From Mesorhizobium sp. (GTDB lineage: Bacteria; Pseudomonadota; Alphaproteobacteria; Rhizobiales; Rhizobiaceae), in contig JAPUFC010000065.1 of NCBI GenBank assembly GCA_027492275.1, forward strand, positions 124,001-188,000: a stretch of 64,000 bases of DNA, written 5' to 3'. How positions within the stretch are numbered: the stretch's first letter is position 1; each line of letters starts with the position of its first letter. Shown here piece after piece: positions 1-64,000 of the stretch. The position numbers were made by a program, and so were the translations under genes. The notes below the pieces were generated by a model. The model ran no database searches. It was not told where the DNA came from and saw only the letters and a program-made list of their open reading frames with translations.

Positions 1-2
1 CA

Positions 3-461
3 GCGAACGCTCTTCGCGTCTACGATAGCAAAGAACAGATTAAAGGTCTCATCCAACGGCTACGGCATGGAAGCCAAGAGGACGTATACCGCCTCCGCGC
101 GCAGGTGGCAGCACGACTGAAGGCTCTTGTTACGTCGGTTACCGTGGCAACAGCGGGACAACGGCCACTTATTGAAAAAGCGATCAGAGAACTCGCGGAT
201 TCTGGCGGGGAGGATGTTGGATCGGTAAGGGTTCAGGCCGCTCTTCAAACTGACGCCACGTCCATGCGTGCTGCCCATCGGTATTTCTCGGTGAGTTTTA
301 AAGATGGAAGTTTGCGGATTGTGCATCCGGGGGCAAGCGATCCTCTTGTGGCGGAAAGACAAATCTACGGCTCGCAGCAGGAATTTATTCGTATGGAGGC
401 AGACGGCCTCCCGGAGGCTTTTCTGAAGTCGAAAACCTTCAGTTCAAAAGGCTTGTCGTAA
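3..461 (+). CDS. Probable C-terminal part of a large serine recombinase (5' end outside window)
   Basis: An open frame enters from the left edge and stops at 461, giving about 152 residues. I do not see a catalytic domain, which would lie upstream. The arrangement of a basic helical stretch (RLRAQVAARLKALVTSV) followed by a short beta-rich tail with FSVSFKDGSLRIV resembles the end of large serine recombinases, where a coiled coil is followed by a segment of the type 'V.FRDG..R'. This is a resemblance by eye only. Its position at the edge of an island with other recombinases fits. It could instead be an unrelated hypothetical protein. Confidence 0.4.
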   Translation, partial: ANALRVYDSKEQIKGLIQRLRHGSQEDVYRLRAQVAARLKALVTSVTVATAGQRPLIEKAIRELADSGGEDVGSVRVQAALQTDATSMRAAHRYFSVSFKDGSLRIVHPGASDPLVAERQIYGSQQEFIRMEADGLPEAFLKSKTFSSKGLS

Positions 462-506
462 TCCCAGTCTCCAGGTCCTTCTGTCGCGACACGGTAGGCG
501 AACGAT

Positions 507-1070
507 TCAATCCTTCTCTCCGCCGACATTACGGAGTTCGGTAATCGCCTTGGCGATGTGGTCGGCGGCGAGCCGGGTATCAAGTGCAGTCCACGTGACG
601 AGGTTCTGCGGGATTTCGGACAGAGTATTCACCGATTTCACCTGCACCACGTCGACCCGCCTGTCCGGTTCCGGCCAGAAGATCAACAAGTCAGGACTCG
701 GAGTATCCGACGCGGGCTCGGAGGAAGAAGCGCCGGTGGTTTCATCGAACGGACTCTGAGGTTGAGCGGCGACCGAAACCTGAGGCAGGAATTCGGGGGA
801 AATCCGCTCCTTAAGGTGATCCATCACAGGCTCGACTGCAGCGGCAGAGGCTTTCTGCGCCTGTTTCAATGGAAGCCCTGCGTTACCCAGCTTCTTCAAT
901 ATGTAAATGCGAACCACTTCGTCGAGGTCGACGCGAGTCCATCCGGCATCGTCTCTTCTAGGAAGGATATTTCGGTACCGCCACTCTCGCTGAAGGCCGG
1001 CCGAAACCCCGGTGACCGCTGCTATTTCAGCAGGAGTGAATTCCAACGAAGGAACACCATAACGCGGCAT
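507..1070 (-). CDS. MerR-like helix-turn-helix regulator
   Basis: Protein of 187 residues starting at an ATG (MPRYGVPSLEF); a TTG further upstream is possible but the ATG is preceded by a GGGA stretch. The N-terminal 70 residues hold FTPAEIAAVTGVS, a tryptophan-arginine pair, then VDLDEVVRIYILKKL, the pattern of a MerR-type winged helix (helix-turn-helix, wing, then a helix). The middle is a proline/serine-rich linker and the C-terminus has no domain I recognise. It is divergent from the primase-helicase gene at 1,294, so it may control the element's replication gene. Target and ligand are unknown. Confidence 0.55.
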   Translation of the reverse strand: MPRYGVPSLEFTPAEIAAVTGVSAGLQREWRYRNILPRRDDAGWTRVDLDEVVRIYILKKLGNAGLPLKQAQKASAAAVEPVMDHLKERISPEFLPQVSVAAQPQSPFDETTGASSSEPASDTPSPDLLIFWPEPDRRVDVVQVKSVNTLSEIPQNLVTWTALDTRLAADHIAKAITELRNVGGEKD

Positions 1071-1293
1071 TGTAAATCCCAAACCGTTACATATCTAACG
1101 GCACAGCAGCGCTTCGTATACATTCAGGTTACCTGGACATCACTGAGCGCACCGAAGAAGCCGGTCCGTATCATGAATTCGCAAGCACACAAGTCTAACC
1201 CCATTCAATCCGTTGGCATTTCGTCCCATGGGAGCCGGCTGGTACAGTTCTCTGCCATGCAGAGCCACTGAGAAAGTGGACGAACGGCTTCAT

Positions 1294-4227
1294 ATGGACC
1301 GTTCTTCCGAGGGAGAAGAACCTGCGCTGTCGGCCGCATGCAGCCTAGCGACTACTCGGAAGCTTCGGCTCTCGATCAATGCTGGCATCGTCAACAAGAC
1401 TGTTCCAGATAACAGCCTTTACGTCGACGGCTGGGAGAACGTCGAACTAACGATCGCCGAGTTTGCGGAGGCGGTTGCCGGACAGGGCCATGCCTACTGC
1501 GCGCAGCTCAAAGGAAGAAGGGAAAGCAGGAACTTCCTGGCCTCCGACATCGTGTCCGTGGACGTCGACCACGGCATGACGATCGAGGAGGCCTTGGCAA
1601 ACCCACTGGTGAGGGACAGCGCCGCCCTCCTCTACCCCACGTCCAGCCACACCGACGCCGACCCCAAGTTCCGCATCGTCTTCGTCACCCCCAGAACCAT
1701 TACCGATCCCAATGAGATGGAGGCCATCTCCCGGAGTTTAGCACTGCGTCTCATGGGCGATTCGGCAGTTACCGATGCTGCCCACCTGTTTTTCGGTCAT
1801 CGTGGCGTGGAGAGCATCATGATCGGCCGGCAGCTCGGGGAGGTTCTTGTGGCAGAGTTGATCGCGCAGGGAAAGATCGCGAAGGGCAAGCGGCAGCTCG
1901 ACAGCCGCAATTCGTCCTTGATCGTCGCCGCGAACGTCGCAGTCCGCCTTGCGGACGATCAAGTCCTCCCCTTGCAGGATGTTGTCGGAAGACCGTCGGC
2001 TTATTGCCCCTACCATGCCGACCGTAGGCCCAGCGCTTTTGTGGTGACGAGCCGTGCCGGCGTTAAGGGCATCCACTGCTCGACCTGTGGCCAGACCTAC
2101 TGGCCGTCCGGCGACATCTCGTTCAGCTTCGACCATTTCGAGCAGGCGGTGCGAGAAGCCCACAGGGTTGGAGGCGGAACCGGCGATCTGGGCGGCGTGA
2201 AAATCGACATCGTTTCCGGGAAGGCGACACCGGAACGGCTGGATCCCGGATTGACCTTCATCAAAAGCCCGAAAGGGACGGGCAAGACCGAGGGCGTGAA
2301 ACGTTTGCCTCACCATGAGGACAGCATCCTCGTGATCGGCCATCGTCGCCTGCTCAACAGGCAGATTTCGGGCCGGCTGGAGCTGAACAGCTATCGCGAT
2401 CGCAACCTCCCGCCATGGCGTGGTGCGCGGGATGATCGGCTCGACCGTTTCGCGGTAAGCGTCGACAGCCTGGAACTCGTGCCCGCCAACAAAGAGTACG
2501 ACGTGATCGTGCTGGACGAGGTCGAACAGGTTCTTCAGCACTTCCGTTCTGAGACGCTGAAGGCGCGAGAGCGCGTCTTTCTGCTCTTTTCCCATCTCAT
2601 TCGAAACGCTCGTTCCGTCATCGCCCTTGACGCTGACCTGGGGTGGGCCACCTTCCACACCCTGTCGAGGATGCGGGCGGGCTTGGAGGGCACGGCTGCC
2701 ACGCGGCGGATATGGCTTAACGAGGACCTGCCAGGTTCGGGCAAGACCGTTCAAATTTATGATTCCGAGCAGGCTCTTGTCGGTGAGCTTCAGGAAGCCC
2801 TGAAGACTGGCAAGAAGTGCCTGATGGCATCGACCTCTAAAGGTAGGGTCGAAAGGCTCTCGGCGGCCATGACCGAGATGCTGCCCGAGATCCGACAACT
2901 CGCGGTAACCTCGGATACGTCTGGCAGCGAAGCGGTAGAGCAGTTCATCGCCGATCCTGCGGGCGAGATGATGAAGTACGACGTCGTGCTAGCCTCCCCA
3001 TCGTTGGGGACCGGCATCGACATCACGTTTCCCGACAATGAGCAGGTGGTAGATGTGGTGTTCGGCTTCTGCGATCCGGAGCCACTCACCCATTTCGACT
3101 TCGATCAGCAACTCGGCCGTGTCAGGCACCCCAAAGAGATCAAAGTCTGGGTCTCGCCGCGTCTTTGCAGCTACGAGACGAACCAAGACGTCGTTCGCGA
3201 CGACATCCTTCGCAAAGGGCTTTACAAAGAGGTGTTGATCGGCTTCGACCCCGAAGGCAAACGGGTCTTCAAGAACGATGATCCCCTCATCGAGATGGCT
3301 GCCATCATCGACAGCCAGCGCCGCGCCTCGTTGAATAGCATAAAGGCGCACTTCGTCCGGCACAAGCAGGCGCAAGGATACGAGATCGTCCACGTCGGCA
3401 AGGACAGCGGCCTAGCTGCCACAGGTTCCGACATCTTCGCTATCGGAAGGGAACTAGATGATGCCGCCTATGCGTCGCGGGTTCTTGCCGGGGGTGTGTT
3501 GACGGAATCCGAGTTCGAGCGGCTGAAACGGCTGCGGGAGGACGGAAAAGACATCGCAGATGACCAACGAGCCTCTCTGGCTAGAACCGGCATCGAGCTG
3601 TTTTATCGGCATCAGGTCGACATGGACCTCATCAAGCTGGACGATCGTGGAAGGCACCGCAAACGAGCGCGTCTTTATGAGGACGTTGCCGGGGAGCTTA
3701 AGCGGCGCGCTGAAGGATTGACGCACAGCGGTTCTCCGGCTTCCGAATTGCGCAACCGCTTTCTGCCCAATGTTTTCTGGGCCGCGCCGTTGTTGGTCGA
3801 CCTGTTGGAGCGCACGCCGCTGATTCGGGATAACGCGTTCGATCCCGATGCCGAATTCAAGTCTGACGACCTCGCGGCGTTTGCCGGGTTTTGCCTGGAA
3901 AAGCGCGACATCATAGCCAGCCTTCTCCAAGAAGACGTCCGGCAAGACATAAGGAAGAAGCCGGTCCAGCAGCTCAATCGCCTTCTCAGGAAGATAGGCC
4001 TTTGCCTGACGAAGGCGCGCAGGGTGAAGCAGAACGGCACGAAGGTAATCTACTACCGTCTTGACGTCGCAACGCTCGGCGCGATGTCGACGCTGACCCG
4101 GCGCCGCCGAGAGAACGGCGGATGGGCGGCGCTGAATGAGATCTACGGCAGAACCTCGACGTGGCCCTATGACGAAAACGACGACGATCTGGCTTGGCTG
4201 GCGGAGGTGGTCGAGCCTCAGCCGTAG
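1294..4227 (+). CDS. Primase-helicase replication protein (AEP primase, zinc finger, UL9-like helicase)
   Basis: A large protein of about 977 residues. In order: an archaeo-eukaryotic primase-like region with DIVSVDVDH (metal-binding D-x-D, residues about 90-92) and PTSSH (about 116-119); a CHC2-type zinc finger, CPYH then CSTC (about 238-265); and a superfamily 2 helicase with Walker A SPKGTGKT (about 325-332), DEVE box (about 408-411) and motif VI QQLGRVR (about 604). The same layout is known in plasmid and phage replication initiators of the CyRepA1/origin-binding type. It probably replicates this mobile element. The start is uncertain: the open frame extends to a TTG at 1,213, but homology-like sequence begins only after the ATG at 1,294. 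An inverted repeat follows the stop codon. Confidence 0.75.
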   Translation: MDRSSEGEEPALSAACSLATTRKLRLSINAGIVNKTVPDNSLYVDGWENVELTIAEFAEAVAGQGHAYCAQLKGRRESRNFLASDIVSVDVDHGMTIEEALANPLVRDSAALLYPTSSHTDADPKFRIVFVTPRTITDPNEMEAISRSLALRLMGDSAVTDAAHLFFGHRGVESIMIGRQLGEVLVAELIAQGKIAKGKRQLDSRNSSLIVAANVAVRLADDQVLPLQDVVGRPSAYCPYHADRRPSAFVVTSRAGVKGIHCSTCGQTYWPSGDISFSFDHFEQAVREAHRVGGGTGDLGGVKIDIVSGKATPERLDPGLTFIKSPKGTGKTEGVKRLPHHEDSILVIGHRRLLNRQISGRLELNSYRDRNLPPWRGARDDRLDRFAVSVDSLELVPANKEYDVIVLDEVEQVLQHFRSETLKARERVFLLFSHLIRNARSVIALDADLGWATFHTLSRMRAGLEGTAATRRIWLNEDLPGSGKTVQIYDSEQALVGELQEALKTGKKCLMASTSKGRVERLSAAMTEMLPEIRQLAVTSDTSGSEAVEQFIADPAGEMMKYDVVLASPSLGTGIDITFPDNEQVVDVVFGFCDPEPLTHFDFDQQLGRVRHPKEIKVWVSPRLCSYETNQDVVRDDILRKGLYKEVLIGFDPEGKRVFKNDDPLIEMAAIIDSQRRASLNSIKAHFVRHKQAQGYEIVHVGKDSGLAATGSDIFAIGRELDDAAYASRVLAGGVLTESEFERLKRLREDGKDIADDQRASLARTGIELFYRHQVDMDLIKLDDRGRHRKRARLYEDVAGELKRRAEGLTHSGSPASELRNRFLPNVFWAAPLLVDLLERTPLIRDNAFDPDAEFKSDDLAAFAGFCLEKRDIIASLLQEDVRQDIRKKPVQQLNRLLRKIGLCLTKARRVKQNGTKVIYYRLDVATLGAMSTLTRRRRENGGWAALNEIYGRTSTWPYDENDDDLAWLAEVVEPQP

Positions 4228-4241
4228 CGGACTGCGCGAGG

Positions 4242-4304
4242 GGACAACTCGCCCGCTTGTTATAGAAGAAGCCTCTTCCCTCTCCTGTTAGTCCCGAGTT
4301 GTCC
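4242..4304. repeat. Inverted repeat downstream of the primase-helicase gene
   Basis: GGACAACTCG at 4,242-4,251 and its exact complement CGAGTTGTCC at 4,295-4,304 face each other across 43 bases. The arms extend further with one extra base in the left one. The spacer has pyrimidine-rich sequence with a small internal GAAG/CTTC pair. The spacing is long for an intrinsic terminator and there is no T-run. A protein-binding site of the element (replication origin or recombination site) is possible. The rest of 4,228-4,394 holds no gene that I can see. Confidence 0.6.
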
Positions 4305-4394
4305 TCGTCTCGATGGGGGTCGGGTCGTTGGACATACTGGAGGTTTTTGCCCCTTTTCGACGCCAGGCTGGTTGTCGCCCGTCGAGAATGGCGG

Positions 4395-4850
4395 CTATCT
4401 GCCAAGCACCTTTTCGGTCTGCCGATCAGCATCTTCCGGCGTCAGTACGCCGGCTTCCCTCAGCTTCTTGATGCTCGCCAGCAGTTCCGCCTTGTCCGAC
4501 GATGGCTCCGGGATGCGGACAGGCACATCCAGCGTCGGCTCCGCGCGCTGCTTGGACGCGTATGCCCGTTGGGCGGCGAACACCGCCTCGCCTGCGACGT
4601 CGCCCGCCGTCCGCTCGCCCCGTCCGGTAGCGTTGCCGAGGACCGGGTCCAGAAAGCTGCGGTCGCGCGGGAACACCGCCCAGGCGAAGGCGACGACCCA
4701 GAAGATACCGGTGAACCCGCAGATGTTCAGGACGAGGATCACCCAACGATAGCGGTGGCGGCGCAGGAACCCGACGATGGCAGGCAGGAAGTAGAGTCCC
4801 GCCGCCAGGATCAGGAACATCATGATCACGCCGTCTTCGTCGTATGGCAC
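4395..4850 (-). CDS. Superinfection-immunity-like membrane protein with C-terminal SHOCT-like segment
   Basis: Protein of 151 residues from a GTG start (reading PYDEDGVIMMF). Two hydrophobic segments, residues about 9-27 and 36-58, carry the pattern of the T4 Imm / superinfection immunity family: a short hydrophobic helix with LPAIVGFLRRHR, then a second with LNICGFTGIFWVVAFAWA. Members are small inner-membrane proteins; phage versions block DNA injection by related phages. The last 30 residues (ELLASIKKLREAGVLTPED) look like a SHOCT oligomerisation motif. It is divergent from the XRE regulator at 5,027. The longer open frame upstream (to 5,009) is probably not translated. Confidence 0.65.
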   Translation of the reverse strand: MPYDEDGVIMMFLILAAGLYFLPAIVGFLRRHRYRWVILVLNICGFTGIFWVVAFAWAVFPRDRSFLDPVLGNATGRGERTAGDVAGEAVFAAQRAYASKQRAEPTLDVPVRIPEPSSDKAELLASIKKLREAGVLTPEDADRQTEKVLGR

Positions 4851-5026
4851 GCTCAAGCCCGAACCTCCCGGCAACCTTCCCCGTCGCATCGGTCGGTTGG
4901 AAACGGACCATAGAAACTTCGATCGTGCAGATAGTGTCTGTCCGGCATGCCACCCCTCCAACAACCTTGTTGCTAACACATTATAGTTGATAAACCAAAT
5001 AGTGAACACGGTCGATTAGTGGGTGC

Positions 5027-5284
5027 ATGGATGTGCGCGCCCTCGTCGGACGGAATTTCGCGCGGCTCAGGGCCGAAGCGCGTCTGACTCAGGAAGAGGT
5101 CGCGGCACGGGCTAACGTTAGCCAGCAGTACTTGAGTGGGCTTGAACGCGGGACCCGCAATCCCAGCATAGAGACGCTGGTGCAAATCGCAGCCGCCTTG
5201 GGGGTCGGCCATGTGGCGCTGGTGGAACCTGACGATGTGTTCGAGGAATCGCGATCGATGCCAACGGCAGGGTCTGACCTGTAA
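5027..5284 (+). CDS. XRE-family helix-turn-helix regulator
   Basis: An 85-residue protein, essentially a single Cro/C1-type domain: VGRNFARLRAEARLTQEEVA, then ANVSQQYLSGLERG and NPSIETLVQIAAALGV. These are the recognition and scaffolding helices of the XRE family. The last 20 residues are not part of the fold. It is divergent from the superinfection-immunity-like gene, with a 176-base gap that contains no other gene and presumably both promoters, so autoregulation and control of that neighbour are likely by analogy with phage repressors. It ends 11 bases before the convergent resolvase gene. Confidence 0.85.
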   Translation: MDVRALVGRNFARLRAEARLTQEEVAARANVSQQYLSGLERGTRNPSIETLVQIAAALGVGHVALVEPDDVFEESRSMPTAGSDL

Positions 5285-5295
5285 GGTTTTGCCTT

Positions 5296-5877
5296 TTAGC
5301 TGATCGCCGGTGTCTCTTCGGACGCGGTGTTGCCTGCCGCCACGATCCGCACCACCGAGGCTTTGCCCAAGCCTAGCTGGGCAGCAATCTTCGCCATGCT
5401 CATGCCGGCTGCGCGCAGCGCACGGACCTCCTCCGCCCGAAGTCGCGCGGTCGGCTTTCGCCCCTTGTACTTCCCGTCCGCCTTCGCCTTGGCGATCCCC
5501 TCGCGCTGCCGCTCCAGCATCATCTCCCGCTCGAACTCGGCCACCCCGCCGAGGATGTTCAGCATCAGCTTGCCGGTCGGCGTGCTGGTGTCGATGCCGA
5601 GGTTCAGGATGCGGATGCCGACGTTCTTCGCCTGTAACGTCTCGATGATCGTCCACATGTCGCGGACAGATCGGGCGAGGCGGTCGAGCTTGGTGACGAC
5701 GAATACGTCTCCCTCGCGCGAGAACTCCAGCGCGCCCTCCAGCGCCGCGCGACGGCCGAGGGCCGAAACCTGCTCTTTATAGATTCGCTCGCAGCCGAGC
5801 CTCTCCAGCTCGGCCACCTGGGCTTCCAGCCCGGCCTCCTGATCCAGTGTCGACGTGCGCGCGTAGCCGATCAGCAT
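5296..5877 (-). CDS. Serine recombinase of the resolvase/invertase family
   Basis: Full-length small serine recombinase of 193 residues. The N-terminal catalytic domain starts MLIGYARTST with the nucleophile Ser9, and has the arginine-rich TKLDRLARS and the GGVAEFEREM..ERQREGI helix typical of the family (long E helix at the dimer interface). The C-terminal 50 residues (KGRKPTARLRAEEV, then GMSMAKIAAQLGLGKASVVRI) form a Hin/Tn3-type DNA-binding HTH. It could resolve cointegrates of a transposon or invert DNA. The 165 bases between its start and the next small gene may contain its recombination site, but I could not define one. Confidence 0.9.
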   Translation of the reverse strand: MLIGYARTSTLDQEAGLEAQVAELERLGCERIYKEQVSALGRRAALEGALEFSREGDVFVVTKLDRLARSVRDMWTIIETLQAKNVGIRILNLGIDTSTPTGKLMLNILGGVAEFEREMMLERQREGIAKAKADGKYKGRKPTARLRAEEVRALRAAGMSMAKIAAQLGLGKASVVRIVAAGNTASEETPAIS

Positions 5878-6042
5878 CCACCCCTCCGGTTCGATAGGGC
5901 GGTGCCAGTATACGGTTCCGGTCCAAAGTACAGGCCGATTTCAGCGGACCGCTCGACGCGGCGCGTCGGGCCGGTTCACAGAGCCAAGGTTTAGTGAGCC
6001 GGATAACGATAATCGATCCCGCCGGGATTTCGGTGCGGGTTG

Positions 6043-6162
6043 TCAAATAGTTACGATACTATAGGCTAGCAGGAGCGCCGTCACCACGATGGCACCAAGG
6101 ATGCCGGCGTAGCCGCGCGCCGTCAGGCGGAAGCCGAAGAGGGAGATTTCGAAGCGGTTCAT
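6043..6162 (-). CDS. Very small single-pass membrane protein (39 residues)
   Basis: A 39-codon frame beginning MNRFEISLFGFRLTARGYAG and continuing with a hydrophobic stretch (ILGAIVVTALLLAYSIVTI) before TGA. It has a perfect AGGAGG Shine-Dalgarno sequence six bases before its ATG, which is the main reason to call it. The basic N-terminus followed by one membrane helix predicts an inner-membrane microprotein with the N-terminus in the cytoplasm. Function is unknown; proteins of this sort in islands can be holin-, toxin- or regulator-like. Confidence 0.55.
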   Translation of the reverse strand: MNRFEISLFGFRLTARGYAGILGAIVVTALLLAYSIVTI

Positions 6163-6229
6163 AAATGCCTCCTGTGCTTGGTAGAGGCATTTTCGCGGAA
6201 CAGAGCATGGCGTGGACAAACGTGCTGAC

Positions 6230-6658
6230 TCACCCTGACAGTTTATCTTCTCCTTGTCGCGCCATAGCCCAGAACCTCACCAAGCCGCGATAGGCAGACT
6301 GCTGCTCATCAAGCCGAACCTCGGAGTAGACCGGCTTCCAAGACAGAATCGATGCGGTCGCGATTTCCGGCGATTCGGCCAGTGCCACCTTCGCTTCCTC
6401 AATGAGTGCCGCGACAGCAGCCTCTCCCGAACGCTTCCAGATGTGCACTGTAGCCAAGAGACTGACTGTAGTCGGGTCGTTCTCGTCTGCGGTGACACCA
6501 ACCCACGCGCAGGGAATCTCGGCCGGATCGGCATCGAGAATTCGACCCTGCACACCTGCCGAAAAGGCTTCGGAGCTGCGCAGCTGCGTCAGTATCGCTG
6601 CCTGCAATTCACTAACCGGATTTGCCACGGCATCACTCCGTGATGGCATGTCGGCCAT
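6230..6658 (-). CDS. DUF3168-like phage tail completion protein (prophage remnant)
   Basis: A 142-residue protein. The order VSELQAAILTQLRSSEAF, then a small beta strand with IPCAWVGVT, then TVHIWKRSGEAAVAALIEEA and a late strand YRGLVRFWAMA matches the DUF3168 family, tail terminator or completion proteins encoded between head-tail connector and major tail genes of tailed phages. No other structural phage gene lies nearby, so this is either a stray gene or the remains of a prophage. It is divergent from the tyrosine integrase at 6,679. Confidence 0.6.
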   Translation of the reverse strand: MADMPSRSDAVANPVSELQAAILTQLRSSEAFSAGVQGRILDADPAEIPCAWVGVTADENDPTTVSLLATVHIWKRSGEAAVAALIEEAKVALAESPEIATASILSWKPVYSEVRLDEQQSAYRGLVRFWAMARQGEDKLSG

Positions 6659-6678
6659 TCTAATGAAGGAAAGGTCTT

Positions 6679-7983
6679 ATGGCTCGACACAACGCATGTG
6701 GATTTGATCTGTCAGACATTGAACGCCGTCAATGCCTGAAACCGAGGTTTGCCCCCTACTGGCAGGTTACGGAATATGGCCGAGCCGTTGGCTACCAGAA
6801 ATATGCAACAGGCCGCAGCTACTGGGTCGCCCGCATGCGCATGCGCGACGAGAGCTATCGCCAGCATCGGCTCGGCGTGACCGAAGACAATCAGGATGTC
6901 AGCGATGGCCTCCCCTTCGTGGCCGCTTGCAGAGCGGCTGAGGACTGGTTTTCCTCAACGCCGTTCCGACAGCATGCCAGCGATGCCAGACCGATCGGCT
7001 CCTACGAGCATCTTCTGGCCTCGCCCATTGGCGACATCTGCACGATCGGCCATGCGCTTGCGGAACTGGTCGAGTGGAAGCGGCTGGTCGCAGCACGGTC
7101 GCACTTCCTGACCGTGGTCATTCTGATCAACTTCCACATCCTGCCCCGCCTCTTCAACCTCCCCGCCGCCGACATGAATACGGAGCGCCTGAGGCTCTTC
7201 GTGAAAGATATCCTCGAAACACCGCCGAAGCTCGGCAACCAGCCGGTCAAGGCGCGGCGTCCGATCGATCAGATGACCGAAGACCAGCTTCGTCGGCGCA
7301 AGAAGACGGTCAACACGCTGATAGGACTCTTGCGAATGGCCTTAGTGATGGCATGGGAGAATGGGCGGATCGACTCCGATCGGCCATGGCGCTGCCTGCG
7401 CCGCCTCAATAATGTCGACCGGCCTCGCGTCCTTCACCTCAGTCGTCCAGAGTGTTTTCGCCTCTTGGATAACTGCAAGCCAGACCTCAGGAATCTGGTT
7501 CTTGGCGCGCTCTATACCGGATGCCGCGTAACCGAGCTGTTGCGGATGCAGGCAACGCATGTCGGTCGCGATGGAGCCGGAGTCTATATCACGCCTGTCA
7601 AATCCTATCGCCCGCGTGTGGTCCTGCTCCCAGACGAGGGGCTAGCCTTCTTTCGCACCATGGCTGAAGGTAAGAAGCCGCACGAACATCTGTTCCTCCG
7701 TGCCAGCGGCAGGAGCTGGTACACAAACTATCGCCACGGCTTCAAATGCGCTGTCCGTAAGGCTGAACTACCGGAAGAATTCTGCTTCCACGGCTTGCGC
7801 CACACCTATGCCAGCCAGCTTATCCAGAACGGCACACCGCTCATTGTCGTGGCCGAGCAGCTAGGGCATCGCAACATCGATACGGTCAGCAGGACCTATG
7901 GGCATTTGGCACCAGACATTCGGTTAGCCGAGGTGCGAAGGCGCTTTGCTTCGTTAAGGTCTGCTCATAGCAGCCTCGCTTAA
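6679..7983 (+). CDS. Tyrosine recombinase / integrase
   Basis: A 434-residue phage-type integrase with an intact catalytic set: Arg in ALYTGCRVTELL (about residue 283), HGLRHTYAS (His371, Arg374), LGHRN and the nucleophile Tyr407 in SRTYGH. The N-terminal half has the core-binding helical region (KTVNTLIGLLRMALVMAWENG). A good ribosome site (GGAAAGG) precedes the ATG. It could have mobilised all or part of the island. Because comM is interrupted inside its coding sequence rather than at a tRNA, it is not clear whether this enzyme produced the present junction. Confidence 0.9.
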   Translation: MARHNACGFDLSDIERRQCLKPRFAPYWQVTEYGRAVGYQKYATGRSYWVARMRMRDESYRQHRLGVTEDNQDVSDGLPFVAACRAAEDWFSSTPFRQHASDARPIGSYEHLLASPIGDICTIGHALAELVEWKRLVAARSHFLTVVILINFHILPRLFNLPAADMNTERLRLFVKDILETPPKLGNQPVKARRPIDQMTEDQLRRRKKTVNTLIGLLRMALVMAWENGRIDSDRPWRCLRRLNNVDRPRVLHLSRPECFRLLDNCKPDLRNLVLGALYTGCRVTELLRMQATHVGRDGAGVYITPVKSYRPRVVLLPDEGLAFFRTMAEGKKPHEHLFLRASGRSWYTNYRHGFKCAVRKAELPEEFCFHGLRHTYASQLIQNGTPLIVVAEQLGHRNIDTVSRTYGHLAPDIRLAEVRRRFASLRSAHSSLA

Positions 7984-8030
7984 CCATCAAAGAACGTCTA
8001 CGCTAGCCTCCTCTTGTTAGGTGAGTTTAT

Positions 8031-8195
8031 ATGGGTGAGCAGGCGCACAGAGCCTACGAGGAGGCTGAAAAAGCCGCTTTTCAGGCGCTGCCATGGTGGA
8101 GACGATGGCTCGCCAACATATTGGCGGCGGCATTGGTATGTACCCTTGCCGTCTTTCTCGGCGTTACATTTGGCGCTCATCTCATTTTTCGTTAA
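8031..8195 (+). CDS. Small membrane protein (54 residues)
   Basis: A 54-codon frame, too short for most gene finders. It starts MGEQAHRAYEEAEKAAFQAL, then PWWRRWLANILAAA, then a single hydrophobic helix (LVCTLAVFLGVTFGAHLIF) and stops at TAA. AGGTGA precedes the ATG at normal spacing. The amphipathic charged N-terminal helix with a WWRRW membrane-interface motif and one TM segment is typical of membrane-anchored microproteins. It lies 47 bases downstream of the integrase, in the same direction. Function unknown. The following 264 bases (8,196-8,459) contain no convincing gene. Confidence 0.5.
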   Translation: MGEQAHRAYEEAEKAAFQALPWWRRWLANILAAALVCTLAVFLGVTFGAHLIFR

Positions 8196-8459
8196 ACTAT
8201 CTGCCGCTCGTTTCTCGTCCAAATCACGGAAACCGCGCGAGTGACTGCCTCGCGCCCCCATCTCTGCCGTTCCGCAATCAAACCCGCCTTCCCAAGAGCT
8301 GCCGATAGCCTGGACTGTACTCGAAGGTTCACGCGGCTCCTACGCTGAAGTGTCAAATTTTGAAACGTGAGCGGCGCCAATCCAGCGGGATCGATTTGCA
8401 ATACCGGTTGGTCAATCCCTTCCGGGGCTTACGGCAGGCAGATCGGTCGCTGAAGACGG

Positions 8460-10733
8460 TCACTTCCTAGTCGCAAGCCTTGCCGACTTCGCCGGGGCAG
8501 CGACCTCGAGGAGGCTTCGGCGATTAAGCGCCATTTCGAGGACGTCCGACTTGCCCCCTCGGGTCAGGCACGCGGCGATCCTCAAGGTTTTTTCGGCGCG
8601 GCTCGAACCGAGGTAGATATTTGAGATGAAGCGGCGACGCACGCCGTCGCTGGCATCGATCGGCGCCTCCGTCGCATCGACGTGGATCAGGAAGACCGTC
8701 TCGAATTGCAGGCCGGCGACGTATTCCGGCATGCTGAAGACGAACCGTTTGCCTGCGTGGCGAAGATCGGAGGAGGGTTCGCGGCTGACAATCGGCAAGT
8801 GACCCTGCGAATACCGTGCGGCGGCTATCGGTAGGTATTTATCGAATTGCTCGTCACTCGCGCAGAGTACAGCGACACGCCGGCCACCCCCCTCGTGAGC
8901 ACGCGCCACTTTTTGAGCTTCCGCGAAAACGTTGGCGAAGAGGCTCGCTTCGTCTATGAACACCGTCAATTCCGGCGTGTCGCCGTCCGCCAGTTCCGCC
9001 TTCCCCGAATAAGCATCCCACTCCCCAGGAACGTCAATGGCGGGAAACGTTGCGTCGAGGTCGGCCAGGAACTCGGCGATCTGGGGGGTGTACCTGAAAA
9101 CCTTTTCGAGCTTCACGAGTTCTGAGTTCTGCAGTCCCGTCGAGGCGGCGAACAGGCTCGTGTCCCCTTCGCCGTATTGCACGAACGTGTCGCGCGGGCT
9201 CTGCTTGAGGTCGTAGGCCATGAAGACGGGCGGACGCCTCGGTTTTCCGTCCTCGTCGGCGTTGCGCCTGATAAGCTTGTGCAGCGTCTGGCGCTCAATT
9301 GAGGTGAACAAATGCAGCTCGTCTATGAACAGCGCATCGTATCCTTCGCGCTGCCTGATGCGATCCCACCGATTCGAATTGAGGAACGAGTTGAAGTCGC
9401 CGATCATTTGGTCGACGCTCAGCGTATTCATTTCGCCGAGCTGGCGACGGTATCGCCGATGAACCTCGAGGACGAAGCGTCTGTCTAGCTCGGTCGACAG
9501 GTTCATCAGCCATGCTGGTCGCGGGAAGCTTCCCTTGGCGTAGCGCTCGCCCCGCTCTTCGCCATGGCGAACCCCTTCCGCGTCGAGGACGCTGGCGAAC
9601 TCGTTCATAATCTCTGCAACAAGTCTAGTGTCCCGGCCGGCGGTGGCGGCAGCCCAGCGCTCCTTCAACTCGGGGCTCAGACCCGCGAACTGCGCGCCGA
9701 CGATTCTGGAGCTCCCGAGCTCCTTGAGCATGGTGGCGATCAGCTCTGCCTGAAGTCGACGGCCTTCGCGCCCGTCGAGTGAAAGCGGCTCGAGCTGATC
9801 CAACTCGAAGTTAAGGTTCTTGTGCGCAAGGTCGTACAGCGTCCGGACCTCCAGCTTCACATTCGGGCTCGCCCCGAACAACAGGCCCTTGGGGTCGAGG
9901 CTTTCACCAATCGCGTTGACAAGGTCAACAGAGGCAAAGCTGTGTGTGAGAAATCCGATCTTGACCGAAATGGCGGGTGTTTCGGCGGCGGCTAGTGCGT
10001 CGCGTAGGAACTTGACCACAAGGGATAGTGTCTTCCCGGTTCCGGCGGCACCCCTCAATCTCACTGGTCCGTCGTGCGGCTTGTCAACGAAATCCCGCTG
10101 TTCCTTAGTGAGTTTGGAGCGGTACCACTGTTCCAGCGTAGCGCCTTGCACGAATCCTTGGTGAAGGCGTTGGCTGAGGGTGATCCCGGCGCGCGAAGCG
10201 GAAGAAGGCTCCTCGAATTGTGTGAGGACCGCGTCGGCCACGTTCGATCTCGCGGCGTCGTAGACCTCCAAATGCCGCTCAAGACGGTCGAACGATCGAG
10301 TGTCCTCGAGCTGGGAGAACACGTAGAGATCGTTGCGATCCCGAGGACGCATGTCGAAGTGTACCCGCCACCGCCATTCGCGGTTCGAGGCTTGTATCGA
10401 AAAAAGGCTGCCCTCCTGATGCTTGCGCCATCCGGTAGGAATGCTCACGCTGTCCGTGTAGATCGACCGGCCAACCGTGATGACCCTTTCCAAGACGGTG
10501 GAGCGAGTTGCAGCTTCCGCCAGCACGCCATCCTCGCCCGCGACGTTCACCACGATCACGGGTGTCTCGTCGGTCTCCAGGTCGGCTTCGACGATATAGA
10601 CCATCTGGTCGATGACGACGCGCTTCAGACCGCAGTTTTGGGCTGGCAGCCCAAAGTGGGCGAACCACTCAGGCCCGATCGAGAACTGAGAAAGTTTGAA
10701 GAGCGCGCGGGGCGTGAGAACTAGGGCCTTCAT
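8460..10733 (-). CDS. UvrD/REP-like superfamily 1 helicase, probable defence protein
   Basis: A 757-residue protein. The N-terminal 210 residues are a domain I do not recognise. Then come SF1 helicase motifs: LTKEQRDFV (Q-motif-like), Walker A RGAAGTGKT, Walker B FIDELHLF, a motif III/IV region with MAYDLKQSP and KVFRYTPQIAEFL, and late motifs GLQFETVFLIHVD and YLGSSRAEKTLRI, the last a variant of the usual 'alTRA' box. It overlaps its upstream neighbour by an ATGA junction (10,730-10,733), so the two are translationally coupled. Helicases of this type with a small co-encoded partner recur in antiphage systems; that role here is inferred from the context next to CBASS. Confidence 0.75.
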   Translation of the reverse strand: MKALVLTPRALFKLSQFSIGPEWFAHFGLPAQNCGLKRVVIDQMVYIVEADLETDETPVIVVNVAGEDGVLAEAATRSTVLERVITVGRSIYTDSVSIPTGWRKHQEGSLFSIQASNREWRWRVHFDMRPRDRNDLYVFSQLEDTRSFDRLERHLEVYDAARSNVADAVLTQFEEPSSASRAGITLSQRLHQGFVQGATLEQWYRSKLTKEQRDFVDKPHDGPVRLRGAAGTGKTLSLVVKFLRDALAAAETPAISVKIGFLTHSFASVDLVNAIGESLDPKGLLFGASPNVKLEVRTLYDLAHKNLNFELDQLEPLSLDGREGRRLQAELIATMLKELGSSRIVGAQFAGLSPELKERWAAATAGRDTRLVAEIMNEFASVLDAEGVRHGEERGERYAKGSFPRPAWLMNLSTELDRRFVLEVHRRYRRQLGEMNTLSVDQMIGDFNSFLNSNRWDRIRQREGYDALFIDELHLFTSIERQTLHKLIRRNADEDGKPRRPPVFMAYDLKQSPRDTFVQYGEGDTSLFAASTGLQNSELVKLEKVFRYTPQIAEFLADLDATFPAIDVPGEWDAYSGKAELADGDTPELTVFIDEASLFANVFAEAQKVARAHEGGGRRVAVLCASDEQFDKYLPIAAARYSQGHLPIVSREPSSDLRHAGKRFVFSMPEYVAGLQFETVFLIHVDATEAPIDASDGVRRRFISNIYLGSSRAEKTLRIAACLTRGGKSDVLEMALNRRSLLEVAAPAKSARLATRK

Positions 10734-11575
10734 TCCGAATCCTTCTCGACCTCGGCCACGATGTCGTCAATCGCGAGGCTGGCCAAGGCGGTGACTTCGT
10801 CAGGCAGTCCGATGCGGGAGAACTGCTGCGCGAAGAGCTGCGCGACCTTGAAGCGGTAAATCTCCGTAAGCCGGCCGATCCTCACCGCGGTGGTCTCGGC
10901 TGCGCCACTCCTCGCCAGCTGCTCCGAAACAGACGGGAAGCAATTTCCCTCGGGGATCGTGTAAATGCGTCGCATCCGGATGACGAATCCGATGCCCGGA
11001 TGCTCGACGAGGTCGCTTATCTGAAAGTGACCATCGCCCATGGCTTTTCTCGCCGCCGCAAGTTGCCTACGCGCGTAGGCCGACGCGTCTTGCTCCGTCC
11101 GGCAGAGGGACAAGAACCGGGAGAAGGGGGCGACCCTGTTGTCGAGCGCTACCGCCAGCTTTCGGACCTCTTGGTAGATGGAGGTAGCCTGGCCCTTCTT
11201 CAGCCTGGTAGAAGCGGTCAGTGCTTCGCTCACCGCCGCAGGCCCGTCGGTGACGATCCAAGAGTGCAGGTTCTCGGCAGCGGCACCGTCGTCACCGATG
11301 ATGTCGATGACCTTGTTCGTCGCCGAAGCTAGCACTTCCGCGATGTAGCCAGGGGCCCAGAATCTGGCGACGTACTCCTTGAAGGGATACATCGGCAGAT
11401 AGGCAAGAACCCCGTCGAGTTTCCCGTTGACTAGGTCGCAATCGGCGTTGATGATTACACCTAGTACCGGCCCTCCTTCGGTGCTGGTGTGATCAATGCG
11501 AATGATGTCGCCTTGAGCTCTTGGTTCGGTCGGCAGAACGCGCTCCGTTTCCCGTTTTGCTGTTGCGTCCACCAC
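10730..11575 (-). CDS. Unrecognised protein coupled to the SF1 helicase
   Basis: A 281-residue protein starting at GTG, preceded by a purine-rich AAGGGGCGG site. I do not recognise the family. Its N-terminal part reads RAQGDIIRI and later GVIINADCDLVNGKL: a beta strand ending in a D-C-D motif, which I have seen as a conserved signature in uncharacterised bacterial proteins but cannot name. The rest is mainly helical and lacks TM segments or a signal peptide. It precedes the helicase gene in the same operon with a 4-base overlap, so the two products probably act together. Confidence 0.6.
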   Translation of the reverse strand: MVDATAKRETERVLPTEPRAQGDIIRIDHTSTEGGPVLGVIINADCDLVNGKLDGVLAYLPMYPFKEYVARFWAPGYIAEVLASATNKVIDIIGDDGAAAENLHSWIVTDGPAAVSEALTASTRLKKGQATSIYQEVRKLAVALDNRVAPFSRFLSLCRTEQDASAYARRQLAAARKAMGDGHFQISDLVEHPGIGFVIRMRRIYTIPEGNCFPSVSEQLARSGAAETTAVRIGRLTEIYRFKVAQLFAQQFSRIGLPDEVTALASLAIDDIVAEVEKDSE

Positions 11576-11697
11576 CGCCCCTTGCCGAATTGGTCATAGT
11601 TTAGGTAACCGAGTCATGATGACCCGTCGACTGGAACTTGCTCCATCAACGCCCCATAGCTGTCAATTCACAGTCATTCTGGGCGGTCCATAAGCAG

Positions 11698-12339
11698 TTA
11701 GGCCGATTTTCTGTTCGTAGCGAAAAGACGCGACGCTTCGTCGAAGTTGTCAGCTAGCGCGGAGACTCGCGACCCATAAGTGACGGTCCCTTTGGTGTGA
11801 CGGTCTGTCCAGTAGTGGCCGTCCATTGCTGCGACGGGATTGCCGACTAGCCGCACCTTAAACGAGCCATAGTGGATTTCGCTTTCTTTCCCACGCAGAT
11901 GGACCTTCGGATCGCTCTGATAGACGCCGGCAATCTCAATCGTGTTATCATCACGCTGTAGGATGTTGCTGGCGATGAGAAAAGAATCCGAGTCCTTTGT
12001 CATTAGCCTGATACTGAGCTTCGAGTAGGTTTGCCGGATTGATGCGAAGCCCTGGATTGGCGCGACTCTCTTGCCCGTTTCGGGTATTTCATAGGTGGAG
12101 TGAAGCTCAACGCACCACGTGCCGTTCAGGTCGGGAATCTTGCTACAGAGTCGAAGCGGCCACCACTTCCACCCGATTCTATCGAATGCCGTTAGTGTGG
12201 CCGATACCACTGCAAGCGTAATTCCGTATGGTTTGATGTGATCCCAGCTAAGGGGAATGCCGGATAGGTAAAGCGTGGCCCCCCACGCGGCGACGGCGAG
12301 GAGTAATATGACCGGCAAGGAAAATCGTTCGAGTGTCAT
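11698..12339 (-). CDS. cap15: Cap15-like two-TM beta-barrel effector (S-2TM-beta family)
   Basis: A 213-residue protein from the ATG giving MTLERFSLPVILL. Two membrane helices (residues about 6-25 and 38-56) are followed by KIPDLNGTW (about 67-75) and a beta-strand-rich domain. That layout and the P-D-L-N-G-T-W motif are the hallmarks of the SMODS-associated 2TM-beta family, which includes CBASS effector Cap15. In that family the beta barrel binds a cyclic dinucleotide and the TM part oligomerises to disrupt the inner membrane. It is head-to-head with the DisA_N-like gene; their 5' ends overlap by 32 bases. A TTG at 12,396 is an alternative start. It is not in the same operon as the CD-NTase, so its activating or inhibiting ligand is uncertain. 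Confidence 0.75.
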   Translation of the reverse strand: MTLERFSLPVILLLAVAAWGATLYLSGIPLSWDHIKPYGITLAVVSATLTAFDRIGWKWWPLRLCSKIPDLNGTWCVELHSTYEIPETGKRVAPIQGFASIRQTYSKLSIRLMTKDSDSFLIASNILQRDDNTIEIAGVYQSDPKVHLRGKESEIHYGSFKVRLVGNPVAAMDGHYWTDRHTKGTVTYGSRVSALADNFDEASRLFATNRKSA

Positions 12340-12802
12340 GGATGACAGGCGGGTTCTTGACCGTAGAACTGCTGAGACATTGCGGACTTTATACAACGGA
12401 ATAGGTCAGACGCATCCGCTGATCCTCTGCTTTGTAAGCGGAGTATCGATCCCGAGATATTGTGCGCCGATGGCGCGCGCTCCGCTGCCTCCACTTGGCG
12501 ATGCGTTCGACGAAAATTTCCTGCGCGTTGTCGAGGCCGCACAACGCCAAAACGCTTCGATTCATGACGGCGCCATCGTGGTCTCTCGCCAAAACAATGG
12601 AGACTTCTATCGTGTCAGTGGATGGTCGTTTCGTCTCATTCCGCCAATGATTTCCGAGTTCGCCGAAGCAAATCGGGGGTCGGCCTACAACAGTGCCATA
12701 TGCATGTCGTTGAGCGAGAACGTCGATGCCGTTGCGCTGCTGAGCAAGCATCACTCAGATGTCTTCGCGGGCGGACGCCGGTATGCGCCGAGCGAGCTGT
12801 GA
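12308..12802 (+). CDS. DisA_N (diadenylate cyclase)-like protein with degenerate RHR motif
   Basis: A 164-residue protein; the ATG at 12,308 is chosen because AGGAG lies 4 bases before it. A later ATG (12,338) shares a CATG palindrome with the Cap15-like start codon. The fold order matches the DAC domain: a hydrophobic strand LILCFVSG, a helix FLRVVEAAQRQ, the motif IHDGAIVV (Asp87-Gly88-Ala89), a loop, then GSAYNSAICMSL and NVDAVALLS. Known diadenylate cyclases have GTRHRAA where this has GSAYNSA, so the phosphate-binding Arg-His-Arg is lost. It may be an inactive nucleotide sensor or an altered cyclase. No N-terminal membrane or C-terminal DNA-binding domain is present. Recognised by eye only. 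Confidence 0.55.
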   Translation: MTGKENRSSVMDDRRVLDRRTAETLRTLYNGIGQTHPLILCFVSGVSIPRYCAPMARAPLPPLGDAFDENFLRVVEAAQRQNASIHDGAIVVSRQNNGDFYRVSGWSFRLIPPMISEFAEANRGSAYNSAICMSLSENVDAVALLSKHHSDVFAGGRRYAPSEL

Positions 12803-12863
12803 CCTATATCAAGCGGCCGTGCAGTCGCGCGGGGAGGCACGCGGTCGCCCGTACAAGGCTTTC

Positions 12864-13334
12864 CTAGTCGACGTGTTCGTACAGCTGTTCCAGCCCGTCT
12901 GCGCTTGCAATACCCCACCAAAAACCACTCCATCCTCCAATCGCAAAAATCATCGGAGCGTGCGCTTTCCTCATAAGAGTTTTCCAAGTGCGCCGGTCTA
13001 GCCACGATGGGGTCGGCAATGCTTGGGGATGGGTGTGCCATTCTCCGATATACGTATCGGTGCCTGCACTTTGTTGCCACGTTTTCATAGCGATTGACTG
13101 ATGTAGGGGGTCAATGCGGTCAAATAACGCAAACGAACGCCGGTCCCGTGGATAAGGCGTTGTGTAGCCCGAAACTTCGATATGATCCCCTCTGTACGAG
13201 CCGAGCAATATCCCGCCGGTCTCCCTTGAAGTTGGGCCTCGTTCGACTCGGCTTTTAATCAGCTCGACAACCTCATCGTGCACGAGGACAAACCGCCCAT
13301 CGCCCAGTGTCAGCACTAGTGGGGGCTTTTGCAT
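12864..13334 (-). CDS. cap3: Cap3, JAB/JAMM isopeptidase of type II CBASS
   Basis: A 156-residue protein from the ATG of MQKPPLVLTL; this start overlaps the end of cap2 by 19 bases, as expected in one operon. It is a JAB-domain metalloprotease: Glu38 in RETGGILLG, and the zinc motif H-x-H-x7-S-x2-D in EWHTHPQALPTPSWLD (His100, His102, Ser110, Asp113). In type II CBASS this enzyme removes the conjugate that Cap2 places on the C-terminus of the CD-NTase, and so tunes signalling. All catalytic residues are present. A longer frame to 13,442 is open but unlikely to be used. Confidence 0.9.
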   Translation of the reverse strand: MQKPPLVLTLGDGRFVLVHDEVVELIKSRVERGPTSRETGGILLGSYRGDHIEVSGYTTPYPRDRRSFALFDRIDPLHQSIAMKTWQQSAGTDTYIGEWHTHPQALPTPSWLDRRTWKTLMRKAHAPMIFAIGGWSGFWWGIASADGLEQLYEHVD

Positions 13335-14986
13335 GCCGGACAAGTCGAAAGGGCTAGAGGATTTGCATCGGCGATTTGGAATGCCTGCTTGGTGTCGAGG
13401 GTTTGCGACCTGAACCGCGGCGATGCGCTCCCACTTACCCAATCTAACGCAAGCTCACAAACTTGAACTGCTGCAGCAACTGAACGAGACACGGGGAATG
13501 GGATGAACTCTGAATCGCCGCAAGCTGCGATCGACCTGATTTCCACGTTAACATCAGGCCTTATGGCCCGAAATCTCGGTTGCCCCGCCAACTCTGGTTT
13601 CAGGCATTTGAAGCAAGCTTTTTTCGCATCCGAATCGACTAAGATGCTTTGGGCAATAGCCCCGTTTCCAGCCAGCCACCCGAAGATATGTGCCGGCGCG
13701 TCTGGACGACGGTCAATGGCCCTCTGATTGAGAGCGATCGAAAGTGCTTCTTCACCGGTCACATCGATAACGAGGTGAAACCGATCTGTCGCGATCGTGA
13801 GTCCGTCCGAATTTTCGGCTTCCACGCTGATGCCCGGAAGCATCGTCTTGATGAACGTGGTGGTGGCTTCCGCCTTGTTGCGATGAAGATAGGGTATCCC
13901 CAACAGATGCCGGCCCAAGTTTGCCGTACGCAGATCGTCGGTGTCGGCCAGCACCAGCCGTCCACCCGCAGTACCCGCTCCAGACTGTGCAAGTTGGTGA
14001 GCGAGAAATCCGCCGATCGTTCCGCAGCCGATAAGGAGGATCGCTTTTCCGCCAAGGTTGGGGCGTGAGCCGATGTTGCGACTGAAGACGTACTCAGGGT
14101 CGGCAGCATCGGCCCTGATGCGCTCCACTTGAATACTTGCTGCTGTCTTATCCATGACCTTGGGCAAGCTGCTCCGCCGCTGCTTCAGAAACTCAGGCTT
14201 TTTTAGATGGGCCGGTACCTCCAGGCGCAGAGCGAAAAGTCCGTTTGTTGCACGGATCGCCAATATCGCGCCAGCTTGGCTGCTTTTGACGAGCGCTTCA
14301 TCAAGCTTTGCTTCCAGGCCCGGTGCGATCCAACGTAGCCAAAGCTTCATTTGGAGGAGGTTTTCCGGTGGCCAACTGCTATTCGGATCAAGGGTCAGCG
14401 GCTTATTGATGGTGACGATAAGAGCGTCTTCAGCGGAAGCCGTTGAGGCAGGATCACGGTCCGTTGCCCATGATGATTTGGCGGTGAGCACTGGTGTTGG
14501 CACGCCGTCCGCCCGCAATACGGGATAGGCCACAGTTCCCAGTCCGCTGAAGTCACGAGGCAGGTCATAGAGCATCCAGCTTTTGCCCCAGTAGGATGCG
14601 AACTCGGCAGCGAAATCGCTGTCAAGACGACCACCGAGAGCGTCGGCGACGACTTTCTCAGCCTTGACGAGGCATCTCAAGATGGTGCCTGCGGGATTGT
14701 ACCTATCGAGTATGGCTGATCCGGCACCGTAGTAGCAAATAATGCCATCCGGGCCGAGAATGTGCGGCAGCTTTCGATTGTCGAAAACTGATGCATCGAC
14801 GATGCGGACCACCGGGTACCGCACGAAGTCGTAGTCTGGAACAATGATCTCGACAGGTACGGGCTTGGGGTTTATCGGCAGATATCCGCGATAGGTGTCA
14901 AAGCGAGATCCAAGCAGTCGTTCGAACTTTCGTTGAACGAGTGCGTCATGCACGAACAGGCGACTCACGTGGTGCTGGTCAACCAC
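13316..14986 (-). CDS. cap2: Cap2, E2-E1 ubiquitin-transfer-like fusion of type II CBASS
   Basis: A 556-residue protein from a GTG start that overlaps the CD-NTase gene by 8 bases. The N-terminal part is an E2-like domain with a probable catalytic cysteine in GIICYYG (Cys84). The C-terminal half is a ThiF/E1 adenylation domain: Rossmann motif LIGCGTIGG (about residue 315-323), ADTDDLRTANLGRH, and a candidate E1 cysteine in AACGD (about 487). CFKC (about 455-460) and the terminal CPAC form a probable zinc site. Known Cap2 proteins activate the CD-NTase C-terminal glycine and link it to targets, which primes cyclic nucleotide synthesis. Confidence 0.9.
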   Translation of the reverse strand: MVDQHHVSRLFVHDALVQRKFERLLGSRFDTYRGYLPINPKPVPVEIIVPDYDFVRYPVVRIVDASVFDNRKLPHILGPDGIICYYGAGSAILDRYNPAGTILRCLVKAEKVVADALGGRLDSDFAAEFASYWGKSWMLYDLPRDFSGLGTVAYPVLRADGVPTPVLTAKSSWATDRDPASTASAEDALIVTINKPLTLDPNSSWPPENLLQMKLWLRWIAPGLEAKLDEALVKSSQAGAILAIRATNGLFALRLEVPAHLKKPEFLKQRRSSLPKVMDKTAASIQVERIRADAADPEYVFSRNIGSRPNLGGKAILLIGCGTIGGFLAHQLAQSGAGTAGGRLVLADTDDLRTANLGRHLLGIPYLHRNKAEATTTFIKTMLPGISVEAENSDGLTIATDRFHLVIDVTGEEALSIALNQRAIDRRPDAPAHIFGWLAGNGAIAQSILVDSDAKKACFKCLKPELAGQPRFRAIRPDVNVEIRSIAACGDSEFIPFPVSRSVAAAVQVCELALDWVSGSASPRFRSQTLDTKQAFQIADANPLALSTCPACKSPH

Positions 14987-16103
14987 TTGTGGAACGACCG
15001 ACTTCCGGAGCCGGGTTTACCTTTTTAGGTTGGCTGGTTACGGTAACGGCAGTGGGTGTCAAGATTGCCACGAGATCCGTTCGATATGGGATCCGGGTAC
15101 CGAACATGCCGCGCATTTCCTCAACGGCGTTTTGTTGGTCGTCGCAGTATCTGACGACATCGCGCAGCCGCGAAGCCAAGCCTTCAACGAGGTCTGCAAC
15201 TTTCTGCCTGTGCTCCTTTGGTATCCGGTTGAGATCCTCATTTCCGCAGGCCGGGATGAAAACCGGACCTTTGAGCATCTGCGGCAGGTATTCGACCACT
15301 CTCTGCAAGCGTTCATCTTCTCGATCCGGCAGAAACGGCCCGCGGATGGCCTCATACGCATTCCAGATACAGGCCATCAGGAGGATGGACGAAACTTTAT
15401 ATTCATCGAGTTCGTGATGGTCCCGCCAACCCTTCATATATCGGCAATCTCGACGAAGCTTCTCGCCATACAGATCCACCGCGTCAACGAACCATTTGTG
15501 GATTTGCCGCGGATCAGAAATCTTCCAATCCTCGTCCCGGTGAGCCAGGAGAACCGAGTCTGAAGGCAGTTCGCTCCAATCCCCAAATTTCGCGTCGAGT
15601 GACGCCGTTGCAGATTTCGCCATGCGGTCTTGCAAGGTCACGAATTCCCGGTCCGGGATGGCGTAAAGGGGAATGTCGACGTGTGCATCGCGTCCGATAA
15701 CCACTCGACAACATGTGGGTTTGAACTCCTGACGCCAGCCTTCTCTCTCCGCTAACACTTTAAGCGCGGCATCAACGAATTCGAAAAACAACTTGGCTGC
15801 GCTGGACGGCTTCTCACCCTTCACAAACGAAAGAGGAAGATAACAGCCGTCATCAAGATCCATTTGCTGCGTCGGCGGCCATGCAGGTTCATTGAGCGTA
15901 CCGTAGGCCGAACTTCCCTGCGTGAAGAACCGAGGGCGTATCGCCTCACCAAACACTTCCGTCCCAGCGCTCGCGAATGCAGCCCGAAGGTGCTCCCGGA
16001 TTTTGGTACGCGCGTCTTTAAGAGGGGTATCCTCTGGGGTGAGATTGACCAAGAAGGTCTCGGGGTCGACGGTAGTATGCAGTAGCTTCGCAACATTCGC
16101 CAT
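14979..16103 (-). CDS. CBASS CD-NTase, DncV-like (clade A) cyclic dinucleotide synthase
   Basis: A 374-residue nucleotidyltransferase. The active-site signature is complete: TQGSSAYGTL (Gly63-Ser64), MDLDDGCYLP (Asp82 and Asp84) and DAHVDIPLY (Asp143). The QGS-Y-G-T-L plus DLDDG-Y-L-P arrangement is that of Vibrio cholerae DncV, which makes 3',3'-cGAMP; the exact product here is inferred. The protein ends in a flexible tail with a terminal glycine, as expected of a CD-NTase that is conjugated by Cap2. It is the first gene of the leftward cdn-cap2-cap3 operon and is divergent from capV, with a 110-base shared promoter region. Confidence 0.92.
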   Translation of the reverse strand: MANVAKLLHTTVDPETFLVNLTPEDTPLKDARTKIREHLRAAFASAGTEVFGEAIRPRFFTQGSSAYGTLNEPAWPPTQQMDLDDGCYLPLSFVKGEKPSSAAKLFFEFVDAALKVLAEREGWRQEFKPTCCRVVIGRDAHVDIPLYAIPDREFVTLQDRMAKSATASLDAKFGDWSELPSDSVLLAHRDEDWKISDPRQIHKWFVDAVDLYGEKLRRDCRYMKGWRDHHELDEYKVSSILLMACIWNAYEAIRGPFLPDREDERLQRVVEYLPQMLKGPVFIPACGNEDLNRIPKEHRQKVADLVEGLASRLRDVVRYCDDQQNAVEEMRGMFGTRIPYRTDLVAILTPTAVTVTSQPKKVNPAPEVGRSTSG

Positions 16104-16213
16104 GGACGCTCAACTCCAAGGATTTAGAGACTCAGCCGACTCACTCCCAGAAGTCGACTGTAGCCGAATCGCGATAAAGAACATACAATGAACACGAGTC
16201 GAAGGTGCCACTC

Positions 16214-17212
16214 ATGACATTTCAGATCCTGAGTCTTAGTGGAGGTGGCTTTCTTGGCCTCTACACCGCGTCGGTTTTGAGCAAGCTCGAAGAGCAGACC
16301 GGCAAACCGATTATCGACTCATTCGATCTGATTGCAGGCACTTCTGTTGGAGGCATCATCGCGTTAGGCCTAAGCGTAGGTCGAAGTGCAAGTGAGATCA
16401 AAGAAGCCTTCATAGCAGACGGCCATCACGTGTTCAGCGGCGATCGGCCGCCGCAGAATGTGATCGCTTCGGCTTGGAAACTTGTAACGGGTGTTCCGAA
16501 GTCACGTTACAATCCGGATCGGCTTCGCGTGATTATCGAGCGGATCGTCGGCGAGAATACCCTCATGCAGGATTTGCGCCGCCCGACCGTCATTCCCGCC
16601 GTCAATCTAACGAAAGGTGGTCCGAAAATCTTCAAGACCGGACACCACCCAAAACTCGTCCTCGACTGGAAATTGAAGGTCGCTGATGTCGCCCTCGCGA
16701 CATCAGCTGCACCAACATATTTCCCACTCCACCAGATCGGAGACGATCTTTACGCCGATGGTGGTCTGTTCGCTAATTCACCGGATTTGATCGCGGTGCA
16801 CGAGGCCGAGAGATTCCTTGGCATTAAACAAGAAGATATCTCTGTATTAAGCATAGGCACTACAACCACTGCGTTTGCTTTCTCGTCACAGGCGGGAAAA
16901 GCGCTAGGATCATTCGGATGGCTTAAACGGGAGCGCTTGCCGAAGGTGATGATTGGGTCGCAGCAAGCGTTAGCTAACGACATGATGAAGCATATGCTCT
17001 CGGATCGATATGTGCGGATTGATCGAGCGCAATCGTCGGATCAACAGGCGGAACTCGCTTTGGACTGCGCCAGTGAGATTGCGAAGCGCGACTTACAATC
17101 TGCTGCGGCTAACTCTGTTGCTGAAGCTTCATCTAGCGGTAGGCTTCTGAAAATGCTTAATCATAAAGCGATGCCATCGATGTTTTTGAACGCTTCCATC
17201 GGGGATCGTTGA
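16214..17212 (+). CDS. capV: CapV, patatin-like phospholipase effector of CBASS
   Basis: A 332-residue patatin phospholipase from the ATG of MTFQILSLSGGG, preceded by GAAGGTG; a GTG three codons upstream is possible. Oxyanion motif GGG (residues 10-12), nucleophile elbow GTSVGG (Ser44) and the DGG dyad partner in YADGGLFANSP are all present. In known systems cGAMP binding switches on CapV, which then degrades membrane phospholipids and kills the infected cell. Unlike standard CBASS operons, where the effector gene comes first on the same strand, this gene is transcribed away from the CD-NTase. Its base composition is visibly more AT-rich than that of the core genes to the right. Confidence 0.92.
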   Translation: MTFQILSLSGGGFLGLYTASVLSKLEEQTGKPIIDSFDLIAGTSVGGIIALGLSVGRSASEIKEAFIADGHHVFSGDRPPQNVIASAWKLVTGVPKSRYNPDRLRVIIERIVGENTLMQDLRRPTVIPAVNLTKGGPKIFKTGHHPKLVLDWKLKVADVALATSAAPTYFPLHQIGDDLYADGGLFANSPDLIAVHEAERFLGIKQEDISVLSIGTTTTAFAFSSQAGKALGSFGWLKRERLPKVMIGSQQALANDMMKHMLSDRYVRIDRAQSSDQQAELALDCASEIAKRDLQSAAANSVAEASSSGRLLKMLNHKAMPSMFLNASIGDR

Positions 17213-17409
17213 CTGCGTTCGAAAGTCGATAACCACCACAAGCAAAGAGCCTAGGCCGCCTCCGAACGGCAGGCAATCAAATGTCGGCGCCAATACCGGA
17301 CTGCCAGGTGTCGGCTCCACACGCGACATCTGGAGCCAATTGTTTGAGAATGGCTTTTGGCGCTCAACAGTGGCTTGGCAGATGCGAGAGCGCCGATTAA
17401 TTGACTACA
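17213..17409. mobile_element. Right end of the genomic island, junction with comM
   Basis: These 197 non-coding bases separate capV from the interrupted comM. Read from the comM side, the non-comM sequence begins TGTAGTCAATTAATCGGCGC at 17,409, so the element may end in a 5'-TGT, as Tn7-like transposons do. Further TGT-plus-GC segments occur inside (for example TGTCGCGTGTGGAGCC and, inverted, GGCGCCGACA), which might be transposase-binding repeats, but they are not clear copies of one motif. The left end of the island and the other part of comM are outside the window. Confidence 0.5.
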
Positions 17410-18055
17410 ATATCAGAAGGTTGTGGCCGCCGGCTGCCGCCACCTCCAGCGCGCGGCGGGCGCTTTCCTGGCCCCTGATGTCGGCCAGGTCCGGCATCTC
17501 CCCGGACGCCTCGCGAATGCTGGGCTGCGGCCGGGACAGGACCTGCGTGCCGCGAAAATGGTTGGCGACGGCGATCAGGCTTCGCGGCGCGAGAATATCG
17601 ATGTCGCCGCCGGCCCACGCCGCCTCCGGGCCGCAGGCGGCGGGGCAGATCAGCCCCCTGCCGTCCGCGTTGGCGCCGATGGCCGCCGGCAGGACGCCGT
17701 TCACCGCCGTTATGGTGCCGTCAAGGGACAGTTCGCCCAGCACCACGTAGCCGGCCAGCGCGTCGCCGGGTATCGCGCCCAACGCGGCCATGAGGCCGAG
17801 CGCGATCGGCAGATCGTAGTGGCTGCCTTCCTTGGGCAGGTCGGCGGGCGCCAGGTTGATGGTCACCTTCCTGGCCGGCATGGACAGGCCGGAGGCATGG
17901 AGCGCGGCCTGCACCCGCTCGCGGCTTTCGGCGACCGCCTTGTCGGGCAGGCCGACGATGGACATGCCGACCTTGCCCGGCGCGACCATCACCTGCACGT
18001 CGACGGGCACCGCCTCGATGCCCTGGAAGGCGACAGTGCGTACACGCGAAACCAT
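17405..18055 (-). pseudogene. comM: comM/yifB, N-terminal fragment cut by the island
   Basis: The frame starts MVSRVRTVAFQGIEA and follows the YifB/ComM family (Mg-chelatase-like AAA+ ATPase): VGLPDKAVAESRERVQAAL, KEGSHYDLPIALG, GELSLDGTI, then DIRGQESARRALEVAAAGGH. It ends NLLIL and a TAG supplied by the junction, exactly where intact members continue with the Walker A motif. About 216 of the usual 500 or so residues remain, so the product has no ATPase domain. The family is a hexameric helicase that helps integrate DNA in natural transformation. comM is a known insertion site for Tn7-related islands such as AbaR in Acinetobacter. Confidence 0.9.
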
Positions 18056-18219
18056 CTCAGCCCCCGCTTCGATGCCTTGTCCGCACGATGTCGCCGGACA
18101 CGGCACCGACAGCAAAGCACACGCCGCCGGACTGGCAAGAACAATAAGGGAACAAACCCGCGTTCAGGTTGCGCGCCGGTTGCGGCCGATGGCAAGACGG
18201 GAACGGAAGGGGACCGCCG

Positions 18220-19161
18220 TCAGGCGCGGCGCTTCTCCACCGCGTCCCAGAACAGCGCCGCCGCGTCCGTGCCGTCGAAGCGCCTGATCTCGCGCACGCC
18301 GGTGGGCGAGGTGACGTTGATCTCGGTCATGTAGTCGCCGATCACGTCGATGCCGACGAGGATGAAGCCGCGCTCCCGAAGCGACGGACCGATGCGGGCG
18401 CAGATCTCGCGCTCGCGCCCGGTCAGCGCCGTCTTCTCGGCGCGCCCGCCTATGTGCATGTTGGAGCGGGATTCATGCTCGGCGGGGACGCGGTTGACGC
18501 CCCCCACCGGCTCGCCGTCGATGAGGATGATGCGCTTGTCGCCCTTGCGCACGTCCTTCAGGTAGCGCTGGACGATGAAGGGCTCGCGAAAGAGCTGAGA
18601 GAACATCTCCAGCAGCGACGCCAGATTGCGGTCGGCCTCGTGCAGGTGGAAGATGCCGGCGCCGCCATTGCCGTAGAGCGGCTTGACGATGATGTCGCCA
18701 TATTCCTTGCGGAAGGCCATCACCTCCTGCGGGTCCTTGGTGATCAGCGTCTCCGGCATCAGGTCGGCGAATTCGGTGACGAAGATCTTCTCGGGGCTGT
18801 TGCGCACCCAGGCGGGGTCGTTGACCACCAAGGTCCCGGGGTGGATGCGCTCCAGGATGTGCGTGGTGGTGATGTAGTTCATGTCGAAGGGCGGGTCCTG
18901 CCGCAGCAGGATCACGTCCATCTCGGAGAGGTCGGTGCGGACCGGCTCGCCGAGCGCGAAGTGCCGGCCCTGCTCGTCGCGCACCTCCAGCGCCTCGATG
19001 CGGGCGAACACCCTGCCGTCGCGCAGCGACAGGCGGTCCGGCGTGTAGTGGAAGAGCCGGTGGCCGCGCCGCTGCGCTTCCAGCGACAGCGCGAAGCTGG
19101 TGTCGCCGGCGATCGAGATGGTCGAGATGTGATCCATCTGGACCGCGACGTTCAGGGGCAT
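18220..19161 (-). CDS. gshB: Glutathione synthetase
   Basis: A 313-residue ATP-grasp enzyme that joins gamma-glutamylcysteine to glycine, the second step of glutathione synthesis. The N-terminal domain begins [43 protein letters not shown] (ATP-grasp lysine and glycine loop), [20 protein letters not shown] and the metal-site end [11 protein letters not shown] follow. Length and motifs are normal for the bacterial family. It is cytosolic. It lies 164 bases from the broken comM gene, which is its usual rhizobial neighbour. Confidence 0.97.
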
Positions 19162-19260
19162 GCAGGCTCTCCGGGCTGGCGGGCGCGACCGCTTGGAAGA
19201 CTGGCTGCCGGTATAGGCGAGCGCCGCGCTTCTGCCAATCGGCCCGGAGACCCCTTCAGG

Positions 19261-19620
19261 TCAGCTCTGTCTTTCGAGGCAGATGTTGGTGACCCCGGCG
19301 CCGACGAAGCCGAGCTCGCGCGCCGCCGCCTTGGAGAGGTCGATGACGCGGCCCTTGATGAAGGGGCCTCGATCGTTGATGCGGACGAGAACGGTCTTGC
19401 CGTTCTTCCTGTTGGTGACCTTCAATCGCGTGCCGAAGGGGAGGGAACGATGCGCCGCCGTCATCGCGGCGGGGTTCATGCGCTCGCCGGACGCGGTCTT
19501 GGAGGTCAGCGCGTACCAGGACGCATGGCCGCACTGGGCGAGGGCGGAGGAGACGGGAAAGGCTACGAACAAGCCAGCCGCAAGGGCAACCGCGCGTAGC
19601 GCGGTGACTGAACACTTCAT
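19261..19620 (-). CDS. RlpA-like septal ring lytic transglycosylase domain protein
   Basis: A 119-residue exported protein: signal peptide of about 28 residues ([22 protein letters not shown]), then a double-psi beta-barrel with [29 protein letters not shown] and [18 protein letters not shown], ending in [10 protein letters not shown]. This is the RlpA core fold; the family cleaves denuded peptidoglycan or binds it. There is no SPOR domain and no lipobox cysteine at the cleavage site, so this is a short periplasmic RlpA-like protein rather than full RlpA. Confidence 0.88.
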
Positions 19621-19764
19621 CTTTTGGGGGAGCTCTATTGGTCGGAGGCCCGCCGTTAAAGACGAAATGGGGCGCCAAATGTGGCGCGTGGCCGGCGGTT
19701 CCGTGACGCCGGCTCACGTTTCGAATCACCACGACACAGTTCGTCAGCCGGACTTGCGACAACC

Positions 19765-20898
19765 TCAGTCGAGCGTCCGGCGGAACCGCAGCAGGGCGAG
19801 CGCCGCGAACAGCGCCACGAACAGGCCGAGCGTGGCCAGTTCGGCGCCGACGGCGGCGAGGTCGGCGCCCTTCAGCATCACCGCCCGCACGATGCGCAGG
19901 AAATGCGTCAGCGGAAAGATCTCGCCCAGCCATTGCGCCCACTGCGGCATGCCGCGAAACGGGAACATGAAGCCCGACAGCAGGAGCGACGGCAGGAAGT
20001 AGAAGAAGGTGAGCTGCATGGCCTGCATCTGCGTGCGGGCGATGGTCGAGATGGCGTAGCCGAACAGGACCAGCGACAGGACGAAGAGGAGGATGGCGGA
20101 GACGAGCAGCGGCAGGGAGCCGAGGAACGGCACGTGGAACAGCAGCTTCGCCGCCGTCAGCACGACCACGACCTGCACCGCGCCCACGACCAGATAGGGG
20201 ATGATCTTGCCCAGCATGATCTCGACCGGCGAGGCCGGCATGGCCAGAAGGTTCTCCATCGTGCCGCGCTCGATCTCGCGGGTCAGCGCCATCGCCGTCA
20301 TCATGGTCATGGTCATCTGCAGGATGACGCCGAGCAGGCCCGGCACGATGTTGTACTGCGACACGCCTTCCGGGTTGTAGCGGCGATGCACGACGACCTC
20401 GAGCTGGCCGGCGGATGCCGCGCCGGCCTGGCTCATGCCCTGTTCGCGCAGCAGGGCGGTGCTCGCCACCGTGCCGAGCGTCGAGATGGCGCCCGAAGCG
20501 ACGGAAGGATCGGTGGCGTCGGCCTCGATGAGGATTTTGGGGCCGTCGCCGCGCTCGACCCGGCGGGCGAAATCGGACGGGATGGTGACGACGAAGGAGA
20601 CCGCGCCACTCGCCATCAGCGCCTCGGCTTCCGCCGCGCTTGCCGCGATGTGGTCGAAGCGGTAGTAGCCGGTCATCTCCAGCGCCGAAACCATGGCGCG
20701 GGTGTAGCGGTCCTGGCTGACGGCGACGAGCGCGGCCGGCAGGCTTTTCGGATCGTTGTTGATGGCGAAGCCGAACAGCAGCAACTGCACCAGCGGCACG
20801 CCGAGCATCATGGCGAAGGTAATGCGGTCGCGCCGCATCTGGATGAATTCCTTCATCAGCAGCGCGCCCAGCCGGGCAAACGAAAAGACCGCGTTCAT
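19765..20898 (-). CDS. ABC-2 type transporter permease (YbhS/YhhJ-like)
   Basis: A 377-residue permease. One N-terminal TM helix after RRDRITFAMMLG is followed by a large periplasmic domain (about 60-180), then five TM helices including ALTREIERGTMENLLAMP, the conserved coupling segment of ABC-2 permeases. It overlaps the ATPase gene by ATGA, and belongs to the operon TetR-HlyD-ATPase-permease. The layout resembles E. coli cecR-ybhGFSR, which affects sensitivity to cefoperazone and chloramphenicol, but only one permease gene is present, so it would work as a homodimer. Substrate unknown. Confidence 0.9.
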   Translation of the reverse strand: MNAVFSFARLGALLMKEFIQMRRDRITFAMMLGVPLVQLLLFGFAINNDPKSLPAALVAVSQDRYTRAMVSALEMTGYYRFDHIAASAAEAEALMASGAVSFVVTIPSDFARRVERGDGPKILIEADATDPSVASGAISTLGTVASTALLREQGMSQAGAASAGQLEVVVHRRYNPEGVSQYNIVPGLLGVILQMTMTMMTAMALTREIERGTMENLLAMPASPVEIMLGKIIPYLVVGAVQVVVVLTAAKLLFHVPFLGSLPLLVSAILLFVLSLVLFGYAISTIARTQMQAMQLTFFYFLPSLLLSGFMFPFRGMPQWAQWLGEIFPLTHFLRIVRAVMLKGADLAAVGAELATLGLFVALFAALALLRFRRTLD

Positions 20899-21812
20899 GC
20901 CATGTTGTCCCGCGAGCCGGACATGAACTGGATGAAGACATCCTCCAGGCTGGTCTGGCCGGGCTCGACCCTTATGCCCGGTTCCGCGGCGATGTCGGCC
21001 AGCGCGGCCTTCAGCCGCTCCGGGTCGGGGCCGACGACATGCAGCGTCGTGCCGAAGGGCGCGACCTGCGCGACGCCGTCGCGGCCCTTCAGGCGGTCGG
21101 CGATCCTGTCCAGCCGCTCGCCGTGGACGACGAAGGTGGTCAGGCCGGCATCGGCGATCACCTGGTCCACCGTGCCGGTCGCCAGCATCCTGCCGTAGGA
21201 GATGTAGCTGATGCGGTGGCAGCGCTCGGCCTCGTCCATGTAGTGCGTCGACACCAGCACCGTCAGGCCGCCATGGGCGAGGCGGTGGATCTCGTCCCAG
21301 AACTCGCGCCGCGCCTTCGGATCGACGCCGGCGGTCGGCTCGTCGAGCAGCAGCAATCTAGGCTTGTGCATGATGCAGGCGGCGAGCGCCAGCCGCTGCT
21401 TCCAGCCGCCGGACAGCGTGCCGGCGAGCTGGTTTTTGCGGCTGGTCATCCCCAGGTCCGCGAGGGTATCGGCCACATGCGTCGCCACCGGCTTCAAGCC
21501 ATAAAGCCGGGCGACGAACTCCAGGTTCTCGGCGATGGTCAGGTCCTCGTAGAAGGAGAATTTCTGCGTCATGTAGCCGACCTCGCGCTTGATCCTCAGC
21601 CCTTCGCGCCGGATGTCGTGGCCGAGGACGCGGCCCTCGCCCTCGTCGGGCGTCAGCAGGCCGCACATGATGCGGATCGTCGTCGTCTTGCCGGAACCGT
21701 TCGGGCCGAGGAAGCCGACGATCTCGCCCTCGGCCACCTGCATCGACACATGGTCGACGACGGTCTTGTCGCCGAAGCGCTTAACCAGGTCGTGGACGTC
21801 GATGGCGTTCAT
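20895..21812 (-). CDS. ABC exporter ATP-binding protein (YbhF-like)
   Basis: A 305-residue ATPase starting at the ATG of [14 protein letters not shown]. It has Walker A GPNGSGKT, signature LSGGWKQRLALA (W replaces the usual Q or E after SGG), Walker B LLLLDEPTAGVDP and the H-loop STHYMDEAE. A C-terminal 80-residue tail contains a DUF4162-like segment. It couples by ATGA overlaps to the HlyD gene before it and the permease after it. E. coli YbhF has two tandem ATPase domains; this one has a single domain. The longer open frame upstream is not coding. Confidence 0.93.
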   Translation of the reverse strand: MNAIDVHDLVKRFGDKTVVDHVSMQVAEGEIVGFLGPNGSGKTTTIRIMCGLLTPDEGEGRVLGHDIRREGLRIKREVGYMTQKFSFYEDLTIAENLEFVARLYGLKPVATHVADTLADLGMTSRKNQLAGTLSGGWKQRLALAACIMHKPRLLLLDEPTAGVDPKARREFWDEIHRLAHGGLTVLVSTHYMDEAERCHRISYISYGRMLATGTVDQVIADAGLTTFVVHGERLDRIADRLKGRDGVAQVAPFGTTLHVVGPDPERLKAALADIAAEPGIRVEPGQTSLEDVFIQFMSGSRDNMA

Positions 21813-22765
21813 GGCCGGCTCGACGGCCGGCTGGCCAGATCCACATCCACGATCTGTCCCGGCTGCAAGGCCGTGGCGTCGCCCTCGGGGCGGGCCTCGA
21901 CGCGGTAGACGAGCTTCTGGCGCGTCTCGAGCGAGTAGATCACTGGCGGCGTGAATTCCGGCTCCGGCGAGATGTAGCTGACATGCGCGGCGAGGTCGTT
22001 CGGGCAGCCGTCGCAGCGAACGGCCAGCGCCGTTCCCACCTTCAGCGCGGCGAAGGCCGGTTCCGGCACGTAGAGCGTCAGCTTCACCGCGCCGTCCGGC
22101 AGGATCGACAGGACCGGCGCGGACGGCCCGGCTATGTCGCCGGGATTGCGGATGACGTCGTCCACGCGGCCGGGCGACGGCGCGGCGAGCGAGCGCTTGG
22201 ACAGCAGCCATCTGGACTGATCGAGCTTCGTTTGCGCCTGACGGACCTGGTTCTCGGCCGCCTTTATGGCCTCGGGCCGCGCCGGCAGGCCGGCGACGGC
22301 GCGGTTGGCGTCCGCCTCGCCGATCCTCGCCTCGGCGACCTCCACGGCGGTCGCCGCCTCATCGAGCTGCGCCTGCGTGGCGATGCCGCGGCGGAACAGG
22401 TCGCGCGTGCGGTCCAGAACGCGCTGCGCCTCCTGCGACTGCGCCTTGGCGGAGCGGACGGCGGCCTCCAGCACGGCGATCTCCTCCGGCCGCTTGCCGA
22501 CCTTGAGGTCCGCGAGCTCCGCCTCGGCCTGCGCCAGCGCGGCCTGGGCCTGCGACACGGCCAGCACCGCGTCGGTGTTCTCCAGCGTGACGATCTGACG
22601 GCCCGGCTCGACCCGGTCGCCGCGCCGGACCGAAACCGTCTCGACCTGCGCCTGCTCCAGCGGCGCCAGCAGCACATAGTCGCCTTCGACATAGCCCACC
22701 GCCAGCGGCGCGGGCGCGGCGCAGAACAGCGAGGACAGAAGCGGAACCGCGCAAAGCATGCTCAT
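21809..22765 (-). CDS. HlyD-family periplasmic adaptor (YbhG-like membrane fusion protein)
   Basis: A 318-residue membrane fusion protein from the ATG of [14 protein letters not shown], a signal sequence. It has the lipoyl half-motif ([24 protein letters not shown]), a long alpha-helical hairpin rich in A, Q and E (about 65-190), then [15 protein letters not shown] and a beta-barrel domain. It should join the inner-membrane ABC complex to an outer-membrane channel. Its stop overlaps the ATPase start and its start overlaps the end of the TetR gene, so the four genes form one transcription unit. Confidence 0.9.
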
Positions 22766-23463
22766 TCGTCGTCTCCGGTGTCGTCTTCGCGCCCTTCGCC
22801 CCGGCGCGCCGCCAGCATGGCGTCGACGTTGCGGTTGACGATGGCGGTTATGGCGGCGGCCTCCTCCGGGCCGATCGTGTGCCAGCCCATGCGCCGCAGC
22901 ACGGCCTCGCGGGCGATGCGGAAGTAGACGACCTGGCCGATCAGGGTGAACACGGCCAGCCGCGTCGCCTCCTCCTCGGCGGGCATGCCGGTCGCCTCCT
23001 CCCACAGGCCGCAGAGGCGACGGTGGATGGGCTCGAACACGCCGGAATAAACGCGGTCGAGCGCCGGGCCGGGCACGGCGAGCTGGCGCATGACGAACTG
23101 CGCGATGTCGCCGGCTTCCGGGCTGGCGACAAAGAAGCCGACCATGCGCGCCGCCATGCGGTGCAAGCGCCGGCGCAACGCGTCCGCGCCCTGCTCCGCG
23201 ACGGCTTCCTCGGCCAGCGCGTCGGCCGCCACCCGCCGCATGGACTCCACGATGAAGTCGGCGCAGGCCAGATGCAGCCCCTCCTTGCCGCCGAAATGGT
23301 AGGCGATGGAGCCGATATTGGCCTTCGCCGCCGCCGCGATCTCGCGCGTCGACGTTCCGTCGAAGCCCTGGCGCCCGAACAGTTTCAGGCCCACATGGAG
23401 CAGCGCCATGCGCGTCTGCTCTGCATTGGAGGGCGGTCCGCCCGGTTTTCCAGAGGTCTTCAT
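22762..23463 (-). CDS. TetR-family repressor (CecR-like) of the export operon
   Basis: A 233-residue regulator. The N-terminal HTH ([45 protein letters not shown]) is a standard TetR domain with the recognition helix [10 protein letters not shown]. The C-terminal half ([30 protein letters not shown]) resembles the CecR/YbiH C-terminal ligand domain. It is the first gene of the operon and a palindrome (23,472-23,493) lies 8 bases before its start codon, so autorepression with ligand-induced release is likely. The divergent dapE gene begins 130 bases away. Confidence 0.92.
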
Positions 23464-23471
23464 GATCGTGA

Positions 23472-23493
23472 TTTAATCAATCGTATGATTAAA
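23472..23493. promoter_or_regulatory. Palindromic operator of the TetR/export operon
   Basis: TTTAATCA, six bases, TGATTAAA: two perfect 8-base arms just before the TetR start codon, between it and dapE. The size and place are right for a TetR dimer site, and the AT-rich arms stand out in GC-rich surroundings. I infer that the adjacent TetR protein binds here. Confidence 0.8.
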
Positions 23494-23592
23494 GTCAAGA
23501 CCGATGACCGGCCGCGTGTTGCGGGGACGGTGTCCGGACGGCCGGCGATGGCGCGTGACATGGTGCGCGCTTTGCAGTATCCGGGAACCAGG

Positions 23593-24777
23593 ATGACCGC
23601 CGCTGCCGACCCGCTCGAAAACCTAAAGATTCTGGTGCGTTGCCCGTCCGTGACGCCGGCCGAGGGCGGCGCGCTCGGCGCGCTGGCGGCGATGCTGGAG
23701 CCGCTCGGCTTCGCCGTCGAGCGCATGACCTTCTCCGAGCCCGGCACGCCGGACGTTGAGAACCTTTACGCGCGGCTGTCCGCCAACGGACCGCATCTGA
23801 TGTTCGCCGGCCATACCGACGTGGTGCCCGTGGGCGACGCCGCAGCCTGGACGCACCCGCCCTTCGCCGCCGCGGTGGCGAACGGCATGCTCTACGGGCG
23901 CGGCGCCGTCGACATGAAGGGCGGCATCGCCTGCTTCGTCGCGGCGGTGTCGCGCCACCTCGCCGGCGGACGCAGGCTGAACGGCTCGCTGTCGCTGCTC
24001 ATAACCGGCGACGAGGAAGGCCCTTCCGTCAACGGCACGCCGAAGCTGCTCGGCTGGGCGGCGGAGCGCGGCGAGCGCTGGGACGCCGCGCTGGTGGGCG
24101 AGCCGACCAATCCGGAAGCGCTGGGCGACATGATCAAGATCGGCCGGCGCGGCTCGCTGTCCGGCCTGCTCACCGTGCATGGCCGGCAGGGCCATGTCGC
24201 CTATCCGCATCTGGCGGACAATCCCGTGCGAGGCCTTCTGGGGCTGCTTGAGGCGCTGCTTCCCGCAATGGACGAAGGCAGCCAGAATTTCCAGCCGAGC
24301 AATCTCGAAATTACCACCGTCGACGTCGGCAATCCGTCCGCCAACGTCATCCCGGCCAAGGCGACGGCGGCCTTCAACATCCGCTTCAACGACCTTTGGA
24401 CGCCCGAGACGCTGGCCGCCGAGATCCACAACAGGCTCGATCGCGCGGCGCGGCGCAACAAGCATCGCGCAAGCAGGACAGACGCCGTCGACTTCGACCT
24501 CGTCTGGCGTGATCGGCCGAGCGAGGTTTTCCTGACGCACGACGAAAAACTGATCGAGGCGCTGAGCGGCTCCGTCGCGGCGGTGACCGGCCGCAGGCCG
24601 GCGCTGTCGACCACCGGCGGCACGTCGGATGCGCGCTACATCAAGGATTTCTGTCCCGTCGTCGAATTCGGACTGGTCGGCCAGACCATGCACATGGTGG
24701 ACGAGCGGGTCGCGGTCGCCGACCTGGAGACGCTGACCGCCATCTACCAGCGTTTCCTGAGCGACTGGTTCGGCTGA
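23593..24777 (+). CDS. dapE: Succinyl-diaminopimelate desuccinylase
   Basis: A 394-residue zinc peptidase of the M20 family; it removes succinate from N-succinyl-LL-diaminopimelate in lysine and peptidoglycan precursor synthesis. Seen: [14 protein letters not shown]-like start ([10 protein letters not shown]), metal site [25 protein letters not shown], the catalytic GDEEGPS, and VGEPTN, then [11 protein letters not shown] near the end. The start chosen is [11 protein letters not shown], preceded by GGAACCAGG; a longer upstream frame is open but does not look like the family. Its stop overlaps the next gene (TGATG). Confidence 0.95.
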
Positions 24778-25364
24778 TGCCGACGGGCGACGAGATCCAG
24801 CGCTATTTGTTCGGCGCCTGGCGCCTGATGCTCGGCCGCGCCGACGGGCTGCGCCTGATGGACCTGTCGGCCGACGGCTTCTGGAACTCCTTCTTCGCGA
24901 TCGTGGTGTCGGTGCCGGCCCTGGTGGTCGGATGGGTCGGGCTGGCGCTCGATATCGATCCGGATCCCGCCCACACCTCGGGCCGCATCGGCATCGTCCT
25001 GCGCCTCGCCGTCGTGGATTTCGCCTCCTGGGTGGTGCCGCTCGCCGCCCTCGCGCTCGTCGCCCGCCCGGCCGGCGTCGCGGACCGTTTCGTCCACTAC
25101 GTGGTCGCCACCAACTGGGCGTCCGCCCTGCTGATCTGGCTGATGCTGCCGCTTTCCATCCTGCGCCTCTTCGTCGCCGGCGAGATCCTCGACATCCTCG
25201 GACTGCTGCTGTTCGTGCTCAACATGGCGCTGTCCTGGCGGGTGACGACGCTTGCCGTCGGCAAGGGCGCGCCGATCGGGACCGCCGTGTTCGTCGCCAT
25301 GTTCGTCGCCTCGCTGCTGGTGCTGTTCGGCCTTCAGGAGATGTTCGGGCTCTCGGTGGCCTGA
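24777..25364 (+). CDS. Membrane protein of unknown function, coupled to dapE
   Basis: A 195-residue inner-membrane protein with about five hydrophobic segments (around residues 37-60, 75-95, 108-130, 135-155 and 168-190). The N-terminus [20 protein letters not shown] with an aromatic and charged start resembles Yip1-type proteins, but I cannot assign it firmly. The ATG overlaps the dapE stop codon, so the two are co-translated. It converges on truA with no gap (30-base overlap at the 3' ends). Function unknown. Confidence 0.75.
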
Positions 25365-26122
25365 TCCGCCGGCGAGGGCGGGTAGTCGACCCGTTCGAGA
25401 TACAGCCCCCGTGGCGGCGCCATGGCCGCGCAGGCGGCGCGGTCCCGCGCATCCAGCGCGGCGCGCATGTCGGCCGCCGTCCACGCCCCCTCGCCGACGC
25501 GTTTCAGCGTGCCCACCATCGAGCGCACCTGGTTGTGGAGGAAGGAGCGCGCCGAGGTCCTGACCTCGATCACCTCGCCCGCGCGGACGACGTCCAGCCG
25601 GTCGAGCGTGCGCAGCGGGCTGTTGGCCTGGCACTGGCTGGAGCGGAACGTGGTGAAGTCGTGCCGGCCCAGAAGCTGCTTCGCCGCCCGGTCCATCGCT
25701 GCCGCGTCGAGCGCCACCGGCACCCACCAGGCGCGGTTCTTCTCCAGCGCCGGCGGCGCCTTGCGGGCCAGGATGCGATAACGATAGTGCCGCGCGACGG
25801 CGGAGAACCGGGCGTCGAAGTCGCGGTCCACCGCCGTGGCGGCCAGCACGGCCACCGTCTCGCCGGCGAGCTTCAGATGGGCGTTGACCGCGTCGCGCAC
25901 TTTTTCGGCCGCCCAGTCGCGCGTCAGGTCGATGTGGGCGACCTGACCCGTGGCGTGAACGCCGGCATCCGTGCGGCCGGCCCCCCGGAGGGTCACCGTC
26001 TCGCCGCTGAAGGCCAGTATCGCCTGCTCGATCGCCGCCTGCACGGAATGCTGTCCGGCCTGACGCTGCCAGCCGGCGTAGGGCGTGCCGTCATATTCGA
26101 TGTCGAGCCGGTAGCGCGACAT
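25334..26122 (-). CDS. truA: tRNA pseudouridine(38-40) synthase
   Basis: A 262-residue enzyme starting [21 protein letters not shown]. The catalytic aspartate lies in [18 protein letters not shown]. Later family blocks HHYRYRIL-like ([10 protein letters not shown]), [14 protein letters not shown] and [19 protein letters not shown] are complete. It isomerises uridines 38-40 in the anticodon arm of many tRNAs. It sits in a leftward cluster def-fmt-GNAT-truA, a common grouping of translation genes. Confidence 0.97.
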
Positions 26123-26126
26123 CCCG

Positions 26127-26636
26127 TCAGGCCGCGAGGTCGGTCGTGAAGGCTCTGGCGTAGACCAGCCGGCCGGCGGAGGGGGCGTCGCCCCAGGCCA
26201 GCGCCTGCAAGGCGGGGCCCTGCCATTCGCTCTCGAACCGGTCCGCACGCTGGCTGGAATAGCCGAAGCGCCCGTAATAGGCGGGATCGCCGAGCACGAC
26301 GGACAAGGTTTCCCCGGCTTGCCGCAGGCGCAGATGGCCCTCGCGCACCAGCGCCCCGCCGATGCCCGACTTGTGGAAGGACGGCTCGACGGCCAGCGGC
26401 GCCAACGCCACGGCCGGGAAGCGGCGGCCGCCCTCGACGACATGCAGGCGCGAGAACAGGATGTGCCCGACGATCTGGCCGTCATCCACGGCCACCAGCT
26501 CGGCGACGACCTCGCCGTCGCGCACCAGCGCGTCGACCAGCCCGGCCTCCGCCTTCTGCCCGAAGGCATGCTCCTCCACGGCGCGGATCGCCTCGCGATC
26601 CCTCGGCGTCGCCGACCTGATCGAAACCATGCTCAT
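26127..26636 (-). CDS. GNAT-family N-acetyltransferase
   Basis: A 169-residue acetyltransferase from [17 protein letters not shown]. It shows the GNAT core: [15 protein letters not shown] (strands 4-5), [23 protein letters not shown] (acetyl-CoA pyrophosphate loop with the variant K-S-G-I-G-G-A), and [14 protein letters not shown], typical of the YhbS subfamily. The start overlaps the end of fmt by 4 bases, so it is co-translated with it. Substrate is unknown. Confidence 0.88.
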
Positions 26637-27580
26637 GACAGGATACTCCCTTTGCTGACGGACGCGCCGCGCAGGAACTCGTCCGCCGTGACAGGACGGC
26701 CGCCGGCGCGCTGCAGGCGCATCAGGCGCAGCGCCCCGGACCCGCAGGCGACGGTCAGCCCGTCCTCCACCTCGCCGGCCAGAACCTCGCCGGGACGGCC
26801 GGCGCGATCGGCGATCCCGCTTTCCAGGATCTTCACCCGCTCGGGACGGCCCGCGAGCTCCATCTCGCACCAAGCCCCCGGAAAGGGCGAGAGGCCGCGG
26901 ATCTGGTCATGCACGGTTTTCGCGTCGGCGGTCCAGCCGATCCGCGTCTCGGCCTTGTCGATCTTGGCCGCGTAGGTGACGCCGTCCGCCGGCTGCGGCG
27001 TGAAGCGCAGCGTTCCCGCCTCCAGCGCGGCCACCGCCTCGACCATCAGCGCGGCGGTGACGGCGCTCAGCCGGTCGTGCAGCGCGCCGGCCGTCTCGTC
27101 GGGGCCGATGGCGACCGCCCGGCTCATGCCCACCGGCCCGGTGTCGAGCCCCTTCTCCATCCGCATGATCATCACGCCGGTTTCGCGGTCCCCGGCCATG
27201 ATCGCGCGCTGGATGGGCGCGGCGCCCCGCCAGCGCGGCAGCAGCGAGGCATGGCCGTTCAGCGCGCCATACGGCATCGCCTGCAGGTATGTTTCCGGCA
27301 GGATCAGGCCATAGGCGACCACCACCGCCACATCCGCGCCCAGCGCCCGGAACGCGGCCAGTTCGGCGGCGTCGCGAAGCGAGGAAGGGCTGCGGACGGC
27401 AAAGCCGCGCCGTTCCGCTTCGCGCTGCACCGGCGATGGCGTCAGCTCCAGTCCGCGGCGTCCGGCCGGTCTCGGCGGCTGCGTGTAGACGGCGACCACG
27501 TCATGCCCGGCCTCGGCCAGCGCAGCCAATGTCGGAACGGAAAAATCCGGCGTCCCCATGAAGACGATGCGCATGGTCAT
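26633..27580 (-). CDS. fmt: Methionyl-tRNA formyltransferase
   Basis: A 315-residue enzyme that formylates initiator Met-tRNA. Seen: [36 protein letters not shown], and the catalytic block [20 protein letters not shown] (most members have N-I-H at this site; the isoleucine is glycine here), then [10 protein letters not shown] and the C-terminal tRNA-binding domain. It follows def in the same direction with a 30-base gap; the pair begins and ends the formyl-Met cycle. Confidence 0.96.
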
Positions 27581-27610
27581 GGCGTCTCTCTTCGGCCGCT
27601 CCGGAGGCGG

Positions 27611-28144
27611 CTAGCCGGCCAGCCGCTTCGGCGGGACCCGGTCCCTGGCGAGCTTGCGGAACTTCTTCACCACCATGTCGCGCTTCAGCTTCGAGATGTG
27701 GTCGATGAACAGCACGCCGTTCAGGTGATCGATCTCGTGCTGAAGGCAGGTGGCGAGCAGCCCCTCCGCCTCGATCTCGTGGCGCTTGCCCTCGATGTCC
27801 TCGTAGCGGACCCTGACGCCGGCGGGCCGTTCGACCTCGGCGTAATAGTCGGGGATCGACAGGCAGCCCTCCTCGTAGGTCGAGCGGGCGTCGGTGCTCG
27901 AGAGGATCTCGGGGTTGATGAAGACCTGCGGGGCCTTGGGCTCGCCCTCCTTGGCGAGATCGATGACCAGCATGCGCAGCGGCTCGCCGACCTGGATCGC
28001 CGCCAGCCCGATGCCCGGCGCGTCGTACATGGTCTCGAGCATGTCGTCGGCAAAGGTCTTCAACGCGCCGTCGATGCGGTCGACAGGGTTGGACACCTGG
28101 CGCAGCACCGGGTCCGGAAGGATGATGAGGGGACGGATCGCCAT
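27611..28144 (-). CDS. def: Peptide deformylase
   Basis: A 177-residue metalloenzyme that removes the formyl group from new proteins. All three motifs are present: [10 protein letters not shown] (motif 1), EEGCLSIPD (motif 2 with the metal cysteine) and [11 protein letters not shown] (motif 3 with two metal histidines and the catalytic Glu). It is upstream of fmt on the same strand, as in most bacteria. The divergent rmuC starts about 100 bases away. Confidence 0.98.
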
Positions 28145-28236
28145 GCGCCCTCACCTAAGACGCGCCGCGCGAGGCGTCAACAGCCGCATCTGCGACGTGT
28201 TCCTGTTTTGATCTGTCCGCGCCCGGCGAATCGTCT

Positions 28237-29490
28237 ATGCTGGCCCGCATGAGCGATCTCGGCCTGCTGCTTTCGACACCCGTCGCGCGCCTCGGCGCGG
28301 CGACCCTGACGCTGGGGCAGGCGCTGGGGCTGGGCGCGATCCTGTTCGCCCTGCTCTTCCTGTGCGTCGTGGTCGCGCTGTGGCGTTCCTCCAAGGCCCG
28401 CGCCTCGGCCGCCGTCGAGGCGGCCCAGCGCGCCCGCGAGGCGGAAGCGCGCATGGCCGGGATCCTCCAGGCGCAGGCGGAGATGCAGGGACGGCTCGGC
28501 ACCGTGGCCGACCTGTTCGGCCAGCGGCAGGCGGAGCTCAACCAGTCGCTGGCGCAGCGGCTCGACGCCATGACCGGCCGCATAGGACAGTCGATGAGCG
28601 ACCAGACGCGCGCCACGCATGACAGCCTCGCCAAACTCCAGGAAAGGCTGGCGGTGATCGACACGGCGCAGACGAATATCCAGTCGCTGGCCGGCCAGGT
28701 CGTGCAGCTCCAGGCGATCCTGTCCAACAAGCAGACGCGCGGCGCCTTCGGGCAGTCGCGCATGGAGGCGATCGTCGCCGACGGACTGCCGCACGGCGCT
28801 TACGAGTTCCAGGCGACGCTTTCGAACGGAACGCGGCCGGATTGCCTGATCCGCATGCCGAACGACGCGCCGTCGCTCGCCATCGACGCCAAGTTCCCGC
28901 TGGAAGCGTGGAATGCCATCCGCGACGCCGCCGAGCGCGGCGCCGACGCGCAGCGCGAGGCGGTGCGCGCCTTTCGCCGCGACGTCGACGTCCACATCCG
29001 CGCCATCGCCGACAAATATCTGCTGGTTGGCGAGACGCAGGACACCGCCTTCCTGTTCGTGCCGTCGGAATCGATCTTCGCCGAAATCCACGAGAATCAT
29101 GAGGCCGTGGTGCAGAAGGCGCATCGCGCCCGCGTGGTGATCGTCTCGCCGTCGCTGCTGATGCTGTCGATCCAGGTCGTCCAGGCGCTGCTGAAGGATG
29201 CGCGCATGCGCGAGCAGGCGCATCTGATCCAGGGCGAGGTGCTGCGCCTGATGGAGGATATCGGCCGGCTGGACGAGCGCGTGCGCAAGCTGCAGGTGCA
29301 TTTCGGCCAGGCCTCGCGCGACATCGACGACATCCTCGTCTCGTCCGGCAAGGTCGCGCGGCGCGGACGCGCCATCGAGGCGATGGACCTCAGCGAGGAC
29401 GGCGGCGCGGACAGTCTCGCGCCGCCGAAGAAGCCCGATGACAAGGAAGGCGGCCGGCTGCGCCTGCGGGTCGTGGACGAAGGCGGCTGA
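28237..29490 (+). CDS. rmuC: DNA recombination protein RmuC
   Basis: A 417-residue protein (or 413 if the second ATG at 28,249 is used). One N-terminal TM helix (GLGAILFALLFLCVVVALW) is followed by a long coiled coil (about 50-140, RASAAVEAAQRAREAEARMAG) and the RmuC core with KQTRGAFGQ, RPDCLIRMP, LAIDAKFPLEAW and KYLLVGETQDTAFLFVPSE, a PD-(D/E)XK-like nuclease fold. In E. coli it limits inversions at short repeats. The acidic C-terminal tail is variable in the family. Confidence 0.95.
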   Translation: MLARMSDLGLLLSTPVARLGAATLTLGQALGLGAILFALLFLCVVVALWRSSKARASAAVEAAQRAREAEARMAGILQAQAEMQGRLGTVADLFGQRQAELNQSLAQRLDAMTGRIGQSMSDQTRATHDSLAKLQERLAVIDTAQTNIQSLAGQVVQLQAILSNKQTRGAFGQSRMEAIVADGLPHGAYEFQATLSNGTRPDCLIRMPNDAPSLAIDAKFPLEAWNAIRDAAERGADAQREAVRAFRRDVDVHIRAIADKYLLVGETQDTAFLFVPSESIFAEIHENHEAVVQKAHRARVVIVSPSLLMLSIQVVQALLKDARMREQAHLIQGEVLRLMEDIGRLDERVRKLQVHFGQASRDIDDILVSSGKVARRGRAIEAMDLSEDGGADSLAPPKKPDDKEGGRLRLRVVDEGG

Positions 29491-29499
29491 CGCCGGGAG

Positions 29500-29904
29500 C
29501 TATTGCTTTTCCGACGTCGCGATGCCATCGAAATCGGGCAGCCAGGGCATGGCGGAGCGGTGCCAGGTCTGCCGCTTCGGCGGCAGATCGGCGAATTGCC
29601 GGGACGTGCCGAGCCGGATACCGTAGACTTTCGGCCCGCCGCCCACCGAGGTAGCGTAGAGCTGCGAGCCGCAATCGGGGCAGAAGCCGTTCGCGCGGCG
29701 ATTGCCGCTTTCGGCCGTCCTGAGGTATTCCTTCGGGAGGCCACGCAGGATGCGAAAATCGCTCTCGGGCGCAAAAACCGTCACCCGAAACGCGGTGCCC
29801 GTGATCTTCTGACAATCGGTGCAATGACAGATCGAGACCTTGTCGGGGTCGATCTCCGCCTCATAGGCAATCGCGCCGCAGTGGCAGCCGCCGTCAATCT
29901 TCAT
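29500..29904 (-). CDS. GFA (glutathione-dependent formaldehyde-activating) family protein
   Basis: A 134-residue protein with the zinc-binding pattern of the family: GGCHCGAIAYEAEI (first CxC), SICHCTDCQKITGTAFR (CxCxxC) and FCPDCGSQLYAT (CxxC). The fold binds a structural and a catalytic zinc. The founding member, Gfa, was proposed to join glutathione to formaldehyde, but most relatives like this one have no proven substrate. It converges on rmuC across 9 bases. Confidence 0.9.
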   Translation of the reverse strand: MKIDGGCHCGAIAYEAEIDPDKVSICHCTDCQKITGTAFRVTVFAPESDFRILRGLPKEYLRTAESGNRRANGFCPDCGSQLYATSVGGGPKVYGIRLGTSRQFADLPPKRQTWHRSAMPWLPDFDGIATSEKQ

Positions 29905-29970
29905 CGCATCCTCCTCGACACTCGTGAAAGCGCGGCCATTCTTTCCTGCATCGGCCCGGCCATCAAGCCG

Positions 29971-30930
29971 TCAAAGCTTCCTCAGCGCCACTTCCTCGAC
30001 CAGATGGTCCGAACCCTTGCGCAGGATGAGGTCGGCGCGGGGCCGCGTCGGCTGGATGTTCTCGCGCAGATTCTTCAGGTTGATGTTGTGCCACAGGCCT
30101 TCCGCCACCGCGCGGGCGGAATCCTCGGAAAGTTGGCAATAGCGATGGAAGAAGGAGTCGGGATTGCGGAAGGCCGTCTGCCGCAAGCGCATGAACCGCT
30201 CAATGTACCAGTTGTGGATCAGCTCCACCTCGGCATCGATGTAGATCGAGAAGTCGAAGAAGTCGGAGAGGAAGGGCACGATCTTGCCGTCCTTCGGCAG
30301 ATCGCGCGTCTGCAGCACGTTGAGGCCCTCGAAGATGAGGATGTCGGGCCGGTCGATGGCGACGTAGCGGTTCGGCAGCACGTCGTAGGTGAGATGCGAA
30401 TAGAGCGGCGCGCGCACATCGGGAGCGCCGGATTTGATGGCCGACAGGAAGCGCAGCAATCCGCCGATATCATAGGATTCCGGGAAACCCTTGCGCTCCA
30501 TCAGGTTCTCGCGACGCAGGATCTCGTTCGGCAGCAAAAAGCCGTCCGTGGTGACGAGATCGACCTTCGGGCTCGACGGCCAGCGCGCCAGCAGTTCCTT
30601 GAGCACGCGCGCCGTGGTCGACTTGCCGACCGCCACCGAGCCGGCGATGCCGATGATGAAAGGCGTCTTGGTGCTGTTCTGGGCCTTGAAGAAGCGCTTG
30701 CGCTGGTCGAACAGCAACTGGCTCGATTCGACATGCGCCGACAGCAGCCGCGACAGGGACAGGTAGATGCGCCCCACCTCCTCCAGGTCGATCGGGTCGC
30801 CGAGCGACCGCAGCCGTGCCACCTCGTCCTGGTTCAGCGTCATCGGCGTGTCGGCGCGGAAGGCTCCCCATTCCCCCGCCGAGAAGAAGCGGTAGGGCGA
30901 ATATTTGAGCTGGTTTGCGAGCTGGTCCAT
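29971..30930 (-). CDS. coaA: Pantothenate kinase, type I
   Basis: A 319-residue kinase for the first step of coenzyme A synthesis. From [16 protein letters not shown] it has P-loop [47 protein letters not shown] and EGLNVLQ, all standard for bacterial type I CoaA. CoA feedback inhibition is known for the family. It is at the end of the leftward his cluster, 17 bases after hisE, an arrangement conserved in Rhizobiales. Confidence 0.98.
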
Positions 30931-30947
30931 CGGCACCCGGGAAATCC

Positions 30948-31268
30948 TCAGCCTTTCCGCGCGGCCTTTTCGGCGACGCCGGACTGGGCGGTGCGCCGTT
31001 CGAGCTCGGCAAGAACCTCCGACAGCGGAATGCCGGCAACGGCCAGAACGACCAGCCAGTGATAGAGCAGGTCGGCGCTTTCGGACACCAGAGCCCCGCG
31101 GTCGCCGGAAACGGCGGCGATCACCGTCTCCACGGCTTCTTCGCCCAGCTTCTTGGCGGCCCGCTCCTGGCCGCCGGCGAAAAGCCTGGCCGTCCACGAA
31201 TCGGGATCGCCCGACCGGGCGCGCCTGGCGACGATGTCCTCCAGCTCGGCGAGGGAGAATGCGGTCAC
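30948..31268 (-). CDS. hisE: Phosphoribosyl-ATP pyrophosphatase
   Basis: A 106-residue all-helical pyrophosphohydrolase for the second step of histidine synthesis. The GTG start gives [13 protein letters not shown]. Metal-binding acidic residues are in [14 protein letters not shown] and [13 protein letters not shown], the MazG-like four-helix fold. It is a separate gene here, not fused to hisI, as in other Alphaproteobacteria. It follows hisF by 16 bases. Confidence 0.95.
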
Positions 31269-31284
31269 GGCTTTTCTCGAACCC

Positions 31285-32067
31285 TCACGCGGCGTCCAGC
31301 CGCATCGACAGGCCGGCTTTTGCCATATGGGCCTTGGCCTCCGCAACAGAATAGACGCCGAAATGGAAGATCGAGGCGGCGAGCACGGCCGTGGCGTGGC
31401 CGTCACGGATGCCCTCGACCATGTGATCCAGCGTGCCGACGCCGCCCGAGGCGATCACCGGCGCGCGAACGGCGTCGGCGATCGTGCGGGTCAGCGCGAT
31501 GTCGTAGCCGGATTTGGTGCCGTCGCGATCCATCGAGGTCAGCAGGATCTCGCCGGCGCCCAGATCGACCACCTTTCGCGCGAAGTCGACGGCGTCGATG
31601 CCGGTGCGCTCGCGGCCGCCATGGGTGAAAATCTCCCAGCGATCGGCTTCTCCGGGGGACGACACCTTCTTGGCATCGATGGCGACGACGACGCACTGGT
31701 TGCCGAACTTGTCGGCGGCCTCGGCGACGAAATCAGGATTCTTCACCGCGGCGGTGTTGATCGATACTTTGTCCGCGCCGGCCAAGAGCAACCTGCGGAT
31801 ATCGGCGACCTGCCGCACGCCGCCGCCCACCGTCAGCGGCATGAAGCATTGCTCGGCCGTGCGCGCCACCACGTCGAAGATCGTCTCGCGGTTGTCGGAG
31901 GAAGCGGTGATGTCGAGGAAACAGAGCTCATCCGCGCCGGCCGCGTCATAGGCGCGGGCCGCCTCGACCGGATCGCCCGCGTCGATCAGATCGACGAAGT
32001 TGACGCCCTTGACGACGCGGCCGTCCTTGACGTCCAGGCAGGGAATGACGCGCGACTTCAGGGTCAT
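31285..32067 (-). CDS. hisF: Imidazole glycerol phosphate synthase, cyclase subunit
   Basis: A 260-residue TIM barrel. It starts [21 protein letters not shown] with the catalytic aspartate in CLDVKDG, and the second aspartate is in [21 protein letters not shown] and [11 protein letters not shown] are the phosphate-binding loops. With HisH it makes the imidazole ring and AICAR. Its start overlaps the hisA stop by 4 bases. Confidence 0.98.
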
Positions 32068-32795
32068 GCCGCGGCTCGCAGGATTTCCAGCGCTTCGGCC
32101 GGGTCGATGCGGCCGTCATAGAGCGCGCGGCCGGAGATCGCGCCTTCCAGCTTGCGCGCGTCGGGCTCTCGCATGCGGCGGATGTCGGCCAGCGAGGCCA
32201 GACCGCCCGAGGCGATGACCGGAATGGACACAGCGCCGGCCAGCGCGATGGTCGCCTCCCAGTTGATGCCGGCCAGTACGCCGTCGCGATCGATGTCGGT
32301 GTAGATGATCGCCGCCACGCCGGCGCCTTCGAACTTTTGCGCCAGCTCCACCGCGCCGAGCGAGGAGGCTTCGGCCCAGCCCTCGACCGCGACCTTACCG
32401 CCACGTGCGTCGATGCCGACCGCGATCCTGCCGGGAAATCTCTTGCATGCCTCCTTCACGAGGCCGGGGTCGCGCACGGCGACCGTGCCGAGGATGACGC
32501 GGGCCAGCCCCTTGTCCAGCCAGGCTTCGACATGCGCTAGCGTGCGGATGCCGCCGCCGAGCTGGACCGGGTTCTTCGTCGCCTTCAGGATCGCCTCGAC
32601 GGCCGAGCCGTTGCGACTCTCGCCGGCGAAGGCGCCGTCGAGGTCGACCACGTGCAGCCACTCGAAGCCCTGATCCTCGAAGGCTTTCGCCTGCGCGGCG
32701 GGATCGGCGTTGTAAACGGTGGCCTGCGCCATGTCGCCGAGCTTGAGGCGCACGCACTGGCCGCCCTTCAAGTCGATGGCGGGAAAGAGGATCAC
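32064..32795 (-). CDS. hisA: ProFAR isomerase
   Basis: A 243-residue TIM barrel isomerase of histidine synthesis. The GTG start (reading [17 protein letters not shown]) matches the usual N-terminus, with the catalytic aspartate in PAIDLK and the second in [21 protein letters not shown] and [12 protein letters not shown] bind the two phosphates. The GTGA junction overlaps the hisH stop, so the two genes are translationally coupled. Confidence 0.98.
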
Positions 32796-33442
32796 GGTTT
32801 CCACCTCAAGAAATTGGCGATGAGGGCGAGGCCGAGCGCCTGGCTCTTTTCCGGGTGGAACTGCGTTCCGGCGAGGTTGTCGCGCGAAACGGCGGCGGTC
32901 ACGGGGCCGCCATAGTCGGTCACGGCCAGCACCTCCTCCGGCCGCGTCGCGTCGAGGTGATAGGAGTGCACAAAATAGGCGTGCAGGCCCGCCTCGCCGG
33001 TCCTGATTCGGTCGAACAGCGGATGCGAATGTTTCACGTGAATCGTGTTCCAGCCGATCTGCGGAATCTTCAGCGCCGGATCGGCGGGAACGATCTCCTT
33101 CACGTCGCCGGCGATCCAGCCGAAACCGTCCGTCACGGTCTTCTCCAGTCCGCGTTCCGACATCAGCTGCATGCCGACGCAGATGCCGAGGAAGGGCCTG
33201 GCCCGGTGGATGGCCGCCTCCTCGACCGCTTCCCACATGCCGGGAACGGCCCGCAGGCCCGCTGCGCAGTCGGCATAGGCGCCGACGCCCGGCAGCACGA
33301 CGCGGTCGGCCGTGCGGATGCGTTCGGGATCGGCCGTCAGGTCGATCCCGGCCGCGATGCCGGCTTCGCGCGCGGCGCGCTCGAAAGCCTTCGTCGCGGA
33401 GCGAAGGTTGCCCGAGCCGTAGTCGATGATGGCGACGCGCAT
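32792..33442 (-). CDS. hisH: Imidazole glycerol phosphate synthase, glutaminase subunit
   Basis: A 216-residue class I glutamine amidotransferase from [15 protein letters not shown]. The nucleophile is in [10 protein letters not shown] and the rest of the triad in [10 protein letters not shown]. It feeds ammonia to HisF. A parS-like sequence (33,030-33,045) lies inside the gene. Upstream by 4 bases is the DUF2628 gene. The start shown is the normal family start; the open frame extends further upstream. Confidence 0.98.
33030..33045. promoter_or_regulatory. Weak parS-like site inside hisH
   Basis: TGTTTCACGTGAATCG matches 14 of 16 positions of the bacterial parS consensus TGTTTCACGTGAAACA, with both differences in the right half. 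It is about 13.6 kb to the left of the probable oriC. Outlying parS copies around the origin are common; whether ParB binds this one is inferred. Confidence 0.45.
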
Positions 33443-33446
33443 CGTC

Positions 33447-33947
33447 TCAGCGCCCTCCGGGATAGCCGAGGAGGCCGAGCGCCGGAACGGGCCGCGGGCC
33501 GGGCCCCGGCCCGGGACGGAGCGCCGAGGCGGGCGGCGTCCATGGGCTGCCTGCCGCGCCCGGCCTAGCCTGCTCGCCCGTGACATCGGCATAGTAGCGG
33601 ATTTCCGCTTCCGCCGCATTGTCGGCCTCGATCACGCCTCGCTCGGCCCATCCGCGCCGGCGCAGCGCCGCGATCTTCAGGCCGGGACCTTCCAGGCCGA
33701 CATAGAGGCCGAGCAGCAGCGAGAAGGCCGGCGCGACAAGACCGAGGCCGAGGGATTCGGCCAGCGCCGCGAGGCAGAGGCCAAGGGCGAACACGATCAG
33801 CGCTTCCAGCCACAGCCGGTTGGCCAGCAGCCACAGCGGCGGCAGGAGAAAGCCGAAGAAGCGGAACCCGTCGCGGACGAAGACCGCGCCGGCCGTGGGC
33901 TCAGCATGTCCGCTGCCGCGCGGTTCAAGGACGACGAAGCTGGCCAT
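33447..33947 (-). CDS. DUF2628 membrane protein
   Basis: A 166-residue protein. After [40 protein letters not shown] is the DUF2628 signature: an aromatic-rich segment leading into a membrane helix, followed by one or two more ([30 protein letters not shown]). The C-terminal 45 residues are proline- and glycine-rich and probably disordered. It is conserved between hisB and hisH in Rhizobiales; function unknown. Confidence 0.9.
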
Positions 33948-33950
33948 CGC

Positions 33951-34556
33951 TCACCCTTTCAGGCTGCCCTTGGTGGAGGGCACGGCGTCCGGCTGGCGAG
34001 GGTCGCGCTCCAGCGCTACGCGCAGCACGCGCGCCACCGCCTTGAAGCAGGTTTCGGCGATATGGTGGCTGTTGGCGCCATAGAGGTTGGTCACATGCAG
34101 CGTGATGCCGGCGTGCTGGGAAAACGCCTGGAAGAACTCGCGCACCAGCTCGGTGTCGAAAGTGCCGATCTTGGGCGCGGTGAAGGCCACGTTCCAGACG
34201 AGGAAGGGCCGGCCGGACACGTCGATGGCGGCGCGGGTCAGCGTCTCGTCCATGGCGAGGTCGAGCGAGGCGTAGCGCATGATGCCGCGCCGCTCGCCCA
34301 GCGCCCTGGACAGGGCCTGTCCGAGCGCGATGCCGGTGTCCTCCACCGTATGGTGGTCGTCGATGTGCAGGTCGCCCCTGGCCTTCACCGTCATGTCGAT
34401 CAGCGAGTGGCGCGAGAGCTGGTCGAGCATGTGGTCGAAGAAGCCGATGCCGGTCGACATGTCGGAGCGGCCGGCGCCGTCGACGGTCAGCGAGACGGAA
34501 ATGTCCGTCTCCTTCGTCTTGCGGCTCACGTCGGCGGAACGTCTTTCGGAGGCCAT
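33951..34556 (-). CDS. hisB: Imidazoleglycerol-phosphate dehydratase
   Basis: A 201-residue monofunctional HisB (no phosphatase domain). Metal-binding motifs [10 protein letters not shown] and [14 protein letters not shown] are seen, and the C-terminal repeat [24 protein letters not shown]. It makes imidazole acetol phosphate. It is the first gene of the leftward his operon (hisB-DUF2628-hisH-hisA-hisF-hisE-coaA). A 16-base palindrome lies in the promoter region it shares with hslV. Confidence 0.98.
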
Positions 34557-34608
34557 GGCAAATCCTGCCGTTCAAAAACGAGGCGCTTCTAACAGCATGG
34601 GCAAGGCT

Positions 34609-34624
34609 GTGCAATTAATTGCAC
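34609..34624. promoter_or_regulatory. Perfect 16-base palindrome between hisB and hslV
   Basis: GTGCAATTAATTGCAC is a perfect dyad in the 180-base gap between two divergent operons. It is AT-rich at its centre, unlike the surrounding sequence. Position and symmetry suggest an operator for a dimeric regulator acting on hisB, hslV or both. No candidate protein is encoded beside it. Confidence 0.55.
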
Positions 34625-34736
34625 GATGGCCGGGACGGTCGCCGATTTGCAAACCACCTTCGGGCGCATACATAGAGCCGAACCAACCTCGTCAGCGCGG
34701 GCTGCCGTCCGGGGCCCGCGTCAATCGGAGAAGAAC

Positions 34737-35288
34737 ATGTCGAACGAACTGACCATGCACGCCACGACGATCGTGACGGTGCGCAAGGGCGGCAAGGTCG
34801 TGATCGCCGGCGACGGCCAGGTCAGCCTCGGCCAGACCGTCATGAAGGGCAACGCCAGGAAGGTGCGCCGCATCGGCAAGGGCGGCACCGTCATCGCCGG
34901 CTTCGCCGGCGCCACCGCCGACGCCTTCACCCTGCTGGAGCGGCTGGAGGCCAAGCTGGAGCAGTATCCCGACCAGCTCACCCGCGCCTGCGTCGAGCTG
35001 GCAAAAGACTGGCGCACCGACCGCTACCTGCGCCGTCTCGAGGCCATGATGCTGGTTGCGGACAGGAACGTCTCGCTGGCGCTGACCGGCACCGGCGACG
35101 TGCTGGAGCCGGAACACGGCGTCATGGCCATCGGCTCCGGCGGCAACTACGCGCTGGCGGCGGCGCGCGCCTTGATGGACACCGACAAGGATGCCGAAGA
35201 AATCGCGCGCACGGCGATGAGGATCGCCGGCGACATCTGCGTCTACACCAACCAGAACGTCGTGGTTGAAACCATCGACGCCGCCTGA
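34737..35288 (+). CDS. hslV: ATP-dependent protease peptidase subunit HslV
   Basis: A 183-residue threonine protease. The mature N-terminal Thr is in [13 protein letters not shown], about 8 residues from the start, so a short propeptide is removed. [33 protein letters not shown] and [14 protein letters not shown] are the family blocks. It forms a double hexamer capped by HslU. Two small genes lie between hslV and hslU, a rhizobial arrangement. CGGAG precedes the ATG. Confidence 0.98.
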
Positions 35289-35297
35289 GCCCGCGCC

Positions 35298-35819
35298 GTG
35301 ACGCGCGAGAAGGCCCCGCGCTACGCGTTCCGTCCTCTGGCGGAGGGCGACCTGCCGCTGCTGGACCGCTGGTTCAGGCAGCCGCATGTGCGCGAATGGT
35401 GGGACGATCCCGACAAGGGAGCCGCCGAGATCGCCGGCCATATCGACAGCGATTCCGTCGAACCTCTGATCGCGGAGCTCGACGGCAAACCGATCGGCTA
35501 CATCCAGAACTACGACCCGCATCTGGAGGATGATCATCCCTATGCCGACCAGCCTTTCGGCACGCTCGGCATCGACCTGTTCATCGGCGAGCCGGCGCTG
35601 GTCGGGAAGGGCCATGGCCCGGCCCTGATGCGGCGGCTTTGCGAACTGCTTTTCGAGGAAGGCGCCCCGCGCGTCGTGGCCGATCCCGATCCGCGCAACG
35701 TCCGCGCCGTCCGCGCCTATGAGAAGGCCGGCCTCCTGCCGCTCGGCGAACGCAGGTCGCGCTACGGGCATGTGCTGCTGATGGCGAGCGATGCGCCGGG
35801 GGGAGAAGACGATATATGA
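35298..35819 (+). CDS. GNAT acetyltransferase, AAC(6')-like, between hslV and hslU
   Basis: A 173-residue protein from a GTG start. [27 protein letters not shown], then [35 protein letters not shown] and [18 protein letters not shown] are typical of the AacA4/RimJ-like GNAT subfamily, to which aminoglycoside 6'-acetyltransferases belong. Chromosomal copies at this place are conserved in rhizobia and are not known to give resistance. It overlaps the next gene by 4 bases. Confidence 0.88.
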
Positions 35820-36421
35820 GCGTGCCGCCAAGGACTTCCGCCGGAGACCGGACAACGGGATTCATGACGGCGGGGCTGGCCGCCGCCGTCGGCCTGCTCG
35901 CCGTCCAGGCTCTCGTGCTGCACCTCATGGGCCGCATCTGGATCTGCGACTGCGGGTATGTGAAGCTGTGGCACGGCGTGGTCGTGAGTCCGGAGAACTC
36001 GCAACACCTGTCGGACTGGTACACGCCGTCGCACGTCATCCACGGCTTCCTGTTCTACCTGCTGGCTTGGCTGCTTTTCCCGAAAGTCTCGCTCGGCTGG
36101 CGGCTGGCCTTCGCCGTGCTGGTCGAGGGCGCATGGGAAATCGTCGAGAACAGCGACTTCATCATCAACCGCTACCGCGAGAGCACCATCTCGCTCGACT
36201 ATTTCGGCGACTCCATCGTCAACTCCGTCGCCGACACGCTGTGGATGGCGCTGGGCTTTTTCTTGGCCGCCCGGCTTCCCATATGGATCATCATCCTCCT
36301 GGCGCTGGTCTTCGAGATCGGGACCGGCATCCTCATCCGGGACAATCTGACGCTCAACGTGATCATGCTGCTGCATCCGTTCGAGTTCATCAGGCAGTGG
36401 CAAAACGGGTTGTCGTCATGA
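35816..36421 (+). CDS. DUF2585 (UPF0314) membrane protein
   Basis: A 201-residue inner-membrane protein with about five TM segments. [38 protein letters not shown] and [20 protein letters not shown] are the conserved signature of UPF0314, which always occurs near hslU in Rhizobiales. Several conserved His, Glu and Trp residues face the membrane edge, which might mean a metal site, but no function is known. The stop overlaps the hslU start by 4 bases. Confidence 0.93.
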
Positions 36422-37728
36422 GTAACTTTTCCCCCCGCGAGATCGTTTCCGAGCTCGACCGCTACATCATCGGCCAGAAGGACGCCAAGCGCGCCGTGGC
36501 CATCGCGCTGCGCAACCGCTGGCGGCGCCAGCAGCTCGAAGGCGACATGCGCGAGGAGGTGATGCCGAAGAACATCCTGATGATCGGGCCGACCGGCGTC
36601 GGCAAGACCGAGATATCGCGCCGCCTGGCCAAGCTCGCCGGCGCGCCCTTCATCAAGGTGGAAGCCACGAAGTTCACCGAGGTCGGCTATGTCGGCCGCG
36701 ACGTCGAGCAGATCGTGCGCGACCTGGTCGAAGCCGCCATCGGCCTGACGCGCGAGAAGATGCGCGAGGACGTCAAGGCGCGCGCGCATCTCAACGCCGA
36801 GGAGCGCGTGCTGGAGGCGCTGGTGGGCAAGACCGCGTCTCCCGCGACCCGGGACAGTTTCCGCAGGAAGCTGCGCGACGGCGAGCTGGATGACAAGGAG
36901 ATCGAGGTGGAAGTCGCCGATACCGGCTCGGGCGGCATGCCGAACTTCGAGATCCCCGGCATGCCGGGCGGCGTCGGCATGATCAACCTGTCGGACATGA
37001 TGCAGAAGGCGATGGGCGGCAAGCGCACCAAGATGCGCAAGACGACCGTCAAGGAGTCCTACGGGCTGCTGATCAACGACGAATCCGACAAGCTGCTCGA
37101 CCAGGACGAGGTGGTCCGCAAAGCGCTGGAATCGGCAGAGAACGACGGCATCGTCTTCATCGACGAGATCGACAAGGTGGCCGTCCGCCAGGACGGCATC
37201 TCGGGCGGTCCCTCGCGCGAGGGCGTGCAGCGCGATCTGCTGCCGCTGGTCGAGGGCACAACCGTGGCTACGAAGTACGGGCCGATCAAGACCGATCACA
37301 TCCTGTTCATCGCATCGGGCGCGTTCCACGTCGCCAAGCCGTCCGACCTGCTGCCCGAGCTGCAGGGCCGCCTGCCGATCCGCGTCGAGCTGCGCGCGCT
37401 GGAAAAGGAGGACTTCGTCCGCATCCTGACGGAAACCGAGGCCAGCCTGATCAAGCAGTATGTCGCGCTGATGGGGACCGAGGGCGTGGCGCTGGATTTC
37501 ACGCCGGACGCCATCGACGCCCTGGCCGGGATCGCGGTGGACCTCAACGCGACGGTGGAGAACATCGGCGCGCGGCGGCTCCAGACCGTCATGGAGCGCG
37601 TGCTGGACGACATCTCCTACGATGCGCCCGACCGTAACGGCACGGCCGTGACGATCGACGCGGCCTATGTGCAGAAGCATGTCGGCGATCTGTCGCGGAA
37701 CACAGATTTGTCGCGATTCATCCTTTAG
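36418..37728 (+). CDS. hslU: ATP-dependent protease ATPase subunit HslU
   Basis: A 436-residue AAA+ unfoldase. [20 protein letters not shown] is the N-domain; Walker [18 protein letters not shown]; pore motif [10 protein letters not shown]-domain about 110-240; Walker [12 protein letters not shown]; sensor [10 protein letters not shown]-type ([11 protein letters not shown]) and the C-terminal [19 protein letters not shown] and SRFIL tail that docks into HslV. Complete and normal. Confidence 0.99.
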
Positions 37729-37864
37729 TCCGGTATCGGGTAAACGGCTCGGAAAGGTGTGGCCGAAAGGAAGCAGTTCGGCCATTCCTTCCCCTGCCGG
37801 GCGGCGGGCTTCTCGACTCGGCAAGGCAGTTTGCCTAGTTAGTGCGGCCTGGGGTTGCAGGCAG

Positions 37865-38833
37865 ATGCGGCGGCGATTGAAATCCATCCTGATTGTGGCA
37901 TGCGCGGCGTTCCTTTCGGCGGGGATGCCTTCCCGCGCCGAGACGCCCGTGCCGCCCGGCAACCGCTCCGCCGAGCAGCCGGACGTGCCCGGAGCCTCGT
38001 CGCGGCGCACCCAGGCGCTGAGGACGACCTACGAGGCGAAGTACCGCAAGGTCTACGCGCTGCTGAAGAACGACACGGCGCTGCGGCGCAAGATCGGCGA
38101 GACCGGGCGCGCCTACGGCATCGACCCGATGCACATCGTCGGCGCCATCGTCGGGGAGCACACCTACAATGTCGACGCCTACGACCGGCTTCAGACCTAT
38201 TACGTGAAGGCCGCCGCCTATCTGCGCAGCAGCCTCTCCTTCAGCTACAACGGCGAGGACGTGTCGGATTTCGTCAGACGCCCGCAATTTTCCGCCTGCG
38301 CGTCGATGCGCGACAGCTACGATCTATGGACCTGCCGCGAGACCGTCTGGAACAAGGATTTCCGGGGGCAGACGGTCGGCGGCGCGCGCTACCCCGACAA
38401 CCGGTTCAGCGCGGTGTTCTTCCAGCCGCTCTATGCCGGCCAGACCTTCGGGCTCGGGCAGCTCAACCCGCTGACGGCGCTGCAGGTCGGCGACATCGTG
38501 CACGACGTTTCGGGCCTGCCGCGGCTCGACGCCGCGCGGCCCAACGACGTCTACGAGACGATCATGGACCCCGACCTGACGCTGGCCTACGTGGCGGCGA
38601 CGCTGAAGAAATCCATCGAGGCCTATCGCGACATTGCGGGCTTCGACATCTCGCGCAATCCCGGCGTGACGGCCACCCTGTACAATCTCGGCAACCCGGA
38701 GGCGCGGGCCCGGGCGCTGAAGGCGGAAAACCAGAAGTTGCGGGCAAGCGGCCAGCCCGAGCGCCTGCCGCAGGAGAATTATTACGGCTGGCTGGTCAAC
38801 GACAAGCTGCCGGAGCTCGAGGCGCTGTTCTAG
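37865..38833 (+). CDS. DUF1402 exported protein, lytic-transglycosylase-like
   Basis: A 322-residue protein with a signal peptide (RRRLKSILIVACAAFLSAGMPSRA). The mature part has IDPMHIVGAIVGEHTYNVDAYDRLQTYYVKA, FGLGQLNPLTALQ and LAYVAATLKKSIEAYRDIAGFDI: the E-H-T after a hydrophobic helix and the GLGQLNP block resemble SLT lytic transglycosylases, although family DUF1402 has no established function. The location after hslU is common in rhizobia. Another long frame over the same bases (37,855-38,838) is a shadow. Confidence 0.88.
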   Translation: MRRRLKSILIVACAAFLSAGMPSRAETPVPPGNRSAEQPDVPGASSRRTQALRTTYEAKYRKVYALLKNDTALRRKIGETGRAYGIDPMHIVGAIVGEHTYNVDAYDRLQTYYVKAAAYLRSSLSFSYNGEDVSDFVRRPQFSACASMRDSYDLWTCRETVWNKDFRGQTVGGARYPDNRFSAVFFQPLYAGQTFGLGQLNPLTALQVGDIVHDVSGLPRLDAARPNDVYETIMDPDLTLAYVAATLKKSIEAYRDIAGFDISRNPGVTATLYNLGNPEARARALKAENQKLRASGQPERLPQENYYGWLVNDKLPELEALF

Positions 38834-38836
38834 TCT

Positions 38837-38940
38837 AGAGCGGCTCTTGTTTTCACGGAATCAGTAGAACCGCTCTATCTCTTTGTTTTAGCCGCATTTC
38901 CGGACGCAAAACCGCTTCGCACTTTTGCTGGAAATGCTCT
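38837..38940. repeat. Rhizobial intergenic palindromic repeat
   Basis: AGAGCGG (38,837-38,843) pairs with CCGCTCT (38,870-38,876), followed by a TATCTCTTTGTTTTAGCCGC stretch and AAAACCGCTTCGCACTTTTG, ending GAAATGCTCT. This arrangement (AGAGCATTTCC on the reverse strand to AGAGCGGTTC) is a repeat I know from many intergenic regions of Mesorhizobium and relatives. It reaches into the stop codon of the XRE gene at 38,939. Only one copy is in the window. Confidence 0.75.
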
Positions 38941-39319
38941 AGCGGGCGCTGGCCTTGCGTGCGTGGCGGCGTTTGCGCAGCCGCGCGATCAGCGCCGCGA
39001 TCTCCTTGTCGTCCAGTTCGCCGATGCGCTCCGCCAGCAGGTTGGCGAGTTCCGTCGCCGCCGGCGACAGGCCGGACGTGTCGACGACGGCCCGCGGCCG
39101 CGAGACGCCGGCCAACCGGACCAGATCCTCCGCGTCGTCCCAGATGATGTTGAAATAGCCGATGATCTTCTGCAGCATCGCCCAGTTGGGCACGCCGCGC
39201 CGTCCATGCTCCAGCGCGGAGAGGTAGGCCGCGCTGACGCCCAGCGCCCCGGCCATCTCCTTCTGCGTCACACCGCGCTGGTCGCGCAGGGCCCGCAGCC
39301 TTTCGCCGAAGGGCGTCAC
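38939..39319 (-). CDS. XRE-family regulator
   Basis: A 126-residue protein from a GTG start (MTPFGERLRALRDQRGVTQK). The HTH is EMAGALGVSAAYLSALEHGRRG, followed by WAMLQKIIGYFNIIWDDAEDLVRLAG, a longer fourth and fifth helix seen in a chromosomal rhizobial subfamily of XRE regulators. The C-terminus is basic. Its start overlaps the end of the Smr gene by 4 bases, so it is in the leftward operon mltA-smr-xre. Confidence 0.92.
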   Translation of the reverse strand: MTPFGERLRALRDQRGVTQKEMAGALGVSAAYLSALEHGRRGVPNWAMLQKIIGYFNIIWDDAEDLVRLAGVSRPRAVVDTSGLSPAATELANLLAERIGELDDKEIAALIARLRKRRHARKASAR

Positions 39320-39852
39320 GCCGGACGATCCCTGCGGCGCAGCCGCACGTACAGCGCCCCGGAGCCGCCGTGGCCCCGCGCCGCGTGATCGTATCCCGAG
39401 ACGAAGGGACGGAAGAGCGGCGTCGTCAGCCAGGCCGGCACGGCGCGGCGCAGGATGCCCTCCCCGCCCGAGCCCGAGCCCTTTCCTGTGATGACCAGCA
39501 CATAGCGCACGCCGCCGGCATGGGCGCGCTGGAGGAAGGAGAGCAGCAGCCCGTGCGCCTCGCCCTGCGTCATGCCGTGCAGGTCCACGCGGCCCTCGAT
39601 CGGCAGTTTTTCGCGGGTCAGCTTCGTCAGCGTCTGGCGATCGAGGGAGTGGCCGACGCGCTGCTGCCTGACCGGGGTTGCGACGGCGGGCGCGGGCGTC
39701 GGGTTCGCGGGAGCAGGATCCGGAGCCGCCGGAGCGCTCTGCAAGGGCGGCTCGGGCGCGGTCTTTCCGCGCAAGGGCGTGGCGGTGCGGGCGACAAGCG
39801 TCCACAGCACGCGCTCTTCCTCGTCCAGCGTCCTTTTTCCCGGCCTGCTCAT
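39316..39852 (-). CDS. Smr/MutS2-domain protein
   Basis: A 178-residue protein. The C-terminal half is an Smr domain: IEGRVDLHGMTQGEAHGLLLSFL (D-L-H-G-x-x) and VLVITGKGSGSGGEGILRRAVPAWL, with a following HGGSGALYVRLRR. Smr domains are small nucleases, in some cases acting on RNA or DNA branches. The N-terminal half is proline- and alanine-rich and probably disordered. It overlaps mltA by 4 bases. Confidence 0.93.
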   Translation of the reverse strand: MSRPGKRTLDEEERVLWTLVARTATPLRGKTAPEPPLQSAPAAPDPAPANPTPAPAVATPVRQQRVGHSLDRQTLTKLTREKLPIEGRVDLHGMTQGEAHGLLLSFLQRAHAGGVRYVLVITGKGSGSGGEGILRRAVPAWLTTPLFRPFVSGYDHAARGHGGSGALYVRLRRRDRPA

Positions 39853-40964
39853 GCGGCAGGATTGGCACCGGCGAGCGGCTTGGGCAAGAGCGCGAAGAAG
39901 CGGGCCGCGTGGCGGACGACGCCGGCGATCCCGCCGGCCGCTTCGCCGGAGCCGCAGAACAGGTCGCCCCGCGCCGGCCCGATGATCGCCGAGCCCGTGT
40001 CCTGCGCGATCATCAGCCGGCGGAAGGGCCTGCCGTCGAAGGCGGTCAGCGTGGGCGCGTCGATAAAGAAGGGCGTCGCGAAGGTGTGCAGCAGGCGGTC
40101 AACCGCGAGCGAGCGGCCGGGCGTGAGCGGTACCTTCGCGGCCGCGACGGGCCCGAGCGCCGGGTCGTCCACCGGCGCCTCGCGGAAGAAGATGTAGGAC
40201 CGGTTGCGCCACAGGATCTCGTCCACCCGCGCGGGATTGTTTTTGAGCCAGGCGCGGATGGACTGCATCGTCACGTCGGCCAGCGGGATTTCTCCACGCT
40301 CGGCAAGGACGCGGCCCGGGCCCGTGAAGCGCTGGCCGGACTTGGCGGCATAGGTGACGCGCCGCACCGAACCGTCCGGCATGCGCAGGCGCGCCGCGCC
40401 CTGAACGTGGATGAAGAAAGCATCCACCCTGTCCTCCAGCCAGGCGATCTCGAGGCCCCGGCCGGCCAGGGCGCCGCGCTCGATCGCCGCCCGGTCATGA
40501 TATTCGGCAAGGTCGCCGGACGCGCCGCGCCGCGCGAAGGCCAGATAGGGGTCGAGGCCGGCCGGCCTGTTCGCATCGTCGATATCGGCCAGGTCGGCCG
40601 GACGCGCCAGAAGCGGAACGGCGAAGCGCCGGGTCCGCACCGGCGAGGCGTCGACCTCCGGCTCGTAGAAGCCGGTGACGAAGCCGGCTTCCGCATCGTT
40701 GTCCGGCGTCACGAGAAACGGCCGGAAATGGTGCTCGAAGAACGCTCTTGCGCCGTTCCCGCCTTCGGGCGGGCTTTCCCGCGCATGGCTGAAAGCGGGT
40801 TCGAAAGCGGAGGCCTCCACGCCGAGCGCGCCGGTGCGGTAGGGCTTTTGCAGCGCACGAAAGGCGGACAGGCGAAACGTGGAGTAAGCCGCCGGGTGAT
40901 CGTCGGAGGCCCAGCCGGGAACGGCCTCGAAAGCGATGGGCCTGAAATGCGGCGCCGTCATCAT
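39849..40964 (-). CDS. mltA: Membrane-bound lytic murein transglycosylase A
   Basis: A 371-residue protein from MMTAPHFRPIAFEAVPGW. It has the MltA beta-barrel (GFYEPEVDASPVRTRRFAVPLLARP) and the 3D domain with the catalytic aspartate: LMIAQDTGSAIIGPARGD and LFCGSGEAAGGIAG. I see no signal peptide or lipobox at the start chosen, which is odd for a periplasmic enzyme. The upstream frame is open but does not offer a clear signal either. This lack is usual in the rhizobial members I recall. Confidence 0.93.
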   Translation of the reverse strand: MMTAPHFRPIAFEAVPGWASDDHPAAYSTFRLSAFRALQKPYRTGALGVEASAFEPAFSHARESPPEGGNGARAFFEHHFRPFLVTPDNDAEAGFVTGFYEPEVDASPVRTRRFAVPLLARPADLADIDDANRPAGLDPYLAFARRGASGDLAEYHDRAAIERGALAGRGLEIAWLEDRVDAFFIHVQGAARLRMPDGSVRRVTYAAKSGQRFTGPGRVLAERGEIPLADVTMQSIRAWLKNNPARVDEILWRNRSYIFFREAPVDDPALGPVAAAKVPLTPGRSLAVDRLLHTFATPFFIDAPTLTAFDGRPFRRLMIAQDTGSAIIGPARGDLFCGSGEAAGGIAGVVRHAARFFALLPKPLAGANPAA

Positions 40965-40993
40965 GCGGGTCGGCCGCGCCGGGGAAGAAAGAC

Positions 40994-41707
40994 CTACTCT
41001 TCCTCCTCGGTGGCGACGAGCTTCCAGTTCGGATCGCGCGAGCGGGTGTCGCGCGCGAAGGTCCACACGTCCTTGACCTCGGCGACCGTCTCCGGATCGC
41101 CGTCGATCACCTCGCCGGCCTTGTTTCTCGTGGCGGAGATCAGCTCGCTGACGATGCGCAGCGTGACATGCGCCTCGCCGCCCTTCATCTCGGCGCCGAC
41201 GATCTCGGCCCGGTCGATGCCGACAAAGGAGGACTGAATCTTCTCGGACTTGGCCTCGCGCTCCGTGATCGCCGCGACGAAGCCGTCGAACACCTCGCGC
41301 GACAGGAGGTTTTTCAGCGTCTTGCGGTCGCCGTCGGCATAGGCCAGCACGATCATCTCGTAGGCCATCTTGGCGCCGTCGACGAAGGTCTTCGGATCGA
41401 AGCTCGGATCGGCGTCCCTGATGGCGCGCATCCCCTTGTTCAGGTCGGTGCCGGGCTTGGCGGCGGCATCGATCGCCGCATAGGTCTCGTCGGCGACGTC
41501 CTCGCCCGGCTTCCTGCGCGGCAGCGCCACGACATTGTCGGAAGCCTTGCCCGCCTGCGCGTCCTTGTCGCGGGCGCGGCCGGCCGTGTAGGGATCGAAA
41601 GGCGGACGCTCGTGACCGGTCCGGCGGCCCAGCACGTTGCGGAGCTGGTAGAAGATCACCACCGCCGCCACCAGGAAAAATATCGTGCCGAAGTCGAAGA
41701 AACCCAT
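40994..41707 (-). CDS. Tim44/TimA-like inner-membrane protein
   Basis: A 237-residue protein. The N-terminal helix GFFDFGTIFFLVAAVVIFYQL anchors it in the membrane; a charged linker follows and then the Tim44-like domain (about 95-235): GMRAIRDADPSFDPKTFVDGAKMAYEMI, ADGDRKTLKNLLSREVFDGF, VWTFARDTRSRDPNWKLV. The alphaproteobacterial relative TimA is the probable ancestor of mitochondrial Tim44. It is divergent from fxsA and two genes from secB, a protein-export neighbourhood kept in Rhizobiales. Confidence 0.92.
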   Translation of the reverse strand: MGFFDFGTIFFLVAAVVIFYQLRNVLGRRTGHERPPFDPYTAGRARDKDAQAGKASDNVVALPRRKPGEDVADETYAAIDAAAKPGTDLNKGMRAIRDADPSFDPKTFVDGAKMAYEMIVLAYADGDRKTLKNLLSREVFDGFVAAITEREAKSEKIQSSFVGIDRAEIVGAEMKGGEAHVTLRIVSELISATRNKAGEVIDGDPETVAEVKDVWTFARDTRSRDPNWKLVATEEEE

Positions 41708-41864
41708 ATCTTCCGCCAATTGACCCGTCTCCGGCAGCCTCGCAGCGACCGGAACGCGGCGCCTCCGACTTGCATATAGAACGCCGGCGCGCATCATTCA
41801 AATCAAAGCATTGCGTTCTTAGATTAGCGTGAACGGCCAACCGACCGAAAGGATCACGCCGCCC

Positions 41865-42359
41865 GTGCGACTTCTTCCCCTCTTTTTCCTTCTCCTGCCG
41901 TTCATCGAGATCGCCGGCTTCGTGCTGGTCGGCAAGGCGATCGGCGTGCTGCCGACGCTCGGCCTGGTTCTCGCCTCGGCCGTGATCGGCGTCCTGCTGC
42001 TGCGCGCGCAGGGGCTGGGCGCGCTCGCCCGCGCGCGGGCCGAGATCGAGGCGGACGGCGATCCCGGCCGCCAGATCGCGCATGGCGCGATGATCGTGGT
42101 GGCCGCGATCCTGCTGATCATTCCGGGCTTCTTCACCGACCTCATCGGACTGCTCCTGTTCCTGCCGCCGGTGCGCGACCTCGCTTGGCGGCGGCTGCGG
42201 GGCCGCGTCTTCGTGGCCGGCGGCTTCAGGCCGGGCTCCGGCGGCGCGGCGCGGCGCGGCCGGACCATCGACCTGGACGAGGACGACTTCTCCCGCGAGC
42301 ATGCGAACAGCGACAAGCCCAGGGGTCCCTCGCCCTGGAAGCAGATCGACCACGACTGA
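41865..42359 (+). CDS. fxsA: FxsA-family membrane protein
   Basis: About 164 residues from the GTG giving MRLLPLFFLLLPFIEIAGFV, which fits the family start; a GTG 36 bases upstream is an alternative. Membrane segments PLFFLLLPFIEIAGFVLVG, LPTLGLVLASAVIGVLLLR and IVVAAILLIIPGFFTDLIGL are followed by a cytoplasmic tail. E. coli FxsA relieves exclusion of phage T7 by the F plasmid when overproduced; its normal role is unknown. Confidence 0.9.
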   Translation: MRLLPLFFLLLPFIEIAGFVLVGKAIGVLPTLGLVLASAVIGVLLLRAQGLGALARARAEIEADGDPGRQIAHGAMIVVAAILLIIPGFFTDLIGLLLFLPPVRDLAWRRLRGRVFVAGGFRPGSGGAARRGRTIDLDEDDFSREHANSDKPRGPSPWKQIDHD

Positions 42360-42444
42360 TCCCCAACTTGTCTTGACATGGCTGCCATGATAGCCAACGC
42401 CGCGATTTCATAGGCCGCGCGCGGCCGAGACGAGAGGACGGCTG

Positions 42445-42939
42445 ATGGCCACCGAGACCAGCAACAACGCCGGAGCGGCGAACGGCGACGCTTCGCGCCC
42501 GAGGCTCAACGTGCTTGCGCAATATGTGAAGGACCTGTCCTTCGAGAGCCCCGGCGCACCGGCCTCGCTGCGTGGCCGCGACAAGGCCCCGAGCATCAAC
42601 ATCAATGTGAACGTCAACGCCAACCCGCTCTCGGAAAAGGAATACGACGTCAACCTGACGCTGTCGGCCAAGGCCTCCTTCGACAAGGACGTGCTGTTCA
42701 ACGTCGAGCTGGTCTATGGCGGCGTGTTCCACATCGACGGTTTCCAGCAGGAGCACATGCTGCCGATCCTGTTCATCGAGTGCCCCCGGCTGCTGTTCCC
42801 CTTCGCGCGGCAGATCATCTCGGACGCCACGCGCAATGGCGGCTTCCCGCCGCTGATGCTCGATCCGATCGATTTCGCGCAGATGTTCCAGCAGAAGCTG
42901 GCCGAGGAACAGGCGCGCGCCAACGTCCAGGTGAGCTGA
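42445..42939 (+). CDS. secB: Protein-export chaperone SecB
   Basis: A 164-residue tetrameric chaperone that keeps preproteins unfolded and passes them to Sec[19 protein letters not shown] is the conserved N-terminal strand; then [59 protein letters not shown] and the C-terminal [14 protein letters not shown]. Complete and typical for Alphaproteobacteria. Confidence 0.98.
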
Positions 42940-42943
42940 GCCG

Positions 42944-43657
42944 TCAGCCCTGCGGCTGAAGCAGCTTCTTCCAGATCGCCTTGTCGCCGAGGCCGGCGAC
43001 GAGGCCGGCATGGGCGGCCAGCTCCGCCTCGCTGAGGCGCGGCGGCAGGGGAGACGGCCGCGCCACGATGACGGTCTCGATCATGACCGCCTCCACCTCC
43101 GTGCCGGTCACGCTGGCGACGACGGCCTCGAAGCCCAGCGCCGCCTGCTTGCCGCCGACCAGCTCGACATAGACCTCTGCCAGCAGCTCGGAGTCGAGCA
43201 GGGCGCCGTGCTTGGTGCGCCGGCCGTTGTCGATGCCGTAGCGGCGGCACAGCGCGTCGAGCGAGTTCGGCCCCATCGGATGCTTGCGCCGCGCCAGCGC
43301 CAGCGTGTCGACGACGCGCGCCGTCTCGATCGCCGGATAACCGATGCGCGCCAGCTCGGCGTTGATGAAGGCGATGTCGAAGCCGGCATTGTGGGCGACG
43401 AGGTCCGCGCCTTCGATGAAGGCGAGGAAGTCTTCGGCGATCTGGGGAAAGGCCGGCTTGTCGGCCAGCCGCGCGGCGTCGATGCCGTGCACCGCCAGCG
43501 CCTCGGCGTGGATCTCGCGCCCCTGCGGATTGATGTAGTGATGGAAGGTGCGGCCGGTCGGGAAACGGTTGACCATCTCCACGCCGCCGATCTCGATGAC
43601 GCGGTCCTCGCGCGAATCTAGGCCGGTCGTTTCCGTGTCGAAGACGATCTCACGCAT
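42944..43657 (-). CDS. dnaQ: DNA polymerase III epsilon subunit (proofreading exonuclease)
   Basis: A 237-residue DEDDh exonuclease. ExoI is FDTETTGL (Asp7, Glu9), ExoII is ADLVAHNAGFDIAF and ExoIII is TKHGALLDSELLAEVY with the catalytic histidine. The C-terminal 55 residues are the polymerase-binding tail. It converges on secB with only 4 bases between the stop codons; CAGCCCTGCGGCTG there may act as a small shared hairpin. Confidence 0.97.
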   Translation of the reverse strand: MREIVFDTETTGLDSREDRVIEIGGVEMVNRFPTGRTFHHYINPQGREIHAEALAVHGIDAARLADKPAFPQIAEDFLAFIEGADLVAHNAGFDIAFINAELARIGYPAIETARVVDTLALARRKHPMGPNSLDALCRRYGIDNGRRTKHGALLDSELLAEVYVELVGGKQAALGFEAVVASVTGTEVEAVMIETVIVARPSPLPPRLSEAELAAHAGLVAGLGDKAIWKKLLQPQG

Positions 43658-43705
43658 CGAATCAAGCTCTCCTGCCGCCGAGGATGGTCCTTCGCCGACC
43701 GGCCT

Positions 43706-44317
43706 TCAAGGCCGGTGGGGCGCGGCTTCGGCCTTATCCCCGGTCAGCGCGGCGATCAGCTTCGCCACCTCGCGCCGGGCATGGTCGAGACCGAGCCCCG
43801 TATCGATGACGAAATCCGCCTGCCGGCGCTTGTCCGCGTCGGGGATCTGGCGCGACAGGATGGCCTCGAGCTTGTCGGCGGTCATGCCCGGCCGCTCCAG
43901 CACCCGCTCGCGCTGGATCTGCGGCGACGCCGTCACCACGACGATCCTGTCGACGCGGCCGCGGCCGCCGGTCTCGAACAGCAGCGGGACGTCCAGCACC
44001 ACCAGCGGCGCGCCGGCCGCGCGATGCCGGGCCAGGAATGCGTCGGAATCGGCCTTGGCAAGCGGATGGACGATGGATTCCAGACGGGCCAGCGCCGCCT
44101 TGTCGCCCAGCACCCGCCTGGAAAGGCGCTCGCGGTCGACCTTTCCATCCGCCGTGGTGCCCGGAAAGGCCGCCTCCACCAGCGGCACGGCGGCGCCGGC
44201 GTAGAGGCGATGGACGGCGGCGTCCGAATCGTGGACCGGCACGCCCGCCTCCTCGAACAGCTTCGCCGTCGTCGACTTGCCCATGCCGATCGACCCGGTG
44301 AGGCCGAGGACGATCAT
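43706..44317 (-). CDS. coaE: Dephospho-CoA kinase
   Basis: A 203-residue kinase for the last step of CoA synthesis. [21 protein letters not shown] holds the P-loop; [29 protein letters not shown] and [16 protein letters not shown] are the family blocks. The start overlaps the aroE stop by 4 bases. The gene end is covered by ACCGGCCTT/AAGGCCGGT (43,698-43,716), a hairpin without a T-run. Confidence 0.97.
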
Positions 44318-45144
44318 GCGTGGCCCTCGATGTCGGCGACGATGAGCTGGCGCAGCTCGGGCGTCACCGCCGGCCTGCGGCCGAACCAGCGCTCGAAGCC
44401 GGGCACGGCCTGGTGCAGGAGCATGCCGAGCCCGTCCACCGTTCGCAGTCCCCTGCCCCTGGCTGCCGCCAGCAACGGCGTCTCCAGCGGCACGTAGACG
44501 ATGTCCGTGACCAGGGCGCCGGAGGCGATCCGATCCGGATCGAGCGGCAGGGCATGGTCCCTGTCCATGCCGAGCGAGGTGGTGTTGACGACGAGGCCGA
44601 CATCGCCCGCCAGTTCATCGGTCGCCGCCAGCGCATGCGCCGATATGCCCGCGCCGAAGCGTTCCGCAAGCTCGCGCGCGCGCTCCACCGTACGGTTGAC
44701 GAGGCGGATGTCGCCGAAGCCGCGCGATCTCAGCGCCTGGAGCACGGCCCGCGACGCGCCGCCGGCCCCGATGACCAGCGCCGAGCCTGCCCTGTCCCAG
44801 CCGGCGGCGCGGTCGTCCAGATTGGCGGCGAAACCCTTGGCATCGGTGTTGCCGCCGTGAAGACGCCCGTCCTCGAACCACAGCGTGTTGACCGCGCCGA
44901 TCATCTCGGCCGCCTCGTCGCGGCGCGACACGGCGGCGAACGCGGCCTCCTTGTGCGGGATGGTGACGTTGCCGCCGGCGAAGCCCCTTTCCGCCAAGCC
45001 GGCCGCGAAGGCCGCGAAATCCGATGGCGCGACGTCGACGGCCTCGTAGCTTCCGTCGATGCCGTAGCGCGACAGCCAGTAGCCGTGAATCTTCGGCGAG
45101 CGTGAATGGGCGATGGGGTGCCCGCAGACGAAGGCCTTCCTCAT
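44314..45144 (-). CDS. aroE: Shikimate dehydrogenase
   Basis: A 276-residue NADPH-dependent enzyme of the aromatic amino-acid pathway. [15 protein letters not shown] binds shikimate, [12 protein letters not shown] has the catalytic lysine, GGNTDAKGF the paired Asp/Asn, and [15 protein letters not shown] the nucleotide loop with VNRTVERA. It lies between maf and coaE with overlaps or short gaps, all on the same strand. Confidence 0.97.
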
Positions 45145-45148
45145 CGCC

Positions 45149-45748
45149 TCACCCGTCGATGGCCTTGAGGTCGCGCAGCGCGGCCAGCAGCGGCAGCAGC
45201 GGCAGGCCGACGATGGTGAAGAAATCGCCCTCGATCCGCTCGAAGAGCTGCACGCCTTCCCCCTCGATCTGGTACGCGCCGACGCTGGACAGCGCCCTGT
45301 CGCCGACACGCGCCAGATGGCGGCCGATGAAGGCGGGGTCGAGCCGGCGCATGGTCAGGCTGGCGACGCCGACATGCCGCCACAGCACCTCGCCGTCCCG
45401 CGCCAGCACCGCGGCGCTGTTCAGATGATGGGTGCGGCCCGACAAGGCCAGAAGCCGCCGACGCGCCGCTTCCATGTCGGCCGGCTTGTGCAGCACTTCG
45501 TCGCCCAGCGACAGGGTCTGGTCGCAACCGAGCACCAGCGCCCCCGGCCTTGTGTCGGAGACGTCGAGCGCCTTGGCCTCGGCCAGGATGGCGGCGATGT
45601 CCTCCGGCGAGACGCCGCTGCCTTCGACGGTCTTTTCCACGGCGCGCTCGTCGATGGACGCCGGCACGGCCTCGACCGTCAGCCCCGCATCGGTCAGCAT
45701 CTTCCTGCGGAACGGGCTCGCCGAGGCGAGTATGAGCGGTTGCTGCAT
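45149..45748 (-). CDS. maf: Maf-family nucleotide pyrophosphatase
   Basis: A 199-residue protein. The ATG at 45,748 is preferred over an upstream TTG because AGAAGGGA lies 7 bases before it. [49 protein letters not shown] and [19 protein letters not shown] are Maf motifs. The family hydrolyses non-canonical or modified nucleoside triphosphates (dTTP/UTP or 7-methyl-GTP types). Exact specificity is not clear by eye. Confidence 0.95.
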
Positions 45749-45772
45749 CTCCAAATCCCTTCTGGCAAAGGC

Positions 45773-46594
45773 CTAACGCGTCCTTGAGCGCAGGGCAACG
45801 ACGGCGGCGGCGGTCTCCTCGATGGAGCGCCGGCTGACATCGATCATCGGCCAGCCGTGCCGCGCGCAGATCTGCCTGGCATAGGCGAGCTCGGCGGCGA
45901 TCGCCGCCCGGTCGACATAGCCGTCGGAATCGTAGGAGCCGGACTGGCCGAGGATGCGGTTCTGGCGCACATGGGAGATGCGCTCGGCCGTCGCGACGAG
46001 ACCCACCACCAGCGGTTTGGTGGCGAGCGCCAGGCTCTCGGGCATGGGCACGCCGAGCACGATCGGCACATTGGCCGTCTTGATGCCGCGGTTGGCGAGA
46101 TAGATGCTCGTGGGCGTCTTGGAGGTTCGCGAGATGCCGATCAGGATCACGTCGGCTTCATCGATGTCGTTGGGCAACTGGCCGTCGTCGTGATCCATGG
46201 TGAAGTTGAGCGCGTCGATGCGGCGGAAATAGTCGGCATCGAGGACGTGCTGGGCGCCGACACGGCGTCCCGCCGGCGTGCCGAGATAGGACTGGAAGAC
46301 CGTCAGCACCGGCTCCAGCACCGACACGCAGGGCAGGCCCAGCGCCGCGGAGCGCCGGTCGATGCTGGCGGCCAGGGCCTGGTCGACCACCGTGTAGAGG
46401 ATGATGCCCGGCTCCTCCTCGATCTCCTCGAACACCCTCATCAACTGCTTCTCGGTGCGGATCAGCGGATAGATGTGCTCGATGGCGCGCGAATCCTTGT
46501 ATTGCGCGGACGCCGCACGGCCCGCCGCCAGCAGCGTCTCGCCGGTCGCGTCGGAAATCAGATGGAGGTGAAAGAAGCGCTGCGGCTTATTCAC
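45773..46594 (-). CDS. ppsR: Pyruvate phosphate dikinase regulatory protein (DUF299)
   Basis: A 273-residue bifunctional kinase/phosphorylase that uses ADP to inactivate PPDK or PEP synthase and phosphate to restore it. From a GTG start: [32 protein letters not shown], the P-loop [21 protein letters not shown] and a late [16 protein letters not shown]. The start codon lies within a DnaA-box-like TTATTCACA at the edge of the probable oriC. The maf-ppsR-oriC-hemE order is typical of Rhizobiales. Confidence 0.95.
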
Positions 46595-46990
46595 AGGACG
46601 TGGCCTCCCCTGTGGGCGATTGTGGAGAACGCGGCATATGGCGCGAGGCGCGCGCCGGCGACTGTATCAGATGGCGGTTCATCCACAATTGACGCCGGCG
46701 TTTGCTTCTCGGTCCGATTGTGGAGTATTGCGTTGAGAAACCGCGCCCGGCGCGCCGTTAACGAAACGGCAACTTTTGGCGTTCCTGCCAAGCCACGGAA
46801 AGGAAAAGAAAATTTCCGGTTTTCCACGATGTTCCCCATTTTCGGCTGCTGTTCGCGCAAGGCATACGGGCGCGTTTTCCGGGACGGCCCTGGGGACGGG
46901 TGAGAACCCTCGCTACCAACAGAGTCTAAGAATCAGAAGATTATCTTTCATGACTCTTTTTAGTTTGAAAACCGGCAGGGAGAACGCCCG
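46587..46990. other. Probable chromosomal replication origin (oriC)
   Basis: This 396-base non-coding gap lies between ppsR and hemE, where oriC is found in Caulobacter and rhizobia. DnaA-box-like 9-mers occur at 46,587-46,595 (TTATTCACA), 46,621-46,629 (reverse, TTCTCCACA), 46,679-46,687 (TCATCCACA), 46,719-46,727 (reverse, TACTCCACA) and 46,820-46,828 (TTTTCCACG). An AT-rich segment at 46,921-46,970 precedes hemE and could be the unwinding element. GTTAAC near 46,757 resembles half of a CtrA site. The partition genes and parS sites to the right support the call. The hemE promoter must also lie here. Confidence 0.7.
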
Positions 46991-48022
46991 ATGACGAGCG
47001 GACGAACCGTGCTGGACGTGCTGCGGGGGGCATCGGCCTTTCCGCCTCCCATCTGGATGATGCGGCAGGCGGGACGCTATCTGCCCGAATACAGGGCCAC
47101 CCGCGCCAAGGCAGGGAGCTTCCTCGATCTCTGCTACAACCCGGAGCTCGCCGCCGAGGTCACGCTGCAGCCCATCCGCCGCTTCGGCTTCGACGCTGCG
47201 ATCCTTTTTTCGGATATTCTCGTGGTCCCGCATGCGCTGGGCCGGGATCTCCGCTTCGAGGAGGGCAGGGGCCCGCTGCTGACACCCATCCAGCCCGGCG
47301 AGATCTCGGGGCTGTCCGCGGCCGGCTTCCATGCGCATCTGGCGCCGGTCTACGAGACCGTCCGGCGTCTGCGCCGGGACCTTCCTCAATCCACCACGCT
47401 GATCGGCTTCTGCGGCGCCCCGTGGACGGTGGCGACCTACATGATCGCCGGGCATGGCACGCCGGACCAATCGCCGGCCCGGCTGTTCTCCCATCGTCAT
47501 CCCGACGAGATGCGTCGTCTGATCGACACCCTCGCCGACTGCTCGGCGGAGTATCTCGTCCGGCAGATCGAAGCCGGCGCGGATGCCGTGCAGATATTCG
47601 ATTCATGGGCCGGCGTCCTCGACCAGGACGGGTTCCGGCGCTGGTGCGTCGAACCGATCGCAAGAATCGTCAGACGCGTCCATGAGCTGTATCCGGACGT
47701 GCCTGTCATCGCCTTCCCGAGGGGTGCGGGAGCGCGCTATGCAACGTTCCGGGCCGAGACGGGCGCCAATGCGATCGGGCTGGACTGGACCGTGCCGTTC
47801 GGCCTGGCGCAGGCCGTGCAGGCGGAAGGCGCCATCCAGGGCAATCTCGATCCCCAGCGTCTCCTGGCCGGAGGCAGCGCGCTGGAAAACGGAATCGATG
47901 CCATCCTGCAAGCGTTGGGCAAGGGACCGCTGGTCTTCAACCTCGGGCACGGCATCACGCCGGACACGCCCGTGGCCCATGTCGAGGCGATGGTGGCGCG
48001 CGTGAGGGGAGCGACGCGGTGA
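46991..48022 (+). CDS. hemE: Uroporphyrinogen decarboxylase
   Basis: A 343-residue TIM-barrel enzyme that removes four carboxyl groups from uroporphyrinogen III in heme synthesis. [17 protein letters not shown] is the invariant N-terminal block, [13 protein letters not shown] carries the catalytic aspartate, [13 protein letters not shown] and [12 protein letters not shown] follow, and it ends in [25 protein letters not shown] precedes the ATG. It is adjacent to the probable oriC. Confidence 0.98.
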
Positions 48023-48552
48023 CGCAGGAGAGCGAACGTCGCGGCGCAAGGCCGGCCAGCAGGGCGATCGCCGCGCTGGCGGTCACGGCTGTGCTCGCCG
48101 CCGTCCTTTTCGTCTATCTGCCCGAAAGCGCCTATCCCTGGGTCAAGGCGTTCCACATCATCGCCGTGATCGCCTGGATGGCCGGCATGCTCTATCTGCC
48201 TCGGCTTTTCGTCTATCACGCCGATGCCGACCGCGGCTCGATCCAGTCAGAAACCTTCAAGGTGATGGAGCGGCGCCTGCTGCGGGCCATCATCAATCCA
48301 GCCATGACCGCCACATGGGTGCTGGGTCTCTGGCTTGCGTGGAAGGTATTTGCGTTCCAGGGCGGCTGGCTGCACGCCAAGATCGCACTGGTGTTTCTCC
48401 TGTCCGGCGTGCACGGCTATCTCTCGGCGGCGGTGCGGCGATTCGCGGAGGATCGCAACGACAAGCCGGCGCGCCACTGGCGCATGGTCAACGAAATCCC
48501 CACATTGCTGATGATCGGCATCGTCATCCTGGTGGTGGTCAAACCGTTTTGA
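48019..48552 (+). CDS. hemJ: Protoporphyrinogen oxidase HemJ
   Basis: A 177-residue membrane protein with four TM helices. [29 protein letters not shown] has the conserved histidine and the W-M-A-G-x-x-Y-L-P-R-L signature of Hem[19 protein letters not shown] has the second conserved histidine and lysine. It oxidises protoporphyrinogen IX, probably with heme as cofactor. The GTG start overlaps the hemE stop (GTGA), so the two heme genes are coupled. Confidence 0.95.
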
Positions 48553-48714
48553 CGCCGCTCCCGAATTAGCGTCTTGCACAAGACTGGGGCGACCGATAAA
48601 AGGCGGTCCTCCTCCCTTGCGCCTCGCCTGACACGTCGTTGAGTCGGGTCTTCACCGGCCGCAGTCGCATTCAGCCATATCTTTCTCAATCCCTCGACCG
48701 GATCCGTGTATCCC

Positions 48715-49980
48715 ATGCAGGAAATGAAACTCCAGGAATTCAAGAACAAGAAGCCGCCGGAGCTGATCGCTTTCGCGGAATCGCTCGAGGTCGAGAATGC
48801 GAGCGTCATGCGCAAGCAGGAGCTCATGTTCGCGATCCTGAAGAAGCTCGCGGCGCAGGATGTCGAGATCATCGGCGACGGCGTGGTCGAGGTGCTCCAG
48901 GACGGCTTCGGCTTCCTGCGCTCCGCCAACGCAAACTATCTGCCAGGGCCCGACGACATCTACATCTCGCCCTCGCAAATTCGTCGGTTCTCCCTGAAGA
49001 CCGGGGACACGGTCGAAGGGCCGATCCGCAGCCCGAAGGAAGGCGAGCGCTATTTCGCCCTTCTCAAGGTCAACTCGATCAATTTCGACGATCCGGAGAA
49101 AATTCGACACAAGATCCATTTCGACAATCTGACGCCGCTCTATCCGACCTCGCGCTTGCGGATGGAGGTGGAGAAGCCGGCCACCAAGGACATCTCCTCG
49201 CGGGTGATCGATCTCGTCGCGCCGCTGGGCAAGGGCCAGCGCGGCCTCATCGTGGCGCCGCCCCGAACCGGCAAGACCGTGCTGTTGCAGAACATCGCGC
49301 ACTCGATCACCAGCAACCATCCCGAATGCTATCTGATCGTGCTTCTCATCGACGAGCGTCCCGAGGAAGTGACGGACATGCAGCGGTCGGTGAAGGGCGA
49401 GGTCATCTCCTCGACTTTCGACGAGCCGGCGGTGCGGCACGTCCAGGTGGCCGAGATGGTCATCGAAAAGGCGAAGCGCCTCGTCGAGCACGGCCGCGAC
49501 GTGGTGATCCTGCTCGATTCCATCACCCGCCTGGGACGCGCCTACAACACGGTGGTGCCGTCCTCCGGCAAGGTGCTGACGGGCGGTGTCGACGCCAATG
49601 CGCTGCAACGTCCAAAGCGTTTCTTCGGCGCCGCGCGTAACATCGAGGAAGGCGGATCGCTCACCATCATCGCGACGGCGCTGATCGAGACCGGATCGCG
49701 CATGGACGAGGTGATCTTCGAGGAGTTCAAGGGAACGGGCAACTCGGAAATCGTGCTCGACCGCAAGGTCGCCGACAAGCGCATCTACCCGGCCATGGAC
49801 ATCCTCAAGTCGGGAACGCGCAAGGAGGATCTCCTGATCCAGCGGAGCGATCTCCAGAAGATCTTCGTCCTGCGTCGAATCCTAGCCCCCATGGGCACGA
49901 CGGACGCGATCGAATTCCTCATCGACAAACTGAAGCAGACGAAGACCAACGCCGATTTCTTCGATTCGATGAATACCTGA
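48715..49980 (+). CDS. rho: Transcription termination factor Rho
   Basis: A 421-residue hexameric RNA helicase, the length known from rhizobia and Brucella. [20 protein letters not shown] is the N-terminal domain; [29 protein letters not shown] is the cold-shock-like RNA site; Walker A is [11 protein letters not shown], Walker [17 protein letters not shown], and the Q/R loops are in [23 protein letters not shown]. The 160 bases upstream form its leader, where autoregulation occurs in other bacteria; I see no defined structure there. Confidence 0.98.
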
Positions 49981-50008
49981 GGTCGATTCGGTTCCGGCAC
50001 GACCTTGG

Positions 50009-51328
50009 ATGGCACCCGCGGCAGAGACGATCGTCGCGCTTTCGAGCGGATCGCTGCCGTCGGGTGTCGCGGTCATCCGCGCCAGTGGTCCCGGTGTCCG
50101 ATTCGGAATCGAAACAATCAGCGGTCCGATTCCGGCCGCCCGTCACGCCGCATATCGCGCTTTCCATACGGCTGCAGGGCTGCCGATCGATCGAGGCCTG
50201 CTTCTGTTCCTTCCCGCGCCCGCCAGTTTCACTGGCGAGGACGTCGCCGAGTTCCATGTTCACGGCAGCCGCGCCGTCGTCGCGCTTCTTCTGGAAAGCC
50301 TGTCTTCGCTGCGGGGATTCAGGATGGCGGAGGCGGGGGAATTTACCAGGCGCGCCTTCCTCAACGGCAAGCTCGACCTGACCCAGGCTGAGGGTCTCGC
50401 CGATCTGATCGCCGCCGAAACGGAAGCGCAGCGCCGGCTAGCGCTTTCGAACGCCGGCGGAATGCAGTCGGCCCTCTATCTGTCCTGGCGCGAAAAGCTT
50501 CTTCATGCCAGGGCGATGATCGAAGCGGAGCTCGATTTTTCCGACGAGCAGGATGTGCCTGGTTCCGTTGCCGACGGGGTGACGATGGAACTCGCCGCAC
50601 TGGCAAAGGATATCGAAGCCCATATCGCGGCCTACAGACAGGCGGAAATGATCCGCAATGGATTCGACGTCGTCATCATTGGTCCTCCCAATGTGGGAAA
50701 ATCAACGCTTCTCAACGCCTTGGCGAAGAGGGATGTGGCCATTGTGTCGCCCGAAGCGGGAACGACACGCGACCTGATCGAAGTGAATCTCGACCTGGAT
50801 GGGCGCAAGGTCAGGATCACGGACACGGCAGGCCTGCGGGAAACTGAAAACGGCGTGGAGCGGATCGGTATCGACCGCGCGCGCCAACGGGCTGGCGAGG
50901 CCGATCTGGTCCTTCTCCTGTCGGCCGGCGAGCAGGAAGAGGACGCGTTGGCGGGTTCCATCGACGGGATGAAGCTGCTTCGGGTCCACGCAAAAGTCGA
51001 CCTATTACCGAAACCCGCGGGTTTCGACGGACCATCCATATCGGCCCGCACCGGTGAGGGCATCGGCGCGCTGCTGCAACGATTGTCCGATGCCGCGGCG
51101 TCGTCCGCTCCGTCCTTCGATCTCGCGCTTCCCTCTCGCGCCAGGCATGTGGGGTTGCTTCGGGACACGCTGGTGTCCATACGGGACGCAAGCGATCCCC
51201 ATGGCGATCTGGAACTCCGCGCGGAGCATCTGCGTCACGCCGCGGTCAGCCTGGGACGGATTGTCGGACATACCGATGTCGAGGATCTGCTTGGCGTGAT
51301 ATTCGCCCAGTTCTGCATCGGCAAATGA
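50009..51328 (+). CDS. mnmE: tRNA modification GTPase MnmE
   Basis: A 439-residue GTPase. The N-terminal folate-binding domain has FTGEDVAEFHVHGSRAVV and EAGEFTRRAFLNGKLDLTQAEG; the G domain has GPPNVGKSTLLN, GTTRDLIEV and DTAGLRETENGVERIG; the C-terminus ends FCIGK with the conserved cysteine. With MnmG it adds the cmnm5 group to wobble uridine in certain tRNAs. The stop codon overlaps a parS site. Confidence 0.98.
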   Translation: MAPAAETIVALSSGSLPSGVAVIRASGPGVRFGIETISGPIPAARHAAYRAFHTAAGLPIDRGLLLFLPAPASFTGEDVAEFHVHGSRAVVALLLESLSSLRGFRMAEAGEFTRRAFLNGKLDLTQAEGLADLIAAETEAQRRLALSNAGGMQSALYLSWREKLLHARAMIEAELDFSDEQDVPGSVADGVTMELAALAKDIEAHIAAYRQAEMIRNGFDVVIIGPPNVGKSTLLNALAKRDVAIVSPEAGTTRDLIEVNLDLDGRKVRITDTAGLRETENGVERIGIDRARQRAGEADLVLLLSAGEQEEDALAGSIDGMKLLRVHAKVDLLPKPAGFDGPSISARTGEGIGALLQRLSDAAASSAPSFDLALPSRARHVGLLRDTLVSIRDASDPHGDLELRAEHLRHAAVSLGRIVGHTDVEDLLGVIFAQFCIGK

Positions 51329-51341
51329 TTCACGTGAAACA
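51326..51341. promoter_or_regulatory. parS centromere site between mnmE and mnmG
   Basis: TGATTCACGTGAAACA matches 15 of 16 positions of the parS consensus. It begins in the mnmE stop codon. ParB, encoded 3.4 kb to the right, should bind it, load as a CTP-dependent clamp and direct origin segregation with ParA. Confidence 0.8.
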
Positions 51342-51390
51342 CGGTCGCCATGGTGGCATAAAGGCGGTTCCGGGGCCGGCGAGTCGATAG

Positions 51391-53253
51391 ATGGACAGTT
51401 TTGACGTCATAGTGGTGGGTGGCGGACACGCGGGCAGCGAGGCAGCCAGCGCTGCGGCGCGTATGGGCGCGAAAACGGCGTTGATCACGTTGCAGGCGTC
51501 CAAAATCGGCGCGATGTCCTGCAACCCCGCGATCGGTGGCTTGGGCAAAGGCCAACTGGTTCGCGAGATCGACGCGCTCGACGGCATCATGGGGCGCGCG
51601 GCCGATGCGGGCGGCATCCAGTTTCGGCTTCTGAACCGCCGCAAGGGCGCGGCCGTGAGAGGGCCGCGAACCCAGGCCGACAGAAAGCTCTACGCCGCGG
51701 CTGTGCAAAATCTCCTGGCGGAGCAGCCGGGCCTGCACATCCTGGAAGGCGAGGTCGCGGATATCTCCGCGTCCGGGGATGCGGTGACCGGGATTGTCCT
51801 GGCCGACGGGCGGCAGTTCGTTTGCCGTGCGCTTGTTCTCACCACGGGGACTTTTTTGCGCGGGCTGATTCATATCGGTGAGCGCACAATTCCGGCCGGT
51901 CGCATGAACGAAGCCCCAGCCATTCGGCTGGGTGAGACCCTGTCACAGCTCGGATTTGCGCTGGGCCGGCTCAAGACTGGTACGCCGCCCCGCTTGGACG
52001 GCCGCACCATTGACTGGGACAGCCTAGAGCGACAAGCAGCCGATTCGGACCCGGAACCTTTTTCCCTCCTGACCGATCGGATCACGAACCCTCAGATCGA
52101 ATGCGGGATCACGAGAACCACGGCCGAGACGCATCGGATCATACGGGACAATATTGGGCGTTCGGCGATGTATTCCGGCTCGATTTCCGGGATCGGCCCG
52201 CGCTACTGCCCGTCCATCGAGGACAAGATCGTTCGGTTCGGCGACCGGGAGGGGCATCAGATTTTTCTGGAGCCCGAGGGTCTGGAAGATGCCACGGTCT
52301 ACCCGAACGGTATATCTACATCGCTTCCGGAAGATGTGCAGCTTGCGATCCTGAAGTCGATCCCCGGCCTCGAGAAGGCAGTCATGCTTCAACCGGGGTA
52401 TGCGATCGAATATGACTATATCGATCCGCGCGGACTTGAGGCGACGCTGGAATCGAAGCGGTTGAAAGGGATGTTTCTGGCCGGACAGATCAACGGCACG
52501 ACGGGCTATGAAGAAGCGGGCGCGCAGGGACTGTTGGCAGGACTGAATGCCGCGCGCTCCGCAGGCGGCCAGACGGGGGTGACGGTTAGGAGGTCGGAAG
52601 CCTATCTTGGTGTTCTTGTCGACGATCTTGTCTCGCGCGGTGTCACCGAGCCCTATCGCATGTTCACCTCGCGCGCGGAGTTCCGGCTGTCGATCAGGGC
52701 CGACAATGCCGATCAGCGTCTCACGCCATTGGCAATCAAACTTGGTTGCGCATCCGTCGAGAGGATATCGAGGTTCCGTCGCTTGGAGGTGGACCTGGAA
52801 ATCGCCCGAAACACGCTGACGTCAATCAGCCTGACGCCCAACGAAGCCCGAAGGCTTGGCTTCGACGTCAATATGGATGGTGTTCGGCGTTCGGCTTATG
52901 ATCTTCTGTCGACAACCGGTTTGGGCCGTCTCCGGGATTGTTTTCCGTCGCTTGCCAAGATTTCCGACGCCATTGGTGACCGGATCGAGACGGAAGCGCG
53001 CTATGCCGTCTACCTTGAGCGGCAGGAGAAAGAAATCGCTCAGGCCCGCAAGGAAGAGAACAGGCCGATCCCAGAGGATTTTGATCTGTCTGTGATCCCC
53101 GGCCTCTCGAACGAGATAAAACAGAAGTTGATATCCAGGAGGCCGCGATCTCTTGCCGATGTACAGCGGATGGAAGGTATGACTCCGGCGGCCGTCGCCA
53201 TTTTGATCGCCCGATTGAAGGCTTTCGAGGTCGACAGGGACAAGGCTGCGTGA
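51391..53253 (+). CDS. mnmG: tRNA uridine-5-carboxymethylaminomethyl modification enzyme MnmG
   Basis: A 620-residue FAD enzyme. [24 protein letters not shown] is the dinucleotide loop; [23 protein letters not shown] has a catalytic cysteine; [25 protein letters not shown] and [17 protein letters not shown] follow; the C-terminal helical domain includes [28 protein letters not shown]-type sequence that binds MnmE. Works with MnmE. Followed by rsmG with overlapping stop and start. Confidence 0.98.
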
Positions 53254-53879
53254 CGGTTGAGCCCTTCAACTCATTGCGGGACATCGTTCCAGGCGTTTCA
53301 CGTGAAACATTCGACCGCCTGAAGCAGTTTCAAGCGCTGTTCGAACGATGGTCGTCCACGATCAATCTGGTCGCCGGCTCCACCCGTGAGGAGCTGTGGT
53401 CGCGTCATATTCTCGACAGCGCGCAGCTTTTTCCGTTGGGGCGATTGTCGAAACGTTGGCTGGATATCGGCTCTGGAGGTGGGTTTCCGGGTCTTGTTCT
53501 GGGATTTCTTCTTGCGGATCAGCCAGAAGCGCGCATCGATCTTGTCGAAAGCAACCTCAAGAAGTCCGCTTTTCTCAGGACGGTGGTCGGACAGTTTTTG
53601 CTGCCCGCGCGGATCAACAGCATGCGGGTCGAATCGTTCGTTCCTGCCGAAATGCCGGACATAGTCACCGCCAGGGCGCTCGCATCCCTGCCCGATCTTC
53701 TTGGCATGACGGAACGCTGGATTTCAAACGGGGCGACAGGTCTTTTTCCAAAAGGGCGGGATTACCGCCGAGAGCTGGAAGATAGCGCTCACCATTGGCG
53801 CTTCGATTTGATAGAACATGCCAGCAAGACGGATTCGCAGGGGATGATCCTGGAGATCTCGAACCTTCGCCGTCGTTAG
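53250..53879 (+). CDS. rsmG: 16S rRNA (guanine(527)-N7)-methyltransferase RsmG
   Basis: A 209-residue methyltransferase from a GTG start overlapping the mnmG stop. [27 protein letters not shown] is the conserved N-terminal block; [21 protein letters not shown] is the SAM-binding loop; [16 protein letters not shown] and [13 protein letters not shown] follow. A parS site lies within its first 60 bases, as in many bacteria. Confidence 0.97.
53294..53309. promoter_or_regulatory. parS centromere site inside rsmG
   Basis: CGTTTCACGTGAAACA matches 15 of 16 positions of the consensus; the inner 14 bases form a perfect palindrome. It lies in the 5' end of rsmG, about 600 bases before parA, a place where parS is found in many genomes. 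Confidence 0.88.
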
Positions 53880-53921
53880 GACGCTTTTGGAAACTGATCT
53901 CGATTTCAAAGTGTTAGCGCC

Positions 53922-54716
53922 ATGTCTTCGCCGAGAATCATAACAATTGCCAATCAGAAGGGCGGGGTCGGCAAAACCACGACGGCGATCAACCTCGCAA
54001 CCGCCCTGGCCGCGATCGGCGAGCGGGTGCTGGTGGTTGACCTTGACCCGCAAGGCAATGCGAGCACGGGTCTCGGAATCGACCGGAAAGAACGATCCAT
54101 CTCGTCCTACGACGTGCTGACGGGAGCGGAGCCGCTGGAGCGCGCTGTCGTGCAGACGGCGGTTCCGGGGCTGTTCATCGTCCCGTCCACCATGGACCTT
54201 CTGGGCGTGGAGATGGAAATCGCGGGAAAGCCGGATCGTGTCCTCAGGCTGCGCAACGAAATCCGTCGCGCGCAGGACAGGAACAGCGGCTTCGGCTACG
54301 TCCTGATAGACTGCCCTCCCTCGCTCAACCTGCTGACGCTGAACGCGATGGCGGCCGCCGATTCCGTTCTGGTGCCCCTGCAATGCGAATTCTTCGCGCT
54401 GGAGGGTCTCAGCCAGTTGCTCGACACGGTGGATCAGGTGCGGCAGACGATCAACCCCGCCCTGACGATCCAGGGCATCGTCCTGACGATGTATGACGGC
54501 CGCAACAACCTGGCCAACCAGGTCGTGGATGATGTGCGGGCCTATATGGGCGACGCGGTGTATGAAACGATTATACCGCGGAACGTGCGGGTCTCGGAGG
54601 CGCCTTCCTACGGCAAGCCGGCCATTCTGTATGATCTCAAATGCGCCGGCAGCCAGGCCTATCTGCAACTCGCCTCCGAGGTGATCCGGCGGGAGCGCAG
54701 GCTGAAGGCGGCCTAG
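53922..54716 (+). CDS. parA: Chromosome partitioning ATPase ParA
   Basis: A 264-residue deviant Walker ATPase: NQKGGVGKTTTAINLATALA (with the signature lysine), VVDLDPQGNASTGLG, GYVLIDCPPSLNLLTLNAM and VPLQCEFFALEGLSQLLDTV. It has no N-terminal HTH, so it is the chromosomal Soj type rather than the plasmid type. It forms the nucleoid gradient that pulls ParB-parS complexes from the origin. Confidence 0.98.
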   Translation: MSSPRIITIANQKGGVGKTTTAINLATALAAIGERVLVVDLDPQGNASTGLGIDRKERSISSYDVLTGAEPLERAVVQTAVPGLFIVPSTMDLLGVEMEIAGKPDRVLRLRNEIRRAQDRNSGFGYVLIDCPPSLNLLTLNAMAAADSVLVPLQCEFFALEGLSQLLDTVDQVRQTINPALTIQGIVLTMYDGRNNLANQVVDDVRAYMGDAVYETIIPRNVRVSEAPSYGKPAILYDLKCAGSQAYLQLASEVIRRERRLKAA

Positions 54717-54729
54717 GGACGGGAGCGAC

Positions 54730-55614
54730 ATGGAAGACAGTTCGAAAAGACGTCTGGGACGAGGCCTGGCCGCCCTGATCGGCGAGATCGATCGCGCTCC
54801 TTCGGCGGATGCCGTGGAAACGAAGCCCGCCGCCGATCTGAATGTTCCCATCGAGTTCGTTTCGCCCAATCCGCGCAATCCGCGCCGCCATTTCGACGAG
54901 GCGGACCTCTCGGATCTCGCGCAGTCAATCCGGGAGCACGGGATCGTGCAGCCGGTGATCGTGCGCAACGGGGCGGAGAAGGGACGCTACGAGATTATCG
55001 CCGGCGAGCGACGCTGGCGCGCGGCGCAGCGCGCCGGCCTGACCGCCATTCCCGTGCTCGTCCGCGAGGTCAATGATCGCACGGCGCTGGAACTTGCCAT
55101 CATCGAGAACGTCCAGCGTGCCGACCTCAATCCTCTGGAAGAGGCAGCGGGCTATCAGCAATTGATCGACGATCACAGCTATACGCAGGCCGATCTGGGG
55201 CAGGTGATCGGCAAGAGCCGCAGCCATGTCGCCAACACGCTGCGTCTCCTGAAGCTGCCGGAAACCGTGCGGACCATGGTCGCGGACGGGCAGTTGACCG
55301 CCGGGCACGCGCGAACGCTGATCACCGTCGAGGACCCGGAAAGGCTGGCCCGCAGGATCGTCGACGAAGGCCTTTCCGTCCGGCAGGCGGAAACGCTGTC
55401 GCAGGCTCCGGCGGCCGAGGCGAAGCCCGCCGGATCGTCGGTGCAGGTCAAGGATGCCGACACGCTGGCGCTGGAAAAGCTGCTGTCGGATTTCACCGGC
55501 CTCAAGGTTTCGATCGCGCATCGCCAGGGCGGAAACGCCGGCGAGATCAGGATCGCCTACCGGACCCTCGAGCAACTCGACGATCTGTGCCGGCGTCTGC
55601 AAACCGCCGGATAA
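54730..55614 (+). CDS. parB: Chromosome partitioning protein ParB
   Basis: A 294-residue CTPase clamp. RRLGRGLAALIGEI is the ParA-contact N-terminus; NPRNPRRHFDEADLSDLAQSI and GRYEIIAGERRWRAAQRAGL (box II with G-E-R-R) form the CTP site; IGKSRSHVANTLRLLKLPETV is the HTH for parS; the last 60 residues dimerise. 13 bases after parA, in one operon. Confidence 0.98.
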   Translation: MEDSSKRRLGRGLAALIGEIDRAPSADAVETKPAADLNVPIEFVSPNPRNPRRHFDEADLSDLAQSIREHGIVQPVIVRNGAEKGRYEIIAGERRWRAAQRAGLTAIPVLVREVNDRTALELAIIENVQRADLNPLEEAAGYQQLIDDHSYTQADLGQVIGKSRSHVANTLRLLKLPETVRTMVADGQLTAGHARTLITVEDPERLARRIVDEGLSVRQAETLSQAPAAEAKPAGSSVQVKDADTLALEKLLSDFTGLKVSIAHRQGGNAGEIRIAYRTLEQLDDLCRRLQTAG

Positions 55615-55631
55615 ATTAGCCGGCTATCGTC

Positions 55632-56669
55632 TTATTTAGCCATGCGTGCGGCATCGGCCGTTATAGCCATGAGACACTGGCGCGCCATCGCGAGAGCCAG
55701 TTCCGGGCGGCGGCGGGCGGAGAGGGAAGCCGAGCCCAGCCGCTCCAGCGCGCGCTGAATCGCCGCGCCGGTCCAGCGCGAGACCGCGCTTTCCACCGCC
55801 CTTCGCCGGGAGAAGAAAATGGGCGGCCGCGCCGATGCCACCGCCTCGCCCGGCCGCGCCCCGGCATCGACGGCGGCGCGCAGCAACTGGACCGTGTGAA
55901 GCTGGCGCAGCGCCGCGCCCAGAAGCGTGGCGGCCTGCGAGGGGCTGGTCGCGGTTCGCGAGAACTGGATGTCGAAGCCCGCGAGCTGTCCTGTGAGCAT
56001 GGCGTCCAGCAACGCATCCGTGTCAGCCGCCGCGGCATCGCCCACCGACGCCTCGACATGATGCGGGGCGATCTCGGCCTCTCCCTGCGCATAGAGCACG
56101 AGCTTGACGATCTCGCCGCGCGAGGCGAGGCGGTCGCCGCCGAGGTTTCGCCGGAGCAACTGGCGGGCTTCCTGGCCCATGGTCATGCCGGCCTTGCGCA
56201 GCTCGTCGTCGATGACCGCGTCGAGATCGCGCGCTTCGTCGGCGAAGCAGGGCAGGGCGATCGCCGACGCGCTCGCTTCCACCGCGCTGCGGATCGGCGC
56301 TCCCTTGCGCAGGTCGCCGGCCTCGAGCAGCACGATCGCGTCGGCCGGCGGCGTGGCGCACAGCGCCTTGACGTCCTCGGCCAGGGATTTCTGCGCGCCG
56401 GCGTTGCGCACCCAGACCAGCCGCTTGGCCGAGAACATCGGCACCATGCGCGCCTCGTCGAGCAGCCTGCCCGGTTCGCGGTCGGCCTCGCCGGCGTCCA
56501 GCCGGATCACGGTGAAGGGATCGTCGAGAGGAAGCCCGCAGCCGCGGGCGAACGCCTGCGCGCGTTCGGAGACGAGCCCGCGGTCCGGCCCGTAGATCAG
56601 GATCACGGACACGCGCCCGTCCGGCTTTCGCAGCCAGGATTCGACCTCGGAAGCTTTTTTCTGCGCCAT
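55632..56669 (-). CDS. holA: DNA polymerase III delta subunit
   Basis: A 345-residue clamp-loader subunit. LIYGPDRGLVSERAQAFARG is the degenerate P-loop region, DEARMVPMFSAKRLVWVRNAG is the conserved strand-helix, and DELRKAGMTMGQEARQLLRRNLGGDRLASRGEIVKL-type sequence marks domain II. It opens the beta sliding clamp. It converges on parB. In many rhizobia lptE and leuS lie directly upstream; here a TMEM43 gene takes that place. Confidence 0.93.
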   Translation of the reverse strand: MAQKKASEVESWLRKPDGRVSVILIYGPDRGLVSERAQAFARGCGLPLDDPFTVIRLDAGEADREPGRLLDEARMVPMFSAKRLVWVRNAGAQKSLAEDVKALCATPPADAIVLLEAGDLRKGAPIRSAVEASASAIALPCFADEARDLDAVIDDELRKAGMTMGQEARQLLRRNLGGDRLASRGEIVKLVLYAQGEAEIAPHHVEASVGDAAAADTDALLDAMLTGQLAGFDIQFSRTATSPSQAATLLGAALRQLHTVQLLRAAVDAGARPGEAVASARPPIFFSRRRAVESAVSRWTGAAIQRALERLGSASLSARRRPELALAMARQCLMAITADAARMAK

Positions 56670-56719
56670 GACCGGCGCTTAGCACGTCCGGCCGTTGGGG
56701 TGAAAGCGCGGCGTCGGCT

Positions 56720-57913
56720 TCACGTGCCTGCCGTCGCAGCCGGCCGCGCGCTTTCCGGGCCGGCCTTGCGCGAGCGGCCATAGAGCGTGAGAAGGATGGT
56801 CAGCAAGGCGGCGCCCGCGAGGATGCCGAAGGATAAGAGCGGACGGTACCAGAACCAGGCGAGGGCGATGGCCGTGGCTCCGACCATGATGGCAAGCACG
56901 GTGCCGACGAGACCTGTGCCGAGGCGCACGAGGCTGCCAAAAACCGGCACCACATCCGCGAGCACCCCGAGCGGACCGAGTACGAGCGCGAAGGCGATCG
57001 CCAGCACGACCAGCCCGGCGATCCGCAGCACCCAGGTGACCGCCACGTTGGCGCTCTGCGCCTGCGCGAACATCTGCGCCGGTGGAACGCTCCCGCGCTC
57101 GACCATCAGCAGCCGGCTTCCCGCCTCGGTCTGGTAGGGCGCCAGCGTGTGGCCGGTCTGACGGCCGACGATGCTGACGGCGCCGAGCGGGACGGCCTGG
57201 TAGGAGATTCGATAGTCGCCCACCGAAGGCGAGGCCGGGTTCCAGCCGAGATAGATGCGCCCGTCGACCACGGAGACGCGCTGCGTGCCGTCATAGGCCG
57301 CGTCGATCGGGTCGCGGCGTTCGGCCGGAACGGGCAGCGGCACCGCGCCGCCGACGCGATCCAGAACGGGAGCGCCGAGCACGAAGCCGCCGAGCCGAGC
57401 CTCCGGAACCTGGACGGTGCGGCTGGAGATTTCCATCGGCGGGTTGGCGTGACCCGCCGGCTGCCTGAAATCGCCGGACTCGATCGGTCGGCTGTCCCAT
57501 TCCTTCGCATAGGAATAGGTCGTCACCGTCTCCTCGCCGCCGCCCAGCCTGGTCTTGGTCTCGGAGCGGGCGGTCTCTTTCCACTGGTACATCTCCACGG
57601 TCCGGACCAGCCGGATGCCGGGGGCCGAGACGGCGAACCCATCGTCGGACGGCACCGTGGCCGACGTCATGTCGCCGGCGACGTGGATCAGCGCGCCTTC
57701 ATTGGCGGGCTCGACCCTGCCGGCCTCCACCGAAACGACGATGCCCGCCCCCTCCGTCAGGGAGCGCGCGGTGGTCACGGCGCGGCCCTCGTTCCAGAAC
57801 AGCAGGACGACCATGGCGAGAACCAGCACGAGCCCGGCGACGAAACCGCCGAGGGAGCGCTTCAGGCGTCCCAGCCAGGACACTGAGGTGCTTTCCCGCA
57901 CGATATCGCTCAT
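56720..57913 (-). CDS. TMEM43-family membrane protein
   Basis: A 397-residue protein from MSDIVRESTSVSWLGRLK. One N-terminal TM helix (GGFVAGLVLVLAMVVLLFW, then NEGRAV) and a large non-cytoplasmic domain (about 45-275) precede three TM helices near the C-terminus. NEGRAV, VEMYQWKET and YSYAKEWDSRPIESGDFR are hallmarks of the TMEM43 family, known from the human protein linked to nuclear-envelope disease. Its bacterial function is unknown. Confidence 0.88.
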   Translation of the reverse strand: MSDIVRESTSVSWLGRLKRSLGGFVAGLVLVLAMVVLLFWNEGRAVTTARSLTEGAGIVVSVEAGRVEPANEGALIHVAGDMTSATVPSDDGFAVSAPGIRLVRTVEMYQWKETARSETKTRLGGGEETVTTYSYAKEWDSRPIESGDFRQPAGHANPPMEISSRTVQVPEARLGGFVLGAPVLDRVGGAVPLPVPAERRDPIDAAYDGTQRVSVVDGRIYLGWNPASPSVGDYRISYQAVPLGAVSIVGRQTGHTLAPYQTEAGSRLLMVERGSVPPAQMFAQAQSANVAVTWVLRIAGLVVLAIAFALVLGPLGVLADVVPVFGSLVRLGTGLVGTVLAIMVGATAIALAWFWYRPLLSFGILAGAALLTILLTLYGRSRKAGPESARPAATAGT

Positions 57914-58013
57914 GGTCGCAACCTTTCTCTCCGCGCCGTCGTGCCGGTTTGCGTCGCGAATGTATCCGGCCGATGCCGCCCCGGTCGAAACCGTCCGGCC
58001 GGCGGCATTCCGG

Positions 58014-60875
58014 TTAGGGCGTGCGGGAACCGGGATGGATGGTGCGGGTCGAGCCGCGTCCTTCGCCGGCTCCGATCCAGGGCGGGAAGTCTGTGGCCTC
58101 GTCGTCGGCCAAGGGCGCGTCGCGGTCGCGGACGACCGGTTGCGCGCGCTCCACCCGGCGGACATCGGTCAGGCCGATGGCGGTTAGTTGCGGCAGCACG
58201 ATCCGCGGGTCGCCGGCGACGACGATCAGCGACGGCGCGAGCGGGGCGAGCTTGAGCGCTTCGTCGGCCACTGCGTCGCGCGTCAGCCGGGTGCGCTCCT
58301 CGCGGCGCTTCTGGTTCTCCTCCAGGGTGGTGCCGGAGCCGACCGCCGTCAACAGCGCGGCGAACAGGCCGGACGCGGTCTCGGAGACACCGGCCAGGGC
58401 CTGGCGGTAGGCGGTCACGGTGCGGTTGACCTCGTCGTCGCCGACGGGCTTTGCCGACAGGCTGTCGAAGCCCCTCAGGATCTCGGCGACGGCCGGGCCG
58501 GTGTTGTCTCGCTCCACGGTCGTGGCGACGGCCAGCGCCGAGCCGGCGGCGATGTCGTCGAACAGATAGGCGTCGACGCCGTAGGAGTAGCCCTTTTCCT
58601 CGCGGATGACCGAATTCAGGCGGCTGTTGAAGTCGCCGCCGAGAAGATTGGCCACCGCGACCGCCTCGCCGCGACCGGGTTCGGTCACGCCCGGCGCGGG
58701 CCGGGCGACGAACAGGGCGGACTGGCTGGCGCCGGGTTCCGGCAGGAGGAGCACGGTCCTTCCGGCCGGAAAGCCGGCCGCAGGGTGCGGCTTGGCGCCA
58801 AGGCCGGGCCCCTTCCCCTCCCAGCCGCCGAACGTCTTCTCCAGGCTGGCCCGCACCGTATCCAGCGGCAGCGGGCCGACGCTGTAGATCGTCACGGCGG
58901 CCGGCTGGAAGAGCGCGGCGAAGGCGGCCTTGGCGTCGTCCAGGGTGATGCGGGCGATGGACTGCGCTGTCCAGTTCGGGCCGGCGATGCCGTTGCCGCC
59001 GGGGAACAGCACATCGCGGCCGGCGCGCAGGGCGATGTCGGGCAGGTCGGCCTCGCGGCCGGCGAACCAGTCGGCATATTCCGCCTTGGTGACCGTCCAT
59101 TCGGCGGCATCGAAGCGCGGCCTGAGCACGGCGTCGGCCAAGAGGGCAACGCCGGCGTCCAGCGCGTCGGCGGGAACGGACAGCGTCAACGCGGTCGTCA
59201 TCGTGTCGGCGCGGGAGCCGACGCGCGCGCCGATGTCGCCGGCCGCGCGCGCGAAGGCGTCTCGGGCGCGATCGCCCGCGCCGCGCACCGCCATGGCGGC
59301 GGCCATCTCCAGCAGGCCCTCGCGCCCCGGCGGCGCGCTGTACCAGCCGCCGGACGCCACGATCGCGAGGTTTTCCACCGGCGCTTCCGGCATCTCGTAG
59401 TGCACGACGCGGATGCCGTTGGACAGCGTCGCGGTGTGTTGCGCCGGCAGGGCGGCGGTGCCGGGCTGGCGCGGCGGCAATTTGGGGATGTCGGTGTTGC
59501 GGCGCGGGGCGGCGGCGAAGCCGCCGGGCGTGCCCGACGAATCGAGCAGCACAGCGGGGTAGCCGCCGCGCGGTCCGGGCGTCAGCACCAGCGTGCTTTC
59601 GCGCTCAGGCTGCACGACCGCGCGCAGGGCCGTCTGCGTCTCCTGCGGCGTCGCGCCCGCGAGGGCCGGGTCGTCGTCCAGACCATGGGTCACGCGGCCG
59701 AAGGTGCCGACCTGCTCGATCAGCGCCTCGGCGCGGTCCTTGAGCGATTCGGCCGACAGGCGCGCGTCGAGCAGCAGGGTGCGACGGGCGCGCCCGACAT
59801 CGTCGGAGGTAACCGGCTGCGAAATCAGGTCGCGCACGGCGGCGCGCAACTCGGTCTCCAGGGTCTCGGCCGAAACGCCGGGTGCCGCGCTCGCCTCGAC
59901 GACGAAGCGGCCGCCGAGCAGGCCGGGCGTCCAGCTCGCCGAGGCGGCGGTCGCGACGCGCTTCTCGGTCACCAGCCGGCGTCGCAACGCGCCGGTGTCG
60001 GCGCTGCCGAGAAGCTCGGCGGCCAGCGCCAGCGGGGCGTTTTCCAGCGAGGCGGCGGCCGGGCCGGTGTAGCCGAACAGGACGATCGGCGAGGGCATGC
60101 GGTCCTGGAGCGCCAGCCGCAGGCGGGCCGGTTTTGCCTCCGACGCGGCCAGCGGCGGCACGTCGGCGCCGCGTGCGACGCGGCCGAACGTGTCGGCGAC
60201 GAGCGCCCTGGCATCGTCCACGGCGAAGTCGCCGGTCAGCACTAGCACGGCGTTGTTCGGGACGTAGTAGGTGTCGAAGAAGCCACGCACGTCGGCCAGC
60301 GAGGCCGCGTCGAGATCGGCCACCGAGCCGATCACCGTGCGGCTGTAGGGGTGCGGCTTCGGGAACAGTCCCGACCAGAAGGCCTGCCAGGCCGAGCCGC
60401 CGGCCTGGTCGAGCACGTTCTGCCGCATCTCGTTCTTGACCACGGACCGTTGCAGGTCCAGCTCGGCCTGGGAGACCTCGCCGCCGAGATTGGCCATGCG
60501 GTCGGCTTCCAGCGACAGGATCATCGGCAGGTTCGCCGACAGGCCCTCGACGTAATAGACGGTGCCGTCCTCCATGGTCCACGCGTTGATCGTGTTGCCG
60601 AGCGCCGAATGCGCCTCGAACACGTTGGGCCAGGCGGTGGTGCCGGAGAACATCAGGTGCTCGAACAGATGCGCGAAGCCGGAACGTCCGGCCGGCTCGT
60701 TCATGGAGCCGACCCGATAGCGCAGGTTCATGACCACCTTGGGGGCCCGGTGATCGGGCGCGAGGACGACATCCAGCCCGTTGTCGAGCCGGTAGCCGAC
60801 GATGGGCTCCGAAGCGCCCGCCGCGCCCGTCCAGAGAGCGATCGCGACGGCGATCCCGGTGAAAAGGCGCTTCAT
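58014..60875 (-). CDS. M16-family zinc peptidase, two-module form
   Basis: A 953-residue secreted peptidase. After a signal peptide (FTGIAVAIALWTGAAGA), the first module has the inverted zinc motif in GFAHLFEHLMFSG (His69, Glu72, His73) and a downstream acidic helix LSLEADRMANL. The second module (from about residue 480, LSNGIRVVHYEMPEAP) lacks the HxxEH and is the usual inactive partner half. GAGGGG supports the MKRLF start. Such fused pairs act in the periplasm as one clam-shell protease; the natural substrate is unknown. Confidence 0.93.
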   Translation of the reverse strand: MKRLFTGIAVAIALWTGAAGASEPIVGYRLDNGLDVVLAPDHRAPKVVMNLRYRVGSMNEPAGRSGFAHLFEHLMFSGTTAWPNVFEAHSALGNTINAWTMEDGTVYYVEGLSANLPMILSLEADRMANLGGEVSQAELDLQRSVVKNEMRQNVLDQAGGSAWQAFWSGLFPKPHPYSRTVIGSVADLDAASLADVRGFFDTYYVPNNAVLVLTGDFAVDDARALVADTFGRVARGADVPPLAASEAKPARLRLALQDRMPSPIVLFGYTGPAAASLENAPLALAAELLGSADTGALRRRLVTEKRVATAASASWTPGLLGGRFVVEASAAPGVSAETLETELRAAVRDLISQPVTSDDVGRARRTLLLDARLSAESLKDRAEALIEQVGTFGRVTHGLDDDPALAGATPQETQTALRAVVQPERESTLVLTPGPRGGYPAVLLDSSGTPGGFAAAPRRNTDIPKLPPRQPGTAALPAQHTATLSNGIRVVHYEMPEAPVENLAIVASGGWYSAPPGREGLLEMAAAMAVRGAGDRARDAFARAAGDIGARVGSRADTMTTALTLSVPADALDAGVALLADAVLRPRFDAAEWTVTKAEYADWFAGREADLPDIALRAGRDVLFPGGNGIAGPNWTAQSIARITLDDAKAAFAALFQPAAVTIYSVGPLPLDTVRASLEKTFGGWEGKGPGLGAKPHPAAGFPAGRTVLLLPEPGASQSALFVARPAPGVTEPGRGEAVAVANLLGGDFNSRLNSVIREEKGYSYGVDAYLFDDIAAGSALAVATTVERDNTGPAVAEILRGFDSLSAKPVGDDEVNRTVTAYRQALAGVSETASGLFAALLTAVGSGTTLEENQKRREERTRLTRDAVADEALKLAPLAPSLIVVAGDPRIVLPQLTAIGLTDVRRVERAQPVVRDRDAPLADDEATDFPPWIGAGEGRGSTRTIHPGSRTP

Positions 60876-61511
60876 TCCCATCCCCTCGAACAGTCGCGCG
60901 CCGGTCCCAGCCGAATCGTTCGCGCCGCGATGTACAGGCAATGAAAACGGCAAAGCTTTGACGGACGCCAGTCCCACGGCCCAGGGTCGGCAATTTTGTG
61001 CCAGGCGACCGCTCCGGCGTCGGATTCGACGCCGGTTTGTGGCGGTGGGCGTTGCCGTCCGGTCACACAGGGTCTAAAGAGCGCGTATTCTCCGGATGAG
61101 GCCGCTTTGTCCCTTCTGCAGTCGACAGTCAACGGCATATCGAGGAGCCGCGTGCGTTTCATGAACCACGCGGGAAGCCTTATCGCATCCATCTAGCCCG
61201 GCGCGGCCGCGAGGCCGTCGACCGGGGTGACGGAAATCCAAACAAGCTACGTTCGGTTCCGATTTCCGGGCTCGCTCTGCGCGCCCGCTGGAGATGCGTG
61301 ATGAAGGACCTGTTTTTCGACGCCGCCGGACCTGCGCTCCCGTGACCTGGAGTGCCGGCATGACGAAGCCGCGGCGGAGCGGCGATCCGGCCGGGCCGTG
61401 CCCGGCGACCGGAAGCGCTCCCGCATGCGCGGGCATCGCGTCGACGGCCAGGATGCGCGGCGGCGGCGCCGACTTCGAAACAGCCATTTCCCACCAAACC
61501 CAGGAGACCCC
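60876..61511. promoter_or_regulatory. Intergenic region between the M16 peptidase and gdhA
   Basis: These 636 bases separate two divergent genes. I see no convincing coding frame; several frames are open but have random-looking composition. CCGGCGTC (61,014-61,021), six bases, and GACGCCGG (61,028-61,035) form a strong hairpin followed by TTTGT on the + strand, which could be a short terminator or an operator. The promoters of both genes should be here but cannot be pinpointed. Confidence 0.5.
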
Positions 61512-62774
61512 ATGACCGAACACACCATGCTTGAAGACGCCCTGATCAGGCTCGACGATGCCGCCGCCCATCTCGACATCGACCCCGACGTGATCGAGAA
61601 GCTGAAATTCGCGCGCGAGACCACGAAGGTCCGCCTCATGATCCGGATGGATGACGGATCGCGCAAATCGTTCCTTGCCTGGCGCTGCCGCTACGACGAC
61701 ACGCGCGGCCCGACCAAGGGCGGCATCCGCTTCCACCCCGATTCCACCGTCGACGAAGTCGAGACCCTCGCCTTCTGGATGACGTTCAAATGCGCCGTGA
61801 TGAACCTGCCCTATGGCGGCGGCAAGGGTGCGGTGCAGGTCGATCCGCGCAAGCTTTCGAAGTCCGAGCTGGAGCGGCTCTCGCGCGCCTATATCCAGGC
61901 TTTCGCCGGGGTCATCGGCCCCGACCGCGACATTCCGGCGCCCGACGTCTACACCAACTCGATGATCATGGGCTGGATGGCCGACGAATACGCGCAGATC
62001 GTCGGCCAGCACATGCCGGCCGTCATCACCGGCAAGCCGATCGCGCTCGGCGGATCGCTGGGACGTGGCGATGCGACCGCGCGCGGCGGCTATTATCTCG
62101 TGCGTCATCTGGCCGCCGATCTCGGCCTCGCCGAAACGATGCGCGTCGCGGTCCAGGGTTTCGGCAATGCCGGGCAGCACATCGCGCAGTTGCTCGCGGC
62201 CGACGGGCACAAGGTGATCGCGGCTTCCGATTCGGAGGGGACCGTGCACGCGCCGGACGGGCTTCACGTCGATCTGCTGATCGAAGCCAAGCAGGCCGGG
62301 CGATCCGTCGTCAGCACCGCGGGGCGCGGCGGGCACGAGGTGCTGAAAGGGGACATCGTCGCCACCGATTGCGATCTCCTGGTCCCGGCAGCGCTGGAGA
62401 ACATGATCCGTGCCGACAACGCGTCCTCGGTGCGCGCCAGGCTGGTGCTGGAGCTGGCCAACGGTCCCGTCACGCCGGAGGCCGACGACATCCTGGCGAA
62501 AGCCGGAACCATCGTGCTGCCCGACATACTGGCCAATGCCGGCGGCGTCACCGTCTCCTACTTCGAATGGGTCCAGAACCGGCAGGGGTATTACTGGCCC
62601 GTCGAGGAAATCCACGACCGTCTGCGGACCATCATGGAGCGGGAAGGACGCGCCATCTGGGAGGTCGCGTCGCAGAAAAGCGTCACGATGCGGACGGCCG
62701 CCTATGTCCATGCGCTCGGCCGCCTCGCCGACGCCATCGAGGCTCACGGAACACAGAGCTTCTTCACCAGCTGA
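61512..62774 (+). CDS. gdhA: Glutamate dehydrogenase (Glu/Leu/Phe/Val dehydrogenase family)
   Basis: A 420-residue oxidoreductase. RYDDTRGPTKGGIRFHPDST has the substrate lysines, MNLPYGGGKGAVQVDPRKLS the catalytic lysine, IPAPDVYTNSMIMGWMADEY the conserved P-A-P-D-V block, and VAVQGFGNAGQHIAQLL the NAD loop with ASDSEG after it, an acidic residue that favours NAD over NADP. PAALENMI and LANGPVTPEAD follow. AGGAG lies 7 bases before the ATG. A hairpin terminator follows the stop. It links glutamate to 2-oxoglutarate, probably in catabolism. Confidence 0.95.
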   Translation: MTEHTMLEDALIRLDDAAAHLDIDPDVIEKLKFARETTKVRLMIRMDDGSRKSFLAWRCRYDDTRGPTKGGIRFHPDSTVDEVETLAFWMTFKCAVMNLPYGGGKGAVQVDPRKLSKSELERLSRAYIQAFAGVIGPDRDIPAPDVYTNSMIMGWMADEYAQIVGQHMPAVITGKPIALGGSLGRGDATARGGYYLVRHLAADLGLAETMRVAVQGFGNAGQHIAQLLAADGHKVIAASDSEGTVHAPDGLHVDLLIEAKQAGRSVVSTAGRGGHEVLKGDIVATDCDLLVPAALENMIRADNASSVRARLVLELANGPVTPEADDILAKAGTIVLPDILANAGGVTVSYFEWVQNRQGYYWPVEEIHDRLRTIMEREGRAIWEVASQKSVTMRTAAYVHALGRLADAIEAHGTQSFFTS

Positions 62775-62780
62775 CGCGCG

Positions 62781-62818
62781 ATCGAAGGAGGCATGCCGGC
62801 GCATGCCTCCTTCGATCC
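62781..62818 (+). terminator. Strong hairpin after gdhA
   Basis: GATCGAAGGAGGCATG (62,781-62,796) pairs perfectly with CATGCCTCCTTCGATC (62,803-62,818) around a six-base loop. The 16-bp stem starts 6 bases after the gdhA stop. No T-run follows, so termination may depend on Rho, or the stem may mainly protect the mRNA end. Confidence 0.7.
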
Positions 62819-62926
62819 GATCCGCGGGCGGAGCCGCCTTGCGGCCAGCCCGCAAGCCGGTAACCTAGGCGGCGGCGAGAGGCGGCCGCCGCGAAGGACC
62901 GGTATCCCGGCCAGGGAGGATTTTTT

Positions 62927-63226
62927 ATGATTTCAGGGTCGCAGTGCCGTGCGGCGAGGGCGCTGGTGGAAATCACGCGAGGCAAGCTCAGCGACCGTTC
63001 CGGGGTCGGCGAGTCGGTCATCCGCGATTTCGAGCGGAAGCTCGGCAAGCCGGACGACGCGGCCATCCGGCTGCTGCAGGAGGCGCTGGAAGGTCTCGGC
63101 GCCGTCTTCATCGGGGAAAACGGCGGCGGCATCGGTGTGCGGCTGAAGTTCACCGCCGCCGAAGCCCGCCAGATCGCGCGCCTGGAGGGCGAAGGCGGCC
63201 TGGTGGCGAGCGACGACGTGCCCTGA
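62927..63226 (+). CDS. Small XRE-like HTH protein
   Basis: A 99-residue protein with a GGGAGGA ribosome site 6 bases before the ATG. QCRAARALVEITRGKLSDRSGVGESVIRDFERKLGKPDDAAIRLLQEALEG-type sequence is a short XRE domain; many rhizobial genes of this type (R-A-A-R-x-L-x-x-x) occur next to metabolic genes. The second half (FTAAEARQIARLEGEGG) is not recognised. Target unknown. It converges on the saccharopine dehydrogenase family gene. Confidence 0.82.
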   Translation: MISGSQCRAARALVEITRGKLSDRSGVGESVIRDFERKLGKPDDAAIRLLQEALEGLGAVFIGENGGGIGVRLKFTAAEARQIARLEGEGGLVASDDVP

Positions 63227-63252
63227 CGAGGGCCTGCTCGCGGCCATCGACA

Positions 63253-64000
63253 TCAGGAAAACAGAAGCGCCCGGTCGTCGCCGTTCTCGCGAATGTGCGT
63301 CGGCAGGCCGAGCCGGCCAAGCAACGCGAGGAAGGGACGGGGCGGCAGCTCCTCCACATTAGCCATCGTCCGCACGTCCCAGAGGCCGCTGGCCACCAGA
63401 ATGGCCGCGGCGACCGCAGGCACGCCCGCGGTGTAGGAAATCCCCTGGCTGCCGACCTCGCGCCAGGCGTCCTCGTGATCCGCGACGTTGTAGAGGAAGA
63501 CCTCGCGCTCCCTGCCGTCCCTGACGCCCCTCACCAGGTCGCCGATGCAGGTCTTGCCCGTATAGCCGGGCGCGAGCGACGAGGGGTCGGGCAGCACCGC
63601 CTTGACCACCTTCAGCGGCACCACCTCGACGCCTTCGGCCGTCGTGACCGGCTGCTCGGAGAGCAGGCCCAGGTTCTTCAGGACATTGAAGACGGTGATG
63701 TAGCGGTCGCCGAAGCCCATCCAGAAGCGAACGGTCGGCACGCCGAGGTTCTGCGACAGCGAATGGACCTCGTCATGGCCGGTCAGATAGGCCTGCTGGC
63801 GGCCGACAACCGGCAGATCCCATTCCCGGCCGACCTCGAACATGCGGTTCTGAACCCATCCGCCGTCCTGCCAGGACCAGACCTTTCCGGTGAACTCGCG
63901 GAAATTGATCTCGGGATCGAAATTGGTCGCGAAGTACCTTCCGTGGCTGCCCGCGTTGATGTCGACGATGTCGATGGATTCTATGCTGTCGAAATATTCG
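63253..64000 (-). CDS. Saccharopine dehydrogenase family protein (5' end beyond window)
   Basis: The C-terminal 248 residues or so are present. In frame from the window edge: SIDIVDINAGSHGRYFATNF, then EFTGKVWSWQDGGWVQNRM, LTGHDEVHSLSQNLG, VRFWMGFGDRYITVFNVL and CIGDLVRGVRDGREREVFLY. These fit the catalytic domain of the Lys9-like/carboxynorspermidine synthase branch of the family. Which reaction it catalyses (lysine catabolism or polyamine synthesis) cannot be decided without the N-terminal Rossmann domain and the next gene. Confidence 0.88.
   Translation of the reverse strand, partial: EYFDSIESIDIVDINAGSHGRYFATNFDPEINFREFTGKVWSWQDGGWVQNRMFEVGREWDLPVVGRQQAYLTGHDEVHSLSQNLGVPTVRFWMGFGDRYITVFNVLKNLGLLSEQPVTTAEGVEVVPLKVVKAVLPDPSSLAPGYTGKTCIGDLVRGVRDGREREVFLYNVADHEDAWREVGSQGISYTAGVPAVAAAILVASGLWDVRTMANVEELPPRPFLALLGRLGLPTHIRENGDDRALLFS

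Follow-up and report, generated by a model that had tools for sequence, protein, structure and literature searches.

What interrupts comM in this Mesorhizobium genome, what brought it there, and why should it have settled in this particular gene? The window (the whole stretch of 64,000 nucleotides that was analysed) corresponds to C65:124001-188000 of a 189,918-bp contig. Within it, ORF 17405-18115(-) encodes ComM from its start and terminates with GGHNLLIL-stop, so that the gene is interrupted just 5′ of the Walker A codons, as a preliminary description of this DNA had stated. This description had also proposed that an island separates the N-terminal part of the gene from the ATPase part, and had advised searching left of the window for the rest of comM. 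The C-half, recognised by PF01078 and PF13335 (Mg_chelatase, Mg_chelatase_C), was indeed found there at C65:121733-122639, on the same contig and 1.4-2.3 kb left of the window. Both halves are thus located, about 18.8 kb apart, and the C-terminal part of comM, whose absence would have spoken against an insertion, is present at the other end of the island. The six bases ATCAGA (TCTGAT on the comM-coding strand) occur at both junctions, at window 17412..17417 on the right and, outside the window, at contig positions 122590-122595 (+ strand; L009 3590-3595) on the left, which gives an island length of 18,822 bp. The G+C content is 0.65-0.67 just right of the junction versus 0.54-0.63 in the island part of the window. 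The suggested comparison with relatives that have an intact comM revealed an uninterrupted site, reading GGHN-LLMVGPPGSGK or close variants across the point of insertion. The features of the locus are as follows (window coordinates unless marked L009).

L009 3647-5461 (3′ part at window 1..461), + strand: large serine recombinase (LSR) gene, 604 aa, beginning 1,354 bases left of the window
507..1082, - strand: MerR-like regulator, weak (PF13411, E 0.0068, below cut-off)
1213..4227, + strand: CyRepA1-family plasmid replication protein, 1004 aa (NF042913, 309.5 bits, cut-off 200)
4395..5009, - strand: superinfection-immunity-domain protein (PF14373)
5296..5877, - strand: small serine resolvase, 193 aa (PF00239)
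6230..6658, - strand: phage tail-completion gp17-like protein, possible prophage remnant (PF11367)
6679..7983, + strand: tyrosine integrase, internal to the island (PF00589)
8460..10733, - strand: UvrD-like helicase (PF00580)
10730..11575, - strand: 281-aa protein, no family match in Pfam, PADLOC and NCBIfam scans
11698..12396, - strand: CBASS effector Cap15 (PF18153, PADLOC)
12864..13442, - strand: CBASS Cap3, JAB isopeptidase (PADLOC; NF050170, 104.8 bits, below cut-off 200)
13316..14986, - strand: CBASS Cap2, E1-E2 (PADLOC)
14979..16103, - strand: CBASS CD-NTase, cGAMP synthase (PADLOC; NF041078 above cut-off)
16205..17212, + strand: CBASS effector CapV, phospholipase (PADLOC; NF041079 above cut-off)
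17405..18055, - strand: comM N-terminal half, about 215 codons, ending GGHNLL just before Walker A
17412..17417, no strand: right att core ATCAGA, also present at the left junction

The position of the LSR gene points to the mover of the island. The gene begins beside the comM C-half, 51 bases away from the left shared core, while the N-half lies at the far end, and its product contains Recombinase and zinc-ribbon domains (Pfam). The catalytic-domain model PF00239 did not match this protein at E 0.01; the catalytic motifs were read from an alignment of 55 comM-seated recombinases, this one included. The arginine and serine of Y-x-R-x-S are kept in 55/55 sequences and the tyrosine in 54/55, and all four named residues of DR-x-SR are kept in 55/55. 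The rebuilt attP is near-palindromic, with 17/22 symmetric pairs, a value that was reached by 0/5000 shuffles. The locus therefore combines the features of an LSR element: a recombinase gene at one end, a short attL/attR core, a near-palindromic attP and an uninterrupted attB in relatives. On the other side, the symmetry of attB is weak (13/22 pairs, reached by 421/5000 shuffles). We conclude that the island is very probably an integrative element that is mobilised by its own LSR and integrates into an attB in comM with CyRepA1 and CBASS genes aboard; the activity of this recombinase is predicted from its sequence. The LSR matched the CcrB profile only weakly (E 2e-10, 40 bits, cut-off 900). 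SCC elements carry the SCC helicase, a replication-type gene. The island resembles SCC (ccrAB) in being an integrated element with a replication-type gene and in this weak profile match, and differs from it by scoring far below the CcrB cut-off, by its target gene, and by encoding CyRepA1 instead of the SCC helicase.

Two other movers have to be weighed. The preliminary description had read the island as Tn7-related and had recommended looking for tnsABC-like genes and a 5-bp target duplication. A transposon of the AbaR/Tn6022 kind that entered comM with target duplication would agree with the six bases shared by both junctions, an overlap that taken alone counts against the LSR reading, and elements of this kind are known to insert into comM (PMC11472951). 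However, none of the 14 island proteins scanned is of Tn7 type (neither tnsABC-like genes nor tniQ), an LSR lies at the end of the element, and attP is near-palindromic. The overlap, six bases here, also varies among related islands, down to 2 bp in L163, so that a fixed 5-bp duplication appears unlikely. We therefore give a Tn7-like origin practically no credence, which corrects a plausible misreading; the AbaR/Tn7-like elements in Acinetobacter comM share the target gene with this island and differ from it in transposition machinery (PMC11472951). The internal tyrosine integrase (6679-7983) is also very unlikely to have moved the island with the LSR as a passenger. An element with a tyrosine-integrase-like gene (by eye) does occupy another place in comM in genome G066. 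Here, however, more than 8 kb separate the tyrosine integrase from the left junction and more than 9 kb from the right, whereas the LSR adjoins a junction, and among 87 LSR loci the integrase has a match only in L112 and L113, which is weak (27-28%). Together with the resolvase and the phage-like gene, this integrase does weigh against a simple LSR element, in that the island may be composite.

For the LSR element we propose the following mechanism. The recombinase would recombine the near-palindromic attP of a circular element with an attB in comM spanning codons GGHNLLMVGPPG. Integration would split comM just before the P-loop and leave the recombinase gene at the C-half junction. Since the island encodes a plasmid-type replication protein, the excised circle may replicate by way of CyRepA1, and the type II CBASS would travel as cargo. 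ComM has a helicase role. The split before Walker A removes the ATPase part, and the host would thereby lose its branch-migration helicase for transformation; this loss would shield the island from removal by homologous recombination. In Gram-negative bacteria, ComM has been taken to be the helicase that drives branch migration during transformation (PMC11612176), and it has been described as important for incorporating imported DNA (PMC4774983). By analogy with other species (PMC4774983, PMC11472951), transformation would be lowered here to the profit of the island. We infer the replication of the circle, the loss of ComM function and the benefit of this loss to the element.

The cargo includes defence genes. 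CD-NTase, Cap2, Cap3 and an effector are clustered and all are supported by PADLOC profiles, which identifies a type II CBASS. This single cluster (11698-17212) contains two unlike effectors, the CapV phospholipase, encoded by a divergent gene, and the Cap15 membrane receptor; a literature search found no paper on this pairing in CBASS by title. The UvrD-like helicase and 281-aa protein genes (8460-11575) overlap, adjoin the CBASS and are possibly a further defence system. The tail-completion-like gene lies beside the tyrosine integrase (6230-7983), perhaps as part of a second element nested or decayed inside the island, and is the single phage structural match among the proteins scanned. We also considered a conjugative element (ICE/IME) and rejected this assignment, because Pfam and/or NCBIfam scans of 14 island proteins yielded no relaxase or conjugation gene.

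CyRepA1 was found in 1/199 family genomes (this one only; E <= 1e-10) and in 2/297 order genomes (this one and G602; E <= 1e-20). The copy in G602 lies within a comM island of about 34 kb and has one in-frame stop; the CBASS proteins described here had no match in the G602 stretch. The sister element nearest to the present island, L011, comes from a MAG of Mesorhizobium. It is also inserted in comM (parts at 1417-2355 and 25875-26537), measures about 23.5 kb and encodes an LSR 56%, a CyRepA1 42% and a resolvase 66% identical to those described here. Its CBASS is a different one, with another cyclase model, CapV and CapP. This makes three genomes in which the CyRepA1 gene is part of a comM island. 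Among plasmids, the nearest relative of CyRepA1 is encoded by one from Bradyrhizobium barranii, with two matching pieces that cover 93% at 38.8% identity. Among viral contigs we found no relative of CyRepA1 and five of the LSR (listing plus one tblastn). Replication activity has been demonstrated for the cyanobacterial CyRepA2 (PMC10079941); the island protein belongs to the CyRepA1 family by NF042913, and may support autonomous replication.

How general is this choice of target? Besides the LSR described here, relatives at E <= 1e-30 occupy at least 43 places in 394 family genomes, with at least 17 further new places in 397 order genomes and at least 7 in 385 class genomes; these counts are lower bounds because three candidates were scored per genome. 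The 67 places were fetched again with flanks of at most 2.5 kb on the upstream and 17.5 kb on the downstream side. This survey located 52/67 in comM: the Walker A site accounts for 47 of them, and a second site, near codon 32, for the other 5. Within the family, at least 31 comM-seated LSR places fall in at least 30/393 other genomes, and LSR targeting of Mg chelatase/ComM genes has been published (PMC10083194), so that comM is a less surprising site in rhizobia than the preliminary description had taken it to be. A separate set of 20 named LSR loci includes 5 at the Walker site and 3 at the second site (8/20 in comM). Among the five Walker-site loci are MAGs labelled Betaproteobacteria, Deltaproteobacteria and Planctomycetota, as well as an Enterovibrio. 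For 15/67 places and 12/20 named loci the fetched stretch showed no comM, which counts against the LSR reading; for one of these rows, L162, the upstream DNA (L187) also gave no comM match. The rows without comM cluster in an 81-row LSR tree (8 changes versus 21.6 in shuffles; labels that predate the reassignment of L110 to the second site and of L124 and L131 to the Walker site), so that the targeting of comM characterises a clade. The three reassignments were made when upstream DNA showed comM behind extra DNA. Short rows (<330 aa: L025, L030, L143, L146, L150, L152, L168) were left out of the trees.

The 21 islands that are complete within the fetched stretch measure 2.8-14.2 kb, and in all 21 the G+C content is below that of the 2-kb flank. 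Larger comM islands are the one described here (18.8 kb), L011 (23.5), G602 (34) and G277 (47 kb). The largest cargo protein matches a PADLOC model in 4/21 complete islands (L134, L156, L163, L173), and in L132 a second protein of the island does so. Searching from the other side, we found a comM N-half match in 148/151 family genomes examined; among the matches listed, 15 full-length N-halves have an open frame no longer than 364 aa, and 10 of these, the present one included, carry such an island. In four others short gaps or frameshifts break comM into two pieces <= about 70 bases apart (G011, G101, G113, G120), and in one the short comM frame is due to a contig end (G088).

Reading both junctions by eye in the Walker-site islands located the crossover. 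Both junctions contain T, the base at position two of codon 250, in 16/16 islands (15 other complete ones and that described here) and CT in 14/16; both junctions were obtained for 15/20 islands, while L140, L164, L167, L169 and L171 gave not both and were not counted. In L138 the junctions have AT in common at the crossover codon in place of CT. The recombinases of L135 and L138 are closely related, and their islands lie in opposite orientation at the same comM site. At the second site, both junctions could be read in seven elements (G234, G262, G277, G1152, G1153, G1154, G934). By eye, the shared bases include the first two of codon 68 in reference numbering, which is protein codon 32; to fit this register, G1153 needs a 2-base and G1154 a 1-base offset in the N-half. 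The crossover register is therefore the same at both sites, codon 68 in IVGLP and codon 250 in MVGPP, and in protein codons the sites lie at about 32 and 214. A first guess at the second site, an AG or GC dinucleotide register, had shown no special likeness to the Walker site. The codon register was settled after reading both junctions, although it had already been used in an earlier comparison.

Close relatives have moved between these sites. A careful tree of 20 LSRs, which uses the corrected label of L110 (second site) and does not contain L124 and L131, places the recombinase described here in a subclade of 14 members, 7 at the Walker site and 7 at the second site. Their distribution needs 4 site changes (bootstrap 5%-95% range 4-4), that is at least four, and a single clade of second-site members is rejected with p-AU 3e-49, the group having been named after a first tree. 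All 14 members are comM-seated, a statement about the 14 tree rows: the short relatives L030 (59% over 160 residues) and L152 (48%), similar enough to belong near this subclade, are unplaced and without comM in the stretch fetched.

Why then does this lineage remain in comM? One answer is that both sites are used only for their likeness to what the recombinase recognises, and that disrupting comM brings no advantage. Outside the Walker site itself, and with 20 bases on each side, comM matches the Walker-site motif best at the second site in 7/11 genes (those intact genes among 23 comM loci that were parseable by pattern); in the other four the second site ranks 2, 2, 4 and 5 of about 3034 positions. 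Because the site ranks high in the crossover register, in which seven elements recombine (by eye, two with the offsets above), likeness exists where the crossover happens. Against this answer, the ranks are weaker, 1 to 44, with 10 bases on each side, and the motif derives from coding sequences and not from the enzyme, which makes the comparison soft. Scoring 1.22 Mb of other DNA with 20 bases on each side predicts that a 4-Mb genome contains a median of about 538 sites scoring at least as well (range 0 to 11909), yet 14/14 subclade members are in comM. With hundreds of equally good sites predicted per genome, likeness alone hardly explains staying in comM, and we consider this answer to have somewhat less than an even chance. 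It is improbable that comM was already non-functional and the insertion neutral. The C-half described here does lie in two frames that meet at L009 ~3395, a frameshift that could be decay or an error of the draft assembly; if it is real, excision would not restore comM here, a further point against the LSR reading. However, 45/46 comM C-parts beside islands are covered in a single frame and 44 contain no stop (L015 has one), only the present one being frameshifted; since a match had to extend to the end of comM to be counted, intact parts are favoured and badly decayed ones could be missed. Since the C-parts are mostly intact, in most genomes the islands may be young or leave again; the present insertion may be older than the others, or its frameshift an assembly error. 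Alternatively, with clearly less than an even chance, selection for breaking the gene may hold the recombinase lineage on comM, so that the target would be the function of the gene, the recombination of imported DNA that could delete the element, and not merely a DNA word.

As for the N-halves, 5/24 contain a stop; in 4 of these the alignment extends upstream of the start codon used, and in 1 beyond the junction.

LSR insertion into comM, annotated as "Mg chelatase", was already known (PMC10083194). Durrant et al. reported Mg chelatase/ATP-dependent protease (ComM/YifB) genes as the target of 12.4% of predicted site-specific LSRs, and an enrichment in DNA competence genes (PMC10083194). The present island resembles their elements in that an LSR integrates into a ComM-family gene; two alternative sites, a CyRepA1 module and CBASS cargo do not appear to be described in the main text of that report (PMC10083194). 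The Wolbachia phage sr1WO likewise encodes an LSR and has a magnesium chelatase gene split on either side of the element (PMC9203015). Unlike this island, in which one tail-completion-like gene is the sole phage structural match among scanned proteins, sr1WO is a prophage. Croucher et al. described mobile DNA in comM of several species, argued to block transformation, and two comFA sites that are used by divergent integrases (PMC4774983). Unlike the present island, their comM elements have another integrase in common, CF65_00446, and the term "serine recombinase" is absent from the text of that paper (PMC4774983). A paper on Sinorhizobium hot spots deals at least partly with tRNA genes (PMC11476347). 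Two alternating comM sites, CyRepA1 in comM islands and LSR islands in rhizobial comM were not described in the literature searched, a set that lay mostly outside subscription papers and wholly outside supplements.

To this background the present analysis adds counts of relatives in comM, a second site in register, and repeated site changes within a subclade. comM emerges as a recurrent landing place for serine-recombinase islands in Alphaproteobacteria, some of which carry anti-phage genes. The repeated switching between two matching sites is a natural experiment on whether competence genes are chosen for their sequence or for their breakage, in the latter case because transformation could no longer delete the element once the competence gene is broken. 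The insertion maps expected under these two readings differ.

Several other arrangements at comM were observed. In L178, L179 and L180, about 4 to 15 kb of extra DNA lies between the recombinase and the comM half; in one of the three it contains a recombinase remnant, and the arrangement suggests that elements have accumulated in tandem at comM. Genome G099 has its comM divided into three pieces, on contigs C12, C24 and C13 (L220, L214, L210), and serine-recombinase genes or fragments occupy the codon-32 site as well as the Walker A site. Finally, the insertion in G066 measures 33.4 kb and interrupts comM at a third position, reference residue 110-117 (L184 105-347, L185 17610-19998); its tyrosine-integrase-like gene adjoins the comM C part, and it represents a separate type of insertion into comM within this family.
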